A stretch of DNA of 57,709 nt, from IMG/VR virus record IMGVR_UViG_3300030107_000393, positions 1-57,709 of that record; one strand, given 5' to 3'. A program made the position numbers and the translations under genes. Of this stretch, positions 1 through 57,709 are shown piece after piece. The number at the start of each line of letters is the position of its first letter. Within the stretch, counting starts at the first letter, position 1. The notes beneath the pieces were generated by a model. That model was not told where the DNA came from, searched no databases, and worked only from the letters and a program-made list of their open reading frames with translations. The DNA is from a virus.

Positions 1-106
1 GTTCCCAATCTGGGTACTGTAAACGTACAAAGCCAAGGAAAGATTCCTGTGAGTCTTTTAATTTGAGTAGATACTTGGCGACTTCTGCCTGAGATAGTTT
101 AGCCAA
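1..106 (-). CDS. terL: Terminase large subunit, N-terminal part (gene crosses the contig join)
   Basis: This is the first 35 or so codons of the large terminase; the rest is at 56090-57709. Reading the minus strand from an in-frame stop at 118-116, the only usable start is TTG at 106-104. The frame then runs without a stop through the terminal repeat into the ATPase domain. The joined protein would be about 541 residues, the usual size for this family, with Walker A at residues 65-72. The first ATG lies only at 57526, directly before Walker A, and would remove the N-terminal adenine-binding region, so it is not the true start. The start overlaps the upstream 73-codon gene by 8 bases. A weak AGAAGG lies 13 bases upstream. 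Joining across the ends is inferred from the 98-base exact repeat. Confidence 0.85.
   Translation of the reverse strand, partial: MAKLSQAEVAKYLLKLKDSQESFLGFVRLQYPDWE
3..100. repeat. Left copy of 98-bp direct terminal repeat
   Basis: Bases 3-100 are identical to 57612-57709. Base 2 differs (T here, C at 57611) and base 1 matches again. The repeat lies inside terL coding sequence and reading continues in frame across it. That is what a circular assembly overlap or a circularly permuted genome would give. A fixed biological terminal repeat inside an essential gene is less likely. Confidence 0.95.
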
Positions 107-320
107 GTCTTTTTCTTAGCCTTCTGCTTTGCTTTATCTCGTATGCTGTCTTGCCACACTGTACTGTGTCTTCCATTATACGCATGAACTGGTCAAATAC
201 TGCGTGTTTAACTTTTTCTGGTGGAACAGAAGTTAAATCTATTTGTGACATTGCCTTGCCTAGCTCTTGTAAAGTTATATTAGAGGGTTTTGCGTCTTTC
301 TGTTTATTTGTTATCTTCAA
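99..320 (-). CDS. Small protein between the terminase subunits
   Basis: A 73-residue hydrophilic protein of unknown function with a strongly basic C-terminus (RRLRKRLG). The start is TTG at 320, chosen because GGAGAAG lies just upstream at good spacing and there is no early ATG. It overlaps the putative small terminase by 17 bases and the large terminase by 8, so the three are probably translationally coupled. Its position suggests a role in packaging or procapsid handling, but no domain is recognised. Confidence 0.75.
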   Translation of the reverse strand: MKITNKQKDAKPSNITLQELGKAMSQIDLTSVPPEKVKHAVFDQFMRIMEDTVQCGKTAYEIKQSRRLRKRLG

Positions 321-765
321 TTACTTCTCCCTGTACTTCTATTTCCGACACACCCTGTGCAATTCGTTCTAGTTCTTCCCTAGATAGGTCTGTCAGTTGC
401 TTCATATTGACTTCATGCTGTACGAAATTGGCATTTAAGTCTGGTACTACCTTGTTTAATAGCATTCCAAACACTCTGGCTTGGGTAGGATTCCATTCTG
501 TATGACCTAATACTACTGTATGTGCAAGATTTATTTGGTCTTTGACGTATGAAGCTATCTCGCCACGTATGTTTGCAGACATAGCAGGACTTAATTTAAC
601 TTCATCTACTTTCTTTGCTACTGCTTTCATTTTCTTTACTTCTTTTTCTAGTTTTCTACACTCATGTGAACAGAACTTTCTACGAAATTCATGTGATTTC
701 CTAGTATTAAACTTCTTTGCACATGTCTTACAAGTTATTTGTACCACGTTTTCAGACATTTTCAA
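304..765 (-). CDS. terS: Putative terminase small subunit with N-terminal zinc ribbon
   Basis: A 153-residue protein directly upstream of the large terminase. Residues about 12-36 hold a CxxC...CxxxC zinc-binding pattern (CKTC, then CSHEC). The C-terminal half carries a segment seen in podoviral small terminases: NPTQARVF, then LLNKVVPDL, then LTDLSREELERIA. The small subunit normally recognises viral DNA and regulates the packaging ATPase. The start is ambiguous: TTG at 765 has a GGAG at ideal spacing (6 bases), while ATG at 759 is 12 bases from it. The assignment rests on position and C-terminal resemblance, and the zinc ribbon is unusual for this role. Confidence 0.65.
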   Translation of the reverse strand: MKMSENVVQITCKTCAKKFNTRKSHEFRRKFCSHECRKLEKEVKKMKAVAKKVDEVKLSPAMSANIRGEIASYVKDQINLAHTVVLGHTEWNPTQARVFGMLLNKVVPDLNANFVQHEVNMKQLTDLSREELERIAQGVSEIEVQGEVIEDNK

Positions 766-860
766 TAATTACTCCGATAAGTTGTGGGGGTGGGGAGGTG
801 ACTCTCCAAATTTCCAAAACCGAATCGATGGCATACCCCCCCCTTACCTCGTCTGCATAC

Positions 861-882
861 ACATACATGACACATACATGAC
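861..882. repeat. 11-bp tandem repeat, two copies
   Basis: ACATACATGAC occurs twice in immediate succession (861-871 and 872-882), upstream of the small terminase. It may be a protein-binding site. Confidence 0.8.
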
Positions 883-993
883 GCAGGTAACGCTAAAGCG
901 TTGAATTTGTTACGTTTTTATCCCCTAAAAAAGGGGATTTTCCTCGTATATGCGTGTCTGCACGTTTTAGAACAATCACGTATACACGCCTAA

Positions 994-1021
994 ACAATAC
1001 CTTCGCAAAACGCAAAGTCAA
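994..1021 (-). promoter_or_regulatory. Possible sigma70-type promoter toward the terminase genes
   Basis: On the minus strand, TTGACT (1021-1016), a 16-base spacer and TATTGT (999-994) point toward the small terminase. The -35 matches consensus at five of six positions and the -10 is weaker. It lies about 230 bases from the gene, so assignment is tentative. Confidence 0.3.
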
Positions 1022-1067
1022 TCAAAACAATGACTTAGCTTTTTCACACAGGCAGACACGTGCGCAC

Positions 1068-1082
1068 TCCGAAGGACTTTAT
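1068..1082 (+). repeat. 15-bp leader repeat, copy 1
   Basis: TCCGAAGGACTTTAT is identical to 2702-2716. Both copies sit upstream of the first gene of a plus-strand unit. TCC-GAA-GGA is a small hairpin, extended in copy 2 to AGTCC/GGACT. Confidence 0.7.
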
Positions 1083-1119
1083 AGTTGGTGATTTCAACAA
1101 GCCAAATGGGAGAATCATC

Positions 1120-1500
1120 ATGGCACAATCAAAGAAACGTGCAGACGCACAAATCGACTTCGACACTTTCGCAACAGGCAACATCGCACGTGGGACTTCG
1201 TTGAAGTCCCTCACCGAGATGGTCAACGCCAACTCGTGTACCATTGCTGAAGCAATGGCGTACGCTGAGTTCATGGTCGCCAAATCGAAGCCCACTTCGA
1301 AGGGCTTCATCGCACGATGGACGAAGGTCGGTGCTGACCTTGCGAAGGGCAGTCTCGGTGACACGAACGTGTACTTTGCTAAGGCAAAGCCGATTGCGAA
1401 AGCAAAGCCGAAGGCTTCCGTTGCTCCTCAAGGTATCGCAAAACTGAGCAAGGCTCAGTTGGTGGACATCGTGCAACGCTTCATGGCTGAGGCTGAGTAA
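1120..1500 (+). CDS. Basic early-type protein of unknown function, monocistronic
   Basis: A 126-residue protein starting at ATG 1120 with GGGAGA six bases upstream; an in-frame GTG at 1060 has no such support. The C-terminal third contains an Ala-Lys-Pro stretch (AKAKPIAKAKPKAS), followed by a short helix (LSKAQLVDIVQRFMAEAE). This composition resembles nucleic-acid-binding or flexible linker regions. The gene stands alone: a non-coding region precedes it and a very strong terminator starts 7 bases after the stop codon. That suggests independent, perhaps high, expression. No family recognised. Confidence 0.75.
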   Translation: MAQSKKRADAQIDFDTFATGNIARGTSLKSLTEMVNANSCTIAEAMAYAEFMVAKSKPTSKGFIARWTKVGADLAKGSLGDTNVYFAKAKPIAKAKPKASVAPQGIAKLSKAQLVDIVQRFMAEAE

Positions 1501-1507
1501 CACAAAC

Positions 1508-1541
1508 GCAGAGACGCATAATGCGTCTCTGCTTTTTTTTT
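1508..1541 (+). terminator. Strong rho-independent terminator
   Basis: GCAGAGACGCAT (1508-1519) pairs perfectly with ATGCGTCTCTGC (1521-1532), followed by nine T residues (1533-1541) and a second T run. It ends the 1120-1500 gene. Confidence 0.93.
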
Positions 1542-1574
1542 GTTTTTTTTCACATATACGCATGGAGGTAAATT

Positions 1575-1712
1575 ATGCGACAACAACACAGACTACAACG
1601 CTTGATAACACGAGCAACGAACGACAACAACGTAATCATGTTGAAACGTGCCGAAAAACAAGCTAGGCTTTTAGAACGTAGACAACAACAACGCAACACG
1701 AGGAGACGATAA
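1575..1712 (+). CDS. Small Arg/Gln-rich protein
   Basis: A 45-codon ORF with ATG at 1575 preceded by GGAGG at 1564-1568. The product is very basic and Gln-rich (RQQHRLQRL at the start, RRQQQRNTRRR at the end), which suggests nucleic-acid binding. It ends two bases before the next gene. The 1905 gene has an almost identical initiation region (CATGGAGGTAAAT). No family recognised. Confidence 0.6.
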   Translation: MRQQHRLQRLITRATNDNNVIMLKRAEKQARLLERRQQQRNTRRR

Positions 1713-1713
1713 T

Positions 1714-1902
1714 ATGTTACTCGAAAAACTCAAAGCCATAGGCATTTTCATTATGTTCGTAATTGCAATTCATCTCATAATGCTCGTGTTCATCGAGTTC
1801 ATGGTGGGTTGTGGTTCGAAGACATACTACAACGATGGCACGTGGGAGACGATGCCATGCGTTTTCATTCCCTACGAAACAACAACAGGCACATGGAGGT
1901 AA
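1714..1902 (+). CDS. Small single-pass membrane protein
   Basis: A 62-residue protein with one transmembrane segment at about residues 8-32 (IGIFIMFVIAIHLIMLVFI...), followed by a short extracytoplasmic-type tail with two Cys residues. It is packed between small early genes: the upstream gene ends two bases before it, and the next starts just after its stop. Function unknown. Membrane peptides in this position may modify host envelope or block superinfection, but nothing here proves that. Confidence 0.65.
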   Translation: MLLEKLKAIGIFIMFVIAIHLIMLVFIEFMVGCGSKTYYNDGTWETMPCVFIPYETTTGTWR

Positions 1903-1904
1903 AT

Positions 1905-2189
1905 ATGCCAAAGTACACATTTGAATGGACGAGGACAACAACGTACTCGACAGTAATCGAAGCCGATAGTGAGACAGATGCTCACGAAGACTTGATGGAC
2001 GACATCAAGGCACAACAAACCGACTTCACGTCTGACATAACAGACGAGGTGTTTGACGTGCCAGAAGAGTCGAGTGGTGTCATGTTCACACAAGAAATGA
2101 GCGATGACGAAATCAAGAAAGCTATCGAGAACAACGACAACATCATCAAGGGTGTGTTCGACAAGTGGAAGAAAGGTAGCAACACATGA
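1905..2189 (+). CDS. Acidic small protein of unknown function
   Basis: A 94-residue protein starting at ATG 1905 with TGGAGG upstream. The first part looks like a beta-rich module (PKYTFEWTRTTTYSTVIEA). The rest is strongly acidic with predicted helices (SDDEIKKAIENNDNIIKGVFDKWKK). The stop overlaps the next gene by four bases (ATGA). Acidic small early proteins can act as DNA mimics, but there is no specific evidence for that here. Confidence 0.7.
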   Translation: MPKYTFEWTRTTTYSTVIEADSETDAHEDLMDDIKAQQTDFTSDITDEVFDVPEESSGVMFTQEMSDDEIKKAIENNDNIIKGVFDKWKKGSNT

Positions 2190-2677
2190 ACCGATTTCTC
2201 ATTGAACGCAACCCACAAAGCATAGCCAAATCACTATGCGACCAACACATTGTGAAGATGCCACTCGAAGAGGCACAGATGCTTTGCACGGCATTGTGGC
2301 ATCACAACGCAGAGTTCGCCTTTGAAAACAACTTGTACAAACCAGTACATCAGAAACACCCATGCACCTTGTGGTGCATGGAGACACGAGACAACTTCAA
2401 GTTCGCTTTCACGTTGTACTGGTGTATGTTGTTAGAATACAAGGTGCGATACCGAAGAATGCACGGAGCAAGAAAGCCGTTTCATGCAATCTTACAAGGA
2501 ATACATCACATTCCAAAGGGCAAAATTACAAAGCACCCTCAATGCTTTGGACAACACTACGAGTCCATCAAGACTGACGAGGACTATCCTATCAATGCGT
2601 ACAGAGACTTCTACAGACTAGACAAACTCTCCTTTGCGAGATGGAAACACAGTAGAAAACCTCATTGGTTAAACTAA
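2186..2677 (+). CDS. Phage family annotated as pyrimidine-dimer glycosylase-like protein
   Basis: A 163-residue protein matching the pattern of a family common in large phages: an N-terminal DxH[VI]VKM with a following E.AQML, a central YKPxHxxHPCxxW, and a C-terminal YRxFYxxxKxxxxxWKxxxxPxW. All are visible here: DQHIVKMPLEEAQMLC at about residues 19-34, YKPVHQKHPCTLW at about 52-64, and AYRDFYRLDK...RWKHSRKPHWL at the end. The family is often labelled a pyrimidine-dimer DNA glycosylase, but that activity is weakly supported. It starts on the ATGA overlap with the upstream gene. Confidence 0.7.
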   Translation: MNRFLIERNPQSIAKSLCDQHIVKMPLEEAQMLCTALWHHNAEFAFENNLYKPVHQKHPCTLWCMETRDNFKFAFTLYWCMLLEYKVRYRRMHGARKPFHAILQGIHHIPKGKITKHPQCFGQHYESIKTDEDYPINAYRDFYRLDKLSFARWKHSRKPHWLN

Positions 2678-2698
2678 CGCACAGACACACACCCACAA

Positions 2699-2716
2699 TA
2701 GTCCGAAGGACTTTAT
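2699..2716 (+). repeat. Hairpin with second copy of 15-bp leader repeat
   Basis: AGTCC-GAA-GGACT (2700-2712) followed by TTTATTA. Bases 2702-2716 repeat 1068-1082 exactly. It lies in the gap before the AAA+ operon and could be a weak terminator for the small-gene operon or a shared regulatory element. Confidence 0.6.
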
Positions 2717-2762
2717 TATAGAGTGACAGAATTTGTTGACCAACTATTGACACAATAGGGGG

Positions 2763-2791
2763 TTGACAAACTGTCATTCATGTATTACAAT
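2763..2791 (+). promoter_or_regulatory. Near-consensus sigma70 promoter of the AAA+/VWA operon
   Basis: TTGACA at 2763-2768 (perfect -35), exactly 17 bases, then TACAAT at 2786-2791 (five of six -10 matches). Start of transcription would be near 2798, about 18 bases before the ATG at 2816. A second TTGACA lies just upstream at 2746-2751, and TTGACC precedes that, so the -35 region is repeated and may be an operator. Confidence 0.85.
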
Positions 2792-2815
2792 CATCATTAC
2801 ACACAAGGAGGACTT

Positions 2816-4840
2816 ATGATTGATGAAAAGAGAGTTGCTCACTTACGAGCAGAACTAAATGAAATCATGGCTATGGACTACGGCAAGATGCGTAGTAAAT
2901 TACGTAGCATGGCTTCGCCAATACTTGCAAATCATGTTGCAGATAATGATGTCGACATTGCAGACATTCAGAGACGTTCCACAAACGCATTGAAAATGCC
3001 AAGCTACAAGCCAACTGTGAGTGGTGTCATCATGTCTTGTTCTATTCCTGCGTTGTACGACATCATCTTCAGCGAATTTGGTGCTAGTAACGTACTCGAT
3101 GCGATACTTGACCCATTTCGCTATGGCTACTCAAACTCAAGCAAGAGTGGCTACGACTTTGGCAGACACAAAGAGGTGTCAGACGAGTTGCACAAAAAGA
3201 GAATCGAGTATATTGGAACAACTGCACCTAATAAGAAATTGCCGTGGCGATACAGAAACGCACAAGACCTTGACGAGTTTGATGCCAACACTCTAGGTGC
3301 TAATGCATTGTTGGACATCATGTCGAAAGTTTGCCTTATGACAGATATGGAGGTCGACACAGACGACATCACTACTGCACTCGTTGAAGTGTTGAAGAAC
3401 TTTGCCGAGACGTGGGAAGTTCCAATGTTCGATATCAAGGCACAAGGTCTTCACGACCTCATGGAAAACGAGCCATTGATTGCAACTGAGTACAACCTCA
3501 AACACCCAAATTGGAAAGAGACGGAAGACAAACTCAACGACAGAGACGTTCCGTTTGATGGCATATGTTCTCATGTTGTGTACAATCTCGCACAAATGCA
3601 TTCATCTGTTGGGTTGAAAACTGAGCCAAAGATGGCGAGTGGTAAGGTGTTTCTTGGCTCAAAGGTAAAGAGTGCAAGCAAAGATAGCATCAACCTTGTG
3701 AACATGACGTTGAAGACAATCGGACTAGACGACATCGAGAAACTGTCTAACGACTATGATGACATGATGAGCAAGGTAGACGTTCAATCCGAGGAACTTG
3801 CAGAGATGGAGAAAAAGCTGAGAATTATGTCAGCAAGTACTGCGATTGCACCTAGCAAAGTCGAGGCAAGTGGTGAGATACCAAGTGGTAAGCAAGTAAC
3901 GAAGAAAGCACATGAGGTATTCACGATACCAAGTGCGAGCAAAAAGATGTTCGACTTCGACATTCTCACATGGGAATGGGATAAACCACACCCTTACGTT
4001 CCTGCGATTGACAGTGGATACATCTTCAGACCATCGAGTTTGTTGAGAGTTCTGTATGCATTGAACACCAACCAACGTGTGTATCTACATGGTCATACTG
4101 GTAGTGGTAAGACGACTTTCATCGAGCAAGTTTGTGCTTACACATCGACACCATTTATGAGAGTGAACTTCGATAGTGAGGTTACACGTATGGACTTGCT
4201 TGGCAGAGACGTGCTGACCACTGGTTCTAGTGGTGCTACGGAGTCCAAGTTCGTTGAGGGTATCTTGCCAAAGATGATGACGACACCATGTGTTGGTTGC
4301 TTTGACGAGATTGACTTCATCAGACCAGACGTTGCTTACGTGATGCAGAGAGCATTTGAAGGCAACGGATTGATGCTAACGGAAGATGGTGGACGTGTAG
4401 TTCAACCACACCCACAGTTCAGAATGGTCGCAACTGGTAACACAGTAGGTCAAGGCGATGAGTATGGTATGTATCAAGGTGCAAGACCACAGAGTATGGC
4501 GATGATTGACAGATTTACCATATGGGTCAACGTACCATACCTTGACAAAAAGCAACGTGATGATTTGCTCAAGAGCAAAGTTCCGTTGTTGAAAGACAAT
4601 CAACGTGAGCAACTTAATCAGTACGTTGGTGAACATCTTGAAGCATTTACTACATCGAAAGTGCTTCAGCCAATATCGCCACGTGGTATGCTATCTCTTG
4701 GCGATACAATAGTGAACTTCTGCACTTTGTTTAATGACAAAGATGCCGTGAATGAAGCACTTGAAGCCGTGATACTTGACAGATGTACGCAACAAGACAG
4801 AGCCGTACTCAAAGGTATCGTAAACAGAATCTTTTCATAA
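2816..4840 (+). CDS. AAA+ ATPase, MoxR/CobS-like
   Basis: A 674-residue protein. The start is ATG 2816, preceded by AAGGAGG. An earlier in-frame ATG at 2780 lies inside the promoter and is rejected. The C-terminal half is an AAA+ module of the MoxR/CbbQ/CobS class: Walker A GHTGSGKT at residues 426-433, Walker B with D497-E498 (CFDEID), and a sensor-1 segment (RMVATGNT) at about residue 540. The N-terminal 400 residues are alpha-rich and unassigned. Members of this class work with a VWA partner to remodel or insert cofactors into proteins. The partner is the next gene, 11 bases downstream. The client protein in this phage is unknown. Confidence 0.85.
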   Translation: MIDEKRVAHLRAELNEIMAMDYGKMRSKLRSMASPILANHVADNDVDIADIQRRSTNALKMPSYKPTVSGVIMSCSIPALYDIIFSEFGASNVLDAILDPFRYGYSNSSKSGYDFGRHKEVSDELHKKRIEYIGTTAPNKKLPWRYRNAQDLDEFDANTLGANALLDIMSKVCLMTDMEVDTDDITTALVEVLKNFAETWEVPMFDIKAQGLHDLMENEPLIATEYNLKHPNWKETEDKLNDRDVPFDGICSHVVYNLAQMHSSVGLKTEPKMASGKVFLGSKVKSASKDSINLVNMTLKTIGLDDIEKLSNDYDDMMSKVDVQSEELAEMEKKLRIMSASTAIAPSKVEASGEIPSGKQVTKKAHEVFTIPSASKKMFDFDILTWEWDKPHPYVPAIDSGYIFRPSSLLRVLYALNTNQRVYLHGHTGSGKTTFIEQVCAYTSTPFMRVNFDSEVTRMDLLGRDVLTTGSSGATESKFVEGILPKMMTTPCVGCFDEIDFIRPDVAYVMQRAFEGNGLMLTEDGGRVVQPHPQFRMVATGNTVGQGDEYGMYQGARPQSMAMIDRFTIWVNVPYLDKKQRDDLLKSKVPLLKDNQREQLNQYVGEHLEAFTTSKVLQPISPRGMLSLGDTIVNFCTLFNDKDAVNEALEAVILDRCTQQDRAVLKGIVNRIFS

Positions 4841-4851
4841 GGAGGTAAAAC

Positions 4852-6732
4852 ATGAAATCAGATTTATTTCAACACGAGGTTCGCAAGACCTCATCAGTAT
4901 TTGGTAGGAAAGAAGACGTAACAGTTGAGTTCCAAGGCGAAGAAGCCATGACTAACGGCTCGACTATCGTACTGCCAGCGATGGACTTCGAGAAGGACAT
5001 CAGCAAAAATGACCAAGCAATCATGCGTGGATATGTTGACCATGAGAGTGGTCACATTCGACACACAGACTTCAAAGCACTCAACAAGTTCGGCAAGGAG
5101 AATGAGGGCAACAAGTTGCTCTTGAACTTACAGAATGCTATCGAGGACATTTACTTGGAGAAGAAAGTGATAGACGAGTATGCAGGTTCGAAAGAGAACC
5201 TTGTTGCTACGTCTGGTTGTGTCAACGATGGCTTCCTTGAGTCCATAGGAACTGGCTTTGAGAAAGAGGCATTGGATAATCTCACGTTCATTACACCAGT
5301 TGCAATTACATGGGAGGGTCGCAAGCACTATGGCAACAATGGTGCAGACATATGCTTGGACTTGTTAAAGCCTCATGTTCGAAAGAAGATTGAGCGATGG
5401 ACTAAGAAGATTGACGATTGCAAGAACACCAAAGACGTGATTGCACTTGCCAAGAAGATTGAGAAAGAGATACGTGAGGAAGAGCCAAAGAAGGAGACGC
5501 CTAAACCAACAGACGTATCAGTAGGAAAAACGCCTGGCAAGAAAGGCAATGAGCCAGGCGATGGTGCTGAAGTATCCAAAGACGGAGACGGAGACGAGAA
5601 CAAAGGCAGTGGTGAACAGAAAGAGAGGTTCACACACAAACAAGGTGGTTCTGAGTGTTCGGAAGTTCCTGAAGAAATTCAGGAAGACGATGTGTATGAG
5701 GACTTCGAGTACAAGGAGATTGTCAAGGAGATTGGTAGGCAGAACTCAGCAGACCACAAAGACTTGCGTAGTGGCAAGGCATACTCAGCACAGAGTACTG
5801 CTCACGACAAATGGCATCACAGAACTGATGAACCTAACAAGTACAGAAATGCGTATGGTCACTTGAGATTGAAAGAGGGCAAGGCATCTCAATATGATAG
5901 GCATTTAACCATGATGCAAGGCGATGTGAATATGATGAGACGTTCCATCGAGAGAGCATTGTTCGCTAAGTCGCAGAGAGATTGGGACTTTGGCAAGGAA
6001 GACGGACGATTGGATAGTCGCAGGTTTCCGTCTGCTTTCAATGGCAAGCCAAATGTATTTAAGATGAAGTCTGATAGACGTGAGATGGATACTGCGTTGA
6101 CCATGCTTGTTGACTTGAGTGGTTCTATGAGTGGCGAGAAAGTGTTTGTCGCTCAACAATGTGCGATGGCGATTGCTGAATGTGTTGATAGAACTGGTAT
6201 CGCATACGAGATACTTGGGTTCAACACTGGTAGTGGCAGTGTGCCTGGCGTTCCACCAAGAAGTACAAGCTATGAAGACAGACTTACGTATACACGTTGG
6301 GAGAGCATTGATATGTGGATATTCAAGCACTTCAAGGAGAGATTGTTTGAAGCCAAGGGTGCTATCTCATGTATATCGCAGTGTAGTGGTGGTAACAATG
6401 TCGATGGCGAGAGTGTGCAGTATGCATATGACAGACTTAAAGAGAGGAACGAGCAACGCAAAGTGTTAATCGTATTGTCTGATGGTCAGCCTGCGTGTAG
6501 CACACACTACGATGTGTCATTGAGAAGACATCTCGTGGATACTGTGAAGAAGATTGAAGCAGACAAAGACACGGACGTTGTTGGTATTGGCATCAGAAAC
6601 AGTGCCGTGAAAGATTACTACAGCAATCACGTTGTAGTAGAGAATGTGGGAGAACTTGCCAAGAGTGCAATGGGTGAGTTGTCTCAGATACTGTTGGGTA
6701 CAAAGGTTGGTATCCACAAGAGGATTGCATAA
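4852..6732 (+). CDS. VWA-domain protein with HExxH motif, CobT-like
   Basis: A 626-residue partner of the AAA+ ATPase. The N-terminal domain contains DHESGH (H64, E65, H68), a canonical HExxH zinc-metallohydrolase motif. A long charged low-complexity linker follows at about residues 200-290 (EEPKKETPKPTD..., GDGDENKGSGEQKE). The C-terminal third is a von Willebrand A domain with an intact MIDAS sequence DLSGS (D421, S423, S425) and a later LSDGQP. The arrangement resembles the cobaltochelatase CobT family and phage relatives. No cobalamin pathway genes are present, so cobalt chelation is unlikely to be its job. AAGGAGG precedes the ATG. Confidence 0.82.
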   Translation: MKSDLFQHEVRKTSSVFGRKEDVTVEFQGEEAMTNGSTIVLPAMDFEKDISKNDQAIMRGYVDHESGHIRHTDFKALNKFGKENEGNKLLLNLQNAIEDIYLEKKVIDEYAGSKENLVATSGCVNDGFLESIGTGFEKEALDNLTFITPVAITWEGRKHYGNNGADICLDLLKPHVRKKIERWTKKIDDCKNTKDVIALAKKIEKEIREEEPKKETPKPTDVSVGKTPGKKGNEPGDGAEVSKDGDGDENKGSGEQKERFTHKQGGSECSEVPEEIQEDDVYEDFEYKEIVKEIGRQNSADHKDLRSGKAYSAQSTAHDKWHHRTDEPNKYRNAYGHLRLKEGKASQYDRHLTMMQGDVNMMRRSIERALFAKSQRDWDFGKEDGRLDSRRFPSAFNGKPNVFKMKSDRREMDTALTMLVDLSGSMSGEKVFVAQQCAMAIAECVDRTGIAYEILGFNTGSGSVPGVPPRSTSYEDRLTYTRWESIDMWIFKHFKERLFEAKGAISCISQCSGGNNVDGESVQYAYDRLKERNEQRKVLIVLSDGQPACSTHYDVSLRRHLVDTVKKIEADKDTDVVGIGIRNSAVKDYYSNHVVVENVGELAKSAMGELSQILLGTKVGIHKRIA

Positions 6733-6923
6733 TGGGAGTTAAGAAAGCATTTACCATACATAATCATTGGTTGCCTTTGTATCCCACAAGAGGAATGCAA
6801 TTTAGGTTTTGGTTTGAGGTTGCAAAGCGAGTGAACTACGCAAAAATCAAATCAGACAATTACGATAAAATTTCAACAATATGTAAGGAGGTCGACAATG
6901 ACTTTAAAGCAAGAAAAATCTAA
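6732..6923 (+). CDS. Small protein of unknown function
   Basis: A 63-residue protein whose ATG overlaps the stop of the VWA gene (TAATG). It is rich in aromatic and basic residues (IHNHWLPLYPTRGMQFRFWFEVAKRVNY), suggesting a compact fold. It overlaps the start of the next gene by 26 bases. No signal peptide, membrane segment or known domain is visible. Its tight coupling to the AAA+/VWA pair makes it a candidate accessory factor. Confidence 0.6.
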   Translation: MGVKKAFTIHNHWLPLYPTRGMQFRFWFEVAKRVNYAKIKSDNYDKISTICKEVDNDFKARKI

Positions 6924-7452
6924 AGCAACGAGTAAGATAGCGAAGAAAAAGCTAGAAGACTTAGGTGTAATCGAGAGGGAGCAGGCTTCTGCTTTGGGAG
7001 GAACAAATGAGAAAACTAATTCTACACCTACACCCTCTCTGTTTCAGTACACACAATCGAGGAAGAGTACAAGGAAAAGAACAAGTACTCAAACTTCAAC
7101 CTCACGTGAAGAATATCGCAAAAACTTTCCTTATGTCAAGACCCCATCTGTCTTTTCAAAGCCAAAGATAGACGAGAAGTTACGTGAGATTGCAGGTAAG
7201 TATGCTTTCCAACCCAATCCAAAGCAACCTATACACAACTTTGCATTCGCAGACGAGGCATTGATTACAGAGATGGTCGATGTTTTGTATCGCTATGTTG
7301 GAGACGTGCTTGAAGGCATGGACTTGATATACAGAGTTGACAATGAGTTGAAAGACAAGAACAGAACGAAGTTGCTTGAGATAATGATGTCGTGTGTTCA
7401 CATGGACGAAAAGGGTACTGTCTCTCAGTTCTTCTTCAAAGGAGATGTGTAA
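6898..7452 (+). CDS. Hypothetical protein with disordered N-terminus
   Basis: A 184-residue protein starting at ATG 6898 with AAGGAGG upstream. The first 90 residues are Lys/Ser/Thr-rich and probably disordered (STRKRTSTQTSTS). The second half looks like an ordered helical domain (ALITEMVDVLYRYVGDVLEGMDLIYRVDNEL). Its stop overlaps the next start (TAATG). Function unknown; operon position only. Confidence 0.7.
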   Translation: MTLKQEKSKATSKIAKKKLEDLGVIEREQASALGGTNEKTNSTPTPSLFQYTQSRKSTRKRTSTQTSTSREEYRKNFPYVKTPSVFSKPKIDEKLREIAGKYAFQPNPKQPIHNFAFADEALITEMVDVLYRYVGDVLEGMDLIYRVDNELKDKNRTKLLEIMMSCVHMDEKGTVSQFFFKGDV

Positions 7453-7943
7453 TGAATGTGATTGATAAGCTATTGAAACTGTATAACGTGCTAGACGTAG
7501 AGGAAAAGCAAGAGTTCCTCACAGTTGTATCACGTAATGCCAAGTCTGATGGAGTCATTACAGATGACGACATCAAGAAAGCAAGTGCCACACCTATCAA
7601 GGGTAGCACTGCCAAGTATCCATCAAAGGGTGGCAAAAAGCCACCCTTTTGGGTGAAAGAAATCAAGGAGATTGACGATACGAAGAGAGGTATGTTTCGT
7701 GTCGTTGGTGATTGGTTGTATGTGAACAAGCCATGTAGCGAGAGGAAACTATGTGTGCTTGGGTTCAAGTCCAACCATTCAGAACGCAAGACGTATGTGC
7801 TTGGGTTCACAAGCGATAGAGAGTTTGAAGTTGTGAACACTAAAACTGGTTACAAAGTACACGTATACTTCATGCCAAGTGGAGAGTACGATACGTTTGC
7901 AGACGTAGAGGCAGCAGCATCAAGGGAGTTAAAAAATGAGTAA
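7452..7943 (+). CDS. Hypothetical protein with internal 14-residue duplication
   Basis: A 163-residue protein. ATG 7452 overlaps the preceding stop and has GGAG upstream; the longer GTG-type start at 7392 would overlap the neighbour heavily and is rejected. An N-terminal helical segment (VIDKLLKLYNVLDVEEKQEFL) is followed by a beta-type region. In that region residues 96-109 (SERKLCVLGFKSNH) are nearly repeated at 110-123 (SERKTYVLGFTSDR). The coding sequence contains a perfect terminator-like hairpin at 7625-7650. Function unknown. Confidence 0.7.
   Translation: MNVIDKLLKLYNVLDVEEKQEFLTVVSRNAKSDGVITDDDIKKASATPIKGSTAKYPSKGGKKPPFWVKEIKEIDDTKRGMFRVVGDWLYVNKPCSERKLCVLGFKSNHSERKTYVLGFTSDREFEVVNTKTGYKVHVYFMPSGEYDTFADVEAAASRELKNE
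7625..7650 (+). terminator. Intragenic terminator-like hairpin
   Basis: AAAGGGTGGC (7625-7634), loop AAAAA, GCCACCCTTT (7640-7649), T7650. A perfect 10-bp stem ending in a T run, inside an open reading frame. Translation would normally suppress it; it could make the operon polar. Confidence 0.55.
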
Positions 7944-8151
7944 ACATACATTCTTAAAGGATAACATAGGATTTAAAGTACAAGACGCAGACGAGGGATT
8001 AGCATTTGAAGGCACGATTGGTGCTTTGAACGATGTCTTAGAAGAGAATTTCAACTGCGTAATATGTTACGATGAATCAACAATAATACACTCTGGCGAA
8101 ATTATGTATCATGGGTTCGCCATACAAGCCAAGGAGGATAACAATGAGTAA
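7936..8151 (+). CDS. Small acidic protein of unknown function
   Basis: A 71-residue protein whose ATG lies inside the last codons of the preceding gene (8-base overlap). It is acidic, with a beta-type pattern (FNCVICYDESTIIHSGEIMYHGFAI). No domain recognised. It overlaps the next gene's ATG by 8 bases, continuing the coupled string of small genes. Confidence 0.6.
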   Translation: MSKHTFLKDNIGFKVQDADEGLAFEGTIGALNDVLEENFNCVICYDESTIIHSGEIMYHGFAIQAKEDNNE

Positions 8152-8374
8152 AGGTTGGATAGTGAAGATGGAGATAACATCTTACGAAAAGATTTTGGTA
8201 TACACACCAAGATACGAGGACGCAGAGAGGTTGGCGAAAGAACAGATGAAAAAGTCTAGGTCTTACAACGACTCTGTTGTGATGGTAACAAGTCTGTCGA
8301 GTACGGAAGACGTCTCGCCTGACATCGAGAAAGATTTCTACGCAATCATAGGAGGAAGTAATGAAACAAAGTAA
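8144..8374 (+). CDS. Small protein of unknown function
   Basis: A 76-residue protein. ATG 8144 is preceded by AAGGAGG; the upstream in-frame start at 8111 lacks such support. The sequence reads as alternating strand and helix (KGWIVKMEITSYEKILVYTPRYEDAERLAKEQMKK), like small ferredoxin-fold or adaptor proteins. No family is claimed. It overlaps the next gene by 14 bases. Confidence 0.65.
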   Translation: MSKGWIVKMEITSYEKILVYTPRYEDAERLAKEQMKKSRSYNDSVVMVTSLSSTEDVSPDIEKDFYAIIGGSNETK

Positions 8375-9992
8375 GAAGAATACTCACAAGAAAGCGTCTG
8401 TCACACCGAGGTCAAAGAAAGGTCTTCACATGACAGGAATAAATCAAAAGCCTATCGCAAGGGTAGGCTTGTTTGATATGCCAAAGTTCTCGGACATCAT
8501 GCCATTCTTGAAAGAGGTAATACAAGAGAAAGCCACTGGTGTTAAGTTCAAGTCGTCTGACATTGAGCCACCAGTGACACATGAGCCACCATCTTTCAGA
8601 GACATAATGATGGACGATATTGAGGACGGCAGAATAACCTACAACAAAGCGAGAGGTTTTGCAGAAGCCAAGATAAGTGCTGAAGAGAGGGTTGTGAAAC
8701 AGATTGTTGCCAAGATGAACAAGCTAATCTTGCATGAGCAAGTATCGTATGCTTTAAAAAGACCGACCAAAGGCTTGCAGATATACAAACAGAACGAGGA
8801 AAGTAGGAAAGCCGTAAGGCGATGCCAAATGGACTTTACGAAAGCCAAGAAAGCAATCGTTCATGCGAGTCTGATGCAAGAGATTGTGCAGAGAGGTGCA
8901 GACTTTACTGCTGATGAAGCCGTGCTTGCCTTGTGGAACTCAGAGCCACCATCAGAGAACCTTTTCATTGAGTGGAACGAGCCAACGAAACAGTGGTGGC
9001 AACAGAAAATCTTTCATAATAAGTGGGGTATATGCAATGGAGACGTGCCATCTTCTATTGTTAATCCATCTGTTGGTTATTGGATACGCAAGACCGAAGA
9101 CGTAGACGGAATGTATTTGGGTGACAAGGTTTATACATTCGATAGCTTTATGTACTTTGCCAATGCTGAATATGACAAAGGCATAGAGCCACACATGGTC
9201 AAGCACGTAAACAATAAGGTCTACATACATGACATGAGAATGGTTGTGAACTTTGGAAAGCCTTTCGATGATGAGGTTATCAAGGAGTACAGACAGACAC
9301 CATTCGAACTTGAAAGGTATGGCAAGAAGTATGAGAGCGAGGAGAACCTAATGAAGAGAATGCAAGAGATATTGTATCCTCACGACCTTACGTTGGAGCA
9401 ATGCAAGCCGTCTGCCTTGAATGTTGATAGAGCATTGTGGGGTAACATATGGTCTTATCACAATAGCAAGAAGAGAAAAGACAAGAAAGATTGGGACTTG
9501 TTGAGAAGACACGTCATGTGGAAGCCTGGCATTGGACACGAGATAGACCCAATGAGAAACGAAACACAGAAGAGCAGGGGAGATTACAGTTCATTGCTTG
9601 GTTGTATGGGAGACATAAGATTTCTTATCTCGTTGTTGAATATATGGAACTATCCTAGACACGTTACTCAAGAAGTGAGACAGACGAAAGGCAAGAGAAC
9701 TCTGATACGTGGAGAAACTGTACCATCAGACGAGCATGTAGTTCTCAAGGTCAACCTTCCGAAAGATGAAGGTGTCAATCTGTACAGAACTGATGGTAAT
9801 GGTCAAGGTGGTGTTGGTACACCAAAGAAATATCACGAAGTTGATGCACATACGAGAGTGTATCCCACGTTGTACAATGACGATGGTTCTGTTAAGAGAG
9901 AAGGCTTTACCACAAGAGTTAAGGAACATGGTAGAGGTGACAAAAAACTTGGTATAGTTACCAAGGAATACAAACTAATGGGAGGTAAATAA
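8361..9992 (+). CDS. Conserved-type phage hypothetical protein, 543 residues
   Basis: The start is ATG 8361 with GGAGG upstream. The first 25 residues are Lys-rich, followed by an FSDIMPFLK segment. The middle region is helical. The C-terminal part resembles a module I recall from marine and rhizobial phages: strand-rich with KKYHEVDAHTRVYP, then REHGRGDKKLG-like charged pairs, then a terminal VTKEYKL. I know no biochemical function for that module. There are no catalytic motifs, membrane segments or signal peptide. It shares one base (the last stop base and the A of ATG) with the integrase gene, so it is co-transcribed with it. Confidence 0.75.
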   Translation: MKQSKKNTHKKASVTPRSKKGLHMTGINQKPIARVGLFDMPKFSDIMPFLKEVIQEKATGVKFKSSDIEPPVTHEPPSFRDIMMDDIEDGRITYNKARGFAEAKISAEERVVKQIVAKMNKLILHEQVSYALKRPTKGLQIYKQNEESRKAVRRCQMDFTKAKKAIVHASLMQEIVQRGADFTADEAVLALWNSEPPSENLFIEWNEPTKQWWQQKIFHNKWGICNGDVPSSIVNPSVGYWIRKTEDVDGMYLGDKVYTFDSFMYFANAEYDKGIEPHMVKHVNNKVYIHDMRMVVNFGKPFDDEVIKEYRQTPFELERYGKKYESEENLMKRMQEILYPHDLTLEQCKPSALNVDRALWGNIWSYHNSKKRKDKKDWDLLRRHVMWKPGIGHEIDPMRNETQKSRGDYSSLLGCMGDIRFLISLLNIWNYPRHVTQEVRQTKGKRTLIRGETVPSDEHVVLKVNLPKDEGVNLYRTDGNGQGGVGTPKKYHEVDAHTRVYPTLYNDDGSVKREGFTTRVKEHGRGDKKLGIVTKEYKLMGGK

Positions 9993-10990
9993 TGAAGTTA
10001 GTTGAGAGGAACGGACATCTATATGCTCATGGGTTTGTCAAGGATACGATGGGTAACACCCATCGTATTCGTAGGTCAACTGGATTTACTGTCGGACAAA
10101 AGACGTTAGCCAAGGAGAGAATGCGAGAAATATTCCGTGACGCAGGTAAGAAAGCAGACTTGGGTGCGAAGACGACAGTGGCAGACGCAATAAAACTTTA
10201 CCTGGGCAGCCGAAGTAAGCTGCCTGGTAGTACTGACATTGTGAATTTACGTCTGTTTGAGAATGAGTTTGGTCATAGATTTCTTTGTTCGTTGGGACAA
10301 GCCGAAGTCATGGATTATTTCAAGGGACGTGGAAACAAAGACAACAGTGTATCGAGAGAGATGACGTCTATCAAGTCGATGATTAACTACAACAACGACA
10401 TGGGTAGAAGTGTGCCAACGTATAAGCTGAAGCAACCAACGTCTGATGATGCACGAGTACGATGGCTTACAGAACGAGAGCGAGACAGAATGATTGTGTC
10501 TGCACGTGTATGTCTGCAACCGATACTGAGGTTCTTGTTTTATAGTGGTGCTAGACTTGGTGAGGCATTCAACCTGCGAGCAAGAGACGTTGAGACAACG
10601 TGTGTTGTTATCGTCTCTCGTAAAGGTGGACGTACACTGAGACGTAAAGTGCCAGTGCATTTTGTTACTTACATTAGTGACTATGGTTTCCGTGAGTTCA
10701 AGTCGAATGATGACATTGTATTTAGGTCAGACGATTACAACTCATGGAACAAATACAAGTTTTATAAGTACTTCAATGAAGCACTCGAAAAGGCAGACAT
10801 TGAGGACTTTAACCCCCATGATTGCAGACATACGTTTGCATCACATCTTGTGCAGAAAGGCGCAAGCTTGAGAGCCGTGGCTGATTTACTTGGACATACC
10901 TCTCTCGACATGGTAATGAGATACTCGCATCTTGCACCATCTCATTTACATGATACAGTAAACCTTATTAACAAACCAAAGGAGGATTAA
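9992..10990 (+). CDS. int: Tyrosine recombinase / integrase
   Basis: A 332-residue tyrosine recombinase, normal length for phage integrases. The N-terminal arm- and core-binding region spans about residues 1-150. The catalytic domain has all expected residues: R188 (SGARLGE), K211 (SRKGG), H276 and R279 (HDCRHTFAS), H302 (LLGHTS) and the nucleophile Y311 (MRYSHL). It should cut and join attP and attB through a covalent tyrosine-DNA intermediate. No directionality factor or attachment site could be identified nearby. It is the next-to-last gene of a long early-type operon, unusual for an integrase that normally has its own control. GGAGG precedes the ATG. Confidence 0.93.
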   Translation: MKLVERNGHLYAHGFVKDTMGNTHRIRRSTGFTVGQKTLAKERMREIFRDAGKKADLGAKTTVADAIKLYLGSRSKLPGSTDIVNLRLFENEFGHRFLCSLGQAEVMDYFKGRGNKDNSVSREMTSIKSMINYNNDMGRSVPTYKLKQPTSDDARVRWLTERERDRMIVSARVCLQPILRFLFYSGARLGEAFNLRARDVETTCVVIVSRKGGRTLRRKVPVHFVTYISDYGFREFKSNDDIVFRSDDYNSWNKYKFYKYFNEALEKADIEDFNPHDCRHTFASHLVQKGASLRAVADLLGHTSLDMVMRYSHLAPSHLHDTVNLINKPKED

Positions 10991-11332
10991 ATGGCAGAAG
11001 AAAAAGCCAATGGTGAAGACACCAGACCCAACACGATAGAGGTAGGTAAAATCTATCTTGTTGAGAAAGACGGAAAGCTTATCGGTACAGAGATATTGTT
11101 TGCCGATAACATCAGTACAATACAAAATGGTATGCAAGTATTAGACTTGTTGAGGAGTTCACTCAACTATAGTGGTTGGATATTCGAGACGTTAGCTAGA
11201 CTCGTACCACGTAAGTCAGCTTCTTCCGAACCATCTGTCGAAAGTGCCACTAGCAACGAGAGCAGTGCCGACAAAAAACAAGATGACGGCAATGCCGACA
11301 AGGATAACAAAGACACCTCCGTACAACCATAA
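10991..11332 (+). CDS. Hypothetical protein with disordered acidic tail
   Basis: A 113-residue protein starting directly after the integrase stop, with AAAGGAGGATTAA before the ATG. Residues about 15-75 look folded (IEVGKIYLVEKDGKLIG..., NYSGWIFETLARLV). The last 40 are Ser/Asp/Lys-rich and disordered. The 3' third overlaps the convergent minus-strand gene by 117 bases. The overlapping part encodes just the low-complexity tail, which would tolerate the double-coding constraint. Function unknown. Confidence 0.7.
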   Translation: MAEEKANGEDTRPNTIEVGKIYLVEKDGKLIGTEILFADNISTIQNGMQVLDLLRSSLNYSGWIFETLARLVPRKSASSEPSVESATSNESSADKKQDDGNADKDNKDTSVQP

Positions 11333-11698
11333 GTTTTCCCAAAACTTTTGTCGAGCGAGCATTCTTTCTCGCTCGGCTTCCTTCCTCTTACGTCTAATTT
11401 CAACACGTAATCTTAGCAGTTCTTGCCAAGCTTCATACCCCCTAGTTTCCATGATTATCTGACGCAGTTCGTTCTCCATGTCTTCAGCTTTTTTCTTGTT
11501 GATGAACGTGTCCATCGCCTCTTCATTTTCTGAGCCTGCGAATACACCACGTTTCTTTTTGTTGTGGTCATTGCGTAGAATATCGATGGCATCGAATAGT
11601 TTTCCGATGTCTTTGCCAAGGTCTTGCATCTCACGTCCTGCCGAGACGCCTGCCTTGATTGCCGTGTATGCGGCTAATGCTATACTAATTGGTTCGAT
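11216..11698 (-). CDS. Membrane-anchored phage protein, apparent ATC start
   Basis: A helical, coiled-coil-rich protein with one transmembrane segment near the C-terminus (LWLYGGVFVILVGIAVILFFVGTALVA). The first ATG, at 11629, gives 137 residues without a ribosome site. The open frame extends 23 codons upstream as IEPISIALAAYTAIKAGVS, which looks like the true N-terminus. The codon at 11698-11696 is ATC, placed 8 bases after AAGGAG. No ATG, GTG or TTG is available in frame between the palindrome and 11629. I therefore place the start at ATC 11698 (160 residues). Related marine-phage proteins begin with EPIS after Met, from memory. Function unknown. Confidence 0.7.
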   Translation of the reverse strand: MEPISIALAAYTAIKAGVSAGREMQDLGKDIGKLFDAIDILRNDHNKKKRGVFAGSENEEAMDTFINKKKAEDMENELRQIIMETRGYEAWQELLRLRVEIRRKRKEAERERMLARQKFWENLWLYGGVFVILVGIAVILFFVGTALVASGTFDRWFGRS

Positions 11699-11728
11699 TG
11701 TACACTCTCCTTAAAAGGAGAGTGTACA
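11699..11728. terminator. Perfect 30-bp palindrome, ribosome-site-bearing hairpin
   Basis: TGTACACTCTCCTTA pairs with its exact reverse complement: a 14-bp stem with a 2-base centre. It carries AAGGAGAG on both strands and ends one base before the ATC start at 11698. It could fold to hide the ribosome-binding site, bind a dimeric regulator, or terminate weakly; the T run is absent. Confidence 0.75.
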
Positions 11729-11750
11729 CTAGATGCGAGAGGTAGTCGTC

Positions 11751-11807
11751 TTACTTGTAGACGATTTTCTTCTTTTTCTTTTTACCTTTTTTCATAGGTC
11801 CTGGCAT
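11751..11807 (-). CDS. 18-residue Lys-rich micropeptide
   Basis: ATG at 11807 encodes MPGPMKKGKKKKKKIVYK and stop. It follows the 59-codon ORF by one base and has an AGG-type site upstream. Similar tiny poly-lysine ORFs occur between structural or accessory genes in marine podoviruses, from memory. It may bind DNA or the virion interior. Shortness limits certainty. Confidence 0.45.
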   Translation of the reverse strand: MPGPMKKGKKKKKKIVYK

Positions 11808-11808
11808 G

Positions 11809-11988
11809 TTACACCTGCTTTCTTAGTCTGCCACCAAAGACGTTGACCTTTTTCTTGTTAAGACTTGAGCCAAACTGTGATGGTAATTGTGAACGATTAC
11901 GAAATTGCAAACCTTGAAAAGCATTCTTCTTTGTGCCATTCATTTTCTGCGTTCCGAAGACAAGACCTTTGTTAGTTGAATAAGCCAT
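11809..11988 (-). CDS. Small basic protein of unknown function
   Basis: A 59-codon ORF from ATG 11988, with AAGGAGAAG upstream at correct spacing. The product is basic and rich in Asn, Gln and Gly (GLVFGTQKMNGTKKNAFQGLQFRNRSQLPSQFGSSLNKKKV), probably mostly unstructured. It lies 22 bases downstream of the Hjc-like nuclease and runs straight into the poly-lysine micropeptide. No known domain. Confidence 0.6.
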   Translation of the reverse strand: MAYSTNKGLVFGTQKMNGTKKNAFQGLQFRNRSQLPSQFGSSLNKKKVNVFGGRLRKQV

Positions 11989-12010
11989 ATACTTCTCCTT
12001 GTTTACACGT

Positions 12011-12400
12011 TTATGCTACAGAATTTTTGCTTTTGTGTCTACCAGTTAGTTCCAAGAAAGCGTTGTAATATTTCATAAAGTCTTTCAGTCTGAGTACGCA
12101 TAGACTTTCTTCAGTCGTCATTCTGTTTCGTCTGTTAATAACGATAGGCGTCTCTGGGCTATTTGTTTCCTGTGAATTTTTTTCTGCCTGTCTGATTGCG
12201 TCCATAAAGTTTAGACGCTCAACACGCTTGGCTTCTACAAACAAGTCTGGCACTCCGATTAAGTCTGCTCCACCATTAGAACTTACCTTCCCTCCACCAG
12301 ATAATGGCGCACGATATGCTGTGTTTATGTCTGCCTCTTCGTTGAAGTACGCTGCTAACTCACGTTCGAATCCGTCTCCTTTTCGTTTCTGTCTGCTCAT
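12011..12400 (-). CDS. Hjc-like PD-(D/E)xK nuclease, putative Holliday junction resolvase
   Basis: A 129-residue protein. The ATG at 12400 forms an ATGA overlap with the upstream gene; a longer start at 12430 is not needed. The order of conserved residues matches archaeal Hjc and phage relatives. An early Glu lies in KGDGFERELA (E12). A YRAPLSGGG loop follows, then D46 or D52 in GADLIGVPDLFVEAK, with E56-x-K58 as the catalytic pair. Such enzymes cut four-way junctions made during replication and recombination before packaging. It fits the recombination and primase genes of this phage. Substrate is inferred from family only. Confidence 0.75.
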   Translation of the reverse strand: MSRQKRKGDGFERELAAYFNEEADINTAYRAPLSGGGKVSSNGGADLIGVPDLFVEAKRVERLNFMDAIRQAEKNSQETNSPETPIVINRRNRMTTEESLCVLRLKDFMKYYNAFLELTGRHKSKNSVA

Positions 12401-12723
12401 AACTCTTCGTATCCCCTTTTCACTCTGCATTCAATGCAGTAGTACCAGTTCTTTGGTCGCTTCTTTGTGTCTCCACAATCCATGCATGGTCTTTGCCACG
12501 TCTTTTCTTCGTAAGTTCTCTTGACTTGGTACTTAGCTCCATCAAAATCTTGTAAGTTATGCCTTACAAGTATCCGTTTTATAGTGTCTACGCAACAATT
12601 AAATTTAGACGCAAGCTCTTTATGACTCAACCTGCTGTGATTAGCTTTAAGCCATGATAGATTTTCTTCGTCTACGTTCACTCTGCGTGGCATGAAAGAA
12701 AAATAACATAGGGGTATTGCCAA
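12397..12723 (-). CDS. HTH plus zinc-ribbon protein
   Basis: A DNA-binding type protein of up to 108 residues. The N-terminal half holds a helix-turn-helix pattern (LSHKELASKFNCCVDTIKRILVRHNL). The C-terminal half holds a Cys4 zinc site: CMDCG, then CIEC 16 residues later. The start is uncertain: TTG 12723 or ATG 12693 (MPRRVNVDEEN, 98 residues), neither with a clear ribosome site. I favour ATG 12693. Homing-endonuclease-associated and regulatory phage proteins share this layout. It is coupled to the downstream nuclease by an ATGA overlap. Confidence 0.65.
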   Translation of the reverse strand: MAIPLCYFSFMPRRVNVDEENLSWLKANHSRLSHKELASKFNCCVDTIKRILVRHNLQDFDGAKYQVKRTYEEKTWQRPCMDCGDTKKRPKNWYYCIECRVKRGYEEL

Positions 12724-12736
12724 ATCAAAAAAAATA

Positions 12737-12822
12737 TGTTACAACTACGTTTGTTCTTACGTGGTTGGGCGTAGCCCACCACGAGACAAAGAACAAGAGA
12801 CGAAGTTTAAGTAGTTGTAACA
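12737..12822. other. 86-bp nested inverted repeat between divergent genes
   Basis: The outer stem TGTTACAACTAC (12737-12748) pairs perfectly with GTAGTTGTAACA (12811-12822). Inside, TTGTTCTT (12751-12758) pairs with AAGAACAA (12789-12796). At the core, CGTGG-(T)-TGGGC (12760-12770) pairs with GCCCA-CCACG (12774-12783) around a GTA loop. AT-rich flanks surround it. This could be a structured RNA, a replication-origin hairpin, or a bidirectional regulatory element. No match to tRNA was found. Confidence 0.8.
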
Positions 12823-12827
12823 AATAA

Positions 12828-12962
12828 ATGACACAACAACAAGCCGAAGACAATCGTAAAAAGTACCCAGACATTGCAGAACTTATGGACAAGGTGAGGG
12901 TACATTTTCCTAACGCAAAGTTAGTTGCCGTGTATGTTGACGGAAAGAAACTAAAGTTCTAG
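12828..12962 (+). CDS. Lone plus-strand small protein
   Basis: A 44-codon ORF on the opposite strand to its neighbours, beginning five bases after the nested hairpin. Its sequence looks like a real compact protein (YPDIAELMDKVRVHFPNAKLVAVYVDGKKLKF), and I recall similar short proteins in marine phages. There is no clear Shine-Dalgarno, so translation may be leaderless or controlled by the hairpin. Its last 12 bases overlap the 3' end of the PrimPol-helicase gene on the other strand. Confidence 0.6.
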   Translation: MTQQQAEDNRKKYPDIAELMDKVRVHFPNAKLVAVYVDGKKLKF

Positions 12963-14852
12963 CCATTCATTTATAAGACGTAGAGGTCTTTGCAAAGTAT
13001 CAGCTATGCTCAGTGGGTCTGTGCCATCAAGAGCCATAGCTTTTGCTCTTTGCTTAGTTGATTGACTTGCGACAACACATCTTTCATCTTTCGTATTGTG
13101 CGAGCCAAAGCCAATCCATTGCACTCTGTCATGTATGTCTGTCCACTCTCTGACTTTCCCATACTTTATTTCCATTACCATATATAATCTATAGTCTGTC
13201 GGAAGTTTGCCCTCCAGTAGAGGAAACACTGGTCGCTCATAACTGCCGTCCCAGATAGCGGCATTTTGCTTTGCCGTGTCTTCGTCTTTGTACACTTGAG
13301 TTACTTTTATTTGTGTCTCCAGTACAGTCAACTGGTTGGTTGAGCCTGCCTCTCTACCCAGACCACCCTCAGACGGCTTGTTAGAATGGTGTATCATAAT
13401 GACAGCGAGTCCTGAGTTCCTGAGTTTGACAGCTAACTGGTTGACTCGACTCCATTCGTCTGCCGAGTTCTCCATCAAGCCAGGATAAGCTGACCTGATT
13501 GTGTCTATTATCACAACGTCTGGGTCTGAGAATGTTATCCATGCTTGTAACTCTTCAAGTCCCTCCCTCCTCTTCAAGTCTATTTCTTTTTTATCTACGA
13601 AAGGTGTCCATATGTTTAGCCTATCTTGCGTGTCTCCATGCATCTGCCTCATCTCAATCAGACGTCTAGCTATAGTAGACATGCCCATTTCAAAATCCAA
13701 ATACAACGCCCTCGCAGGTTTGCCGAGTTCGAAACAACCAAAGTATTTTCTACCACTACACAAAGCAGATATACAATGCTGAACAAACATAGACTTACCA
13801 TGTCCACTGTATCCATACACTTGCACGATTGTATTTGTGGGTAGCCAAGGTTCAATAAGATATACCTTACCCTTACTCTCCTCCATCAGTTGGTCTGCGT
13901 CCTTCATCTGGATTAGCTTTCTGGGTCTGTCTTTGAACTCCTCAGTCAATGGCTGACCAATAAAGTTTCCGTCTTCATCAAATCTTTCTGGGTGGTTTCG
14001 TCTCTCTGACTGTTCCATAGAACTGACAGTCGCTTCAAATTCTCTTTCGTCCAATGCATCTACAAAGAACTCATTCATAAAAGCAATGCCACGAAGGCGA
14101 AGCTCAGAGCCAAAGTATCCATTCAGTATGCACTCAGACACGTACCTCATAACACGTTCATTACGTCCATTGCTCATGCCAGATGGTATCTTTAATGTGG
14201 TTGGAAACTTTTCAGTCACGTACTTTGCAGTTCTATCCCACTCAGATAGCATTTCGTTAGGGTCAAAAGGTTTGACAGAACTCAAGTCGAGCTTTGAGAA
14301 ATGAAAGTCACCATCATTAATACGTTCTTTGAGTGACGGCTTCCAATCTTTCCAGACATTCATCTCATCATAATCGAATACGTCTGTTGGATAATCCCAT
14401 TCGTAATTCTTTGAAGGTGGTAGCAGTGCGTAACTGCCGTCTCCTCTAAAGTCTAACCCATTAATCTGGGGCCAGTCTGCACCTCTGCTGTTTACACCTG
14501 CTCTCGGACCTCTACGTATTCCGTCTTTTGGGTGTTCGAAGTAGAGATGTACGCCTCTCTTCGTCTTAACTTTAATAGGCGTAATCATCTCTGCTTCTTG
14601 AGAGGCTTTGAATGCGTTGTCATTATCACAATCAACAACAACAACGCCACTCACTTCACCAGTTACAAGTGCAATGTCGTAGTCTTCCCATTGCGTCCAC
14701 CATTGAGTAACCTCATCTTCTGTTGGCAGACGTTTCTGATATTCAAGCCATCTGATTGCAGGTCGTTTGCCTTCAGGCTTTATTGGTATGACAGACCAAC
14801 CACGCTCCAGATATTCTAACGCATGATTAAGCTTTACGTTTTCCTTTCCCAT
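12951..14852 (-). CDS. PrimPol-helicase (bifunctional primase/polymerase with RecA-like helicase)
   Basis: A 633-residue replication protein. ATG 14852 follows GAGGAGG at good spacing; the ATG at 14867 lies before the ribosome site and is rejected. The N-terminal domain is an archaeo-eukaryotic-type primase/polymerase: VVVVDCDND (D74, D76) and the KRGVHLYF segment with H102. The C-terminal domain is a RepA/DnaB-like ATPase: Walker A GYSGHGKS at 347-354, Walker B VVIIDT with D450, and a VIMIHHSNKP motif. It should prime and unwind at the phage origin and hand over to the host polymerase, since none is encoded here. Confidence 0.88.
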   Translation of the reverse strand: MGKENVKLNHALEYLERGWSVIPIKPEGKRPAIRWLEYQKRLPTEDEVTQWWTQWEDYDIALVTGEVSGVVVVDCDNDNAFKASQEAEMITPIKVKTKRGVHLYFEHPKDGIRRGPRAGVNSRGADWPQINGLDFRGDGSYALLPPSKNYEWDYPTDVFDYDEMNVWKDWKPSLKERINDGDFHFSKLDLSSVKPFDPNEMLSEWDRTAKYVTEKFPTTLKIPSGMSNGRNERVMRYVSECILNGYFGSELRLRGIAFMNEFFVDALDEREFEATVSSMEQSERRNHPERFDEDGNFIGQPLTEEFKDRPRKLIQMKDADQLMEESKGKVYLIEPWLPTNTIVQVYGYSGHGKSMFVQHCISALCSGRKYFGCFELGKPARALYLDFEMGMSTIARRLIEMRQMHGDTQDRLNIWTPFVDKKEIDLKRREGLEELQAWITFSDPDVVIIDTIRSAYPGLMENSADEWSRVNQLAVKLRNSGLAVIMIHHSNKPSEGGLGREAGSTNQLTVLETQIKVTQVYKDEDTAKQNAAIWDGSYERPVFPLLEGKLPTDYRLYMVMEIKYGKVREWTDIHDRVQWIGFGSHNTKDERCVVASQSTKQRAKAMALDGTDPLSIADTLQRPLRLINEWLEL

Positions 14853-15045
14853 TGTGTACCTCCTCAAAATAATCGTCTATACTGCATGTTGGGTTAATAT
14901 TTTTTAGTTCCTCCAGAACTTTTGTTGAACATTTACCTTTCTTAACCCATTGATAAGGTATTGTCCTAGCTTTATTTATCTTTCTAGCCACTGATGATGC
15001 TCCTCCGAAGTCATTGATAAGCCTAGAAAAATTAATTTTATACAT
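14827..15045 (-). CDS. Cro/YdaS-like helix-turn-helix regulator
   Basis: A 72-residue protein with a predicted HTH: LINDFGGASSVARKINKARTIPYQWVKKG at about residues 9-37, of the Cro/YdaS type where a gap before the recognition helix is common. It is the first gene of the minus-strand replication unit, overlapping the PrimPol start by 26 bases. It lies next to overlapping divergent promoters with inverted repeats, so autorepression and control of the plus-strand recombination operon are likely. AAAAGGAG precedes the ATG. No CI-type repressor with a protease domain was seen. Confidence 0.75.
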   Translation of the reverse strand: MYKINFSRLINDFGGASSVARKINKARTIPYQWVKKGKCSTKVLEELKNINPTCSIDDYFEEVHNGKGKRKA

Positions 15046-15063
15046 TTTTTTCTCCTTTTATGC

Positions 15064-15092
15064 TTGCATTCGTGTAAGTTATATATTACATT
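15064..15092 (+). promoter_or_regulatory. Divergent promoter, plus strand
   Basis: TTGCAT (15064-15069), 17-base spacer, TACATT (15087-15092), pointing to the 15153 gene. It overlaps the minus-strand promoter. A weaker alternative is TTGTTC with an 18-base spacer and TAAACG. Prediction only. Confidence 0.4.
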
Positions 15093-15130
15093 CTTGTTCA
15101 TGTAAAGCATCATTCGATAAACGCTGATGC
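15073..15130. promoter_or_regulatory. Candidate operators in the divergent control region
   Basis: Two inverted repeats: TGTAA (15073-15077) with TTACA (15086-15090), and GCATCA (15107-15112) with TGATGC (15125-15130). The first covers both predicted -10 elements, the ideal place for the adjacent Cro-like regulator to bind. Confidence 0.5.
15078..15106 (-). promoter_or_regulatory. Divergent promoter, minus strand
   Basis: TTTACA (15106-15101), 17-base spacer, TATAAC (15083-15078). Each hexamer matches consensus at five of six positions. It should transcribe the regulator and PrimPol-helicase. Confidence 0.6.
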
Positions 15131-15152
15131 AAAACTAGAAAAGGAGAAGCAT

Positions 15153-15575
15153 ATGTCTTCAGACAGTTGGGATAGCTTTGGGAAATCCAAAGAGTCTGAT
15201 TCAATCCCATCAGACAACTTAGACCTCCTATGTCACGAACTCTACACATTAGAGTTAGACTTGCCAGCAAAACTTGAAAGGATACAACAACTCCAGAACG
15301 AGATTGCTTTGGCATTTCCAGAGACAGAGGGAGAACAGTCGAAAACAACGGAGAGGTTTCAAGTAACATGTTCAAGAAGTGAACGATGGGCATGGGACAA
15401 GCCAATGCTAGAAGAGATTTTTGGCGAAGGCGATTTGCCAGAGTACGTTACAAGAACTTTATCTGTTGATAAGAGGAAGTTTAAAAAACTTCCAAGTGGA
15501 GAGCAGAATACATTGAAGCCTGCATTAACTAGAAAGCTTGATAAAGCAAGAGTAAAGGTGGTGCAGAATGTTTAA
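15153..15575 (+). CDS. Hypothetical protein, first gene of the recombination operon
   Basis: A 140-residue hydrophilic protein with AAAAGGAGAAG upstream of the ATG. Residues 25-55 form a helical hairpin (LDLLCHELYTLELDLPAKLERIQQLQNEIALAF). The C-terminal part is basic (KRKFKKLPSGEQNTLKPALTRKLDKARVKVV), suggesting DNA contact. It overlaps the Sak4-like gene by 8 bases, so it probably works with the recombination module. No family name can be given. Confidence 0.7.
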   Translation: MSSDSWDSFGKSKESDSIPSDNLDLLCHELYTLELDLPAKLERIQQLQNEIALAFPETEGEQSKTTERFQVTCSRSERWAWDKPMLEEIFGEGDLPEYVTRTLSVDKRKFKKLPSGEQNTLKPALTRKLDKARVKVVQNV

Positions 15576-16326
15576 TGTAATGAAGACCTCTGACATACAA
15601 AAAGGTGGTGCAGTTAAACTATTATTATATGCACACCACGGATTTGGTAAAACATTCCAATGCCGTTACTTCCAAAAAAGATATGGGAAAGGATTAATAT
15701 TATCTGGTGAAGCAGGATTAAAGTCTGTTGAAGATGTTAATATTGATTATCTTCCGTTCACTTCTTGGGACGGAAACCATGACCCAGAAAACGGAGACTA
15801 TTCGTTTACTGGTATAGTAAAAATGTTGCAATCAAAAGAGTTTAAGGAAGCAGGATACAAATGGATAGCCATTGATAGCTTGACAGAATTATCTGAAAGA
15901 CTAATTGAACATCTCGAAAAGCAACATGAGAACTCTAGCAATGGGTTCGCATTATGGGGAGACTATAGCAGACTAATGCTTGGTTCTCTTAAATGGATTA
16001 GGGATTTACCTATACATGTTTACATTACGTGTCTTGCCAAAGAAGAGAAAGACGCAAACGATGTAACACAATACTGGCCCCTAGTTAAAGGTACTGCCGT
16101 TAGTAAACATGTTCCTGCCTTGTTTGACCACGTTATGTGTGGTGTAAGGAAGACAGAAACAAATGATAAGGGTATACCAAAAGTCAAAAGGTATATAGTA
16201 ACAGACGAGGTAAGTGGTTGGCATGGTAAAGTTCGTGACCCACTTAACACGTTGAGTGCCTTTGAAGAAGTAAACGATGTAACTGAACTATTAGCAAGAA
16301 TGAGTGAAGGAGGTAAAAATGAATGA
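15568..16326 (+). CDS. Sak4-like RecA-fold ATPase (single-strand annealing/recombination)
   Basis: A 252-residue P-loop protein of the phage nucleotide-binding (AAA_24/Sak4) type. Walker A is HHGFGKT around K28-T29, and Walker B is KWIAIDS ending at D103, with the following SLTELSERL helix typical of the family. These proteins assist annealing of single-stranded DNA together with an SSB and act in phage recombination. The gene order ATPase, SSB, nuclease supports this. It lacks the extra domains of full-length RecA. It overlaps the preceding and following genes by 8 bases each. Confidence 0.82.
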   Translation: MFNVMKTSDIQKGGAVKLLLYAHHGFGKTFQCRYFQKRYGKGLILSGEAGLKSVEDVNIDYLPFTSWDGNHDPENGDYSFTGIVKMLQSKEFKEAGYKWIAIDSLTELSERLIEHLEKQHENSSNGFALWGDYSRLMLGSLKWIRDLPIHVYITCLAKEEKDANDVTQYWPLVKGTAVSKHVPALFDHVMCGVRKTETNDKGIPKVKRYIVTDEVSGWHGKVRDPLNTLSAFEEVNDVTELLARMSEGGKNE

Positions 16327-16768
16327 TTGGAATGGTTTTAGTAGTCTTGATTTAACTAAGGTTGAGTCAAGCAGTGGCTATGTTAGGCTACCAAAAGGAG
16401 AGCATCATGTTAAGATAACAGATGCCGTGATGAAAGATAGTTCCACTGGTGGAAAATATTTGCAAGTAAATTTTAAAGGAGTTGAAGAAGTTGGAGACAT
16501 CAACGCAAACTTCAACCTTGTAAATAAAAATCCACAAGCAGTTGATATAGGTAAGAGACAACTAAAGTCTTTACTCATTGCGGCTCAGCACCCTAACCCA
16601 GACAAGCCTGGTGATGTTGCGTCTCTTAAAAATCTTGAGTTAGCAGTTGTTGTCGGAGACGGCAAGCCTTTTACTGGTGACGATGGTAAAGAAAGAACAC
16701 AGACAGAGGTCAAGGTTTATAAGCCACATGGTGAAGCCAAAGACCTTGATGACGAAATTCCATTCTAG
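16319..16768 (+). CDS. ssb: Single-stranded DNA-binding protein (DUF669-type)
   Basis: A 149-residue protein with ATG 16319 after GGAGG; the in-frame start at 16304 is inside the ribosome site. The central beta-rich region (YVRLPKGEHHVKITDAVMKDSSTGGKYL...) is of the OB-fold/DUF669 kind. The C-terminus ends in DDEIPF, the acidic tail by which SSBs recruit partner proteins. It should coat single-stranded DNA and load the Sak4-like ATPase encoded just upstream. A long structured gap follows, so it may end a transcription unit. Confidence 0.82.
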   Translation: MNDWNGFSSLDLTKVESSSGYVRLPKGEHHVKITDAVMKDSSTGGKYLQVNFKGVEEVGDINANFNLVNKNPQAVDIGKRQLKSLLIAAQHPNPDKPGDVASLKNLELAVVVGDGKPFTGDDGKERTQTEVKVYKPHGEAKDLDDEIPF

Positions 16769-16920
16769 TAATGGAATAGGAGTGCTTGTCAACTTTAACA
16801 TTTAACTTAAAGAAAGGTCTCCTTTAATTATTGTTAGACAAAATGTAATAAAATTTCTACAAGCACTCTTTACGAGGGAGGTTTGCAGGGGTGCCAGCCT
16901 CCCTCACCATAGGATTATTT
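16769..16920 (+). other. Structured leader before the Cas4-like nuclease gene
   Basis: GAGTGCTTGT (16780-16789) is the exact reverse complement of ACAAGCACTC (16859-16868), bracketing 69 bases that include a small AAAGG/CCTTT hairpin. A second hairpin, GAGGGAGG (16874-16881) with CCTCCCTC (16898-16905), ends 15 bases before the start codon. The region may be a cis-regulatory RNA or an operator pair. No T run follows, so it is not a simple terminator. Confidence 0.7.
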
Positions 16921-17733
16921 ATGATTAAAAGCGCAGACGATTTAATTAAAGCCATTGACGATGGGTACAGACAAGAGCCTAAAGAAAAAGCAAGAGATTA
17001 TATAGGTGCATCTGGTATAGGAACTCAATGTGATGCTTACCAAGCATTCTCTTTGAGAGGTTTCCCCAATGATGTGGCAGAACCAAAGTTAAAAAGAATA
17101 TTTAAACTTGGTCACATACTAGAAGACATAGTTGTTAAAGATATAAAAGATAAAGCTGATGTAAGGGTCTGGGAAAAAGACGGACTTACTGGCAGACAGT
17201 ATACTTACGAACAGTTAGGTGGTCATGTAGTTTGCCACATGGACGGACACATAGAGACAGATGATGGTGTTCTAAGGGTATTAGAAATAAAATCAATGAA
17301 CGATGCAAACTTTAAAAAGTTTATGAAAGACGGAGTTCGTATTTCTCACCCTAAATATTTCTCACAGTTACAAATGATGATGGCATTATCTGGTTTTAAA
17401 GAAAGTTTTTTTATTGCTATCAGTAAGAACACTAGCGAATACCATGCTGAGATAGTTAAATGGGACGACTTCGAGATAGCATTTATAAAGAAAAGAATAG
17501 AAGACGTTATTGAAAACAAAGCAAAGAAACTTGCGACAGACGAAACAGATTGGAGATGCAGAGGTTGTTTTAAAAAATCTGTTTGTTGGCACAATGCACC
17601 AGTTCCAGTAGCTTGTAACACTTGCCAGTTTGCAGAAGCTAACCATCAAGGTACTTGGACTTGCAAGAAAACAAACTCGGAAGCAACAAAAGTTTGCTCC
17701 TCTTACCAAGTATATAAACCTATAGAGAAATAA
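16921..17733 (+). CDS. Cas4/AddB-like Fe-S PD-(D/E)xK exonuclease
   Basis: A 270-residue nuclease. ATG 16921 follows AGGA at 6 bases; the in-frame GTG at 16891 lies within the hairpin and is rejected. RecB-family motifs are GHILE (H65, E68), D108 in HMDGH, LEIKS (E122, K124) and a QLQMM helix. Cys37 plus C213-x2-C216-x5-C222 match the pattern that holds the iron-sulfur cluster in Cas4 and AddB. A further CNTC (232-235), C248 and C259 form a likely zinc ribbon. It should resect DNA ends to feed the Sak4/SSB annealing pair. Confidence 0.85.
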   Translation: MIKSADDLIKAIDDGYRQEPKEKARDYIGASGIGTQCDAYQAFSLRGFPNDVAEPKLKRIFKLGHILEDIVVKDIKDKADVRVWEKDGLTGRQYTYEQLGGHVVCHMDGHIETDDGVLRVLEIKSMNDANFKKFMKDGVRISHPKYFSQLQMMMALSGFKESFFIAISKNTSEYHAEIVKWDDFEIAFIKKRIEDVIENKAKKLATDETDWRCRGCFKKSVCWHNAPVPVACNTCQFAEANHQGTWTCKKTNSEATKVCSSYQVYKPIEK

Positions 17734-17735
17734 AC

Positions 17736-17999
17736 ATGAAACGAGATAAGATATTACAAAAAGCAGGAAAGCTTATAGCCAAAGACAGAGCCAAGATATA
17801 TGGCGATGCATTGGCAAACCATAAAAGAATAGCAAAGTTGTGGTCTGTTTTATTGGAGAAAGATGTAGCACCACAAGATGTTTACAAGTGCATGATTGCT
17901 GTAAAGTTGGCACGTCTAATTGAAACACCCAAGCATTTAGACAGTGTTATAGATATAATTGGGTATGGTGCTTTATATGGAGAGATAGCAGATGACTAA
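17736..17999 (+). CDS. DUF6378-like phage protein
   Basis: An 87-residue protein resembling a widespread phage domain: KDRAKIYGDALANHKRIAKLWSVLL, then an AVKLARL segment, then SVIDIIGYGALYGEIA. The pattern (R..YG......I..LW, K.AR, D...D..GY) recalls the domain I know as DUF6378, often found beside nucleotide or DNA metabolism genes. Its function is not established. Two bases separate it from the nuclease, and it overlaps the next gene by 8 bases. Confidence 0.7.
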   Translation: MKRDKILQKAGKLIAKDRAKIYGDALANHKRIAKLWSVLLEKDVAPQDVYKCMIAVKLARLIETPKHLDSVIDIIGYGALYGEIADD

Positions 18000-18207
18000 T
18001 CCGAGATACACAGATGATTTTATTGCTCAAGTAAAACTATGGCATAGAGAAATGCAGAGCAGAAAGAAGAAACCTAACGACAAAAACCACACAATACAAG
18101 ACACAGCTAACAGATTTACATTAAGTTTTAACCAAGCAAAACGTGTGCTTTATACAATGAAAACTAAAAACCCTTTGTCTGAATACAAAGAACCTTACTA
18201 TGATTGA
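17992..18207 (+). CDS. Small HTH-like basic protein
   Basis: A 71-residue protein whose middle looks like a helix-turn-helix (IQDTANRFTLSFNQAKRVLYTMK). It is basic throughout. It overlaps its neighbours by 8 bases on each side and sits just before the methyltransferase, so it could be a DNA-targeting or regulatory partner. No family recognised. Confidence 0.6.
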   Translation: MTNPRYTDDFIAQVKLWHREMQSRKKKPNDKNHTIQDTANRFTLSFNQAKRVLYTMKTKNPLSEYKEPYYD

Positions 18208-19288
18208 TATTCACATTGGTGATTGTAGAGAGGTTTTAAAAACTTTACCTAGCAAATCTGTGAACTGTTGTGTTACCTCACCCCCATACTGGGGGTTGAG
18301 GGATTATCAAACTGGTACATGGGAAGGTGGCGACCCTAACTGTCCTCACATGAGAACTACAAAAATATCTAAGGATACTGTTACTGGACATAAAGCCATG
18401 CATGAACAAGGTAATGTTGTCGGTGACGCAATATACAGAAGTACATGTCCTAAGTGTGGTGCAGTAAGAAAAGACTCGCAGTTAGGATTAGAAGAAACAC
18501 CATCACAATTTGTGAATAATTTAGTGCAAGTCTTTCGTGAAGTTCACAGAGTGTTAAGAGATGATGGAACTCTCTGGTTAAATCTTGGAGACTCCTACTA
18601 CAATTATAGAGCAGACGGAAAGCAAGTAAAGCAGACAGTATCAAGTACAAGGCAAGACTTTCCAGAGTCAAGTCCACATAGAGCCAACAAGATAGACGGA
18701 CTAAAACAGAAAGACTTGATTGGTATACCTTGGAGAGTTGCGTTTGCACTGCAAGACGATGGTTGGTATCTAAGACAAGACATCATATGGCACAAGCCAA
18801 ACCCTATGCCAGAGAGTGTGAAAGATAGATGCACAAAGTCACACGAATATATATTTTTGTTTAGCAAGAATAAGAATTACTACTATGATAATGATTCAAT
18901 CAAAGAGAAAGCAACTGATTGGGGTACAAGAGACAGAACAGACGGCAAGTATCACAATGAAGGTACTGGTCTGCAACCACATAGTGGTCTTGAAAAATCA
19001 TACGAAACAAAGAACAAAAGGTCTGTATGGACAGTAACTACTAAGCCATATAGGGAAGCACACTTTGCTGTATTCCCAACAGAACTAATAGAACCATGCG
19101 TAAAAGCAGGGTGTCCAGAGGAGGGAACAGTCCTAGACCCTTTCGGAGGGTCTGGGACTACTGGACTTGTGGCAGACAGACTTGGTAGGAACGCCAAGAT
19201 TATTGAACTTAATAAAGATTATATAGAGATAGCCAACAATCGTGTAATGAATGACGCTCCGTTGTTCACAGACGTAAGTATTAGATAG
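18200..19288 (+). CDS. Beta-class DNA amino-methyltransferase
   Basis: A 362-residue S-adenosylmethionine-dependent methyltransferase. The catalytic motif TSPPYWG (S27-Y30) precedes the AdoMet motif DPFGGSGTTG (F315 onward), the permuted order of the beta class that makes N4-methylcytosine or N6-methyladenine. Between them is a Cys-rich insert (CPHM ... CPKC) and a QDIIWHKPNPMPES segment typical of these enzymes. No restriction endonuclease is nearby, so it is an orphan enzyme, plausibly protecting phage DNA from host restriction. Its 3' end overlaps the lysozyme gene on the other strand by 8 bases. Confidence 0.88.
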   Translation: MIDIHIGDCREVLKTLPSKSVNCCVTSPPYWGLRDYQTGTWEGGDPNCPHMRTTKISKDTVTGHKAMHEQGNVVGDAIYRSTCPKCGAVRKDSQLGLEETPSQFVNNLVQVFREVHRVLRDDGTLWLNLGDSYYNYRADGKQVKQTVSSTRQDFPESSPHRANKIDGLKQKDLIGIPWRVAFALQDDGWYLRQDIIWHKPNPMPESVKDRCTKSHEYIFLFSKNKNYYYDNDSIKEKATDWGTRDRTDGKYHNEGTGLQPHSGLEKSYETKNKRSVWTVTTKPYREAHFAVFPTELIEPCVKAGCPEEGTVLDPFGGSGTTGLVADRLGRNAKIIELNKDYIEIANNRVMNDAPLFTDVSIR

Positions 19289-19721
19289 ACTTCATACGCT
19301 CAATTAAACGCTTCGCTCTGTTCGGAACTTGATGAAACCATTTTGACTGCTCCATCTGGACGCTGGCTTCGAACCAATCTCCGTCTTTCACAGCTTGTAT
19401 TTTCTTTTTGAATTTGCTGTAACGAGGAAATCCGAGATTAAACATCATATTTGCGCATACTCTTTTCGCTTGCTCTGGCATGGCGTCCCAATCATCATAG
19501 ACTTTCTTACAGTCATCAATGGTTATCTTGATGTCTTGGTCAAAAAGTTCATTCACTCTTTCTTCAGAGACTGATGTACCCAGTGGATTATCAAACTCTG
19601 GCTCGTCTTCACGGCAAAGGTGTCCCACCCCACATGTTTTTAAACCTAAATGGTCTAGGTATGTTTCATACTTTATACCTTCGTCTCTGGCTAATTCTTC
19701 ACGTAATAAATTTATGTTCAT
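19281..19721 (-). CDS. T4-type lysozyme (endolysin, GH24)
   Basis: A 146-residue muramidase. The catalytic triad of T4 lysozyme is present: E14 (RDEGIKYETY), D23 (LDHLG) and T29, followed by GVGHL. The C-terminal half also matches T4 lysozyme closely (ANMMFNLGFPRYSKFKK..., WFHQVPNRAKRLIERM). There is no signal peptide, so it needs a holin. The gene directly upstream encodes one and overlaps its start by four bases. It is the last gene of the long late operon and meets the methyltransferase gene tail to tail. Confidence 0.92.
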   Translation of the reverse strand: MNINLLREELARDEGIKYETYLDHLGLKTCGVGHLCREDEPEFDNPLGTSVSEERVNELFDQDIKITIDDCKKVYDDWDAMPEQAKRVCANMMFNLGFPRYSKFKKKIQAVKDGDWFEASVQMEQSKWFHQVPNRAKRLIERMKSI

Positions 19722-20122
19722 TTTGAACTCCTTTTATTCATAATTTGTAGTCCTTGCTTACCGAACCTATATCCAAAACTGCTGCCTATCACTATATACA
19801 ACATGTTATGAAACCAATTTGGTGTGTGTTGGTCTAAAAATATAAAGCCTTCTTTAACATATTCTTGTGTCCAAGGCAGAAAACAGCAGGTTAATACTGC
19901 TATAAACCAAAGTGACCACGCTTCGTCTTTCCAACTTTCGCCCATCTGGTCTGTCAAAGACCTCTCATTAAGCATGGCAGACGTAGCTTCTGTCTCGTAA
20001 ACTTTCGCTTCGGCTTTGGCTCTAGCTACTTTGACTTCTGATTCTGCTTTTGACTTACTTACTTTACCTTCTAGCCAAGTCCCTGCAAGGGAGGCTATAG
20101 GTCCGAAAATAGTTTGTAACAT
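19718..20122 (-). CDS. Holin-like membrane protein
   Basis: A 134-residue protein with an amphipathic Ala/Lys/Glu helix (residues 20-50), then SWKDEAWSL and two hydrophobic segments (LWFIAVLTCCFLPW and HNMLYIVIGSSFGYRF). The arrangement matches a holin family common in marine phages and gene transfer agents, with WKDE and a final SFGYR. It overlaps the lysozyme start by four bases (ATGA), so the pair is a lysis cassette: the holin lets the cytoplasmic endolysin reach the cell wall. Confidence 0.8.
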   Translation of the reverse strand: MLQTIFGPIASLAGTWLEGKVSKSKAESEVKVARAKAEAKVYETEATSAMLNERSLTDQMGESWKDEAWSLWFIAVLTCCFLPWTQEYVKEGFIFLDQHTPNWFHNMLYIVIGSSFGYRFGKQGLQIMNKRSSK

Positions 20123-20125
20123 TTT

Positions 20126-20323
20126 TTACCCCTTAATTTTTTTTGTAATCCATAGGAACATTGCATATACTGCCAATCCATATACAGTTGCTATGCCTAT
20201 ATCTACTAGATGTTCTCTCATATGGTAGATAAATTGAATGCCTGCTTCGACATCACTACCACCCTCACCAATGTTTATTGTCTTGGTTAGGGTTTCTACA
20301 TCACTGATTGTTTGTTCTATCAT
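20126..20323 (-). CDS. Small single-pass membrane protein of the lysis region
   Basis: A 65-residue protein with an acidic N-terminal part, one transmembrane segment (IGIATVYGLAVYAMFLWI) and a short basic C-terminus (TKKIKG). It sits just before the holin and starts on a four-base overlap with the upstream small gene. It may be a second holin, an antiholin or a small spanin-like element. The sequence does not decide. Confidence 0.6.
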   Translation of the reverse strand: MIEQTISDVETLTKTINIGEGGSDVEAGIQFIYHMREHLVDIGIATVYGLAVYAMFLWITKKIKG

Positions 20324-20463
20324 GTCTGTTTAGTTTTTTTCTTGCTCGGTTTAACTGTATAGTTAGCGGCTCTGTTTATAACGCAAGGGCAATTAGCGTG
20401 TTGCATCTTGCCAGTTTTTGTTTTGTTTCCAATAACACGTACTTTTTTACCTATACTATGCAT
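20320..20463 (-). CDS. Small basic Cys-containing protein
   Basis: A 47-codon ORF from ATG 20463, ending in an ATGA overlap with the next gene. The product is basic (IGKKVRVIGNKTKTGKMQHANCPCVINRAANYTVKPSKKKTK) with one CPC motif. It belongs to a row of short Lys-rich proteins in the late operon and might be packaged with DNA. Function unknown. Confidence 0.6.
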   Translation of the reverse strand: MHSIGKKVRVIGNKTKTGKMQHANCPCVINRAANYTVKPSKKKTKQT

Positions 20464-20466
20464 GAC

Positions 20467-20724
20467 CTACCACTTCTTGCAAGACCAATATCTGGCAGTT
20501 AGCTTAGATGGTGGCTTGCTATCACATCTATGCCTTGCTCTAAAGTTTTTACGTCTGCCAGGTTGATTCTTTTTAATCTTCATATTCGCATCGCCAAAAC
20601 GTATAATCTTTTCTACACCATTAGCACATGCTTTAACTACAAACTTCTTGCCTCCAGAGACTTGTCTCCTCGGCTTGTTACATGGCATCTTTTTCTTGTT
20701 AAGTTTTGGTGCTTTCTTACCCAT
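20467..20724 (-). CDS. Small basic protein, probable late/virion-associated
   Basis: An 85-residue protein starting at ATG 20724 on a TAATG overlap; the in-frame start at 20754 lies within the neighbour's end. The sequence is very basic with several Cys. It contains KKFVVKACANGVEKIIRFG and a C-terminal RARHRCDSK...TARYWSCKKW. I recall close relatives in many marine phages and some algal viruses, without known function. DNA compaction or virion packing is inferred from charge and position. Confidence 0.7.
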   Translation of the reverse strand: MGKKAPKLNKKKMPCNKPRRQVSGGKKFVVKACANGVEKIIRFGDANMKIKKNQPGRRKNFRARHRCDSKPPSKLTARYWSCKKW

Positions 20725-20942
20725 TACGCTGCCCTCTTCTTTTTCTTTTTCCAACTAATTCTTTTTGAACTCGTCTTCTTTTTAGCCGCAGACGTACATT
20801 GTGCTTTGGTTGGTCTGCAAGCAGGGTATGGTCTTTTTGAACTTTTTGCTGACTTCCTTCCACAAGGCTTGCCAGTTTTACAGTCTATCCAACCCTTACC
20901 TTTGTTTCTACTAAACCATTTATGTAAACTTTCTCCTGCCAT
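20724..20942 (-). CDS. Small basic Cys-rich protein (DUF5872-like)
   Basis: A 72-residue protein with a characteristic core: HKWFSRNKGKGWIDCKTGKPCGR, then RPYPACRPTKAQC, then a Lys-rich tail ending in KKKKKRAA. This matches a family I know as DUF5872-type proteins of marine phages. The paired Cys could bind metal. Its start overlaps the upstream stop (TAATG). Function unknown, probably late and DNA- or virion-associated. Confidence 0.72.
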   Translation of the reverse strand: MAGESLHKWFSRNKGKGWIDCKTGKPCGRKSAKSSKRPYPACRPTKAQCTSAAKKKTSSKRISWKKKKKRAA

Positions 20943-21112
20943 TATGCTCTTTTCTTTTTCTTTTTCTTCTTACTGTTACCCCAGTTGGCTGCGCCTACTT
21001 TTCTACATTTTACTAAAGCACCAGACGCATAAGCTGAGGGCCAGACGGAATAACTTCTTTTGACCTTGTGATAACATGCGTCTTTCTTAGTTTTTGTTTT
21101 TGTTCTCGCCAT
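20942..21112 (-). CDS. Small Lys-rich protein
   Basis: A 56-codon ORF from ATG 21112, ending in seven Lys followed by RA and overlapping the next ATG (TAATG). It contains CYHKVKRSYSVWPSAYASGALVKC, a pattern with Trp and paired Cys like its neighbours. It is probably a paralogue-like member of the same basic protein group. Function unknown. Confidence 0.65.
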   Translation of the reverse strand: MARTKTKTKKDACYHKVKRSYSVWPSAYASGALVKCRKVGAANWGNSKKKKKKKRA

Positions 21113-21257
21113 TGTCGCTTCTCTTTAAATATGGTTTGTCTTCATCATACACTAGAATAGCCTTTTCTTTGTCCGTTTTTTTAGAAAAAATTTCTTTATG
21201 CTCACGTCTAAACTTATCTATTCTAAGCCTAATATCTATTACTTTCTCAATAGCCAA
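21087..21257 (-). CDS. Small charged protein, TTG start
   Basis: A 56-codon frame that reads as a helical charged protein (AIEKVIDIRLRIDKFRREH, then KKTDKEKAILVYDEDKPYLKR). No ATG is available; TTG 21257 is the only in-frame start, with AAGAAAGAG upstream. It overlaps both neighbouring small genes in other frames. Moderate support only. Confidence 0.45.
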   Translation of the reverse strand: MAIEKVIDIRLRIDKFRREHKEIFSKKTDKEKAILVYDEDKPYLKRSDNGENKNKN

Positions 21258-21388
21258 TCGAAAAAACTCTTTCTTTTCGCAGTTCCTTTAAGCCATTCTA
21301 CTATATCCCATAGCGTCTTCTTCTTGTCGCCTACAACTCTGGGTGTGTATACAGTAGTCTTCTTTGGTCTACCCCTTTTGTTTGTCAT
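21239..21388 (-). CDS. Small basic protein of the lysis region
   Basis: A 49-codon ORF from ATG 21388 with AAGGAGAAAA upstream. It begins TNKRGRPKK, an AT-hook-like RGRPKK motif that could bind DNA in the minor groove, and ends with an amphipathic WDIVEWLKG helix. Function unknown. Confidence 0.6.
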   Translation of the reverse strand: MTNKRGRPKKTTVYTPRVVGDKKKTLWDIVEWLKGTAKRKSFFDWLLRK

Positions 21389-21585
21389 TTCTTTTCTCCT
21401 TCTTTTTGTGGAACGGATTTAGGTACGCAATAAGCTTTGACCCAAATTTTGCTATCTCCTGCGAGCGATGGGTCAAGGTTTTGCGCTCTAATCTTTGCTG
21501 CAATTCTAAGACACGAATCCAAATCACTGAAGTAGACACTCTCTTGTACAGTTCCTGATAAAAATACTACTAAAAGCCATGTCAT
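21385..21585 (-). CDS. Small exported or membrane-attached protein
   Basis: A 66-residue protein with a signal-like N-terminus (MTWLLVVFLSGTVQ) and a soluble part containing two Cys (SCLRIAAKIRAQ, KAYCVPK). It has four-base overlaps with both neighbours. Similar short proteins lie beside lysis genes in other marine phages, from memory. A spanin-type or periplasmic role is inference. Confidence 0.65.
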   Translation of the reverse strand: MTWLLVVFLSGTVQESVYFSDLDSCLRIAAKIRAQNLDPSLAGDSKIWVKAYCVPKSVPQKEGEKK

Positions 21586-21911
21586 TTACCATTTTCTTTC
21601 GACCTTGTAAAAGCAGTTGTTCCCATAAAGGTAGCAACTATACCTAAGTTTGCTATAACATACGTTGAAAGTAAAGCAGTAACCATCTCAACTCTTGAGT
21701 CTGGTATAACAGGAGACATGACTAATACTATTAATATGATAGACGAGATAGACGATACCCAACACAGCATACGCTGTTGGTCTTGCATCTTGTCAGAGTT
21801 CTCAAGACGTATCATATGCTCAGACTGTGCTAGTTCTTTGTCTGTAACCACACCATCACCATCTAAATCAAACTGTTCGTATTGACTGCCTTTTTGTAGC
21901 TTCTTACTCAT
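21582..21911 (-). CDS. EF-hand protein with two transmembrane segments
   Basis: A 109-residue protein starting at ATG 21911 (ATGA overlap with the giant gene). Residues 15-26 (DLDGDGVVTDKE) form a complete calcium-binding EF-hand loop with ligands D15, D17, D19, T23 and E26. Two hydrophobic segments follow (WVSSISSIILIVLVMSPVI and VTALLSTYVIANLGIVATFM). This layout suggests a calcium-sensing holin or pinholin-like protein, or a membrane component of genome entry. Its place between the polyvalent protein and the lysis genes fits either. Confidence 0.75.
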   Translation of the reverse strand: MSKKLQKGSQYEQFDLDGDGVVTDKELAQSEHMIRLENSDKMQDQQRMLCWVSSISSIILIVLVMSPVIPDSRVEMVTALLSTYVIANLGIVATFMGTTAFTRSKENGK

Positions 21912-24900
21912 GCTCCCCAACCTGACTTCTGACCTTTAGAAACCCACTTAGCGTCTCCCCAACCAGTTTGAGCAGAGCCTTTTTTACCCTGTTCTCCTGC
22001 CATAGTATCAACAATACCTTCTCTAACATTTCTCATGCCACCAAGTATTGGTATTCTGGTTGCGAGTTCTCTCCATGCTGACCTTTCTTTAGCATTGCTG
22101 TTGTCTCCACCTACTATTGCGTCTTGTATTCCTGCTGCTCCTGTGATGGCTGCGTTTCCTAGACCATAAGAAGGACCGAGAAGTGAAGACCATATTCTGT
22201 TTTGACCATATGCACCATTGTCCATTTGAGAAGTAACTGAATGCATTACGTCTCCCAATAATCCAAAGCCACCCATTATCATCATACCTTCAAGATACCA
22301 ACCTAAGAAGTCGTTGTAATCTTCGCCATGTGTTTTTGAATCATAGCCAAGTGCTTTTGCTATGTTTCTTTTTCTTAGCTCTGGACTTGTACCATCTTCA
22401 CCACCACGAGACTGCACTATATCTTTCACAGATAGTGTCGCCATACCGAATGTAGGTCCGAGAAGTGCCATTGAAATCAATGGCTTTAGGTTTCCTTGAT
22501 TTGCTTCTTGCAGAACGTAGCCACCCATTCTTGACATCATAAGTGGGAAAGACTTCAACTGAAATACAAGCTGTCCTATAGGTGTCTGCGCCCATAATGG
22601 GACGTCATTTGGATTAGGTTGGAAAATACTTTCGTCTGCAAATTTAATGATAGCCATTCTTACTCTATCATCATTTAAAACATCTTCATCAGTTAAACTT
22701 GTATCTGCTTTGTTTTTCTTTGGTAAGTAATCTTCTAATCCATATCTTACTAAAAACCTATGTGCAGTTTTGTATTTTCCTGTTTGCTGTGAATATGGAA
22801 CGCCTACCTTGTGGTGTCTTGTTGCTTGTTGTTGCATAGCTTTTAATGCTTCTAATCCTGTAGCTCCTGCAATCTTTCTCTGCATGTCTGTCCAAGGAGT
22901 AAGTAATGTAGCACTAAAGAAAGCATGTGAAAGCTTATTGTCTGGCGCACCATACATATGAACCATTCTTTCATGCACAATGTTTTCCATTGCAACACCT
23001 ATATTATTAAGCATACGTCTGTAGTCTGGGTCAGTAGCCCATTTACCAACGCCACTAGCCCAACTTGAGAAAGAACCAGACCTTATAATTGGTAGCACTA
23101 TATCACCCAATGATGTGAGTGTGGTAAACCCAAGTAGCGTCACGTTGTTTACAGTTCTTATTAGCTTAGATGCTTCCATTAAAGACTTACTACCACTCAA
23201 TGGCTTCTTCATTGCTACTCTCATAGCATTGTCAATGAACTTTTCACTCTCGTATGCTATTGAGCCAGTTTGACCTTTGAAGTCATCTAACGCTCCTACG
23301 ATAGCATCAGCACGTCTTTTGTATGTAACGCTCATCTTAGGATATAAGTCATAGAGCATCTTCCTTGCTGCTGATGAGCCACTCTGTGCATGCACTCTAA
23401 TAAGTTCGTCTGCAAATTGTTTAGCACCAAACTCATTACCTTCAAACGGCATTCTAATTGTGTCAGTAAGAACTGATTCAACAATAGTTCCTTCTGCGTT
23501 CATGCCTCTAACATTCTTTTTAAATACTTTAGATGAAGAAAGTAGCTTAACAATACCATCTGCTCCTTGATTAGCAGTTAATAAGTAGTCACTGACAGCA
23601 TGTGTATTAACTCCCATCTTATCTGAATGCACCAATCTTCTTGTACTACCTTCAAGATACTTGACAAGTATTGCATCAAGGTCATTCTCTAAAAACTTTT
23701 CCATAGCATTCAGAGACTCTGGATAATCGCCAATGTTTAGAACTCTTGAGAAGTCTACGCTGTCATTGCCTGGGTTTTTAGAAAGACCACGTATGTCTTT
23801 GTGTGGCAGAAAGACGCCATCTTCTGCCGCATCTTCTGTTAATCTTAAATATATTTGCTCTGCAAATTTTTGTGCTTCTCCGTCTGCTGGCGTTTTACCT
23901 ATACTTGCCTGCTCCCTAACGTAATATTCATGCATTCCTTGTATAAACTCATCTTTATTCTTTCGAATAGCATTTTGATTCCATACTTGAGGAAGGTAAT
24001 TTTTTCTATATCCAACATGAAACCCAGATGCTTTTAATGCTCTACGTTCTGCATCAAATGTTTCTCTTATCTTATCAACCACAGCTTTTTCTTGTGGGTT
24101 AAGTGCTTGATATTGTCTGCTTTTTGTGTCACGTCTTAAAGCTCTTACTATTTTTCCATAGCTTTCTGGTTGACTTTGCATGACGCTACCTGTAGATTTT
24201 CTGAACCAACGTCTTAGGCTACCATCACTGTCTGGTAAGTCTCTCATTAAATTATTTATAGGCATGAACTTACCTGCAAACTTTTCAGATATTTCTGTAA
24301 AGTGGTTCTTGTACCAGTTGCCTAGCCATCTAGCACCTATTTTATTTAGTCTGTCTGATTGAGATTGAAACCATGTAGGAGCAGAAGAGTTTCTAATTAC
24401 TTCTACCTCTGCTTCGTTGTGTGGTCTTTTCTTAATCATTGAAGACGCAACACCTGTAAATGTTCTGGACTTTCCGTCTACTTCTAGCAGTTCTCCAAAC
24501 TTACCTGTAGGTATGTCGTCTACTTTTAGATTAGGTTCGTCTATCGCTGCCATAATAATAGAACCATTTGTACCTTCTGGTACACCACCACCTAATTCAA
24601 TATTAAATACTACACCAGATGTGCCGTCAAAATTCTTGGCTCTTACATGCTTTACTTGGTTAGGTTTAAATAAAACCACTCCTTCATGGTAAACTGCATT
24701 ACCTATTTTAATATCGTCAACGTCTGTAATTGTGTTGGTATGGCTTACAGTTAAACCATCATGTCCTAGTTCTTCAAACACATCTGTTAATGCATCTCTT
24801 GCTTCTGCTTTAGTAGATGAAAACTTATTCATCAACCTTCCAAAAGACTCATACAATTCAACGCCAGTTATAAACTCTAAGCCATAGAACTCTTCTTCCA

Positions 24901-27900
24901 TAGCTACGAAAGCATCTAATATGTCAGCGTCAGTTTCTCCTGCTTCTTTTAACTTAACGTAAATACCTTCTGATATTGTAGGAATAATCTTATCATCAAC
25001 AGCGTACCTTGTATTCTCTCTAAAATCTAATGGGTTTCTTAACTGAATGTAAGACGGCATTACATATGGCTCAAGAGTAATGCCTGACTTCTCAAGAATA
25101 TCAACCTTGCCTTTTTCAAGTGCAGTTAATTCTCTTAACTGGTCTTCTACAATAACTCTTTCTATAAAAGTTTGTATCTCAGTTGCATTGCCATTCTCAT
25201 CAGCGTCAGTAAACTTTGCATTCTGTCTTTTTAGTAATGATATTTTACCTCTGATTTGAGCTAATTCATAAGCAACATCTTCAAGCTCGTCTTTACCTTC
25301 GTCTGTTATTGGAAGCTTTTGAATCTGAAAATTAAGTGACTCTTTTGTTTGCTTTCTTGCGTAGCTTTCTTCAGCGACTACTGGATTTCTAGTTAGATAA
25401 ATACCTCTGCCATACAAAGAGTTTGATGAACTTAGGTTCATAACAGTACCAACGTCTGAACCATCAAGTGCTTTCTTATTTGGTGTGCCATGATAAAAGA
25501 TAACTGGTTCGCCAGTGCCAGTGTTATGACCAACTCCGTTTTTAGTGTAATCTACAATCTTTATTCTTTCTTCTGGCGTAGCATTTTTCCAAGCAGATTT
25601 GCCTGCGTCTGCTGCATGAGATGAATGAAACACGTCTTGGTCTTGAATTGGAAACTGTACGCCTCCTCTTCTATTTCTTACAAACATGTCTCCATACAAT
25701 CTTGTTAAGCCAAAGTAGCTTTTCTTAAAATCGTCATCTTTAACAAGACCATTCATAATGTATGCAACTTCTTCCATGTTTCTATGATAAATTTCAGATA
25801 AAGTGCCAAATACATCGCCTTCTGTATACCTTTGGTCTAGCTTAGAAGAAACACCTGTAAGCATTTCGTCTGCAAAATTCATAAGATGTCTTTCGTCTGC
25901 TGATGAGAATATTTTTTGAAAGTTACCTGCTAACCAATCAACCATTGCGTATTCATGTACAAGTTCGTCTGGCGCACCTTCTGATATAATGCTTGTGCCT
26001 CCACCTTTTTTATACGTATCCATAATTTTTTGCTGTTGCTTTGGTGATAATTGATTAAAAGCAAATGTAATTACATCTAATTCTTGTCTTGTCATAGATG
26101 CTCTTAAAGCCATGCCAGACAAGTATCTTACTGTCTCATCACCAGGCACTGAGTTAAGCTCTTGACCTATGCCTCTTGCAAATGTTCTAAGAATTGAAAA
26201 ATCACCACCTTGGAAGTCAGAAAATTCTTCTGTTCCTCTAGCTAAATAATCTCTACCTATTATTTTTGCTATGTCTCTTGATAATATTGGGTTAGCAAAC
26301 GTACCTTTTCTGGAAACTTTGCCTAATACATTTAACAATCTATATATAATTGTTCGAGACGCTAACTCTTTTTCTGGGTCACGATGTGTTACACGACTTA
26401 ATATATCCTTGACCATTGGTCTTGCATTGGCAGGTATGCCGTTAGACGTCTGTATTCCATTACTATCGTTTATTTCTATTTTAATCTTGTTATCTAACTT
26501 CTTAGACCTACCTATCATGCCAACATGCTTTGATGTATCCATGCCTTGCTTTTTAGCTTTTCTTTTGTCCATTCGTCTTTGCAATTCTCTTACTGCAAAG
26601 TCTCTTTCCTTTGTCATTCCCTTTGCGTTTGCATCATTCATAATGGCTTCAAGTTCAAACTTAGACATCTCAACATATTTACGTGGTATTGTCGTACCAA
26701 AAGATTTTTCTGGCATTGTAGAAGTTTTTAACTTCTTTATTATCTGTTCAGATATTTGTCTTCCATACTCTGTGCCAGCATGTTCACGTAACATCTTCTG
26801 TAAAACAGAAAGACTTTTTGTTGCTATCTCTCCTGCATTTCCTGTGTTTACTTTAGACTCTTTTCTTCTTGTCTTTTTATCTTTGAAATCTTTCTTTGCA
26901 GTTTCAATATCATTTTCAAAATCAGTTGCTTCTTTATTAAGTATTCTCTTTGTAGAATTAGATTTTTTACCTGCTCCTCTCTCAGATTTTTTCTTTGATA
27001 CTACTGCGTCTGGAGCTTCTGTATGAGTGCTACTCATAACTTTGTTTGTGTCTTCTACTTTTGCAAAGTTTCTTTCAAGGCTATCAAGAGCAAAATCAAA
27101 CATTCTGCTCATTGATGTTCTTTCTAAGTCTTTGATGTTTCCGTAATTATAACCAGTTACATTTCCGTCTGCGTCTCTTACTGCAAACCTATCTCCACCC
27201 TTGAAGTTCGGACCTTGATAGCCATGATGGAATAACTCTGTAAGATGCTCTGCAACAATCTCCATTTTAGCAGGGTCTATAATAGAAACTCCTGCGTTGC
27301 CTGCCTCAGTTGGGTTTCCTATTTCATTAGCTAACTCTACCCAATTTATATCTTCGCCTTTTGTATTTGCATTTTTAAATATTTCGTTTACGTCTTTAAG
27401 TCTTTCTTTAATAAGCCTTCTTGAATAAGGACTTAACATTTTAAAAGCACCAGACTTCTGTTTGTTGTAAACCATATTAGCCAATAGCCACATATCTTCT
27501 GTAAACATACTTACAAAAGTTTCTGGATTTGTAGTTCCTAATGGATATATCTCTGTCATCTCTTGCAATCTATGCAATACTTGGGATAGTTGCGTATGTT
27601 TTTCCAAAGCGGCTTTGCCTGCTGTAGTCTTTGGACTATGAGTACCCAAGCTTCTCTTTCCAATCTCTTCTTTGTTTGGAAGTATCTTTAAGAAAAATGG
27701 TTCTAATTCTGGGTCTATTGGTGTCTTGTAAAAAAATCTATCGAATGTTCCCTTGATATAACCAAGAGCTTTTTGCCAGAATGTTTCGTCTTTTATAACA
27801 AGCTTCTTGTCATTTCTTCCTGCCCAAGCGGCGAATTGATTTGCAAAGAACTCACCTGGCGCATCTAAAGAATTTGCAAAAGATGCAGTCTTTCCTTCTT

Positions 27901-30900
27901 CATACTCAGGTTTTAATGTGCTTGTAAAAGAGCCTTCGTCTAATTTATCTACGTTTAATTTACCACTTTCATCGTAGTATTTTGACATCTTTTCTAAAAA
28001 TTCAAGCCTATCTCTAGGTGTAAGAATGTTGTCAAAAGCCCAATGTGCTACTTCATGTAAAAGTTTTACATTCATTGGAGTTGCAAGACCAGACATTACG
28101 TCTTGTTTTGGCAGTATATTTACACCAGGTAGATTGTCAGTTGTAACATTTTCAGTTGAATAAAAGTTTGCTCTCATAGGAACACTAGAGCTTGACATTC
28201 TAGGACCTAATTCTGGATTACCACCCAGACGTTCAATGAAACGTCTAGCTGCAGCTATCTCTTCTGCGTCATAGCCATGAAATATTTTATCTAAATTGTT
28301 AAGTGTTTTTTGTCTGCTTGCTGTTGAGTCTATAAATCCTTCTGGTGGAAGCACTCTACTTTCCATATCCATAAGACCTTTATAAACTCTTATAACTTCT
28401 CTATGACCTTTAATTGTTTTAGACCATTTTGCTCCTTGAGTTGTAAAAAGTATTACATCTTTTATATCTTTATAACTAAGTTGAATATTTGCGCCACCTT
28501 TTGGAATTGTTGGTAGTTCAAATAATGGAGCATTGCCACTCATCGGAACTAAATCTTTTGCTATTCTATTATATGCTTCAAGTATTTCTACATCTTCTGG
28601 AGTAAGTGTTAGCCTTAATTCCAAAGCATCTTTAAGGTCTATAGGTTCTCCTACACCTGTAGCACCACCTGCTTCAACTCTACTGCCAGCAGACGGAGTG
28701 CCTTGTTCGTCTGGCAAGCTTTCGAATAATTCTCTTAACCTGCTTCCATATACTTTTGTATCAGCAGGAGCATACTTAACAGTCCAGTTGCTTGGGTCTG
28801 AGGCATCTCCACCCTTTTGACCAATGATTGCTTCAATACCTTTGCCGTCTGCAACTTGTTTTTTAGAAATAATCCTGACGTCATCAGGATTATTTTTGTT
28901 TTGTACAATAAGTCTTTTGTCACCTCTAGTTGGAGGAGAGACATCTGCGTCTGGAGTTGCTATTGTATTTTGATTTTGAGGTAAGTCACTAACCTCATTC
29001 TTTTGAATTGCTCGTAAGACATTTAATAATTCTCTTGCATCTCCACTTTCAATAGCTTCATCAAGAGCTTCTTGTGCATTTAATTTAGGAGGAAGTTTAT
29101 CATTTTTAGGTTGTTTTGTAGACTGACCGATTAGATTGGCTGTGTCTTCTCCGTCTGGAGCATTTAATCCTGTTCTTTTAAAAGCGGCTTCTTTGTTTAA
29201 GAATACTTTTCTTGTATATCCGTCTGCATATAACTTAGCACCTATTGGAGCTTTTACTTCTTTGCCAGTTTCATCTATTGCAGTTGTTCTTTGGTTTGCA
29301 TAAAAAGCTACAAGTCTGTTTGGCGAGTCTCTTCTTGCTTCTTTAGATTTAAGGTAAGCAGTTTCTCTATCACCATACTTTACATTATCTGCGTAGCCAG
29401 GTCTTCTGCCAATGGTGTCGCCTTTTTTAAGTATGCCTTGTATTTTGCCAGACTCTTCTCTGCCTGCTCCTACTCTTTGTCCTGCTCTTTCTATTGACTC
29501 GCCAGTAGTTCTTGCTTTGCCTTGTTTGTTAGCTCTTTGATTAAGAAAGGCAGTTCTTGCTTTTGCTATAGTTACGCCTTTGATTCTGAGCTTTGAGTCT
29601 TCTGGAGATTTAGCTTCTTGATTTCTAAACCTTTGTAAAATCTTTTTATATTGTCTGAACTCATCATCATCTAATTGATTGTCTAATCTCCATGTAGCAT
29701 CGTCAGATAACTTTAATGTGTCTTCGAAAGGTATATCATCATCAATCTTTATTGTATTCTTTTGCAAACCTTTTTCTGATTCAAAGGTTCTAGCCAAAGA
29801 TGCTCTTACGTTCTCGTCTACAGGCGAACCTGTAGCTCTTGTAAGTTCTTCTACAAGACTATTAAACTCTGTCTGCTCTGTGCTTTCTACATCAGGCTGT
29901 TCTTTTTTTGTTTTTCTTTTTCTGTAATTGACAACATTCTGCGCTCTTTTCATAGAGACTGTTGTCTCACCTTTTTTAACAGTTACTTCTTGTGGGTCTA
30001 TACCATTTGCTCTTAGATAGTCTGCGACCTCTTGTTCCATAGGAAGAGCAGCATCTGCTTCTTCTGCTTCAGAAATAACTTCGTCTGCTATTGTATCAGC
30101 ATTCGTCTGCGGCTGTGCCTGTTGTCCCTGTGCGTCTCCCTGTTGTCCCTGTAATTCTACGTCTCCTCGTGGTCTGCCTGCCTGACCAGTTGGCGTTACA
30201 GGAATAACATCGTCTGATACTAATTGCTCAACTTTCTTACCATAAGGATTTTCTCTTAGATATGCGAGTATTTGGTCAAGGTCGCCATCAAAGTCAGAAC
30301 CATCTTCGTTTCTAATATTGTCTACTATTCTGTCTCTTTCATTAAGCCAAGCACGATATTCTCTTGCTTTTTGTACGCCTCTAGGACCTTTAGCTTCTAA
30401 TTTTGATATTAATTCTTCTGTCTTAGGTTTAATAACTGCGTCATGCTGTTTAACTTCTTGTAATAAAATTAAGAATGTTTCTTCTTCGTCAGCTTCTGCA
30501 CCACTTGATTTAATGTTTTTAATTTTTTCTTGTTGTCTTTGAATCAGTTGGTCAATAGTTATCGGAGTTGGTACTGTTTCTTCTGCTGTTTCTGTAACAA
30601 CTTCGTCTGCCTGTTGTGGTGCGCCTAGTATGCCAGATACTTCTTGGTATCCTTTTAATGATTCTTCTGGTAAAGCGGCTATCTGTTCTCTTGTTAATCC
30701 TTTAGCCATTAAGTCACTGACTACGTTTCTGCCAGCACCTAATCCTGCCAATGCAGACGGAATACCTAATGCTCCACCTGCTACACCACCTATTGTAGCT
30801 CCTAATCCTGTAGCCAATCCAAGCTCGCCTTTACTAAATTCGTCTCTTAGACCAAGTTGTATATCTCTTGCCTGTTGGGACGCATTTACGATACCTTCTT

Positions 30901-31453
30901 GTGCGCCTGATATACCACCTTCATAAAGTGCGGCTTTTCCTGTACCACGTGCAACTGCTCCTAATGCAGTTTTGCCACCGATAAATGCGCCTTTTGCTGT
31001 ATTATATGCGGCTCCTACTGGTATTAGGTTGAGAGGGTCTGCTACTAATGCGCCTGCAATATCTGGGAGTGCTGTCGCAGCCCCTCTACCACCTTCCTGC
31101 CAGAACATAGGTAGTTGTTTCCAGACGGACTCAATCCTCTTTGCACGTTCTCTGGATTCAGTCCCCATTCCCCAAGGTTCAAATGCACCACCTATAGCAG
31201 AAACTGTATTAAGTTCTCTCCAAGTTGAGTCGCCATAGAAGGCATCTATAAGAACATCGTCTGTCCAATGTATAGGTCTGCCTTCTTTTTCTTCGTAGTA
31301 ATCTCTAAGGTCTTGAAGAAAGCGTGGGTCTTTAAGTATCTTCTGTGGATTTATATTTGAAGTATAGTCTGATTGTTCAGTTGAAACTGTAACATTATCA
31401 AGACTAAAATCTATGTTGTTAAAATAAGGTTGATTAAAAAATTTTTCTGCCAT
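21908..31453 (-). CDS. Giant polyvalent internal/ejection protein
   Basis: A 3181-residue protein, by far the largest gene. Two likely enzyme domains are visible. One is a metallopeptidase with HEVAHWAFD (H1133, E1134, H1137). The other is an ADP-ribosyltransferase-like fold with IFYHGTP (H1988) followed by YGRGIYLT and a YAR segment, as in polyvalent proteins. Long charged or helical linkers lie between. The C-terminal 350 residues are partly hydrophobic with Gly-rich helices (ISMALLGPTFGMATL, MMIMGGFGLLGDVM) that could insert in a membrane. Such proteins are packaged in the capsid and injected with DNA, acting against host defences. GGAGT precedes the ATG. Confidence 0.82.
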   Translation of the reverse strand: MAEKFFNQPYFNNIDFSLDNVTVSTEQSDYTSNINPQKILKDPRFLQDLRDYYEEKEGRPIHWTDDVLIDAFYGDSTWRELNTVSAIGGAFEPWGMGTESRERAKRIESVWKQLPMFWQEGGRGAATALPDIAGALVADPLNLIPVGAAYNTAKGAFIGGKTALGAVARGTGKAALYEGGISGAQEGIVNASQQARDIQLGLRDEFSKGELGLATGLGATIGGVAGGALGIPSALAGLGAGRNVVSDLMAKGLTREQIAALPEESLKGYQEVSGILGAPQQADEVVTETAEETVPTPITIDQLIQRQQEKIKNIKSSGAEADEEETFLILLQEVKQHDAVIKPKTEELISKLEAKGPRGVQKAREYRAWLNERDRIVDNIRNEDGSDFDGDLDQILAYLRENPYGKKVEQLVSDDVIPVTPTGQAGRPRGDVELQGQQGDAQGQQAQPQTNADTIADEVISEAEEADAALPMEQEVADYLRANGIDPQEVTVKKGETTVSMKRAQNVVNYRKRKTKKEQPDVESTEQTEFNSLVEELTRATGSPVDENVRASLARTFESEKGLQKNTIKIDDDIPFEDTLKLSDDATWRLDNQLDDDEFRQYKKILQRFRNQEAKSPEDSKLRIKGVTIAKARTAFLNQRANKQGKARTTGESIERAGQRVGAGREESGKIQGILKKGDTIGRRPGYADNVKYGDRETAYLKSKEARRDSPNRLVAFYANQRTTAIDETGKEVKAPIGAKLYADGYTRKVFLNKEAAFKRTGLNAPDGEDTANLIGQSTKQPKNDKLPPKLNAQEALDEAIESGDARELLNVLRAIQKNEVSDLPQNQNTIATPDADVSPPTRGDKRLIVQNKNNPDDVRIISKKQVADGKGIEAIIGQKGGDASDPSNWTVKYAPADTKVYGSRLRELFESLPDEQGTPSAGSRVEAGGATGVGEPIDLKDALELRLTLTPEDVEILEAYNRIAKDLVPMSGNAPLFELPTIPKGGANIQLSYKDIKDVILFTTQGAKWSKTIKGHREVIRVYKGLMDMESRVLPPEGFIDSTASRQKTLNNLDKIFHGYDAEEIAAARRFIERLGGNPELGPRMSSSSVPMRANFYSTENVTTDNLPGVNILPKQDVMSGLATPMNVKLLHEVAHWAFDNILTPRDRLEFLEKMSKYYDESGKLNVDKLDEGSFTSTLKPEYEEGKTASFANSLDAPGEFFANQFAAWAGRNDKKLVIKDETFWQKALGYIKGTFDRFFYKTPIDPELEPFFLKILPNKEEIGKRSLGTHSPKTTAGKAALEKHTQLSQVLHRLQEMTEIYPLGTTNPETFVSMFTEDMWLLANMVYNKQKSGAFKMLSPYSRRLIKERLKDVNEIFKNANTKGEDINWVELANEIGNPTEAGNAGVSIIDPAKMEIVAEHLTELFHHGYQGPNFKGGDRFAVRDADGNVTGYNYGNIKDLERTSMSRMFDFALDSLERNFAKVEDTNKVMSSTHTEAPDAVVSKKKSERGAGKKSNSTKRILNKEATDFENDIETAKKDFKDKKTRRKESKVNTGNAGEIATKSLSVLQKMLREHAGTEYGRQISEQIIKKLKTSTMPEKSFGTTIPRKYVEMSKFELEAIMNDANAKGMTKERDFAVRELQRRMDKRKAKKQGMDTSKHVGMIGRSKKLDNKIKIEINDSNGIQTSNGIPANARPMVKDILSRVTHRDPEKELASRTIIYRLLNVLGKVSRKGTFANPILSRDIAKIIGRDYLARGTEEFSDFQGGDFSILRTFARGIGQELNSVPGDETVRYLSGMALRASMTRQELDVITFAFNQLSPKQQQKIMDTYKKGGGTSIISEGAPDELVHEYAMVDWLAGNFQKIFSSADERHLMNFADEMLTGVSSKLDQRYTEGDVFGTLSEIYHRNMEEVAYIMNGLVKDDDFKKSYFGLTRLYGDMFVRNRRGGVQFPIQDQDVFHSSHAADAGKSAWKNATPEERIKIVDYTKNGVGHNTGTGEPVIFYHGTPNKKALDGSDVGTVMNLSSSNSLYGRGIYLTRNPVVAEESYARKQTKESLNFQIQKLPITDEGKDELEDVAYELAQIRGKISLLKRQNAKFTDADENGNATEIQTFIERVIVEDQLRELTALEKGKVDILEKSGITLEPYVMPSYIQLRNPLDFRENTRYAVDDKIIPTISEGIYVKLKEAGETDADILDAFVAMEEEFYGLEFITGVELYESFGRLMNKFSSTKAEARDALTDVFEELGHDGLTVSHTNTITDVDDIKIGNAVYHEGVVLFKPNQVKHVRAKNFDGTSGVVFNIELGGGVPEGTNGSIIMAAIDEPNLKVDDIPTGKFGELLEVDGKSRTFTGVASSMIKKRPHNEAEVEVIRNSSAPTWFQSQSDRLNKIGARWLGNWYKNHFTEISEKFAGKFMPINNLMRDLPDSDGSLRRWFRKSTGSVMQSQPESYGKIVRALRRDTKSRQYQALNPQEKAVVDKIRETFDAERRALKASGFHVGYRKNYLPQVWNQNAIRKNKDEFIQGMHEYYVREQASIGKTPADGEAQKFAEQIYLRLTEDAAEDGVFLPHKDIRGLSKNPGNDSVDFSRVLNIGDYPESLNAMEKFLENDLDAILVKYLEGSTRRLVHSDKMGVNTHAVSDYLLTANQGADGIVKLLSSSKVFKKNVRGMNAEGTIVESVLTDTIRMPFEGNEFGAKQFADELIRVHAQSGSSAARKMLYDLYPKMSVTYKRRADAIVGALDDFKGQTGSIAYESEKFIDNAMRVAMKKPLSGSKSLMEASKLIRTVNNVTLLGFTTLTSLGDIVLPIIRSGSFSSWASGVGKWATDPDYRRMLNNIGVAMENIVHERMVHMYGAPDNKLSHAFFSATLLTPWTDMQRKIAGATGLEALKAMQQQATRHHKVGVPYSQQTGKYKTAHRFLVRYGLEDYLPKKNKADTSLTDEDVLNDDRVRMAIIKFADESIFQPNPNDVPLWAQTPIGQLVFQLKSFPLMMSRMGGYVLQEANQGNLKPLISMALLGPTFGMATLSVKDIVQSRGGEDGTSPELRKRNIAKALGYDSKTHGEDYNDFLGWYLEGMMIMGGFGLLGDVMHSVTSQMDNGAYGQNRIWSSLLGPSYGLGNAAITGAAGIQDAIVGGDNSNAKERSAWRELATRIPILGGMRNVREGIVDTMAGEQGKKGSAQTGWGDAKWVSKGQKSGWGA
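28867..28895. other. Perfect 12-bp hairpin inside the giant gene
   Basis: AAATAATCCTGA (28867-28878) pairs with TCAGGATTATTT (28884-28895) around a 5-base loop. It lies in the charged linker region and encodes NNPDDVRII on the minus strand. A stem this long in an AT-rich coding stretch is notable; it may just be chance. Confidence 0.6.
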
Positions 31454-31490
31454 TTGGTACTCCAGTATCCGTTATGGGTTTAATATTTTA

Positions 31491-33905
31491 TTAAGGGTTT
31501 AATAATTTTGAATCCAATATACTTGGTATACTTCCTATATCCTTTTCCATAAATTTAACAGGGTTATCTAAAAATTCTTTCATGTTTCTTTCATCTTGAG
31601 CAAGTCTTATAAGGTTATTTTTATCTTTTAAATATTCATCTATCTGCCCTAATATATTAATATCTATATTTGGATTTATAAAACCCTGATAACCACCTGC
31701 ATCTCCTCCACTCATACCTCCACCTAATCCAAATCCAAAGACAGGATAGTAGTTTGTATGAGATGTATAGCCTTGTTCTTTAAGTGTTTTATAAAAACTT
31801 TGCGCTCTATCATTTATTAATTTTACTACTTCTGCTTTAGCATTGTCTGCTGAGAAGCCTTGGTTATTTCCTATTTTATCTATAATAGATTGTACTGTAT
31901 TATCAAACTGTACAGTGTTCTGAGGTAATGGGCTAAAGTTAGTAACATTAGGATTGCCTTTTAACTCTTTAACTTGCTCTCTTAATATTGCCATTTTATC
32001 ATATAAACTTTGACCAAGTGCATTAGCCTTGTTCCAATCCCAAATATCTGGCTGTCCGTCTTTTACCCAAATTGTTTGATTTTTCCCTGCTGTATTTATA
32101 GCATTTGTAATCTCTGATTGAGTTTGGTTTATTTGATTATTTATTGCGTTTAGTTTTGCAAGAGTGGTTTCATCTACTTGATTGTTGTTAATTATGTTTT
32201 CAAGTTCTGAAATGTTATTTGTTATAGAGTCAAATGCAAAATCAAAAGATTGACTAAAGCCATTTTCCCATTCACTATATTTTTGAATTTTAGGTATGCT
32301 TCCTATAAGAGAATTTTCAACAGCTTTAGTTCTTTGGTCCCATCTAATTAAATTAGTTCCTAAAACACTTGTAAAATATGATTCAAGTTCAGCAACACTC
32401 GGTGGAACATTCTGAGGAGTGTATGCTTTTATTGCTTGTGCAAGAACATTCATAGTAGTTCTGTCCATATAATAAGTATCAGCCATGTTTTCTATTGCAA
32501 GCACCATATTGCCACCTGCTAAAGTACCATCTTCCATCTTTGTATTGATGTACTTACCCATTTTTTCACCAAAATATGCGTTTGGTAATGCTTTACTGGT
32601 TTTCTTTTCTTCTGCAATTTTGTTAATCACAGACTGTGATTGTTTTGCTTCAAACTGTGCATAATTATTTTGTTGGTTTTCAGCCATAGCACCTATTGTT
32701 TCACCTAGCACTGTCTTAATTTCTGCTAATATTTGACCTTTATATCTTTCTGATGTTCCTTCGCCAAATACTTCGTTTAAATAATCGTCATCATATTGTC
32801 TTGCTAGAATTTCTTCTGCAAGTTTTACTAATCCTGCTTCGCCAGCTTGTTTAAAAGCTTTGTAAGCAACAGTACCTTCAGTTTGTATATTAGTAAGGAC
32901 TTGAGCTTTTATAGCGTTTGCTATAGTTTGTAACTCATTTTTATCTCTTTTCTTTTTTTCTTTGCTTTCTGATTCCCAAACAGAAAGTAGCTTGCTGTAA
33001 TTGCCCTCTACTAATATAGCTATCTTATCGTCACTCAAAGGTAATTTTCTGTCTTTTGCCTGTTGTACTAAATAATCTTTTGCTTCTTTTTTTATTTGTT
33101 CGCCTGTCTTTGTTCCAGAAATCCAATCTTGTTGGTATTTTTGCATGAAGTCATTTACAATCTGTGACTGATTAGATAAAAATGAGTCTGACTCTTCTAT
33201 CATTTTCATATTATAATCAGCATTAACTGTTTCAAAAGTTTCTTTTATTTTCCATTTAGGAATAAAAGTTTGATTGCTTATTAAAGCTACTTCATTGTCA
33301 GATAATTTTAGTTCTTCACCTAAGTTTCTTTTTGCTTTTAATTTATCAAGAATTAAAGACTGAACTTCTGGCATATTTTTTGTAAATATATCGTCTCTTG
33401 CCTTAGTTGCATTTTCTATTGAAAAAACATTTGCAATAGTTTTTGTCATATCCATGTCTAAGTCTGTTCCTAGATTTTCTTTTAGATTGTTTAAAAATTC
33501 ATTTTCTAAACCATTTAAAAAACTACCTTGTAATTCTTTTGATGCACCTAAAAATTGTTGCGATTGCATTTTTTGTGTTAAAAAATTCATTGCTTTTTTA
33601 CGCAAGTCTTCTTGAATTTCTGCTCTTTTACTATAATTACTAAAATTTGTTTCAAGGTCTTTTTGTTTCTTTGCATCTAAATTTGATTGTGCAATTCTAC
33701 CAAGAACTTCTGTAGACGGAAGTCCTGCCTTTAAAAAGTTTCTGCCACCACTTAATATGTTTATCTGGTCTTGCATGTCTTGTAACGTAGCAAAAGGGTT
33801 GTCTTTCCTAAACTGTGCAAAAGTATCTGCTATGTCTTTTCTTGTTGCTCTGTCGTCTTCCATAGATTTACGGAAGCCACCTGCCATTGCACTAAAGTCT
33901 ACCAT
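31491..33905 (-). CDS. Internal virion protein, helical
   Basis: An 804-residue, largely helical, Gln/Asn/Lys-rich protein with no signal peptide (ILSGGRNFLKAGLPSTEVLGRIAQSNLDAKKQKDLE). A Gly-rich stretch (FGFGLGGGMSGGDAGGYQGF) lies near residue 720. It sits between a gp14-like protein and the giant polyvalent protein, the place of internal core proteins in T7-like genomes. A role in genome ejection across the cell envelope is inferred from order and composition, not from a recognised domain. Confidence 0.65.
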   Translation of the reverse strand: MVDFSAMAGGFRKSMEDDRATRKDIADTFAQFRKDNPFATLQDMQDQINILSGGRNFLKAGLPSTEVLGRIAQSNLDAKKQKDLETNFSNYSKRAEIQEDLRKKAMNFLTQKMQSQQFLGASKELQGSFLNGLENEFLNNLKENLGTDLDMDMTKTIANVFSIENATKARDDIFTKNMPEVQSLILDKLKAKRNLGEELKLSDNEVALISNQTFIPKWKIKETFETVNADYNMKMIEESDSFLSNQSQIVNDFMQKYQQDWISGTKTGEQIKKEAKDYLVQQAKDRKLPLSDDKIAILVEGNYSKLLSVWESESKEKKKRDKNELQTIANAIKAQVLTNIQTEGTVAYKAFKQAGEAGLVKLAEEILARQYDDDYLNEVFGEGTSERYKGQILAEIKTVLGETIGAMAENQQNNYAQFEAKQSQSVINKIAEEKKTSKALPNAYFGEKMGKYINTKMEDGTLAGGNMVLAIENMADTYYMDRTTMNVLAQAIKAYTPQNVPPSVAELESYFTSVLGTNLIRWDQRTKAVENSLIGSIPKIQKYSEWENGFSQSFDFAFDSITNNISELENIINNNQVDETTLAKLNAINNQINQTQSEITNAINTAGKNQTIWVKDGQPDIWDWNKANALGQSLYDKMAILREQVKELKGNPNVTNFSPLPQNTVQFDNTVQSIIDKIGNNQGFSADNAKAEVVKLINDRAQSFYKTLKEQGYTSHTNYYPVFGFGLGGGMSGGDAGGYQGFINPNIDINILGQIDEYLKDKNNLIRLAQDERNMKEFLDNPVKFMEKDIGSIPSILDSKLLNP

Positions 33906-33908
33906 ATA

Positions 33909-35426
33909 TTAACCCCTTCTAAACAAGTCACCAAAAAATTGACCTGCCTTATCCAATCCACTGTATATAAAATCATCAAAACCTTTTCCAAGGTAATCAC
34001 CATCTTTGCCTGTTCTATAGTAAGAATCAGCACCTAATTTTTGTAAGTCCATACCAAAACCAGAACTTGCATTTGCTAAGTTTGTCATAGCGTTTGTATA
34101 ACCAGTTGTTGCGCTACTTAATAAGTTTTGACCAACATTCAATGCGTTGCCCATGTAAGTACTTGCGTTTGGTGTTACAATCGGTGTCGCACCAGTAATA
34201 GCAGACTTAATATTCATTCCTTGGTTTGTTGATAAAGTTGGTAAATTTCTGTATTGTGCTATGCTTGATATAGGGTTCATGCCTCCGTAAATAGCAGAGC
34301 TTACATTTATAGGAGACTGATAGCTTCCTGCTGATAATACGTTTCTATCGTAGACGCCAGAAGGTAAAGAGCTTGCCATATTATAAATGCCAAGACTTGA
34401 TGGCATGTCTCTCATGTTCATCATCTCATTAATACCTGCACCACCTATTCTTGCAGTCTCGTCTAATATTGCACCACGTCTTCTAAGCACAGAATCTAAG
34501 TTTGCGTTGAGTGCTTGGTTCTGACCAGTTATGTATGCCAGTGCATCATCTCCTGCTCTCATTCTTGCACTTTGATATTCGTCTGCAAGTCTTCTTGCTA
34601 TTTCGCCACGAGCATCAGTTGCTGTAGAACTTACATCTACTCCACCTCTTATAAGGTCTGCTTCATTAACAGACGCAACTGCTTCGGCTGCTCTGTCTAT
34701 GTCGCTTTGATATGCCTTTGTTCGTCTAGCTGTCTCTGCGTTTAAATCGCCTTGAGTTATTCTTTGTACTTCTGGGACGTCTCCAAGCTTCGCTGCAGTT
34801 TCGCTTAGAGCAGTTCTTAGACCATCTATGTTGTTCATTATTCTGTCACGGAAAGCCATTTGCTCTGCTTTTTCACCTTCAGCCATAGCTTTAGCTTCTT
34901 GGTATTCTTGCATCTGAAAATCACGCTCTATCTTTCTTAGTTCCTGCGCTTCTAAAAATCTTCTCTTGTCTTCGTCTGCTTCTCCCTGTGCTATACGCTG
35001 TGCTTCTTTTAACTGTTGTATTGCAAACGCTCTTTCTGATTCTGATAACGCTTCGTTTTTAAGAAGTCTTTCCATTCTAAAAGCGGCAAGCTTGGCTGCT
35101 TCTCTGTCTTCTTTTATCTGTCTTTCTATTTGTTCTCGTCTTTCTTCAAGAAGTATTTGTTTGTTTCTCTCTAGCTCGTCTAATTGAAACTGTCGTTCCT
35201 CTTGAGCCATAAGTCTGTTCATTTGTTCTATTTGTCTGAGGTAAGCATTCTCTTCCATGCTTTGACGGAATGCATCTTGAGCCAACCCAAGGTTGGCTCT
35301 TTGTAATCCCATCTGTTCTCGAAACATGTACTCTTGAAGCTGTTGTGCTTCTTTGGCACGTTTGTTTTGTTGCATCATTCCGATGCCTGACATGCCCAAA
35401 CCTATTAGTTGTAAACCGAAGCCCAT
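33909..35426 (-). CDS. Internal virion protein, coiled-coil
   Basis: A 505-residue protein. It opens with a small hydrophobic Gly-rich helix (GFGLQLIGLGMSGIGMMQQ), then a very long charged coiled coil to about residue 210 (Gln/Glu/Arg-rich heptads). A less charged C-terminal region has repeated Asn-Ala and Ser-Ser patterns. A hydrophobic start followed by a coiled coil recalls T7 gp14-like internal core proteins. It is three bases from the next gene in the late operon. Confidence 0.65.
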   Translation of the reverse strand: MGFGLQLIGLGMSGIGMMQQNKRAKEAQQLQEYMFREQMGLQRANLGLAQDAFRQSMEENAYLRQIEQMNRLMAQEERQFQLDELERNKQILLEERREQIERQIKEDREAAKLAAFRMERLLKNEALSESERAFAIQQLKEAQRIAQGEADEDKRRFLEAQELRKIERDFQMQEYQEAKAMAEGEKAEQMAFRDRIMNNIDGLRTALSETAAKLGDVPEVQRITQGDLNAETARRTKAYQSDIDRAAEAVASVNEADLIRGGVDVSSTATDARGEIARRLADEYQSARMRAGDDALAYITGQNQALNANLDSVLRRRGAILDETARIGGAGINEMMNMRDMPSSLGIYNMASSLPSGVYDRNVLSAGSYQSPINVSSAIYGGMNPISSIAQYRNLPTLSTNQGMNIKSAITGATPIVTPNASTYMGNALNVGQNLLSSATTGYTNAMTNLANASSGFGMDLQKLGADSYYRTGKDGDYLGKGFDDFIYSGLDKAGQFFGDLFRRG

Positions 35427-35429
35427 AAT

Positions 35430-37289
35430 TTATGCCCTTATAATATTTTGACTAAACGCTGATGATGCAGGTACTCCAGTATTTGTAAACTCATCTTCAT
35501 CATTTAACATTGCTAAATAAGTCTGCAAAGCAACTGGGTCTTGTAATGCAAATTCTGGGAACTGCGCTACACCACCTTCCATCATGGATAATATGTCGTC
35601 TCTCTCCTTTTGTTTTCTAAGCTCCACGTTTCTTTCATCTTGTTCTAATCTGAATTGCTGAGAATCTAATTCTTGGCTAATTGCATCTATTTCATCTAAT
35701 GCTTGCTCTGCATTAAATAAGTCTACTTGGTCTTGCATGGCTGTTAACTCTGCATTAGGGTCTGCTAAATCTGCTGTGCCATAATACTGAGCGTTAAGTA
35801 TTTTATCTCTTAGAGCCTGTGCTTGAGTTTCTATTTCATTTCTTTTGTCACTTAGCTCTGTAAGTTTTTCGTCAACACTTGTAAGACCTAAAGCAATTTG
35901 TGCTTTGATGTCGTCTACTCTACCACCTGTAAACTCTGATAAAGCACCTCTTTGTTCTCTAAGATTTGACTGAACGTCTCTGATGCCTGCTTCGTCTGAC
36001 AGTTCAAGACCTTCTAACGCAGGTCCGAAACCTTCTACATTAGATAGTATGTCGTCTAGTGCCGTCTTTCTTTCTGCTTGTAAGTTTGCCAATGCAGTTT
36101 CACCTTGGTTTAGTGGGTCATCTACATTACTAAAATCAAAATCAAGCTCAGAAGTAAATCCTGCTCTGTCTGTTTTTAAATCTCTTATAGCGTCTGCAAT
36201 CGCATCAAGATTGTTTGCGTTGTAAATGCTACCAGTTTCTGCTGCTGATTCGATGCCTCTTGCTGTATCAAGAAGGTTTGTTTCAAAGTCTGATATTCTT
36301 TGTAACTCAGCATCTCGTTTATCAGATAGCCTGTTTACATCTCTTGATACACCAGTAAGTTCTGCAAGCTCATCGCCAAAGTCGAAGCCTAGTTCACTAG
36401 AAAATCTACCAGATTTTTTTTGTAAGTCTGATATTTCGTCTTGCAGTGCCTGTATCTTGTCAGCGTCTGCTATACCTATGTTGCCTAAACGAGTTGAATA
36501 GTCATCTACATTAGTAAGTATACCTGATTCAAAGTCAGATATTCTATCAAGTTCTGCTTGTCTTTTGTCTCTTAAATCTTGAAGACCTGTTGTTAAAATT
36601 CCTTTTTGAGAATCAAAAGTTCCAAAACCACCTGGTAGCATTTGGTCTAAGATAGATGAACTAAATCCAGTTTTTCTTGCTTCAAGTTGTGCAAGCTCTC
36701 TTTCTAACTGGTTCATTCCTCTTTCGTCTGCAATGCCTAGTTGGTTTAATCCTGTACTTCCTAGTGACAAGTCTCCTAATAATTGGTTTCTAAAATCTTG
36801 AATACGTTTTTCTTCTGCGTCTCTTTGAGATTTCATAGTGCCAAGTTGACTTAATTGATTTGATGCAGAGCCAACTAGCTGATTGTAAAGATTTGTATTT
36901 ACTTTATCTAATGTTGGTATGTCATTAATTGTTACTGTGCCATACTCTGTGTCTATTGTTTTATCAAATATTGGTTTGTCTGTATCGAATAGACCAAGCT
37001 GACCTAATCCAGTTTGATAACCTGTTAAATTTGTTTTATACTGATTGTACAAATTTTCATTAACAGATGTAGTAGGGTCGTCAAAAAAATCTACAAAACT
37101 TGTGTTAGCAAGATTTGACCTCATATCTCCTAAGTTTGTAGAAAATCCAGATAAAGACTCATTATACTTTTTAACTGCTTCGTTATAGGCGTCTGCTTTA
37201 TCTTGATAGTCTTTTGCTGTTTCTTTAGCTATCTCGCCTTTTTCTTTAGAATAATCTGGTGGTGGAGGATTTTTATTACCTTTACCCAT
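35430..37289 (-). CDS. Coiled-coil structural protein with repeated units
   Basis: A 619-residue acidic coiled-coil protein with a Pro-rich start (KNPPPPDYSKEKGE). The central part contains at least four related units that end in a variant of LSDKRDAELQRISDFE or LRDKRQAELDRISDFE and contain LGIADER/LGIADAD segments. Internal duplication is therefore evident. Probable internal or tail-connected virion protein in the podoviral ejection set; no enzyme motif seen. It overlaps the acetyltransferase gene by 8 bases. Confidence 0.68.
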   Translation of the reverse strand: MGKGNKNPPPPDYSKEKGEIAKETAKDYQDKADAYNEAVKKYNESLSGFSTNLGDMRSNLANTSFVDFFDDPTTSVNENLYNQYKTNLTGYQTGLGQLGLFDTDKPIFDKTIDTEYGTVTINDIPTLDKVNTNLYNQLVGSASNQLSQLGTMKSQRDAEEKRIQDFRNQLLGDLSLGSTGLNQLGIADERGMNQLERELAQLEARKTGFSSSILDQMLPGGFGTFDSQKGILTTGLQDLRDKRQAELDRISDFESGILTNVDDYSTRLGNIGIADADKIQALQDEISDLQKKSGRFSSELGFDFGDELAELTGVSRDVNRLSDKRDAELQRISDFETNLLDTARGIESAAETGSIYNANNLDAIADAIRDLKTDRAGFTSELDFDFSNVDDPLNQGETALANLQAERKTALDDILSNVEGFGPALEGLELSDEAGIRDVQSNLREQRGALSEFTGGRVDDIKAQIALGLTSVDEKLTELSDKRNEIETQAQALRDKILNAQYYGTADLADPNAELTAMQDQVDLFNAEQALDEIDAISQELDSQQFRLEQDERNVELRKQKERDDILSMMEGGVAQFPEFALQDPVALQTYLAMLNDEDEFTNTGVPASSAFSQNIIRA

Positions 37290-37731
37290 TTATAGTTCTC
37301 CTGTCTTTATACCATTTTGGTGTGTCTTCGTCTCTTAAAAGACCATAAATAATACCATCTTCATATTGACCATTTTTATTTTCAAAAAATTGTCTGGCTA
37401 TTCCTTCTTGTTTAAAACCCATAGTCTTATTGAGCTTATGTGCTTTTTCATTTGATTTCTTAACTATGCTTGATACTCTGTTACAGCCACAAGTATCCCA
37501 TACATAATCAAACAAATGAGATATAAAACGCTTCTGCCACCATCTTGGATTAGTTGAAACTACATTTACTTGAATATCATTCTTAGAATAATTGGTAAAA
37601 ATAACAGCACCAATAAGATTTCCATTTTCTTGAAAACCAAAACATTGGGGATTATGCCATGTAACTTCATCTAAAAATTTACTAGCCCAATTTGATATTC
37701 TTTTATTTTCGTCTGTTATCATCATTATCAT
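37282..37731 (-). CDS. GNAT-type N-acetyltransferase
   Basis: A 149-residue protein with GNAT topology: an N-terminal strand pair (FGFQENGNLIGAVIFTNY), a degenerate acetyl-CoA-binding region around NPRWWQKRFISHLFDYVWD, and the C-terminal segment VKKSNEKAHKLNKTMGFKQEGIARQFF typical of the family. It would transfer an acetyl group from acetyl-CoA to an amine. Acetyltransferases embedded among tail genes are known in other marine phages, but their targets are not. It starts on the stop of the fibre gene (TAATG) and overlaps the next gene by 8 bases. Confidence 0.78.
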   Translation of the reverse strand: MIMMITDENKRISNWASKFLDEVTWHNPQCFGFQENGNLIGAVIFTNYSKNDIQVNVVSTNPRWWQKRFISHLFDYVWDTCGCNRVSSIVKKSNEKAHKLNKTMGFKQEGIARQFFENKNGQYEDGIIYGLLRDEDTPKWYKDRRTING

Positions 37732-39293
37732 TAAGTAGATACCACACTTGCAGCTATTGTTACTTGAAGACCATTGCCACTAGAATTGTTTGTTACAATA
37801 AAACCTATTGATTTACTTGCTGACGTTGCGTCTACTTCTATAGCTGTAGATAAAGTTATGTCTTGAGGGGTTGATGTTACACTGTATGTAGAACCTTGAC
37901 CAACGCCATTGACAGCTAATTGTAAAGACAATGTGCCAGAAGCAAGAAATACATTTAAGCCATTTATCTGTATCTTTTCTTTAAATATTCTTTTTACTAC
38001 CACTGTTGAATTAGAAGGAGTTGTTATAGCGTGATAAAAACTTGTTGTTGACAGTGATGCAGGTAATTGGGTTGAGGGCAGACGTCCAGTACTGTCGAGA
38101 GTAGCAACACCATTCGCTGCCCCCTTTTGAGTTACAGCAATAACGCTTGATAAATCAATCGTGCCGTACTGTAATGCTGTTCCTGTTCCATTTACTTTAA
38201 CAAACTTTCCTGCGTCTGCTGTTGCAAATGTAGGTAAAGAACTTTCTGGAGATGTTTGAAGAAACTGAGTTCCATCATAAAACTTTAATACGTTAGGTGT
38301 CTGTGATGTATCAAGAAATAAATCGCCAGTTGCAGGACTTGATGGTGTAGAACTTGCGACTGTCAGCTTTGCTTTTGCCGCTAAGCCTGTTGATAAACCT
38401 GTTACTTTAGCTTGTGCTATAGCACCATCAGCTATTCCTATCTTGTCAAATCTTAAAAGACCAGTTGCTGTGTCAGCATATGTTGCTTCCATAAGAAGTC
38501 CTGTTACAGCATTTTCTGCTGTGTTCTGAACTGTGATAATAGTTACAGTATTGCCACTTGCTATTGAAGAACCAAAGGTTACTGTGTTGTTATCAGGCTG
38601 TGTTGTATAGTCGTTTGACCCACCTTCTCTTTGCAGTATACCATTTTTATAAACTTGAAGAGTTTGGTCTTCTGTATGTGTAAAGTTAAAAACATTCTGT
38701 GCGCCAGTTGTTACAGTATCTGACCTTGTAAATCCTGTTATCGCTGTTGAACGAACTTTATATATACTTACAGTTGCTGCGTTGGCTAATGCAGAATTAA
38801 ATGTCACTGCTCCTGCACTGCCTGTGCCAGCAGTTGGGCTTGACGTATAATCAAAAGAACCACCAGACCTTTTTAAAACACCATTAACATATACAACAAG
38901 TTCGTCTGTACTGTTATGAGAGTAATCAATGACTGTTGTTGAATTGTTTGCTGTTACTGTATCTTGTCTTGAGTGAAAAATAGGTGCGCCAACAGTACCT
39001 GCTGTTGAGCCGTCTGCACCTTTTATACTTGCCAATGTAGCAAGTGTTAGCCACCCAGTATTGTTGTCTGTATATGAGCCAACTCTGTATTGTAGACCTG
39101 CACTTGAGTCTAATCTCATTTCTACAGGACCTGTCCAGTTGCCTGCCGTATCAAAAATCTTGGCTAATAGTTCGCCAATAGTATTATCTCCAAGTTCGGC
39201 TGAGTTTAAATATCGAGTAAGATTTTCAAACTCGGTATTTATGTTGCCACTTGAACCATAATTTTGTGGATATTGTTGTCTTAATCTTACCAT
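37731..39293 (-). CDS. Tail fibre/adhesin with phage-anchor N-terminus
   Basis: A 520-residue Ser/Thr/Gly/Asn-rich beta protein. Residues 20-100 (NSAELGDNTIGELLAKIFDTAG..., AGLQYRVGSY) match the N-terminal region of the 794-residue fibre at 51343-53727, so both probably dock on the same virion site. Two tandem beta units follow (VVYVNGVLKRSGGSFDYTSSPTAGTG and LQVYKNGILQREGGSNDYTTQPDNNT), each reminiscent of T7-like tail proteins. The C-terminal domain may contact receptor. It lies between the nozzle-like and acetyltransferase genes. Confidence 0.75.
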   Translation of the reverse strand: MVRLRQQYPQNYGSSGNINTEFENLTRYLNSAELGDNTIGELLAKIFDTAGNWTGPVEMRLDSSAGLQYRVGSYTDNNTGWLTLATLASIKGADGSTAGTVGAPIFHSRQDTVTANNSTTVIDYSHNSTDELVVYVNGVLKRSGGSFDYTSSPTAGTGSAGAVTFNSALANAATVSIYKVRSTAITGFTRSDTVTTGAQNVFNFTHTEDQTLQVYKNGILQREGGSNDYTTQPDNNTVTFGSSIASGNTVTIITVQNTAENAVTGLLMEATYADTATGLLRFDKIGIADGAIAQAKVTGLSTGLAAKAKLTVASSTPSSPATGDLFLDTSQTPNVLKFYDGTQFLQTSPESSLPTFATADAGKFVKVNGTGTALQYGTIDLSSVIAVTQKGAANGVATLDSTGRLPSTQLPASLSTTSFYHAITTPSNSTVVVKRIFKEKIQINGLNVFLASGTLSLQLAVNGVGQGSTYSVTSTPQDITLSTAIEVDATSASKSIGFIVTNNSSGNGLQVTIAASVVST

Positions 39294-39294
39294 T

Positions 39295-40806
39295 TTATGT
39301 CCTCACAGTTACTGCAAATCCTATAACTCTTAATAATCCTGCGCCACCAGTTGTTGTAATACGATACTGTGCAGCTTTATATCTATGTTTCCAACTTCTT
39401 TCATATTGACGTGATAATGGCACATCTTGGAAGTAGTTGTCGTCCGATGTGTCATCAACCTCTATAACTAATGAACCTATTGTACGCCCATATAAATCTT
39501 GTGCATCTAAATTAATTATGCCTTTGCCAGATGCTTGTATAACTATGCTGTGTGTTTCTTTTGTTTCTTCTAAACTTCCATGCCAAAGTAGTGGTGTAGT
39601 TATAGCCAATGAAGGAGTTACAGCGTCTTTATCTATTTCTTCTGGCTGTAAAATTTCATATATACCACCTGTAGTTCCAAGGATAAGCTTACCATTTAGG
39701 AAGTCGCCACATCTAGCATTTAAGAAATCGCCTTGACTGTACTTAGGTTGAGGCTGTCCACCTTCTGGGTTCATAGATAATGTAAGTCTTTTACATAAAA
39801 AATCACCAGACTGTGGGAAAAATACATGGTATTGTGCTGAGTCTTGGTCAAAGACGGCACTTATCTTTTCTGGGTCTGGACAAGAAGCAAACAGTTCTCT
39901 GTATAATATATCTACTTTATCTGAAAGACTGTATGAGTAAACAAGAAGTCCGTTGTCTTCTGACCTTTTAACTGAGTGTATTCCAGAACGTGAACAGAAT
40001 AATAAGTCTGTTCCTGCGTTTTGTATGGTGTTGTGACTTATACAGCCAATGTTTACGTAAGCATTGTCGTCTAGTAACCAGTTGCTAATGCTAGGGTCTA
40101 TCTTATAAATGATGGCTTTGTCACTTGTAAACACTACAAGTCTGTTTTGTTCGAATGTTCCAAGACCTGTTATCTTGTCTGCTGTACCTAGTAGGTTTGC
40201 TATATCTACAAATCCTGCACGTAAGACGTTTGTACTTGTTGCCTCTTCATCGTCTGGAAAGATTTCGTCTTGGTCTACACGAGAAAAATGAACTTGTGTT
40301 TCTTTACCATTAATACCTGCTACTACCAGACGTCTTTGTATAGATGTGCAGAATGCAGGCTTTAATTCGTTGATTGCTCTTGATTGATTTCTTTTAAATA
40401 TTGTGCCGTCATACATGTACATAGGTCGTTCTCTGCAAGCAAACTGAACCTTTTGATTGAATACTGTACTTGATACGATAGCTGTTTTAGGGTGTACGTC
40501 TTCTAAAACGTGGTCACTTTCAGACCTAAACGAAATGCCAGAACCTGTTTCTTCTACAAATACTGTCTGTGTTGAATTAAAATATCTAACGTGATTGACG
40601 ACTGTTGTGCCTTTTCTTAATTTGGCAGACGGCTCTCTTACTATCTGTCCTCGCCAATCACATGTAGCATTGTTTAGTTTTGCAAGATGTTGTTGTTTGC
40701 CTGTATCAAGAGACGTAATGTCACGAGACGTATCCAAACCTTGGAAGTCTTCATATGGGAAAGTTTTAATCTTTACTCCACCTGGCGATTTAACAGGGCT
40801 TGTCAT
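39295..40806 (-). CDS. Tail tubular/nozzle-like protein
   Basis: A 503-residue beta-rich protein (FQGLDTSRDI near the start, ISGRQ-type repeats of WRGQIVREPSAKL, then FVFTSDKAIIYKID and similar strands). Position after the gp11-like adaptor gene and before the first fibre matches the T7 tail tubular protein B (nozzle) in gene order. The N-terminal FQGLDTSRD segment resembles proteins of that class in marine podoviruses. Assignment rests on synteny and composition. Confidence 0.65.
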   Translation of the reverse strand: MTSPVKSPGGVKIKTFPYEDFQGLDTSRDITSLDTGKQQHLAKLNNATCDWRGQIVREPSAKLRKGTTVVNHVRYFNSTQTVFVEETGSGISFRSESDHVLEDVHPKTAIVSSTVFNQKVQFACRERPMYMYDGTIFKRNQSRAINELKPAFCTSIQRRLVVAGINGKETQVHFSRVDQDEIFPDDEEATSTNVLRAGFVDIANLLGTADKITGLGTFEQNRLVVFTSDKAIIYKIDPSISNWLLDDNAYVNIGCISHNTIQNAGTDLLFCSRSGIHSVKRSEDNGLLVYSYSLSDKVDILYRELFASCPDPEKISAVFDQDSAQYHVFFPQSGDFLCKRLTLSMNPEGGQPQPKYSQGDFLNARCGDFLNGKLILGTTGGIYEILQPEEIDKDAVTPSLAITTPLLWHGSLEETKETHSIVIQASGKGIINLDAQDLYGRTIGSLVIEVDDTSDDNYFQDVPLSRQYERSWKHRYKAAQYRITTTGGAGLLRVIGFAVTVRT

Positions 40807-40813
40807 CTAACCT

Positions 40814-41452
40814 CTAACTGGAACTGCCAGTATAAGACGTGCTTGTACTGCTACTTGTATTCCTATTAAGTAGTTCAAGATTAGCATAAGGCTCTGACCT
40901 ATCATAATCTTCCTTCTCTTTATACCTAATTGTGTATCCGTTTAGACGTCTCCACAACTGTTGGTTTAAAGTTCTATGATACATAGGCATATAAAACTGT
41001 AGCTTTTCACTACCTTGTTGCATTGCATAATGGTAAAGAATGCCTTGTACAATGATTACATCATCTATTTCTCTAACATCATCAAGACCTTCATAGTAAT
41101 CAAAAGTTACTGGTACAACAATATTTGTGCCAGCACTGTCTGTGTCATTTTTAGTAGGTGCGTAAGGGTGCATTCTTATATCGTCTATAACCATGTTTGC
41201 AAATTCTATAAACATTAGAAGGACGTCTCCGTCTACAGTGCCTGGTGAAAACTCACCATATCTTCTTAGTGCAGACATGCATAAAGTTCTCAAAGGTGAA
41301 TAGCCAGATTTTATATGGGGGTTAGCATTACTTTTCTCTGTAACAAGTTTCTTGCTTTCGGAAGTATGCGTTGCTCCTGACATAACACTTCCGTCTGTCA
41401 TAGTATGTGTGTCGCCTGTCCATACTCTTCCGTCTGGTAGGTAATATGTCAT
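40814..41452 (-). CDS. Head-tail adaptor (tail tubular A-like)
   Basis: A 212-residue protein. The core (LRTLCMSALRRYGEFSPGTVDGDVLLMFIEFANMVIDDIRMHP) is a helical bundle of the sort seen in portal-attached adaptors such as T7 gp11. It ends with a Ser/Thr-rich flexible tail. The gene lies directly downstream of the capsid unit and upstream of the nozzle-like gene, the standard place for the first head-tail connector. Inferred from order and helical pattern. Confidence 0.65.
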   Translation of the reverse strand: MTYYLPDGRVWTGDTHTMTDGSVMSGATHTSESKKLVTEKSNANPHIKSGYSPLRTLCMSALRRYGEFSPGTVDGDVLLMFIEFANMVIDDIRMHPYAPTKNDTDSAGTNIVVPVTFDYYEGLDDVREIDDVIIVQGILYHYAMQQGSEKLQFYMPMYHRTLNQQLWRRLNGYTIRYKEKEDYDRSEPYANLELLNRNTSSSTSTSYTGSSS

Positions 41453-41455
41453 ATG

Positions 41456-41743
41456 TTATGCCTTTCGTTTTATTCTGCCATTTAAAAAGAAGTGGTGTTT
41501 TTCAAATCTTTGTGTATCTGAAGCTTCTACTTTCCATTCGCAACGTCCAGAACTTTCATTTCTTGTGCTTCTAATATCTGCACATTCAAACATATAAGGT
41601 TCTTTTTCTCTGCTTTCATATATAACATATGAAGATGAAGTCTTTGGTTGCTCCCATGCTTCGTTTACATCTGGGGTACTTGGGTCATCTGCTTTAAGTG
41701 TGCCGTCTTCGTTTCTAGCTCTTACTTTTTTTGCTTTCGCCAT
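41456..41743 (-). CDS. Small head or connector-associated protein
   Basis: A 95-residue protein with a basic, disordered start and a folded segment (SYVIYESREKEPYMFECADIRSTRNESSGRCEWKVEASDTQRFEKHHFF). It follows the capsid gene and its terminator and precedes the adaptor gene by 3 bases. That position suggests a head-decoration or head-completion role. No domain recognised. GGAGAG precedes the ATG. Confidence 0.65.
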   Translation of the reverse strand: MAKAKKVRARNEDGTLKADDPSTPDVNEAWEQPKTSSSYVIYESREKEPYMFECADIRSTRNESSGRCEWKVEASDTQRFEKHHFFLNGRIKRKA

Positions 41744-41828
41744 TTATCTCTCCAAATTTTTCTTCGTATAAAGCTCGCCAGGTGGGTTGTTTTATACCTT
41801 TGTGTATGATTATACCCTAAAAAAACAT

Positions 41829-41857
41829 AAAAAGGGAACATAAAATGCTCCCTTTTT
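41829..41857 (-). terminator. Terminator after the capsid gene
   Basis: AAAAAGGGA pairs with TCCCTTTTT around an 11-base loop that itself can pair CAT with ATG. On the minus strand it ends in a T run. It follows the capsid stop by 25 bases. Confidence 0.75.
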
Positions 41858-41882
41858 ACATCGTAGGAATATCAATCTCCTA

Positions 41883-43073
41883 TTAGGCTGTGCCTGCCCA
41901 GTTCTTAACATAAGCATGAACTTTATCTTGTAAGAGTTCTAATCCACACTCAGTTAAATATTCACTCTTTTGTGAATCGGCATCTACTGCTTGTCGATTC
42001 TCTAAGAGTTGGGTATCACGACCTTCTAGGTAACGATAAACAAGATATGGGAAATCAACAATAACCATTGCAGTTTTCATATGAGCTAACTGACGGAACT
42101 GTGGGTGTAAGTGTACCATCAAGTCACCTGCGAAAGTGCTGTATTGTGTTAGGTTGATGCCATAGCTACCTTCTATCGCTGTTGGTTGCCAACGTGCTTT
42201 ACCTATTTTTTGTAGTAAAGCTGCACATGTTTCACCGACAAAAGCTATCTTTTGCTTTGAACCATACTTAAATACAGTAGAAATCAAAAGCTTATCTAAG
42301 CCTTCTTCAGTCATATTGTTTGCAGAACTACCACCATAAGTGCCGCTACTTGTTGCCAAGTCTACCACGTTAGTTAGTGAGTTAGTTAAACCACCAGTAT
42401 ATCTAGTTGGACTTGCACTTGAACCACTTGCTTCGTGCTTGTTGCCGAAGAACATAGCTCTTTCAATGTCAGACATATGTAATTTTAATGCCTTAGTCAT
42501 TGCTTCGTCCATCTTATCACCAGTTCTTAGATAGGTGCTTGCTAAAGTATTAGATACTTGGAAAGCAGTTCTAAAAATCTGAGTGAAGTTGTTGGTTACT
42601 GTAGCATCAAATGTGATTGCTGTTGGTGATGTTGCACCTTCAGCTGCGGCATATCCTGCCACAAACAGTACAGCATTATCTGCAATTTGATGTGAAGTAC
42701 CACCAATGTTACGAGTAACTGCAAGGGTTGTACCTGTTGTGTCAGCAGTTGCCTGCATAACTTCACCAGTAGTTTGGTTAATAACGATTGCACCTTTAAT
42801 TGCAAACTTATTGTCGTCTGCTGCATCTATTGTTATTGATGCTGTAGACGTTGAGTTTACTGCTCCATTAACAGTCATAGTTCTGTCAGGCAACTCGTCT
42901 CTGAAGTTCTTGTACTCAGGGTCGTCTGTTGGCTCTGATGAACCCATTGCTAACATAGCGTTTAATGGTGCGTTACCATTTGGTTCTAAGAGAGTAAATA
43001 ACTCTCTGTAGTTTTTAGGACGGAAGTCCGAACTGAACTCACCTGTCCCTCTCATGCCTTGAATAGGGGCCAT
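41883..43073 (-). CDS. Major capsid protein (SU10/DUF5309-like)
   Basis: A 396-residue protein with the HK97-type capsid pattern of the SU10 (DUF5309) family: an N-terminal GTGEFSSDFRPKNYRELFTLLEPN, a beta-rich insertion at about 75-130, and a C-terminal part with KYGSKQKIAFVGETCAALLQ, WGLN-type HLHPQFRQLAHMK and the ECGLELLQDKVHAYVKNW end. It forms the icosahedral shell after assembly on the scaffold encoded just upstream. A promoter-like sequence and two terminators bracket it, suggesting high, separate expression. GGAGAAACTAAA precedes the ATG. Confidence 0.88.
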   Translation of the reverse strand: MAPIQGMRGTGEFSSDFRPKNYRELFTLLEPNGNAPLNAMLAMGSSEPTDDPEYKNFRDELPDRTMTVNGAVNSTSTASITIDAADDNKFAIKGAIVINQTTGEVMQATADTTGTTLAVTRNIGGTSHQIADNAVLFVAGYAAAEGATSPTAITFDATVTNNFTQIFRTAFQVSNTLASTYLRTGDKMDEAMTKALKLHMSDIERAMFFGNKHEASGSSASPTRYTGGLTNSLTNVVDLATSSGTYGGSSANNMTEEGLDKLLISTVFKYGSKQKIAFVGETCAALLQKIGKARWQPTAIEGSYGINLTQYSTFAGDLMVHLHPQFRQLAHMKTAMVIVDFPYLVYRYLEGRDTQLLENRQAVDADSQKSEYLTECGLELLQDKVHAYVKNWAGTA

Positions 43074-43147
43074 TTTAGTTTCTCCTTAAAAAACAAATTA
43101 AAAATTTTAAGCGAGTTTCACGGAAATGCCATCGTTAATCTCATATC

Positions 43148-43162
43148 TAGCCGTAGCGAGAT
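43148..43162 (-). promoter_or_regulatory. UACG-tetraloop hairpin in the capsid leader
   Basis: On the minus strand, TATCT-C-GC-TACG-GC-T-AGATA: a 2-bp GC inner stem closing a cUACGg loop, a C/T mismatch, and a 5-bp outer stem. It shares TCGCTACGGCTA with the scaffold leader at 44394-44405. Confidence 0.65.
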
Positions 43163-43168
43163 AATTTA

Positions 43169-43197
43169 TTATTATATAATTATTATGCGTCTGTCTA
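43169..43197 (-). promoter_or_regulatory. Candidate promoter of the capsid gene
   Basis: Minus strand TAGACA (43197-43192) with a 17-base spacer to TAATAA (43174-43169), or 15 bases to a perfect TATAAT (43176-43171). It lies between the scaffold terminator and the capsid start. Tentative. Confidence 0.35.
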
Positions 43198-43203
43198 CCC
43201 TTA

Positions 43204-43233
43204 TAAAAAAAAGACCCTCTAAAAAGAGGGTCT
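43204..43233 (-). terminator. Terminator between scaffold and capsid genes
   Basis: AGACCCTCT and AGAGGGTCT form a perfect 9-bp stem with a 4-base loop, followed on the minus strand by eight T residues. A clear rho-independent terminator 49 bases past the scaffold gene. Confidence 0.85.
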
Positions 43234-43281
43234 AGTTCAAGAGGAAATATTAGTGTATTGCTAGGGGTGCTTTTATGCTTT

Positions 43282-44376
43282 CTAACTATATCCTTTCTTA
43301 GACATTACTTGATTTGTAAATCTATCAAAGGTGTTAGGAGCATCTCCTTGTGGGCTTGCCATGTCTCCTGCATTAGCAGTTTGACCTACGCTACCAGTAA
43401 ACGCTTGTCTTTTGCCCATGATTTCTCTAAGTCTAGCCATCTCTGGCGATGACTTGTTGTTTTTGTAATCTGTCATTACTTTGATTGTAAGCTGTGGGTC
43501 TGCAAAGTCTTCCATTGTATATCCACGTTCTGCTGCAAACATCTGAAACTCTTGTGCGTCTCCGTCTGCCAGACCTAAAGCTTGTTGAACTCTGTCTAAA
43601 TTATTTGCGATTGTTTGTTTTGCTGCTGTTATTTGTGCATTCTCACCAGTTTGGAAACCTGCTTTCGCTGCGTCTGCCATACCTGCACTTTGTGCTACGA
43701 CCTGACGTAGCATGTTTTTCATCATTGCAAGTTCTTGTTGCATAGCACCAACATTACTGTTTCCCTGTGCAGACATATTCATCATGTCTCTAAAACCAGG
43801 TGGTAATGTAACAGCGTTGTCTTCTTCCCATTTCTTGAGAGACGCTTCCATATCGCCTGATTTTAATGCTGTGTCTTTCTCATAAACGCCTGGCTTGTCG
43901 CCTTGAGTGTTACCCATTGTAGGATTTGACTCTCCTGCTTTTGAAATATTTGCCAGTTGTTCTGCTATTTGTTTGGTTGATACACCAGGATTGGCTCTCA
44001 TGTATTGGTCAATTACGTCTGTAATTGGTTTATATACTGCATTCTTATGGTTGAGTGCCGAATACCTTTCGAATGTAGATTTAATTTGATTAGGCGTAAG
44101 TTCTCTTTTTTTCTTGTTGCCTTCTTTGTCTGTTTCACCAAAGTCTATTTCGTAGACTACAGCTTCTGCGACCATCTTATCTCCTTCAGTATCAGGCGAA
44201 CCTTTAGAAGCAGCTTGCTCGGTGGCAGTATCTTTTGGTTTTGGTGCTTGTTGTTGTGTTGCAGGAGGAGCAGGTTGTTGTGTTTGCGCCTGTTGCGTTG
44301 GAACGCCCAACTGGTTTGAAGCAATTCTACTAATTGCGTCTGCTGCCATTTGAGGGTCTTGCTTTTGTATAGCCAT
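43282..44376 (-). CDS. Scaffolding protein
   Basis: A 364-residue acidic, Gln/Pro-rich protein with a disordered N-terminal third (QQAQTQQPAPPATQQQAPKPK), a central helical region, and a C-terminal part ending in a conserved-looking basic helix (DRFTNQVMSKKGYS), where scaffolds bind the capsid. It precedes the major capsid gene, the usual position. It should drive procapsid assembly and leave before packaging. The upstream leader carries a UACG-tetraloop hairpin and an AAAGG site near the ATG. Confidence 0.75.
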   Translation of the reverse strand: MAIQKQDPQMAADAISRIASNQLGVPTQQAQTQQPAPPATQQQAPKPKDTATEQAASKGSPDTEGDKMVAEAVVYEIDFGETDKEGNKKKRELTPNQIKSTFERYSALNHKNAVYKPITDVIDQYMRANPGVSTKQIAEQLANISKAGESNPTMGNTQGDKPGVYEKDTALKSGDMEASLKKWEEDNAVTLPPGFRDMMNMSAQGNSNVGAMQQELAMMKNMLRQVVAQSAGMADAAKAGFQTGENAQITAAKQTIANNLDRVQQALGLADGDAQEFQMFAAERGYTMEDFADPQLTIKVMTDYKNNKSSPEMARLREIMGKRQAFTGSVGQTANAGDMASPQGDAPNTFDRFTNQVMSKKGYS

Positions 44377-44391
44377 TTTGTTTTTTCCTTT

Positions 44392-44409
44392 CTTAGCCGT
44401 AGCGAAGAT
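44392..44409 (-). promoter_or_regulatory. UACG-tetraloop hairpin in the scaffold leader
   Basis: On the minus strand, TCTT-C-GC-TACG-GC-T-AAGA: the same loop, inner stem and C/T mismatch as at 43148-43162, with a 4-bp outer stem. It ends just before the AAGAAAGG ribosome site. Two outer-stem pairs differ from the capsid copy and remain paired. Confidence 0.65.
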
Positions 44410-44726
44410 TAAGTTTTGTACTTTTGATAACCTGTTACATCTGTTTCAGTTATATCTATATTACTCTTTTTTTTGTTTTCGTCTACCTTTTCTAACGCAA
44501 TTTCATTCTCATAGCGTATTTTTAAACGATTGGGCATTTCGAGTAACTGTTTTCCTGCCCATATTGCACCTCGTCTAAAGTTAATTTCTTCCAAATCCAT
44601 CTTAGGACTTTCAGCGATACTCATGGCAGACGTTACTATTTCTTCTTCCATGATTTCTACTATTAACTTCCAACTATTAGATTCTAATAACTTTGAAAGA
44701 TTTTGTAACTTTTGCTTTGGTGTCAA
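44409..44726 (-). CDS. Small helical protein upstream of the scaffold
   Basis: A 105-residue charged helical protein (KLQNLSKLLESNSWKLIVEIMEEEIVTSAMSIAES...) with a TTG start at 44726; a GGGAAAATAG-type region lies upstream. I recall similar proteins of about this size before scaffold genes in marine podoviruses, without known function. It may assist head assembly. Confidence 0.65.
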   Translation of the reverse strand: MTPKQKLQNLSKLLESNSWKLIVEIMEEEIVTSAMSIAESPKMDLEEINFRRGAIWAGKQLLEMPNRLKIRYENEIALEKVDENKKKSNIDITETDVTGYQKYKT

Positions 44727-44852
44727 CTATTTTCCCTGACGTTTACCCATCTTCTTGCTTTTTCTGATGATAGGCTTGCCTGCCCTAAAAGCTTTTACCT
44801 TGCTAGGTACAGGTCTTGTTATTACTTTTTTAGTATCTAATTGCATACCCAT
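44727..44852 (-). CDS. Small basic protein
   Basis: A 41-codon ORF from ATG 44852 with AGGAGT upstream. The product is basic (VITRPVPSKVKAFRAGKPIIRKSKKMGKRQGK) and abuts the next gene without a gap. It may be a virion DNA-associated peptide, like other Lys-rich proteins of this operon. Confidence 0.6.
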   Translation of the reverse strand: MGMQLDTKKVITRPVPSKVKAFRAGKPIIRKSKKMGKRQGK

Positions 44853-44861
44853 GATATACTC

Positions 44862-45065
44862 CTAAGTTAAAACGATTGAAATTACAAGTCCAAGAATAGA
44901 TAAAGTTGTGACAGCTTGCATACCTTCAAGTCGCCACATACGTTTATCAAGGCTATCAAGTTTATCTTGAACGGCTTGGTATCTAACAGCACACTCACGT
45001 TCATGTGCTTCCAGATTCATTTGAACAGCCATTTCTGGCTTTATTGTTGTTTTAAGTCTTGGCAT
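44862..45065 (-). CDS. Small coiled-coil membrane protein
   Basis: A 67-residue protein with a short coiled coil (YQAVQDKLDSLDKRMWRLEG) followed by a C-terminal transmembrane segment (VTTLSILGLVISIVLT). Proteins of this shape (helix plus C-terminal anchor) are often annotated as hemolysin XhlA-like or holin partners. Here it lies among tail-fibre genes, not the lysis cassette. Function unknown. Confidence 0.6.
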   Translation of the reverse strand: MPRLKTTIKPEMAVQMNLEAHERECAVRYQAVQDKLDSLDKRMWRLEGMQAVTTLSILGLVISIVLT

Positions 45066-45071
45066 TATAGT

Positions 45072-45575
45072 TTATCCTTGTATTTCCATTGCAGTAATTG
45101 TTGAACTTGAACGACCACTACTGTCTTGTCTGCTTCTATTAAAATAACAAGTTGTATGACTACTTGTTCTAACTAAATAAGTTGTAGCTGAAGTTGTATT
45201 TGGTGTATCAATAAAATGAAAAGCATGACTTTCCATAGTATATTGACTACCACCCATATCATCATATGAAAGATAGCCACTAGCACCACCAAATGACCCA
45301 GTACCTTCGGCTATACTTGTACTTCCTCTTACTAATTGTATAGCACCATTAGGATTACCTTGACCAAAAAATCCAGTTATCATTATCATTACTTTATTAG
45401 ATGCAGAAGTCGGTGTAATTGTTACTGACATTAAATCTGCACTACCATGATTAGTAGTATTTGCAACTTGTGTAGCAGTATTATTTGTTACAACTTGAAT
45501 AATAGAACCAGTAGGCATTTTAGCTGAAGATATGGCTTCACCTATTGATGCGTTTGTTATTTTAGATAGTGCCAT
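45072..45575 (-). CDS. Tail-fibre-associated beta protein
   Basis: A 167-residue beta-rich protein. The start MALSKITNASIGEAISSAKMPTGSIIQVV resembles the N-terminal tip region of marine phage fibre proteins, followed by a jelly-roll-like run (VMIMITGFFGQGNPNGAIQLVRGS). Its ATG overlaps the stop of the upstream gene. It probably forms the outer receptor-contact part of a fibre. Confidence 0.7.
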   Translation of the reverse strand: MALSKITNASIGEAISSAKMPTGSIIQVVTNNTATQVANTTNHGSADLMSVTITPTSASNKVMIMITGFFGQGNPNGAIQLVRGSTSIAEGTGSFGGASGYLSYDDMGGSQYTMESHAFHFIDTPNTTSATTYLVRTSSHTTCYFNRSRQDSSGRSSSTITAMEIQG

Positions 45576-46213
45576 TATGATTTTATCCCATATAAACTAA
45601 ATTTACCTTGAGCAACATTACCACTAATAGCTGCAAACTTTAAATTATTTATTGCTGTTCTATCTGAGTTTGATGACCCCACAATTTTTGAAGCACCATT
45701 CCACCAATAATCATTACCAGTATTATGACCACCATCAAGGTCGTGTACTCCAATACAATTATAATACATTGCCTTATAACCAGTAGTGTTTCTTAACCCA
45801 ATAAAATATACGTCTGCATTAAGACCTTTATTTGCAGTACTTTCTGTTCCAGTACCTATATTAATTTTAGCTGAACTGTTACCTACTGTACCAGCAATTC
45901 CAGAAGCATTTGATTTAAAGTCGTGATACTGCATATGTTGTTCAATAAGTATGTCGTAAGTTGAACCATTATCATCTGATGGAAAAACAGTAAGAGCCTG
46001 TCCATTTGTTGCAGGTGCGTAATTCCTTATAACAACTTTGTAATCCATATATGTATCTGTAATATGACTTGATGTAAAAGTTACGGCAGCTTGACTTGAA
46101 GCATCTATTGTATGGATAAGATTAAAATCATTTTGTAATGAAGAGTCAACTTTAGCACTAGGGACGACTGTGCCTCCCTGTAATAAGTCTGCTAGGTTTC
46201 TTGCTCTGCTCAT
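45575..46213 (-). CDS. Tail-fibre-associated protein
   Basis: A 212-residue beta-rich protein beginning MSRARNLADLLQGGTVV, a start typical of fibre proteins with a short anchoring helix. The remainder is rich in Thr, Ser, Asn and aromatic residues and ends GKFSLYGIKS, as in receptor-binding domains. It starts on an ATGA overlap with the S74 fibre gene. A carbohydrate-contacting role is likely by analogy only. Confidence 0.7.
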   Translation of the reverse strand: MSRARNLADLLQGGTVVPSAKVDSSLQNDFNLIHTIDASSQAAVTFTSSHITDTYMDYKVVIRNYAPATNGQALTVFPSDDNGSTYDILIEQHMQYHDFKSNASGIAGTVGNSSAKINIGTGTESTANKGLNADVYFIGLRNTTGYKAMYYNCIGVHDLDGGHNTGNDYWWNGASKIVGSSNSDRTAINNLKFAAISGNVAQGKFSLYGIKS

Positions 46214-47943
46214 GCTTCCTCCAGTGCTTTAACTTTAGTTTCTAATGTTTCTATTTTTGCTATTGCTTCTTGAAGTGCTTTTGTAAGGTGAGCAACTATG
46301 CTTGTGGTATTTATTGAAAAACCATCTGTACCTTCAATATCTTTTTCTTTATCTGGTGCAACATACTCTTCACCCATTACGTCATTAGGTAAAATCTTTT
46401 GAACTTCTTGTGCTATAAAACCACCAAGACCATTTCCTTTATCAGTATCTTTCCAATCAAAAATAACTGGTCTTAATTTTTTAATAATGGATATACCTTC
46501 AGATACATCTTTAATATTTTGTTTTAATTTTTCATCAGAAGTATCATTAAAATCACCAGAAGCTACTCCATCAGTCAGTGTAAATTGATTAAAGAAACCA
46601 GTATTAGCAGCATTTGGTGTATAAAATCTCATACCTCTACGAAATATTACTTCTCTACCATCACCAGTAAATCCACCATTTGGATTTACTCTTGGATTAT
46701 AACCAAAACTAAAAGTTCCTTCAGATGCAGTATCATCTCTACCCAACATAAATGCTTCATAACCAGTTGAGTAACCCCAATTTGTTCCAGTAATACATTG
46801 ATGCAAACTGCCAGAGCCACATTTTATTCTAAATTCTGCTGGATTATTTGTATCGCCAGTTCTTGTTATTTGCATTGCTGGTATACCAACACATTTAAAT
46901 TCTATGTTTCCACCAGATTGTGGTGCATCTATAAAAGGTGTTCCATCTGTTTCAACACCCAAAACAAGCATTTTTGAACCACCACTAGATGTTTCTTCAA
47001 GTTTTATTCTAGGTGTTGTATCATTAATATGAACTGTATCATTTGAAGTTGGCGCTCTATTAACACCTACATGACCAGTGCTACTATCCACCCTAAATCT
47101 TACAGTATTAGCTTGTCCGTCTGTTATTGCTAACAAAGGATAACCAGCACTTGCATTTAATGGTTCTTTTATTAAAACACCATACCCTGTTGCAGAAGTT
47201 GTATTTTGAAATGTAGCTATATAATCAGTACCACTACCATTTACATGTAATAAAGTTGCAGGACTATTTGTATTGACACCTACTCTATTGTTTCCTGAAT
47301 CTATTTTTAATGTGCCTGCGTCAAACGATACGTCTCCAAATATGCCACCACTAAAATAAGCTTGACCACTAAATGTAGTTTGACCACTAAAAACTGTAGT
47401 TCCAGAAACTGTGCCTCCAGACGATTTGTCTAATCCATTAGAAATAACTACAGACTTGTAAGCAATAATTATTATTTCGTCTGACGCACTAGCGTTTGTT
47501 ACTAAGACGACAGACGTGCCGTTAGACGCAGTAAAGTCTGACTCATCAAGACGTACACCATTCATAAAGACGTCTATGTTACCTGCTGTGTAACTAAGTT
47601 CTAATCCATTTGCGTCATTGTTTTGAAATGTATTCTGACCACCTGTTGCAACAAACTTAAATCTGTTTATGTTTGTATATGTTGTTGGTACGTCTACTGA
47701 CCTGCCAAGATAACGAATGACGATTGTGTCTCCGTTTGGTATGTTCTCTGTAAATGTTATTGTAGTGCCTACTGCTGAATATGCAGTTGTAGGTTCTTGG
47801 ACTACGTTACCTACTGTTACAATTATACTGTCGCTGTCTGGTACAAATTGATTAAGTGTAAATGCGGCTGTAGAACCATTGGCAGTAGTAATTGTTTGGC
47901 TTTCTACTGCTCCAAAATTTGGTGATGAACCTATATATGGCAT
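46210..47943 (-). CDS. Tail fibre with C-terminal S74 intramolecular chaperone
   Basis: A 577-residue fibre. The N-terminus (MPYIGSSPNF..., FTLNQFVPDSDSIIV...) resembles that of the 451-residue fibre at 49622-50977. A collagen-like or beta-helical middle follows. From residue 469 it carries a peptidase S74 domain: SDEKLKQNI with S469 and K474 in the same spacing as the endosialidase serine/lysine pair, then LRPVIFDWKDTD, GFIAQEV and a coiled coil (ALQEAIAKIETLETKVKALEE). The chaperone should trimerise the fibre and cleave itself off between T468 and S469, releasing about 109 residues. Confidence 0.88.
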   Translation of the reverse strand: MPYIGSSPNFGAVESQTITTANGSTAAFTLNQFVPDSDSIIVTVGNVVQEPTTAYSAVGTTITFTENIPNGDTIVIRYLGRSVDVPTTYTNINRFKFVATGGQNTFQNNDANGLELSYTAGNIDVFMNGVRLDESDFTASNGTSVVLVTNASASDEIIIIAYKSVVISNGLDKSSGGTVSGTTVFSGQTTFSGQAYFSGGIFGDVSFDAGTLKIDSGNNRVGVNTNSPATLLHVNGSGTDYIATFQNTTSATGYGVLIKEPLNASAGYPLLAITDGQANTVRFRVDSSTGHVGVNRAPTSNDTVHINDTTPRIKLEETSSGGSKMLVLGVETDGTPFIDAPQSGGNIEFKCVGIPAMQITRTGDTNNPAEFRIKCGSGSLHQCITGTNWGYSTGYEAFMLGRDDTASEGTFSFGYNPRVNPNGGFTGDGREVIFRRGMRFYTPNAANTGFFNQFTLTDGVASGDFNDTSDEKLKQNIKDVSEGISIIKKLRPVIFDWKDTDKGNGLGGFIAQEVQKILPNDVMGEEYVAPDKEKDIEGTDGFSINTTSIVAHLTKALQEAIAKIETLETKVKALEEA

Positions 47944-48158
47944 TAGTCTGCTTCCTCTATTGTTAATTCACCTGCATCAACTTGTCGTTTTATTTCAGCA
48001 TAATCTGCATTTCCTTGATAAATTCTATTTCCATCATCATCAAATTTATCTGGGTCTACTGGAACAAAACATTCAACACTATCTTTTGTTACTTTTATAG
48101 CAACGATTGTTTTGTTATCTTCTCCTTTACAATATTTTGCTTTACTGTAGTTCGGCAT
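47943..48158 (-). CDS. Small protein of the fibre cluster
   Basis: A 71-residue acidic protein (SVECFVPVDPDKFDDDGNRIYQGNADYAEIKRQVDAGELTIEEAD) overlapping the upstream fibre stop by 17 bases and the S74 fibre start by one base. Short acidic proteins of this kind often follow fibre genes and may be fibre-assembly chaperones. That role is inference. Confidence 0.65.
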   Translation of the reverse strand: MPNYSKAKYCKGEDNKTIVAIKVTKDSVECFVPVDPDKFDDDGNRIYQGNADYAEIKRQVDAGELTIEEAD

Positions 48159-49281
48159 CTGCTTCTCCTCTTACTTCTAATCCAGCTCTAGCAGCATTAC
48201 TATCATTTACTGTTCTTATAAAATGAACACCCATAGTATCAGCAGTTGAAACACTTATACCACCCATATCATCACCTAAACCTAATTGTGGTGCTGTAAT
48301 TGTTAATGTTGGTGACCTTTGCATTTCAACTGGAAAATAACAATACCCACTAAAATCGTTTAAATTACCATGTGGAGCCATTAATTTTCCTATAACATTA
48401 TTTTCGCCTTTACCTTTGTAATAATATCGTTGACATTTGCGTAAGGTTAAATCTTTATTTTCTTGTTCAAAAGGTGTTGCTACAGCACCCTCTTCCCATT
48501 GAACTCCAGTAAGATAAAAGTAATTGTTTACTGCAAAGGCAATGTCATTTGTTGAATGACCATAAGCAAATCTTGAATCTGATTTATTTGCCCAAGCACC
48601 ATTTGGATTTGAACTTGTGTAGTTTGAACCAGCGGCTAAAATCCAACTTATTTCTAATCCCAAACCATTGTCACTATTCATTGTTGCACCAGTGTCACCT
48701 GGAATAGTTATTGTTTTTCTTTCCCAAGTATTTGCAGAATTTACTGTATAAGTAGCACTTATATTTCTTCCTGTTCCGTCTACTGTTTGAAAACATACTG
48801 CGTATGTTCCAACAGTATTTGTAAAGACATAAAATGATAATGTAGTTGTTTTTGCATTAGAAGTTCCCCACGCCAATCGTCTTAGAAACTGTGCTTCTAG
48901 TTGATGTCTAATATGTATTAGTTCAGCTGCACCTATGTTTGAATCGGCAGTTGTACATTTTATCTCAAGGCTATCACCACCAAGCTCTCTTATTTCTGCT
49001 TCACCAGCAATATAATGTCTTTCACTAAAATTAGCTGTGTCTAAATTATTTTTAACTAATTGAAATCTATCAACTGCTTTGGGTATATTTGTTAATGTAG
49101 CTGCTCTTTGATGTATTTTCATTGCACCATTGATTATTATATTTTTTCCAGCAGTGGTTGCAGAAGGAATAAATCCACCACTTACAGTTAAATTACCTGC
49201 AATGGTTGGATTGTTTTCTATTTTAACACCAGTTACAGCATCGTCTGCAATTTGATTTGTACTTATTTTTGATAATGGCAT
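48142..49281 (-). CDS. Receptor-binding tail protein
   Basis: A 379-residue beta protein. MPLSKISTNQIADDAVTGVKI opens the fibre-tip region, followed by NIIINGAMKIHQRAATLTNI and a carbohydrate-binding-module-like sandwich (TTTLSFYVFTNTVGTYAVCFQ...). A conserved motif YLTGVQWEEGAVATPFEQENKDLTLRKCQRYYY lies at about residues 260-290 and is widespread in phage tail receptor proteins, from memory. It should recognise a host surface glycan. Together with the neighbouring fibres it may define host range. Confidence 0.75.
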   Translation of the reverse strand: MPLSKISTNQIADDAVTGVKIENNPTIAGNLTVSGGFIPSATTAGKNIIINGAMKIHQRAATLTNIPKAVDRFQLVKNNLDTANFSERHYIAGEAEIRELGGDSLEIKCTTADSNIGAAELIHIRHQLEAQFLRRLAWGTSNAKTTTLSFYVFTNTVGTYAVCFQTVDGTGRNISATYTVNSANTWERKTITIPGDTGATMNSDNGLGLEISWILAAGSNYTSSNPNGAWANKSDSRFAYGHSTNDIAFAVNNYFYLTGVQWEEGAVATPFEQENKDLTLRKCQRYYYKGKGENNVIGKLMAPHGNLNDFSGYCYFPVEMQRSPTLTITAPQLGLGDDMGGISVSTADTMGVHFIRTVNDSNAARAGLEVRGEADAELQ

Positions 49282-49295
49282 TTATATATTCCTAC

Positions 49296-49613
49296 TTATA
49301 GTTTCAATGCTTCTTCAATATCTTTTTTATATGCTTCTTTTATTTCATCTGTCCAAAGTGACTCAGCAACAGCTTTTACTTTTGGTTCTTCATTAGATAA
49401 ATCTGTTGGTTCATGTTTCCAACTTTCGTCTGCTAATCTCATTGATGTAAAAGGAACTAATGAACTTCTTTCATGTGAACTACTTATAATTTGATAAGAA
49501 CCATTTGCTTGTTCTTCTTTTACTTTTGTAGTTGTTCTTATTGATAAAGACCAATCTCCAATTACTTCTATTACATCTACTTTTGTTTCTTTTATTAAAT
49601 CGCCTTGTGCCAT
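49296..49613 (-). CDS. Small protein of the fibre cluster
   Basis: A 105-residue protein starting at ATG 49613 with AGGAGT upstream; the in-frame start at 49646 lies in the upstream fibre's end. Beta-type N-terminal part (KVDVIEVIGDWSLSIRTTTKV) and a helical acidic C-terminus (DEIKEAYKKDIEEALKL). No family recognised. It may be a fibre chaperone or connector. Confidence 0.65.
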   Translation of the reverse strand: MAQGDLIKETKVDVIEVIGDWSLSIRTTTKVKEEQANGSYQIISSSHERSSLVPFTSMRLADESWKHEPTDLSNEEPKVKAVAESLWTDEIKEAYKKDIEEALKL

Positions 49614-49621
49614 TTTTACTC

Positions 49622-50977
49622 CTATACTGAACCTATATGATAACAACCACTTATTTTCATTCTATGGTCACTAAAATTTATTTGATTTGCTGTTAAACTT
49701 CGCCATTGACCACTGTCTGGGCTTTGTAGAAAACTTATATAATTACTGTATTGCTGTGCCATTACATGAGGGTGTGAAGAATCTGATACTCTTCTATAAA
49801 AATATTGTATATTCATAGAAGTACCAGTATGTCCAGTAAAAGGCAGATTTTGAATTTGTATAGAATTAGTTAATGTGCCACTTACTCCACTATCACTATC
49901 CATGTTTATATCTATAAAAACTATATCGCCTATTCTTGTATAATGACCACTTCCATATTGGTCACCACTTCCTTGATAATTAAATGTAGCACCACTTGAA
50001 ACTATTTTTGGTTTAAACGTACCATGTTCATAATGTTTTAATACTTCATTTTCTGTAGTTGGATTTTCAGTTCCATCACCACTAGCAACAGCAAGTCCTC
50101 CAGTTTGTGCAGAAAAATCTATTCCCTTACCACTTGTTCCTATAATAAGGTTGCCAGTTTTAACATTTACATCGCCATCTGATTCTATATTTAAAACAGA
50201 AGTTACAGTTCCATTTACTGCAAAATCATGTCCTTGTCCTGAAGCTGCATAATATCCTAACCCACCATTACCAGAGTGTCTGTTACCAATGTAACCACCA
50301 CTATTACCAGAAAAATTAACAGTTCCTCCCCAAACTCCACTGTTAATATCTAAAGATTTAAAGTTTGCTCCTAAAGGTGATGCTGGACTTGAAGTACCTA
50401 TCCCAACATTACCATCAGTATTAATAGCCATAGCATTAGCATTGTTTTGAAGAAAATAAACTGGGTGGTCAGTAGTTGTTCCTACATTTAATCCATAATT
50501 ATTTCTATGTTGAAAAATAGATGTTGCTGCTGTTCCTGCCGTAGAAGAAAGTTTAATTTCTGAATACTCAGAAGAACCATTAGAACCAGTATTTGATAAA
50601 TTTAATCTAACAGTTCCATTTGTTTCTGCTCTGCTTACTGTTAAATCACCAGTAGTAGTTAAAAGACCAGTAATAGTTCCACCAGTTTTTCTAAATGCTC
50701 CTGTATCTGTGCCTGTTTGCTGTGCAAGATTACGATAAACTACGTAAAAGTCTCCAGATGGTGGAGCTTCGCTAAAGCGAAGCGTAACGCCATCACTTAA
50801 TATTGTGTATGATGTTGTTGGTTGCTGTTGTACGTTTGAAACAAATACTTCAATGTCTTCTGGTTGAGATACATGTTTGTTTAATGTAAAATCTACAAGA
50901 CTTCCGTTAGCATTTGTAAATACTTGTGATGTTGCTTTAGCAAATGTTGTTGCAGGTTGTGCGCCTATGAATGGCAT
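49622..50977 (-). CDS. Tail fibre protein with MP[FY]IG anchor
   Basis: A 451-residue beta-rich fibre. The N-terminal 100 residues (MPFIGAQPATTFAKAT..., FTLNKHVSQPEDIEVFV...QQQPTTSYTIL) match the start of the S74 fibre, so both are probably anchored the same way. The middle has repeated DGNVGIGTSSPAS-type units typical of trimeric fibres. The C-terminal region (FKPKIVSSGATFNYQGSGDQYG...) is likely receptor-contacting. It overlaps the upstream gene by one base (TAATG). Confidence 0.78.
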   Translation of the reverse strand: MPFIGAQPATTFAKATSQVFTNANGSLVDFTLNKHVSQPEDIEVFVSNVQQQPTTSYTILSDGVTLRFSEAPPSGDFYVVYRNLAQQTGTDTGAFRKTGGTITGLLTTTGDLTVSRAETNGTVRLNLSNTGSNGSSEYSEIKLSSTAGTAATSIFQHRNNYGLNVGTTTDHPVYFLQNNANAMAINTDGNVGIGTSSPASPLGANFKSLDINSGVWGGTVNFSGNSGGYIGNRHSGNGGLGYYAASGQGHDFAVNGTVTSVLNIESDGDVNVKTGNLIIGTSGKGIDFSAQTGGLAVASGDGTENPTTENEVLKHYEHGTFKPKIVSSGATFNYQGSGDQYGSGHYTRIGDIVFIDINMDSDSGVSGTLTNSIQIQNLPFTGHTGTSMNIQYFYRRVSDSSHPHVMAQQYSNYISFLQSPDSGQWRSLTANQINFSDHRMKISGCYHIGSV

Positions 50978-51339
50978 TATGTTGTTATCTCCATTATACT
51001 AAGTGTTATATCTGCTGCGCCAGACGCAAGTAATGTAATGCTGTCTGTGTCTTCCAATACAATTTTGTTACCCCCTAAAAATTCCTGTGTGCCTCCGACA
51101 GGTACAGGTCCGTCTTTCACAAGAAAGACGTTTGTGTTTTCTGTACTGGTAGTTGTTGCTGATGGTACTCTGCCTGTTGTATTAGATATAAGTTTTACCT
51201 GTATAGTTATTCCAGAAGACGTTGTGTTGCAGACCATCAAGCCAAGGACTACAGTTGCATTTACTGAGCTTCCTGCTTCGTATATTGTCTTGACAGATGT
51301 TACTCCTGCCTTTGTTACTGTCTTAAATGTATTTGGCAT
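50977..51339 (-). CDS. Small beta-rich virion protein
   Basis: A 120-residue beta-rich protein (TVTKAGVTSVKTIYEAGSSVNATVVLGLMVCNTTSSGITIQVKLISN) of the kind found beside fibre genes in cyanophage-like viruses. It probably forms a small jelly-roll baseplate or fibre-collar unit. Tightly packed with neighbours; no catalytic motif. Confidence 0.68.
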   Translation of the reverse strand: MPNTFKTVTKAGVTSVKTIYEAGSSVNATVVLGLMVCNTTSSGITIQVKLISNTTGRVPSATTTSTENTNVFLVKDGPVPVGGTQEFLGGNKIVLEDTDSITLLASGAADITLSIMEITT

Positions 51340-51342
51340 AAA

Positions 51343-53727
51343 TCACCCCAATGCTATCGCTAACGCTGTTACGTCATCTGACGTTGAACCTGTTGCTGTA
51401 GTTAAAATTGCGTTTGAATTTATATTTACCACTCCTGCTGAAGCTCTTGATATTGTTGTGTCAGAAGCATGACCTAGTTCTATATTACCAGTTGTAGTCA
51501 ATACACCAGTAATATCTAATCCAGTAGATTTAGTTACTAACTTTTCACTGCCATAATGATTTAATTTAACTTCGCCTGTACCCCCATCACATTGAATGTA
51601 GGTAGCTGTACCACCAGAACCATCATCACTCGATAATTTTATATCCCCATCTTCTCTAGTATTAGTAATTAGAAGAAACATTGATTCAGCATAAAATGAC
51701 GTTCCTACATGATTAGCTTTTAAAAATGCATCACCATCAGTACCTAATTCTATTCTAGCACTGTCATTAAATCTTAATTTACCTTCTGAGCTATCCCAAG
51801 TTAAATCATAAGCTGAACTATTAGTGCTATCAAAAATTACGTCTCCAGTAAATGTACCACCTGCTAACGGCATCTTTGTTGCTATACTGTTGGTAACTGT
51901 AGTTGAGAAGTTTGCGTCATCACCTAGAGCTGCGGCTAGTTCATTAAGAGTGTTGAGTGTGCCTGGTGCTGAGTCAACAAGGTCTGATAGCTCTGTCTGT
52001 ACGTATGCTGTTGTTGCTATTTGTGTTGTGTTTGTATTAGATGCAGCAGTTGGTGCTGTTGGTGTTCCTGTTAATGATGGAGAAGCTAATGGAGCTTTTA
52101 AATTTAGTGCAGTAACAGTCGCTTTTAAATTAAGTTGTGTTACGATTGATTTGGCTGAAGCTAATGTGTCGTCACTTCCAGATACGCTATTTAAGTTTGT
52201 ATCCAATACTCCAGATTTAAAATCTGCTACGTCAATATTTGAGATTGAGTTGCCAGAAGCTTCGACATCAAATGTTTTGTTGGTGAGTGTTTCTGTTTTA
52301 CTTTCTGTAGATTTAGATGCAAGTACTGTTGATAAAGTGTCAATGTTAGATATTGTATGATTGTGACTGTCGTCTGCTATTGTAGTTTCAAAACTTACGT
52401 CACCAAGATTTGTTAATGTTCCAGTACCAGTTACGTCTCCAGTTAAAGTAATAATTGGAGATTTAGTTACATTTACAAATTTAGATAAGCTGTTGTTGTA
52501 TTGAATAAACTGATTGTTGGCTATAGAACTTATAGTTACGTCTGATAAACTATTAAGGTTGCCTATTGCATTTGCTGTATTTTGTGCGGCTGTTGCACTG
52601 TTGGCTGCTTCTGTAGCGTAATGCAATGCAGAATATAATCCAGACGTGCCACCATTTGTAGATGTAAGTGTGAATGTAGTGTTATGTGCTGTAACTGCGT
52701 ATTTGCCTGCATCGTCTTTATGGTCAGACGCTGTATTTTTGTGGGTGTTTGCTGTGTTAGCATGACCTAATGCTGTTGTTGCATGAGTGTTTGATTGGTT
52801 TGCATAATATTTAGATGAAAAATCAGAACCTGATATAGCTGTTGATATTGTAAAAGACGAACCACCACCTAATGCCCATGCCTTTGCAGAACCAGATGAT
52901 AATGTTGTTGTTGGTGCAGTTGCGTGGTTTGATGCTGTATCTTTGTGACCTGACGCTGATGATGCTGAGTTAGATGCTTCTGTTGCGTAGTGTAGGGCAG
53001 AGTAAAGACCAGATGTCCCACCATTCGTTGATGTTAAACTGAATGTTTGGTTGTGTGCAGTTACTGCGTATTTGGCTGCGTCTGCACGATGGTTGCTTGC
53101 CAGACCTGCCTGAGTGGTTGCTGTTGTTGCGTTAGCACTTGCTTTTGCTTGGTAATGAAGTGCTGAGAAAAGACCTGATGTACCACCATTGGTACTGGTT
53201 AGGGAGAACGAGGTGTCTTCTGCTGTGACTGCGTACTTGGCTGCGTCTGCTCTGTGGTCGCTTGCGATTGCGGCTTGGGCTTGCGCTCCTGATACATCGA
53301 CAATCTTCTTCGTGTTTGACGAACTGATAAATGCAGATTCCGAGCCGAAGGTTGAAGCTGATGAAAGACCATGTACTAAATATACGTCACTATTGGCTAC
53401 AGTTACAAGGTCAAAGTTGTTGTAAGATGTTGATGTACTGAATGCTCCTTCTACGCTGAAGAAACTTGTTACATCTACGAAGCTTGCACTTGAGTTTGAG
53501 AATACGCCTGCTCTAAATTGTAGGTTGCTTGTTGTTGCGTTGTATCTAAACTCAAAATTTTCTGAACGGAATGTACCACTGTTAGCAGGGTCAAATAAGT
53601 CATCGAGTAAGTCTGATAATGTACGTCCACCTATTTCGGCTGCTTCCATGTAGGTGTCGAGGACGTGTTCGCCTGTGTTGGCAGAAAGAAATCGAAGTTG
53701 TTCGCCAGTAGGTCTTGTCTCTGCCAT
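51343..53727 (-). CDS. Large tail fibre with tandem repeats
   Basis: A 794-residue fibre. Residues 1-110 share a pattern with the 520-residue fibre (LSDLLDDLFDPAN..., NLQFRAGVF). At least three tandem copies of a 40-50-residue unit follow, with a core of KYAVTAxxxxFxLTSTNGGTSGLxSALHY, separated by Ala/Ser/Thr/His linkers. The C-terminal region carries SLTGTPTAPTAASNTNTTQIATTAYVQTEL and AGGTFTGDV motifs typical of T4-like fibre distal parts. It is the largest adhesin and lies first in the fibre cluster, after the portal-linked gene. Confidence 0.82.
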   Translation of the reverse strand: MAETRPTGEQLRFLSANTGEHVLDTYMEAAEIGGRTLSDLLDDLFDPANSGTFRSENFEFRYNATTSNLQFRAGVFSNSSASFVDVTSFFSVEGAFSTSTSYNNFDLVTVANSDVYLVHGLSSASTFGSESAFISSSNTKKIVDVSGAQAQAAIASDHRADAAKYAVTAEDTSFSLTSTNGGTSGLFSALHYQAKASANATTATTQAGLASNHRADAAKYAVTAHNQTFSLTSTNGGTSGLYSALHYATEASNSASSASGHKDTASNHATAPTTTLSSGSAKAWALGGGSSFTISTAISGSDFSSKYYANQSNTHATTALGHANTANTHKNTASDHKDDAGKYAVTAHNTTFTLTSTNGGTSGLYSALHYATEAANSATAAQNTANAIGNLNSLSDVTISSIANNQFIQYNNSLSKFVNVTKSPIITLTGDVTGTGTLTNLGDVSFETTIADDSHNHTISNIDTLSTVLASKSTESKTETLTNKTFDVEASGNSISNIDVADFKSGVLDTNLNSVSGSDDTLASAKSIVTQLNLKATVTALNLKAPLASPSLTGTPTAPTAASNTNTTQIATTAYVQTELSDLVDSAPGTLNTLNELAAALGDDANFSTTVTNSIATKMPLAGGTFTGDVIFDSTNSSAYDLTWDSSEGKLRFNDSARIELGTDGDAFLKANHVGTSFYAESMFLLITNTREDGDIKLSSDDGSGGTATYIQCDGGTGEVKLNHYGSEKLVTKSTGLDITGVLTTTGNIELGHASDTTISRASAGVVNINSNAILTTATGSTSDDVTALAIALG

Positions 53728-54128
53728 TACTTATAATACCCCATATCTTTCATTAATCTTATCAGTTTTGATTTTGTAAGTGAATATTTTTCTGCTGTAG
53801 TTACTTTGCTTTGTTCTCTTTCAATCTCAAGTATTCTTGTTTTGCACTCTTCGATTGTAGCTTCTATTGACTTGAACATTTCCATGATGGGTGTCAGTTC
53901 TTCTTTAAAATCGTTTTTAGAGACTTCCTGTCGCTCGTTTACGTATTGTATTATCTTTCCCTCTACTACTTCTATTGCCTTGTCTCTCTGCTTTCCTTGC
54001 TCGATTGAAGCATCTATTTCGCTTTTGTTGTTGATAATTAGTTCTGCATTGGCGTCAAGAAGCTTCTGTGTTTCTTCTTTGAAGAGTTTAAATTTTTCTT
54101 CTACAAAATTTATAACTTCTTTATCCAC
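53727..54128 (-). CDS. Coiled-coil protein downstream of the portal
   Basis: A 133-residue helical, charged protein with coiled-coil character (EEKFKLFKEETQKLLDANAELI..., IEATIEECKTRILEIEREQSK), probable GTG start at 54128 with GAGAGG upstream. It overlaps the portal gene's end by 8 bases and the fibre start by one. A fibre-attachment or head-completion role is possible. No family recognised. Confidence 0.65.
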   Translation of the reverse strand: MDKEVINFVEEKFKLFKEETQKLLDANAELIINNKSEIDASIEQGKQRDKAIEVVEGKIIQYVNERQEVSKNDFKEELTPIMEMFKSIEATIEECKTRILEIEREQSKVTTAEKYSLTKSKLIRLMKDMGYYK

Positions 54129-56049
54129 GTTGATTACCTCTCATTGGAACAAGGTTGCCACGTTCTACTTCTCTGTTTAAGTCTTCGCCAGACTTGACAG
54201 ATGCACCACGCATCTTTTCCATAATTTGCATTTGCTGTGATGGTGTCGGACCTTGTTTTTGAAGTTGCTCTTGGTTTACTCTGAACCTGTCGAGGTCTGT
54301 TATACCCATTGCACGTATGGCTTCTTCTGCAATTTGTCCTGCATTGTATTCCATTGTTAAGCCTGTCTGGTTCATTATCTGTAGCATGTTCATCCAGGTT
54401 TCTGCGTTGCGTGTGGGTTCAAGGGGAAGAGTGCCGTCTATTACTAGATAGTCAATGTCCCCTTGAAGGTCTTTAGATACATCGAAGTCCATGTATCCAT
54501 CTTCTACCATGCCTTCTAATTGTGAGGGCATGTTTTCTTTTTCAAGCTTGACAGAACCAGAAAGTGCGAGAGCGTCCTGTATATTGGCTACCATCATACG
54601 AACCATAGGACGCATTGTTGTTGCTGACATCACACGTGCCAGTACACCAAGACGTTGTGAGCCGAGTTGTGTCAGACGCTGTATCTCTGTTGCTGTTCTC
54701 ACGTCTGGTGTCGGTACGCCTTGTTGTGCATCAGATGCGGCTGATACACGTTGTTTGAGTTCTGCCATTGCACTTATATCGCTGAAGTGTCCACGTGTTA
54801 CGTCTGGAACTTGTGCTATGAATACGCCATCACCTGGCTTAGAGCCTGGTAGAGTTCGGACGACACCCCAAGGATTTCTGTCCACAAGGTCTGGTACAGA
54901 CACTTGTGTAGGGTCAACGAATATAAGGTTGTTAAGGGCTGCTGATATGTTGTCGATACGGCTACGCAATAAGTAGGTTGCTATATCGTGCATAGGTAAA
55001 ATTAAATCGTAGAGAGACTGTCCATATGTTTTGTGTGAGTCTTGGTAAAGACCACCAATGACTACAGGCATCTGTCTGCCGTATGGGTTTAGTTGGAAAC
55101 GTATGACTACGTTCTCGTCTAGGATTGTTATGACCAGATAGATTTGGTCTATTGTTGGTATTCCTATCTCATGTCCAGATAGACGTACCCAAGCTTCGTC
55201 AATTACACGTGCATCACCAAGAGTGAAGTATGCATGGTCTTTTCTCTCACGTTGGTTGGCTGTCGCAGGGTCGATTGAAAGTCCTCTGCCCTGTTCCTTG
55301 TGCCAGTGATGTGCGTTCCATGCGTTTCTTGGTGGTGACATTTTTTTACGTAGTTCTGGGAACTTACGTAGCTTTGGGTATAAGCCACTGTAGAGTATTG
55401 AGTTGTATGATACGTAGTCTGCAAACACTACGAACTGCATGTTTTCCCAATCGCCAAAGTTGACACGTGGGTCTGGAAATACTCTGCGTGGGTCAAAGTT
55501 TATTATTTGATTTTGATTTTCTTTTGCATTCCATACTATCTTTGTTGGTGCAAATCCATAACGTATGCTGTCGAGAAGCATTTGTGCTAGACGTGCTTCG
55601 CCTGCTGTACGTCTCATCTGTTGGTGAAGGACACGCTCTAGTATGAGAGATGCTTGTCGAGACTTTCTGTTTAGACCTTCAAGTTGGAACATTGGGTTAC
55701 GTCCACCCAGTGCTGCCATGAGGTATGTTAGTACTGTGTCTGCTATTGCACGAGTGTCTGCGATAACTGCTTTTTCTCTGAAGTCTGTTGTGTTAGGTTT
55801 TACGTAAACGTCATGCGCCCTGTCTGCTTCTTTCCAATGGTCGTATCTGTTTCTGATTTTGTTGTAGGACATATCAGTCATTGACTTTACGTAGTCTACA
55901 ATCTTTCTTTCCTGTTCTTCGGTTAGGTCAGAAGAGATGTCGTCATATGCTACAATACGTTCTGCAAATTCTGATAGGTCAACTATCACGCCTTCGTTAT
56001 GTGGAGGAACGTAGTCTGCACTTGCGTATGTTTTTGTATTTTCAGCCAT
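54121..56049 (-). CDS. Portal (head-tail connector) protein
   Basis: A 642-residue portal of the podoviral kind. Typical features are an N-terminal YVKSMTDMSYNKIRNRYDHWKEADRAHDVYVKP, a SSRQASLILERVLHQQMRR-like helical stem segment, the FVVFADYVSYNSILYSGLYP region, and a C-terminal disordered tail rich in Gln and Met (PSQQMQIMEKMRG). It forms the dodecameric ring at the packaging vertex and is encoded directly after the large terminase. AGGAG lies upstream of the ATG. Confidence 0.85.
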   Translation of the reverse strand: MAENTKTYASADYVPPHNEGVIVDLSEFAERIVAYDDISSDLTEEQERKIVDYVKSMTDMSYNKIRNRYDHWKEADRAHDVYVKPNTTDFREKAVIADTRAIADTVLTYLMAALGGRNPMFQLEGLNRKSRQASLILERVLHQQMRRTAGEARLAQMLLDSIRYGFAPTKIVWNAKENQNQIINFDPRRVFPDPRVNFGDWENMQFVVFADYVSYNSILYSGLYPKLRKFPELRKKMSPPRNAWNAHHWHKEQGRGLSIDPATANQRERKDHAYFTLGDARVIDEAWVRLSGHEIGIPTIDQIYLVITILDENVVIRFQLNPYGRQMPVVIGGLYQDSHKTYGQSLYDLILPMHDIATYLLRSRIDNISAALNNLIFVDPTQVSVPDLVDRNPWGVVRTLPGSKPGDGVFIAQVPDVTRGHFSDISAMAELKQRVSAASDAQQGVPTPDVRTATEIQRLTQLGSQRLGVLARVMSATTMRPMVRMMVANIQDALALSGSVKLEKENMPSQLEGMVEDGYMDFDVSKDLQGDIDYLVIDGTLPLEPTRNAETWMNMLQIMNQTGLTMEYNAGQIAEEAIRAMGITDLDRFRVNQEQLQKQGPTPSQQMQIMEKMRGASVKSGEDLNREVERGNLVPMRGNQRG

Positions 56050-56089
56050 TTCGAAAGAATACTCCTTTTAGTTTTAATTTGTCGTCCTA

Positions 56090-57709
56090 TTAGTTAGACG
56101 GCAACCCCCAACCTGTCCATTTGGATTTTAGCTTTGATGCTGTGTCCATAAGTGACTTTCCTAATGTTTCACGTGAAACATCGTTGAGCGATGTCATGCT
56201 TCCTTGCAGTTCCCATGCTTCAGAACCTACATGAGTTCTGGATAATGTGTCGAGTGCTATTGTCATGGCGTCTACTTGGTCGTCATGGTTGGAAGATGGG
56301 AACTGAACTGTCTCGTCTATGAATGAGTCTAGCCAATCTGCTGTCTGTGGAAGGTATACTCTTCCTCCCTCTATAAGAGGAAGGATAGCATTCACTCTTG
56401 CTACTTTGTCGTGTACGACTTTGTACGGAATGATTGATATGCCACTCTCTCGTTTGAGTTCCTGTATGATTGACTGACCAGATGCTTTGTCTTCTATGTA
56501 TATGCCACGTAATCCTTTGCCTCTCCACTTATTGTTGAGGCGTATGAGGCGTTGCTTGAGTTCTGGGAAATCATATTTGCCACGGACTATTTCTATTATG
56601 TACATGTCTCCGTTTCTGTCCATGCCTGCCACTACTGCTGCTGAATAGTCTGCTGTCTCTGTCTTTTTGAAAGCTGTGTCTACGCCAATGACTAGAGTTG
56701 TAAAGTTTTCTGGGGTTAGACCTTCTGGAAACTTTTGCCACCACTCTGTTTTAATTAAGTTACCACCTTCTACGTATGGCATCTGTTGGTATAGGCTTGC
56801 AAACTCACGTGGGTTGAGGCGTTCACGTCTTTTGAGTTCGTCTAACGGAAATCTTTCTCCCCACAATGGTTCTTGTTTTGTTGTTGATATGTTTCTTTTT
56901 GCAGGAGATACTTTAGAATACTGTTCTGAAGTTAGATAGTTAGGGTCGTCTTCTGGTAGCATTCTTCTGCTCATTTTACCTGATGTTACTTCTTTTATTG
57001 CAGGAAAATTAACGTGTTCCCATCTACCTTCTTGCCAATCTTCGGTCTGCATGAGGCGACCTGCAAGGTCGTCCACATGCCAACGTGTTAAAATTACTAT
57101 CTGGCGTGGAGGAGTCCCATCACTTTCTGGTTGAAGACGTGTAGCCAGTGCTGATGTGTAGTAGTTCCACGTTTTGTTGCGTTGGGTCATGGATTCTGCT
57201 TCTTCACGAGATTTTATTGGGTCATCGACTATTAATAAGTTGGCAGGACGTCCAGATGTTGTACCACCTATACCTACAGCGAAGTATGCGCCACCACTTT
57301 CTGTACGCCATACGTCTGCGGCACGGCTATCCTTTGATAAGTGGAAGTCTTTGAAAGCTTGTTGCATATTTTTCTGCTCTACCACCCCACGTATCTGTCT
57401 ACCAAAGTCTGTGGACAGTTGTGTGTTGTATGAACAGGACATTGTAAACCTGTTTGGTTTCTTAGCCATGTAATATGAGGGAAATAGGACTGTGCCAAAG
57501 GTAGATTTGGCGTGACGTGGTGGCATAGTTATTAATAAATTGTTCTTGCCAAGAATCCCCTTCTCTAATTTATCTAATGTGTTGATTAATTCTATCTGAA
57601 AGTCTGCAAGCTCCCAATCTGGGTACTGTAAACGTACAAAGCCAAGGAAAGATTCCTGTGAGTCTTTTAATTTGAGTAGATACTTGGCGACTTCTGCCTG
57701 AGATAGTTT
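56090..57709 (-). CDS. terL: Terminase large subunit, main part (joins 1-106)
   Basis: The packaging motor ATPase and nuclease. Using the full-length numbering of about 541 residues, Walker A is PPRHAKST (65-72) and Walker B is LLIVDDP with D164-D165. The C-terminal RNase H-like nuclease has VIGVDTA (D346), IYIEDKASG (E408) and NHDDQVDA (D478-D482). Residues before the ATG at 57526 continue in frame to the end of the window and across the join. The protein should cut concatemers and drive DNA into the procapsid. The portal gene follows 40 bases downstream. Confidence 0.93.
   Translation of the reverse strand, partial: KLSQAEVAKYLLKLKDSQESFLGFVRLQYPDWELADFQIELINTLDKLEKGILGKNNLLITMPPRHAKSTFGTVLFPSYYMAKKPNRFTMSCSYNTQLSTDFGRQIRGVVEQKNMQQAFKDFHLSKDSRAADVWRTESGGAYFAVGIGGTTSGRPANLLIVDDPIKSREEAESMTQRNKTWNYYTSALATRLQPESDGTPPRQIVILTRWHVDDLAGRLMQTEDWQEGRWEHVNFPAIKEVTSGKMSRRMLPEDDPNYLTSEQYSKVSPAKRNISTTKQEPLWGERFPLDELKRRERLNPREFASLYQQMPYVEGGNLIKTEWWQKFPEGLTPENFTTLVIGVDTAFKKTETADYSAAVVAGMDRNGDMYIIEIVRGKYDFPELKQRLIRLNNKWRGKGLRGIYIEDKASGQSIIQELKRESGISIIPYKVVHDKVARVNAILPLIEGGRVYLPQTADWLDSFIDETVQFPSSNHDDQVDAMTIALDTLSRTHVGSEAWELQGSMTSLNDVSRETLGKSLMDTASKLKSKWTGWGLPSN
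57612..57709. repeat. Right copy of 98-bp direct terminal repeat
   Basis: Identical to 3-100. It proves that the window is a closed circle or a permuted molecule, since the large terminase frame is continuous only if the ends are joined. Confidence 0.95.

Follow-up and report, generated by a model that had tools for sequence, protein, structure and literature searches.

The cobST-integrase block of a CRP-810-type marine phage and a putative metallopeptidase site in its CobT-like protein

Gene content and layout of the block

The window, i.e. the whole stretch of 57,709 nucleotides that was analysed (IMG/VR record IMGVR_UViG_3300030107_000393, positions 1 to 57,709), carries a block of ten genes on the + strand from 2816 to 11332. 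The genes and upstream features are as follows.

2700..2712, +, small hairpin AGTCC-GAA-GGACT, ahead of the promoter-like box (from the list of terminator-like hairpins)
2763..2791, +, promoter-like box TTGACA-17-TACAAT, conserved in L004, L006, L008 and L009
2816..4840, +, CobS-like MoxR AAA+ ATPase, 674 aa (AAA_5 6.9e-14; phrog_249 3.5e-51)
4852..6732, +, CobT-like protein, 626 aa (CobT_C 1.5e-36; CobT 3.1e-11)
6732..6923, +, 63-aa protein, relatives after cobT in many family members
6898..7452, +, 184-aa protein, relatives among other family members
7452..7943, +, 163-aa protein, relatives among other family members
7936..8151, +, 71-aa protein, close relatives only
8144..8374, +, 76-aa protein, close relatives only
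8361..9992, +, 543-aa protein, distant relatives in other family members (21-26 % identity)
9992..10990, +, tyrosine recombinase / phage integrase, 332 aa (Phage_integrase 1.4e-26; phrog_1 3.6e-46)
10991..11332, +, 113-aa protein, relatives after the integrase in many family members

The continuous ten-gene series described in the earlier note was borne out: all genes lie on the same strand, and the gaps (negative for overlaps) are, in gene order, 11, -1, -26, -1, -8, -8, -14, -1 and 0 bases, the largest gap thus being 11 bases. The fourth value depends on the start of a 183-aa ORF, whose true start is most likely the ATG at 7452, giving 163 aa; the overlap is -1 with this correction and -7 without it. 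Purine-rich ribosome sites, mostly GGAGG-like, were found at every gene start. The ATPase begins at 2816, behind the ribosome site AAGGAGG, and not at the ATG within the promoter box.

The promoter-like box at 2763-2791 is the sole 11/12 match within the window, where 2.25 ± 1.95 such matches are expected (20 first-order Markov simulations); its match quality by itself is at chance level. Between positions 1 and 14000, 25 promoter-like sites were observed vs 26.3 expected. Both hexamers and the spacing are nevertheless kept in the four relatives listed above despite differing flanks, two of them being very close relatives (L004, L006) and two having CobT about 73 % identical (L008, L009). Position and conservation together add support for this promoter. 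Three terminator-like hairpins on the + strand within the block (at 4281, 8448 and 10587) weaken the reading of a single transcript, as do some 9/12 boxes inside coding sequence that are also conserved in relatives. We infer that the block is likely transcribed as one unit from the 2763-2791 promoter.

A hairpin resembling that at 2700..2712 also sits upstream of cobS in phage CRP-810. Allowing <=2 mismatches, the hairpin AGTCCGAAGGACT matched 2 sites (0.76 expected) and was rejected as a repeated element.

The window is a CRP-810-type genome

The window is the nearly whole genome of a member of the CRP-810 phage family (mSphere 2024; PMC11288001). Identities to the Roseobacter phage CRP-810 (OR671924), whose marine host is FZCC0198, were 81 % for capsid, 81 % for portal, 73 % for TerL, 73 % for PrimPol and 76 % for the AAA ATPase; these genes follow the same order in both, and the genomes are collinear. 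The family traits cobS, cobT and integrase are all found in the window, in the order seen in CRP-810, which also has relatives of the 63-, 184-, 163- and 113-aa genes with order conserved. The window differs in a glycosylase gene upstream of cobS and in the 543-aa gene and two small genes added before the integrase; the LuxR-like gene and the tRNA-Thr of CRP-810 were not detected in it, and a tRNA search of the window found none. The family's description places cobS and cobT in almost all members and an integrase in 217 of 251 uncultured genomes (PMC11288001). The phage is a marine phage of the CRP-810 type and is probably temperate.

Tyrosine recombinases are marked by the motif R, HxxR, H, Y. 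The integrase of the block, which has the Phage_integrase domain (PF00589) and matches Xer-like solved structures, holds GARLGE, HDCRH and GHTSLDMVMRY, and would serve lysogeny. A T-loop pattern, taken as a clue to attP, matched once (0.92 matches expected), at a position within a gene. Of 30 stretches from the scan of genome contigs, 2 were confirmed, one a Desulfovibrio CobT and the other a Parasphingopyxis CobT; hence a CRP-810-type prophage was not found by that scan. Megablast of the block against phages and the Rfam search each gave zero matches.

Gene order was strongly conserved in related contigs. cobS lay directly upstream of cobT at 68/68 testable loci, and a same-strand integrase lay downstream of cobT at 36 of 42 (both counts with L096, the second piece of L005's contig, left out and L010 added). 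Other family members likewise have relatives of the 543-aa protein in the interval from cobT to the integrase; the structure model of the 543-aa protein is of low confidence (mean pLDDT 52). A Peptidase_C13 match (0.0039) in one of the 12 members of A3 was judged to be chance. The block as a whole is located in a genome arm that diverges faster than the compared core proteins.

Outside the family, only one of 13 other annotated phage records, that of Klebsiella pJN2-26, has an annotated integrase near the cobS/cobT pair, indicating that the link to an integrase is mainly a CRP-810-family trait. CobST of other tailed phages often runs in the order cobT-cobS, mostly adjoining replication genes. 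In a small, non-random sample of 14 annotated records that includes close kin, 11 have annotated replication or recombination genes no more than about 4 kb from the pair. The earlier objection that these genes might be scattered in relatives applies by half: the gene order is upheld inside the CRP-810 family, whereas in other phage records the pair mostly occurs without an integrase. The ATPase, VWA/HExxH protein, small genes and integrase do form a contiguous block of conserved order, but the words "undescribed" and "unexpected" are not supported: the block is already typical of a known marine phage family (PMC11288001).

The CobS-like and CobT-like proteins

The ATPase is of the MoxR type and CobS-like (AAA_5, phrog_249), and it adjoins a VWA/MIDAS protein (CobT_C), as expected of a MoxR-vWA system. 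The closest solved-structure matches of the two proteins are cobaltochelatase CobS and CobT, to whose ATPase and VWA domains theirs are homologous (TIGR01650, TIGR01651; PDB 9uka, 9ujv). In contrast to cellular CobS, the viral protein has a long extra N-terminal part: about 380 residues precede the portion that aligns, and the alignment to PDB CobS 9ujv begins at residue 379. Scores against the NCBI equivalogs were 157.3 for the CobS-like protein (cut-off 558.55) and 145.1 for the CobT-like protein (cut-off 759.05).

The CobT-like protein consists of an N-terminal HExxH domain, a linker and a C-terminal VWA/MIDAS domain. Its site residues, H64, E65 and H68 (HExxH) and E98, D99 and E103 (ED...E), are invariant among 30 aligned viral CobT, as is the DxSxS motif of the VWA/MIDAS domain. 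Both site motifs were found at all 77 covered viral CobT loci, although H64 and E65 were partly selected among viral contigs since one scan pattern included RGYVDHE. By contrast, HExxH was found in 0 of 44 CobT from genomes inferred to be alphaproteobacterial. Cyanophages, SSU5-like phages, ICP2, Rhizobium phages and the Cobavirinae phage T5S1 also carry a CobS/CobT-like pair, with HExxH in most of those inspected. The motif was present in 11 of 13 named phages, a count that leaves out Listeria P70 (2 ORFs tested) and HHTV-2 (7 ORFs), in which CobT was not identified and no HExxH was seen. Its absence in Pseudomonas ZY21 and Stenotrophomonas BUCTxx99 indicates that the peptidase is not needed for retaining the pair. 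The cyanophage "peptidase", with zero Pfam CobT or VWA matches, was counted as CobT-like by its position beside cobS, by alignment and after PMC8651126.

In the structure model of the window's CobT, both motifs fall on helices (52-71 and 88-109). Fold search matched the VWA domain to NorD and the midasin MIDAS (Z 17-20), and the top viral-model matches were phage CobT-like proteins. A zincin was absent among the solved-structure matches listed, all of which are to the VWA part, so that this absence excludes nothing. The N-terminal domain of viral CobT, a probable metallopeptidase domain, resembles the zincin type. An intact-looking peptidase site in CobT, a protein usually filed under a vitamin-B12 enzyme, is the one surprise of the block, being missing from the bacterial CobT inspected. 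HExxH was not found in the top-ranked literature listed on CobT and cobaltochelatase.

Proposed function of the pair

Given the MoxR-VWA architecture and the intact-looking HExxH...ED site, the pair is most likely a chaperone or a processing protease. On balance, we lean towards reading the block as the family-typical cobST-integrase arm and the pair as such an ATP-driven machine rather than as cobaltochelatase subunits. We infer that the CobS-like and CobT-like proteins would form a MoxR-VWA complex in which the AAA+ ring remodels a protein gripped by the VWA/MIDAS domain, and that the N-terminal domain of CobT would bind metal and act as a metallopeptidase. The target could be a phage or a host protein, and the pair may be active early in infection; a literature search on the timing of cyanophage cobS transcripts yielded nothing useful. 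A similar arrangement, a MoxR ATPase beside a vWA co-chaperone with an N-terminal metallopeptidase domain, is described for group 2.2 jumbo phages (PMC7824862), a different phage group likened here by its published description.

The viral genes have also been read as B12 auxiliary genes (PMC8651126), viral CobST partnering with a CobN of the host in cobalt insertion and so increasing the supply of B12; the CRP-810 paper annotates cobST as B12 genes and calls their phage function uncertain (PMC11288001). Viral CobT aligns to cellular CobT models along nearly its whole length, which makes a chelatase role compatible on homology alone; Pfam CobT_C and CobT are above cut-off, the top solved-structure matches are those named above, and the T5S1 genome carries a related pair together with a ribonucleotide reductase large chain. 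However, CobN, the third cobaltochelatase subunit, was found in 0 of the 6 virus records examined for it, and five of the six, the window among them, lack the reductase large chain. Both proteins score far under the equivalog cut-offs, and viral CobT retains the HExxH site missing from the 44 cellular CobT. We therefore consider a B12 role unlikely. No relevant paper on CobNST cryo-EM was among the literature matches listed.

Slightly less probable still is a role in virion assembly, in which a MoxR-vWA chaperone or peptidase acts late in infection to fold or trim structural proteins. Such a role is proposed for the same architecture in the jumbo phages, and one in archaeal virus tail assembly is cited, both in PMC7824862. 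In the window and CRP-810, however, the structural genes lie on the opposite strand, distant from cobST, and in the 14 annotated records no gene labelled structural occurs up to about 4 kb from the pair, many neighbours being unlabelled.

The defence or counter-defence module suggested earlier gained no positive evidence and is very improbable: PMC7159879 describes conflict systems driven by MoxR-vWA pairs and the block sits in the fast-diverging arm, but PADLOC gave weak, mostly ATPase-level matches (IetA and BrxF for the ATPase, ZorC, a type I specificity subunit), general Pfam, PHROGs and PADLOC searches recognised no VMAP, iSTAND, FtsH or beta-propeller third component in the block, and the pair is near-universal in the CRP-810 family, unlike most cargo genes.

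Returning to the chaperone or protease reading, viral cobS and cobT are frequently counted as B12 metabolism genes, and the split of HExxH between most viral CobT inspected and none of the 44 cellular CobT would reduce the disagreement between a B12 and a chaperone role to a one-residue experiment. As a bolder and rather doubtful extension, the viral "CobST" of several phage families may be an ATP-driven metalloprotease that processes a replication or regulatory protein of the phage or the host, with cellular CobT as a decayed-site relative. If so, cellular CobT would have lost its peptidase site when it was recruited for chelating cobalt, and many virome genes labelled "B12 auxiliary" would have been misread.

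Genomic context of the gene block

The window (57,709 bases, G+C 39%) is collinear with Roseobacter phage CRP-810 (57,692 bases), with identities of 81% for the capsid, 81% for the portal, 76% for the AAA ATPase, 73% for PrimPol and 73% for TerL. Given that TerL reaches the right end and its two CRP-810 neighbour genes sit at the left end, the contig appears to be a nearly complete genome. Passages of PMC11288001 describe the CRP-810 family and report cobS and cobT in almost all members, an integrase in 217 of 251 uncultured family genomes, and PCR evidence for CRP-810 integration at a tRNA-Thr gene. Considering these frequencies, the block is a described family trait, and the earlier note's idea of an undescribed module is not supported. 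The gene block is ordinary for the family; its one useful point concerns the viral CobT. The cassette proteins compared showed 30-58% identity to CRP-810 versus 73-81% for the five core proteins, although the Holliday resolvase and the YqaJ nuclease (60-61%) and some other proteins are low too.

Features of the window
2186-2677, plus strand: pyrimidine-dimer glycosylase-like gene, preceding cobS (after cobT in many relatives)
2763-2776: imperfect inverted repeat TGACA-AAC-TGTCA, within which the -35 box lies
2763-2791: promoter-like box
2816-11332, one strand: ten-gene block
11216-11629, minus strand: 137-aa ORF with a stretch of hydrophobic residues at its C-terminal end, overlapping the 113-aa gene on the opposite strand by 117 bases; no match in a Pfam search
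18200-19288, plus strand: DNA methylase gene (N6_N4_Mtase, 1.5e-53)
21908-31453, minus strand: 3181-aa ORF, spanning the positions of gp34-gp36 (three ORFs) in CRP-810

ART-PolyVal is the ADP-ribosyltransferase domain of polyvalent proteins; the 3181-aa ORF matched it marginally (31.5 bits, cut-off 31.2) and carries an HEVAH motif elsewhere. The glycosylase-like product fell below the Pyr_excise cut-off (21.2 vs 23 bits) and is 29% identical to CRP-810 gp09.

Transcription and gene order

The compact layout that the earlier note described was confirmed: the ten genes are all on one strand, overlapping or spaced by at most 11 bases. The proposed promoter is the window's sole 11-of-12 match, but about two such matches are expected by chance under a first-order Markov model. 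It is made believable by its position and its conservation in L008 and L009, farther relatives (CobT about 73% identical) that retain both hexamers and the 17-base spacing despite divergent flanks; hexamers and spacing are likewise retained in the very close relatives L004 and L006. The inverted repeat, kept in these four loci, is possibly an operator. The packed genes and the conserved box speak for one transcription unit and three internal terminator-like hairpins on the same strand against it; the block is likely read as a single transcript.

Gene order was surveyed in 78 loci, made up of 77 of the 78 loci from one CobT-alignment scan plus L010. Within these related loci the order is conserved: cobS starts at most 3.5 kb upstream of cobT on the same strand in 68/68 loci in which the start of cobT lies past base 1500, and a same-strand integrase lies 1.2-5.4 kb downstream in 36 of the 42 loci with at least 6.5 kb downstream. 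Four of the six exceptions (L065, L066, L067, L068, L075 and L094) are contigs of 43.7-44.9 kb, similar to the 45-kb Cobavirinae phage T5S1. In a frequent arrangement, cobS and cobT are followed by the 63-aa relative, a pyrimidine-dimer glycosylase, the 184-aa relative and in some cases a 543-aa relative, and after these by the 163-aa relative, a LuxR-like gene, the integrase and the 113-aa relative. The window differs in that its glycosylase lies upstream of cobS, its 543-aa gene stands immediately before the integrase, and no LuxR-like gene was detected. In annotated records other than CRP-810 the pair mostly lacks an annotated integrase nearby: among 13 such records, an annotated integrase was nearby in Klebsiella pJN2-26 and in none of the other 12, and a gene labelled just "recombinase" only in Stenotrophomonas phage BUCTxx99.

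The window integrase is an ordinary tyrosine recombinase. A tRNA-Thr gene was found in 7 of 12 loci scanned, directly behind the integrase in six of them:

9328-9402 of L002, opposite strand: tRNA-Thr (GGT); also in L040, L043, L046, L049 and L052

The tRNA scan found no tRNA-Thr in the window, L004, L008, L009, L027 or L051; the window's attachment site may therefore differ from that of the tRNA-Thr-bearing relatives. For the 543-aa protein and its relatives (12 members), a PHROG search gave no match and Pfam a single, doubtful one. A C-terminal VRRGHWR occurs in 8 of the 12 aligned members, being kept in distant relatives but not in the protein's own subgroup; its structure model was of poor quality.

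The HExxH site of CobT

H64, E65, H68, E98, D99 and E103 (window CobT-like protein) are invariant in 30 aligned viral CobT proteins with a mean column identity of 35%. Of 79 loci, all but L010 and L096 span this region, and HExxH followed by ED...E was present in 77/77 of those that do; one scan pattern contained RGYVDHE, so H64 and E65 were partly selected in this set, and H68 and the acidic residues were not. Named phages gave 13 records with an identified CobT gene (12 of 48 records plus one cyanophage), and HExxH was present in 11:

CRP-810, T5S1, SSU5, E. coli CMS-2020a, Klebsiella pJN2-26
Three Rhizobium phages, ICP2 (V at the position of E98), a Bacteroides phage, the cyanophage

The CobT of Pseudomonas phage ZY21 (L155, 3044-5128) and of BUCTxx99 (L158, 2852-4837) lack HExxH and keep the MIDAS residues; from their sequences, these are putative natural peptidase-dead variants. 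In the structure model of the window CobT (mean pLDDT 78.7), HExxH lies on helix 52-71 and E98-E103 on helix 88-109; of the protein's domains, only the VWA domain was confirmed by fold searches.

The bacterial set comprised 46 distinct CobT ORFs. Of these, 44 belong to the same class as a Parasphingopyxis genome, presumably Alphaproteobacteria; matches had been obtained in 85 of 115 genomes, from which the 30 with the highest scores and 14 selected at lower scores were used. HExxH was found in 0/44 of these, counted irrespective of CobN adjacency. In the aligned cellular columns H64 is mostly A or S, H68 mostly R or K and D99 often Q; E98 and E103 are mostly retained. The remaining two ORFs, both with HExxH, come from one assembly of an uncultured Desulfovibrio (L099, 3081-4859; L102, 634-2352) and carry HESAH, as the viral proteins do; their origin may be viral, or they may represent an active form from cells.

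Function of the CobS-CobT pair

The CobS-like protein has an AAA_5 domain (Pfam), and its alignment to the solved cobaltochelatase CobS starts only at residue 379. The CobT-like protein exceeds the Pfam cut-offs for both CobT and CobT_C and is covered by the NCBI CobT model over residues 13-609; solved CobT structures align from residue 228 or, in another search, 190. The pair is homologous to cobaltochelatase by Pfam and solved-structure matches, yet both proteins score far below the NCBI equivalog cut-offs, and CobN was found in 0/6 virus records searched; one of the six (T5S1) has a ribonucleotide reductase large chain. A passage of PMC8651126 regards the labelling of cyanophage CobT as a peptidase as erroneous and suggests that host CobN is used. 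For jumbo phages, a passage of PMC7824862 describes the pairing of a MoxR ATPase and a VWA protein that bears a metallopeptidase domain, an architecture linked by the authors to virion assembly. The residue pattern favours this MoxR/VWA-metallopeptidase architecture over the reading in PMC8651126.

Annotated replication or recombination genes lie within about 4 kb of the pair in 11 of 14 annotated records (exceptions: CRP-810, HHTV-2 and the Bacteroides phage), and a gene labelled structural in 0/14, in a sample that is non-random, includes close kin and leaves many neighbours unlabelled; this neighbourhood is a hint. We prefer an early-acting chaperone/protease, in which case the CobS-CobT pair would act on a client protein. 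Two supports of this reading are weakened, by the pJN2-26 integrase and by the counting of cellular CobT irrespective of CobN adjacency. Collectively, a family-typical cobS-cobT-integrase arm, whose MoxR-VWA pair would serve as an ATP-driven chaperone or processing protease, is by a modest degree the probable explanation.

What the first reader, a model, noticed from the sequence alone, without database searches (positions are those of the whole stretch)
21908..31453. Giant polyvalent protein with protease and ADP-ribosyltransferase-like domains
At 3181 residues it fills 17% of the genome. HEVAH (1133-1137) and a FYHGTP/YGRGIYLT signature (from 1988) mark two candidate effector domains delivered with the DNA. 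Long unassigned stretches may hide further effectors, such as anti-defence activities.
Basis: partly seen in the sequence, partly recalled or inferred. Interest (0 to 1): 0.75.

Follow-up and report, generated by a model that had tools for sequence, protein, structure and literature searches.

The report
Giant phage ejection protein carrying enzymes
A marine virus of bacteria makes one giant protein that looks like part of the channel that pushes its DNA into the cell, and that also carries a domain predicted to chemically tag host molecules (ADP-ribosylation) and a likely zinc protease; this is a known strategy, seen here conserved throughout a recently described virus family.

Summary
On the minus strand, window 21908-31453 encodes one intact 3181-residue protein (16.5% of a 57.7-kb, apparently complete genome) of the marine CRP-810-type phage family. 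The ADP-ribosyltransferase (ART) domain is solid: Pfam ART-PolyVal above cut-off, H1988 and Y2019 invariant in 72/72 relatives. HEVAH is conserved together with a glutamate (E1201) 64 residues after the second histidine, as in zincin metalloproteases, but the zincin fold was not confirmed. First, the conserved C-terminal ~880 residues model like core ejection proteins of T7-type phages (Z 13.4/11.0/10.4; next match 5.5), so the protein is most likely the ejectosome's gp16 counterpart with enzymes built in. Second, a second HExxH...E domain exists; it is dead in the window's clade, while another clade kept it and lost the first. Of 59 relatives scored, none lacks both. No further effector was found. 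It is a new member of a known kind (polyvalent proteins, Iyer 2017). Best mechanism: ejection into the host at the start of infection, ADP-ribosylation of host targets, and a zincin that either processes the giant chain or cuts host protein. Packaging, activities and targets are inferred.

The parts
21908..31453 (-). giant ejection/polyvalent protein gene, 3181 aa (stop codon 21908-21910)
30674..31453 (-). residues 1-260, conserved N-terminal region with glycine/alanine-rich hydrophobic stretch (about 121-240); its counterpart in CRP-810 (gp36) is annotated 'internal virion protein D'
29654..30673 (-). residues 261-600, charged, poorly conserved linker
28187..29656 (-). residues 600-1089, moderately conserved patches, no family match
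27809..28171 (-). residues 1095-1215, putative zincin A: H1133, E1134, H1137 (28043-28057) and third ligand E1201 (27851-27853)
25874..26386 (-). residues 1690-1860, zincin-like domain B, catalytic residues lost here (R1776, Y1777, G1780, D1839 in place of H, E, H, E)
24584..25558 (-). residues 1966-2290, ART domain (ART-PolyVal), H1988, Y2019, Y2031, D2232, E2257
25082..25336 (-). residues 2040-2124, coiled-coil insert inside the ART domain
21911..24556 (-). residues 2300-3181, mostly helical T7 gp16-type ejectosome core, the most conserved part
31491..37289 (-). three large neighbouring genes (804, 505 and 619 aa) without family match, at the position of the other ejection proteins (function by position only)

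Best explanation
The gene encodes the large ejection (internal core) protein of a short-tailed, integrase-bearing marine phage of the CRP-810-type family, built as a polyvalent protein. Its C-terminal ~880 residues form the T7 gp16-type ejectosome core. With the neighbouring ejection proteins it is packed in the head, leaves ahead of or with the DNA, spans the envelope, and brings its middle part into the cell. There the ART domain (H1988-Y2019-E2257) uses NAD+ to ADP-ribosylate host macromolecules. The zincin (H1133, E1134, H1137, E1201) most likely either cuts the giant chain to free the ART or other parts, or cuts a host protein; a zincin-like domain B has lost its catalytic residues in this clade. 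Shown here: the gene, the ART family membership, the conserved residues, the likeness of the predicted fold to ejectosome proteins, and the complementary loss of the two zincin-like sites. Inferred: packaging and ejection, enzymatic activity, targets, and what the zincin cuts.
For: ART-PolyVal above cut-off, detected in 25/29 diverse relatives; H1988 and Y2019 in 72/72. C-terminal model: the three best PDB matches are T7-type ejectosome proteins, Z 13.4, 11.0, 10.4 against 5.5 for the next; viral models named internal virion protein and large polyvalent protein associated domain also match. The ART part of the model best matches the cyanophage A4 pre-ejectosome, 9k3a_B Z 10.5, and the likely gene for that chain (A-4L ORF27) carries YHGT and GSGTY. 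Gene order: last large gene of the structural operon, as vRNAP in N4. HExxH and E1201 are kept together (51/51) or lost together (8/8). dN/dS 0.07-0.5 in every part of the protein.
Against: No virion proteomics. No sequence-level match of the C-terminus to any solved ejection protein; its model has mean pLDDT 58.5, pTM 0.44, and helical models give inflated Z. The zincin sheet was not modelled and no zincin fold was found. The third ART position is not acidic in 28 of 72 relatives.
Confidence: 0.72

Rival explanations
1. The zincin is an autoprocessing protease: one intact zincin, A or B, suffices to cut the giant protein and free the ART-bearing middle from the ejectosome scaffold, before packaging or after ejection. 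This variant of the best explanation commits to the substrate.
For: At least one intact zincin in 59/59 relatives although A and B were each lost once. Iyer et al. proposed such processing; P1 DdrB is processed before packaging.
Against: Only two loss events. N4 vRNAP, with a like motif, is packaged unprocessed. No cleavage site or fragment known here.
Confidence: 0.33
2. The zincin is itself an effector that cuts a host protein (for example a defence or envelope protein) after ejection, independent of the ART.
For: Zincins act as effectors in other conflict systems; conserved in all relatives in at least one copy.
Against: Same evidence fits self-processing; no target known.
Confidence: 0.3
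3. The HExxH...E domains are not proteases but zinc-stabilised or other scaffolding helices of the ejection machine.
For: No zincin fold found; mostly helical model; HExxH also occurs in non-protease proteins; dead B still under purifying selection, so a structural role exists.
Against: Catalytic E1134 is kept together with the ligands in all 51 A+ rows and decays together with them.
Confidence: 0.2
4. The ART-like domain is a catalytically inactive NAD+- or ligand-binding or structural module of the ejectosome.
For: The third triad position is T, Q, K, M or R in 28 of 72 relatives.
Against: The window itself has E; H and Y are invariant and the G residues nearly so; PARP-type enzymes with a non-acidic third residue can be mono-ARTs (own knowledge).
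Confidence: 0.12

Closest known systems
Roseobacter phage CRP-810 gp34-gp36 (OR671924) and its family (PMC11288001)
   Same: Same gene, same place, same domains (two HExxH motifs, YHGT, GPGIYL; 30-55% identity by piece)
   Different: CRP-810 keeps both zincins and its record shows the gene in three frames; annotated only as internal virion protein D and hypothetical proteins, and no mention of ART or protease was seen in the parts of the paper read
Polyvalent proteins of phages (Iyer et al. 2017, PMC5512222), in particular the Roseovarius Plymouth podovirus 1 vRNAP (CBX87992.1)
   Same: Giant virion protein with an ART plus zincins; RPP1 has YHGT at 1029 and HEMAH/HEMVH at 1291 and 2520
   Different: RPP1 carries an N4-type RNA polymerase; none found here, and there is no significant sequence similarity
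Cyanophage A4 (Anabaena phage A-4L) pre-ejectosome protein, PDB 9k3a chain B
   Same: ART-type fold with YHGT and GSGTY motifs inside an ejectosome protein
   Different: About 1700 aa, no HExxH, no sequence-level homology
T7 gp16 and the PhiM1 tetrameric ejection protein (PDB 7eyb, 8vb2)
   Same: Predicted fold of the C-terminal ~600 residues; gene order
   Different: Those carry lytic transglycosylase-type domains, not ART or zincin; no detectable sequence similarity
N4 virion RNA polymerase
   Same: Giant (3500 aa) last ejection protein with an HExxH domain (HELVH at 2228) and a large helical C-terminus
   Different: Carries an RNA polymerase, no ART motif found; no detectable homology to the window protein

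Membership tests
Polyvalent protein (Iyer et al. 2017) | Two or more domains of unrelated biochemical activity in one polypeptide | tested here: met
   ART plus likely zincin plus gp16-type core
Polyvalent protein (Iyer et al. 2017) | Delivered into the host with the element's DNA | tested here: inconclusive
   Inferred from gene order and ejectosome-like fold; no virion data
ART-PolyVal (PF18760) | Curated score cut-off | tested here: met
   31.5 bits in the whole protein and 40.5 bits for the domain, cut-off 31.2
ART-PolyVal / Tox-ART-HYD2 clade | H in strand 1, Y in strand 2, D in strand 5 | tested here: inconclusive
   H1988 and Y2019 on modelled strands and invariant; third residue is E2257 here (D/E in 44 of 72); invariant D2232 is an alternative
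Zincin-like metallopeptidase (MPTase of polyvalent proteins) | HExxH on one helix, E on the next helix | tested here: met
   Both on modelled helices; E1201 kept in 51/51 HExxH+ rows and lost in 8/8 HExxH- rows
Zincin-like metallopeptidase (MPTase of polyvalent proteins) | Three-stranded sheet of the zincin fold, match to known zincins | tested here: inconclusive
   No sheet modelled in a low-confidence N-terminal part; fold lists filled by the coiled coil; no Pfam match
Zincin-like metallopeptidase (MPTase of polyvalent proteins) | Zinc-dependent proteolysis | not testable with these tools
   needs protein
T7 gp16-type ejection protein | Fold of the C-terminal core | tested here: met
   Z 13.4, 11.0, 10.4 to three ejectosome proteins, next 5.5; model of modest confidence
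T7 gp16-type ejection protein | N-terminal lytic transglycosylase (phage-specific, not universal) | tested here: inconclusive
   No Pfam match in the whole protein; N-terminus not folded
N4-type virion RNA polymerase | Single-subunit RNA polymerase module | tested here: not met
   No match in Pfam, PHROGs or NCBIfam, and no significant match to N4 or RPP1 vRNAP
CRP-810-type phage family | Synteny and shared genes (cobS/cobT, integrase, TerL, portal, GNAT, ejection operon) | tested here: met

The most novel reading that the evidence does not exclude
The protein is a self-processing ejectosome subunit. Either of two redundant zincins cuts the ejected chain so that an ART is released from the DNA-entry channel into the cytoplasm at the first moment of infection. 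This would couple DNA entry to release of an effector, with natural experiments in which different clades kept only one of the two proteases.
Probability: 0.27. Interest if true: 0.7.

Novelty: new member of a known kind. Interest (0 to 1): 0.45.

Why it matters
It adds a marine phage family to the polyvalent ejection proteins and ties an ART and a likely protease directly to a T7 gp16-type ejection core; Iyer et al. inferred injection of such proteins from context. A cultured relative (CRP-810 on strain FZCC0198) makes packaging, processing and host targets directly testable, and the complementary loss of the two zincins gives a clean comparison between clades.

Tried and rejected
Further hidden effectors: Pfam, PHROGs, NCBIfam and PADLOC scans of the whole protein gave only the ART. 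Residues 600-1089 were aligned but not folded for want of jobs, and 1300-1690 was folded only inside the large model, so an unknown enzyme there is not excluded. N4-like RNA polymerase: no match, and no significant sequence or profile match to the N4 or RPP1 vRNAP. Zincin fold by structure: Foldseek and VIA-align lists were filled by the coiled-coil insert, so nothing could be concluded. Gene fission as evidence for separable domains: CRP-810's three ORFs break at about residues 300-600 and 2340, near domain borders, but one break is an exact 31-bp tandem duplication and the other a change of frame, and L042 is broken elsewhere; sequencing error and recent mutation cannot be told apart, so I did not use it. 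Host-genome relatives: one scan of genome contigs found none, although PMC11288001 reports prophages. The PNAS paper on the cyanophage A4 pre-ejectosome is not held, so I could not check whether its authors recognised the ART.

Full report
What was checked. The ORF is real and intact: 3181 codons from an ATG at 31453 down to a stop at 21908, minus strand. The window's ends overlap by 100 bases with one mismatch, so the 57.7-kb genome is probably complete. Terminase, portal, capsid, tail fibre, cobS/cobT-like, integrase, Sak4-like and Cas4-type exonuclease genes and a gene order like that of Roseobacter phage CRP-810 place it in the CRP-810-type family described in PMC11288001. The gene is the last large gene of the structural operon; beyond it lie a small ORF, an unassigned ORF at the position of the CRP-810 holin, and a lysozyme.

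Relatives. Pattern-plus-tblastn scans found up to 254 related places in viral contigs for the C-terminal query (80 kept per call). Only one close cultured relative is in the phage collection, CRP-810. After removal of duplicates, 72 proteins of at least about 1200 residues were aligned; complete ones are mostly 3077-3870 aa. The C-terminal third is the most conserved part, the charged linker 261-600 among the least.

ART domain. Pfam ART-PolyVal matches the window protein above cut-off and is detected in 25 of 29 diverse relatives. H1988, Y2019 and D2232 are identical in 72 of 72 proteins; the G residues of GxGxY are (nearly) invariant; Y2031 is Y or F. The residue ahead of the last strand is E2257 in the window and across the family D 23, E 21, T 17, Q 5, K 3, M 2, R 1. 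Iyer et al. describe the polyvalent ART class as H on strand 1, Y on strand 2, D on strand 5 (PMC5512222). In the AlphaFold2 model (mean pLDDT 71; mostly 75-90 over the ART) H1988 and Y2019 lie on two strands, and a helical coiled-coil of about 85 residues is inserted behind them; the Pfam match is split around that insert. The best PDB match of this region is chain B of the cyanophage A4 pre-ejectosome (9k3a), Z 10.5, rmsd 3.8, 193 residues. In the A-4L genome ORF27 (1717 aa, long enough for the matched numbering) carries YHGT (H1426) and GSGTY (1444-1448) inside the matched range. A viral model named ART-PolyVal-like also matches, E 1e-4.

Zincins. Domain A has HExxHW and, 64 residues after the second histidine, PxEfFAnQF. 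The chance of a lone HExxH in a shuffled copy of this protein is 3.5%, so conservation carries the argument. A second HExxH...E domain, B, lies about 190-200 residues before the ART motif in many relatives. The two profiles align with each other across both motifs (hhalign pairwise E 6e-4, probability only 29%), so descent by duplication is plausible, not proved. Of 59 proteins scorable at all eight sites, 29 have both sets intact, 22 only A (including the window), 8 only B, none neither. On a tree of the C-terminal region this needs one change in A and one in B. Counting rows would overstate the case: these are two events. Still, A is unbroken in all 22 descendants that lost B, and B in all 8 that lost A. 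When A loses HExxH it also loses E1201 (8/8), and rows with HExxH always keep the E (51/51 in A; all B+ rows in B), which marks E1201 as the likely third ligand. In the model both motifs sit on two helices in A and at the equivalent places in B, but the sheet of a zincin was not modelled and no zincin was found by fold search. I therefore call the protease likely, not shown. Dead B is still under purifying selection (dN/dS 0.16-0.33), so it probably keeps a structural role.

C-terminal ejection core. The 892-residue model is of modest confidence (mean pLDDT 58.5), but its three best solved matches are all T7-type internal core or ejectosome proteins: 8vb2 (PhiM1) Z 13.4, 7eyb (core proteins, T7) Z 11.0, 9vvp (phage E1004) Z 10.4; the fourth is Z 5.5. 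Predicted viral proteins that match it are named large polyvalent protein associated domain (E down to 1e-40, 26-37% identity) and internal virion or core protein (phiKT, VP2, LIMElight). There is no sequence-level match to any solved ejection protein. T7 gp16 is thought to send its C-terminal part into the cytoplasm (PMC8954989), which would put the fused enzymes in or near the cytoplasm; that is inference.

Mechanism. Most likely: packed in the head core, ejected at the start of infection, anchors the DNA channel at the inner membrane, and exposes ART and zincin to the host. The ART modifies host macromolecules (T4 Alt, an injected ART that modifies host RNA polymerase, is the functional model). 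The zincin processes the chain or cuts host protein; Iyer et al. already proposed both roles for such zincins.

Comparison and verdict. Giant proteins with an ART plus zincins at this genomic place are known (RPP1 vRNAP). What is new is the member family, its lack of a detectable RNA polymerase, the fold link of its C-terminus to gp16-type proteins, and the complementary decay of two zincin-like sites. New member of a known kind; interest 0.45.

Noticed in passing
L032 5571-15211 (OR671924 21570-31210): In the cultured relative CRP-810 the gene is in three frames (gp36, gp35, gp34); one break coincides with an exact 31-bp tandem duplication. Real mutation or sequencing error is undecided.
   Followed up: partly
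L042 1536-11392: Another relative has the gene broken into three overlapping frames at different places; probably sequence errors.
   Followed up: partly
L181 20116-25269 (KF356198 ORF27L): Anabaena phage A-4L ORF27, annotated only as tail protein, carries YHGT and GSGTY motifs of an ART; it probably corresponds to PDB 9k3a chain B. It gave no Pfam match.
   Followed up: partly
window 1-100 and 57610-57709: The window's ends overlap by 100 bases with one mismatch: the contig is probably a complete genome although the record carries no completeness estimate.
   Followed up: partly
window 9992-10990: Tyrosine-type integrase family match (phrog_1, E 4e-46): a temperate phage, as reported for CRP-810.
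   Followed up: no
window 2780-6732: CobS-like and CobT-like genes side by side, conserved in this phage family, role unknown.
   Followed up: no
window 37282-37731: GNAT-type acetyltransferase inside the structural operon, between ejection and tail genes; its place suggests a virion or assembly role rather than metabolism.
   Followed up: no
L173, L174: A distant pair of relatives has a 3870-aa version of the giant protein, about 600 residues longer ahead of zincin A.
   Followed up: no
window 28187-29656: Residues 600-1089 hold conserved patches (e.g. IIGQKGG..SDP.NW.V.YAP, about 878-902) with no family match; function unknown.
   Followed up: no

Follow-up and report, generated by a model that had tools for sequence, protein, structure and literature searches.

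A shared RNA hairpin in the scaffold and capsid leaders of CRP-810-type marine phages

Small RNA hairpins with the same apical sequence precede both the scaffold and the capsid genes of a marine phage, raising the question of whether they represent a real RNA element and, if so, what such an element might do in front of these two genes. The window, i.e. the whole stretch of DNA analyzed here, is the 57,709-nucleotide virus record IMGVR_UViG_3300030107_000393. Its major capsid protein (MCP) is an SU10-type capsid protein (SU10_MCP, PF17236) and is 81% identical over 99% to that of Roseobacter phage CRP-810. Together with the genome size of about 57.7 kb and the presence of an integrase, a primase-polymerase-like gene, a Sak4-like ATPase and a RusA-like resolvase, this places it among the CRP-810-type phages, a temperate, globally distributed marine family (PMC11288001). 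By far the largest gene of the window is a 3181-aa ORF (21908-31453, minus strand), possibly a polyvalent injected protein. The gene preceding the MCP has no Pfam or PHROG match, but its position directly before the MCP and a weak Foldseek match to annotated viral scaffolding proteins (E 4.9e-4) identify it as the scaffold. The features of the locus are as follows:

41883-43073, minus strand: major capsid protein gene (396 aa)
43113-43142, minus strand: second hairpin of the capsid leader, P2 (GAG..ACG-AUGGCAUUUC-CGU..CUC)
43144-43163, minus strand: capsid-leader hairpin P1, UAUCU-C-GC-UACG-GC-U-AGAUA, with 5 outer pairs
43171-43199, minus strand: capsid promoter-like element, with GGTAGAC (43193-43199) and TATAAT (43171-43176); a GGGACGA-type box is seen in most relatives
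43205-43232, minus strand: intrinsic-terminator-like hairpin and U tract between the scaffold and capsid genes
43282-44376, minus strand: scaffold gene (364 aa)
44386-44390, minus strand: scaffold Shine-Dalgarno core (AGGAA)
44391-44408, minus strand: scaffold-leader hairpin, UCUU-C-GC-UACG-GC-U-AAGA, with 4 outer pairs, directly abutting the Shine-Dalgarno
44409-44726, minus strand: conserved small gene (about 105 aa) of unknown function directly upstream of the scaffold
44458-44487, minus strand: scaffold promoter-like element, GGTAGAC..TAATAT

We first asked whether the two hairpins exist as described. Local folding with RNAfold returns exactly the capsid and scaffold hairpins (-6.6 and -5.1 kcal/mol, z -2.2 and -2.75). 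The sequence-only reading had noted that the outer stems of the two copies differ at two positions that remain paired; counting outward from the mismatch, pairs 2, 3 and 4 differ between the copies, three rather than two, and all of them stay paired. The full hairpin, defined as an outer stem of at least 4 pairs, a C.Y mismatch and GC-YNMG-GC, occurs exactly twice in the 57.7 kb, with 0.045 copies expected from order-1 Markov sequences. Likewise, a covariance model recovers the same two at 23.1 (scaffold) and 22.5 (capsid) bits, with the next match at 10.1 bits. Two paralogous copies, which that reading had taken as strong evidence, would alone be weak proof of covariation; it is the 130+ homologous leaders that make it decisive.

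To obtain these leaders, relatives were collected by MCP protein rather than by the hairpin and deduplicated to 136 loci with 52-100% MCP identity; 80 loci fetched with a UACG-containing pattern were left out of all loop counts. The hairpin with a Y..G loop is present in 127 of 136 capsid leaders and in 108 of 124 testable scaffold leaders. In at least three further scaffold cases (loci L290, L293 and L298, the L numbers denoting individual relatives) it is present, but a small ORF has been inserted between the hairpins with their Shine-Dalgarno and the scaffold gene, so that the hairpins now abut that ORF, while several others are truncated or mis-started. Of the nine capsid negatives, five (L025, L168, L170, L201 and L205) still show GC/GC with a C.C mismatch but a loop of another class. 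Among these, L025, L168 and L170 are sister lineages with UUAC, UCGC and UAAC loops, and L025 and L168 have no scaffold hairpin, pointing to a possible change of binder specificity. In the capsid leaders of L034 and L035, hairpin P1 is missing and the P2-like element appears twice. Presence in the two leaders is not perfectly linked, as L177, L205 and L210 have a scaffold but no capsid YNMG hairpin. In distant isolates with 25-33% MCP identity (PaP2, Kuura, Mel-JY34, VS-ABTNL-3, Tiera and a Desulfofustis phage) no hairpin was found, so the element is not general to SU10-type capsids.

The architecture of the hairpin is constant, whereas the sequence of its outer stem is free. The loops in capsid leaders are UACG 94, CACG 14, UUCG 5, UAAG 4, CUCG 3, CGAG 3, CAAG 2, UGCG 1 and UGUG 1, and those in scaffold leaders are UACG 61, UUCG 15, CAAG 11, UAAG 7, UAUG 4, CACG 4, CGAG 4, CUCG 1 and UUAG 1. 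Thus, 230 of 235 are YNMG (126/127 and 104/108) and the other five are YNUG, with none having G in position 3 and none being GNRA. Below the G-C/C-G cap lies a C.C or C.U mismatch (with three U.Y exceptions in the capsid), which shows 22 (capsid) and 9 (scaffold) changes on the 3' side and never becomes a pair. The outer stem uses all pair types. As the alignment used for the covariance model was preselected for pairing, the covariation claim rests instead on a tree built from the MCP, with substitutions redistributed over branches as the null. On this tree the first two capsid pairs show 15 and 11 double changes that keep pairing (null 0.5 and 0.9), and the first three scaffold pairs show 6, 13 and 13 (null 0.2, 0.1 and 0.6). 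None of 300 simulations reached these numbers, and most control pairs shifted by one position stay near their null, apart from one scaffold shift with 3 against 0.3. In no genome do the scaffold and capsid hairpins share the same 3-nt arm (0/105). A protein site at the DNA level was rejected because the loops follow the RNA class YNMG on the sense strand only and the stems covary; constraint from protein coding was rejected because copies lie in intergenic sequence and in coding sequence in different reading frames. That the hairpin is an RNA element under selection is near certain. As for chance or recent duplication of a short sequence, without function, the two copies in the window do share a 12-mer, but the recurrence in 127/136 and 108/124 relatives, the tree-aware covariation and the 0.045 copies expected per genome refute it.

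We next examined where the element occurs. In 27 complete or near-complete viral records plus CRP-810, model hits with E below about 0.06 fall, as judged by position, at the scaffold and MCP leaders and nowhere else, with one record, that of L168, having none. Broad DNA scans for the hairpin followed by GGAG gave 57 places with a correctly spaced ORF, of which 34 precede the scaffold family and the other 23 look like chance matches, mostly in coding sequence. In the scaffold leader the stem ends 0-2 nt before the Shine-Dalgarno in 104/108 and 11-16 nt before the ATG in 107/108. Relatives below about 74% MCP identity often carry two tandem copies (48 of 136 scaffold leaders checked, here including the pattern-fetched loci), with the upstream copy sometimes inside the preceding gene. 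In the window lineage an insertion lengthened the distance from the promoter box to the scaffold hairpin to 84 nt, against 54 in near relatives, while the spacing to the ATG was unchanged: the scaffold hairpin follows the ribosome-binding site and not the promoter. In contrast, the capsid hairpin lies 83-134 nt before the ATG and is locked to the promoter box, 42-56 nt downstream of it. It is followed by P2, whose inner stem arms match across relatives better than shuffled partners (3.48 v 2.98; best of 2000 shuffles 3.38). P2 was not predicted by single-sequence folding of the window, and RNAalifold on the whole leader finds only P1 because P2 is misaligned by MAFFT; P2 was tested separately.

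Both leaders also share an upstream box, GGACGA (GGTAGAC in the window lineage), which in capsid leaders lies 19 or 20 nt before a good -10 hexamer in 98/124. The box-plus-hexamer pattern occurs about 4-10 times per genome, mostly on one strand and mostly above the reversed control. This is probably a phage-specific late promoter, although no sigma factor or RNA polymerase was recognized among the window proteins examined. It is a separate finding, and shows that the hairpin is not simply a mark of all late promoters. In some lineages (L305, L316, L261, L080 and L079) the box of the capsid leader is fused into an intrinsic-terminator-like hairpin (GCGGGACGA..GTCCCGC-T7), so that one sequence would end the scaffold transcript and start the capsid one.

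The sequence-only reading had proposed a real RNA element, perhaps a binding site for a regulator of head proteins or an mRNA-stability hairpin, and this proposal is supported, though sequence does not decide between its two functions. A tetraloop class held constant above a conserved non-pairing mismatch favors recognition of a shape, and the geometry at the scaffold Shine-Dalgarno favors a translational operator. Our preferred, but still tentative, explanation is that the hairpin is a shape-recognized RNA operator on the scaffold and capsid mRNAs. In this model, a phage protein present in all lineages would bind the YNMG loop and the pyrimidine mismatch below it, blocking the Shine-Dalgarno on the scaffold mRNA, and on the capsid mRNA would bind near the 5' end and act at a distance, together with P2. 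The likely purpose is feedback that keeps scaffold and capsid synthesis in proportion to head assembly. Protein binding, repression and the identity of the binder are inferences. The scaffold protein is the first candidate binder, but this assignment is considerably more doubtful than the operator itself; the structural model of the scaffold (mean pLDDT 74, pTM 0.35) shows no RNA-binding fold and no significant PDB match. A second candidate is the small protein encoded upstream of the scaffold, which is conserved next to it in most relatives, bears a FRRGSIWAAKQLLELP motif and has no Pfam or PHROG match. Furthermore, the capsid hairpin is too far from the ATG for a simple block, so that one mechanism must serve two geometries, and in many relatives both hairpins lie about 10 nt after the predicted transcript start, as would also be expected of a 5' stabilizer.

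Of the alternatives, the one that survives best, though unlikely, is a protein-independent stability element, in which a very stable UNCG-type hairpin near the 5' end protects two abundant late mRNAs from 5'-end-dependent decay and keeps the Shine-Dalgarno open. Predicted transcript starts lie roughly 8 nt (capsid) and 13 nt (scaffold, where a promoter box is seen) before the hairpin, assuming a start 7 nt after the -10; UACG and UUCG loops are probably extra stable, and the hairpin is the local minimum-energy fold. However, stability alone does not explain a mismatch that is never repaired, the use of less stable YNMG loops (CAAG, CGAG and UAAG) with no GNRA at all, the restriction to two genes although several late promoters exist, or the scaffold hairpins of distant relatives embedded in the upstream coding region with no promoter box nearby.

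Less likely still are two further possibilities, which we rank equally. One is a transcription-coupled element like HK022 put or lambda nut, in which nascent hairpins modify RNA polymerase to prevent pausing or termination in the head and tail operon. The hairpins are close to promoters and are paired with P2 in the capsid leader or in tandem before the scaffold, and put RNAs are two stem-loops near promoters (PMC9378689). Against this, a terminator-like T5+ run lies between the two genes, downstream of the scaffold hairpin, in 58/111 relatives, the fixed 0-2 nt distance to the Shine-Dalgarno has no role in such a model, most relatives closer to the window have a single scaffold hairpin, and no boxA-like element was recognized by eye. 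The other is that the hairpin is the target of a host factor, such as a ribosomal protein, RNase or other RNA-binding protein, serving translation enhancement or mRNA processing. Its position at the ribosome entry site is compatible with this, but the phages are reported to infect diverse bacteria (Roseobacter, SAR11 and Sphingomonadaceae; PMC11288001), yet the recognition core is constant, and no other phage gene uses it in the complete relatives.

The hairpin has no counterpart in Rfam: there was no gathering-level match in the window or in 13 relative loci, and permissive scans of the window leaders and of locus L041 gave only sub-threshold matches, none over the YNMG hairpins. No RNA element or promoter is described for CRP-810 in the papers found, including the main text of the study describing the family (PMC11288001). 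Phage mRNA operators are themselves known; what differs here is a hairpin with this core shared by scaffold and capsid. The best precedent for its geometry is the T4 gp43 operator, a 16-18 nt hairpin with a short loop, which like that of gp32 lies upstream of or overlaps the ribosome-binding site and is bound by the gene's own product to repress translation (PMC3014915). Those operators serve replication proteins, whereas here one hairpin core, with a YNMG loop and a conserved pyrimidine mismatch, serves two head genes, and no repressor is identified. For logic, the precedent is phage P22, in which unassembled scaffold appears to lower its own synthesis after transcription, tying scaffold supply to head assembly; P22 is unrelated, and its coat protein is apparently not regulated in this way. 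For loop tolerance, the precedent is domain d of the enterovirus oriL, recognized by protein 3C, whose apical loops vary within YNMG/YNUG while the shape is kept (PMC5633025); this is a replication element of RNA viruses, and no homology is claimed. HK022 put is likewise a structured nascent RNA close to a phage promoter, but it acts on RNA polymerase, comprises two larger stem-loops and has no Shine-Dalgarno coupling.

A more far-reaching reading, which we consider unlikely but not excluded, is that a single hairpin code, a YNMG loop over an obligatory pyrimidine mismatch, coordinates translation of scaffold and capsid across a globally distributed tailed-phage family, with the scaffold protein as an assembly-sensing repressor, making this the RNA operator of head-assembly feedback in a DNA phage. 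More generally, these observations supply a well-supported RNA family that Rfam lacks, and a natural panel of YNMG loop variants with a fixed mismatch for the study of shape-based RNA recognition. Tailed phages must make scaffold and capsid protein in the right proportion, and how this is set is poorly understood beyond P22. In this abundant marine family, which has a cultured member in CRP-810, a compact and strongly selected RNA element marks these two genes, so that head-assembly feedback becomes directly testable.
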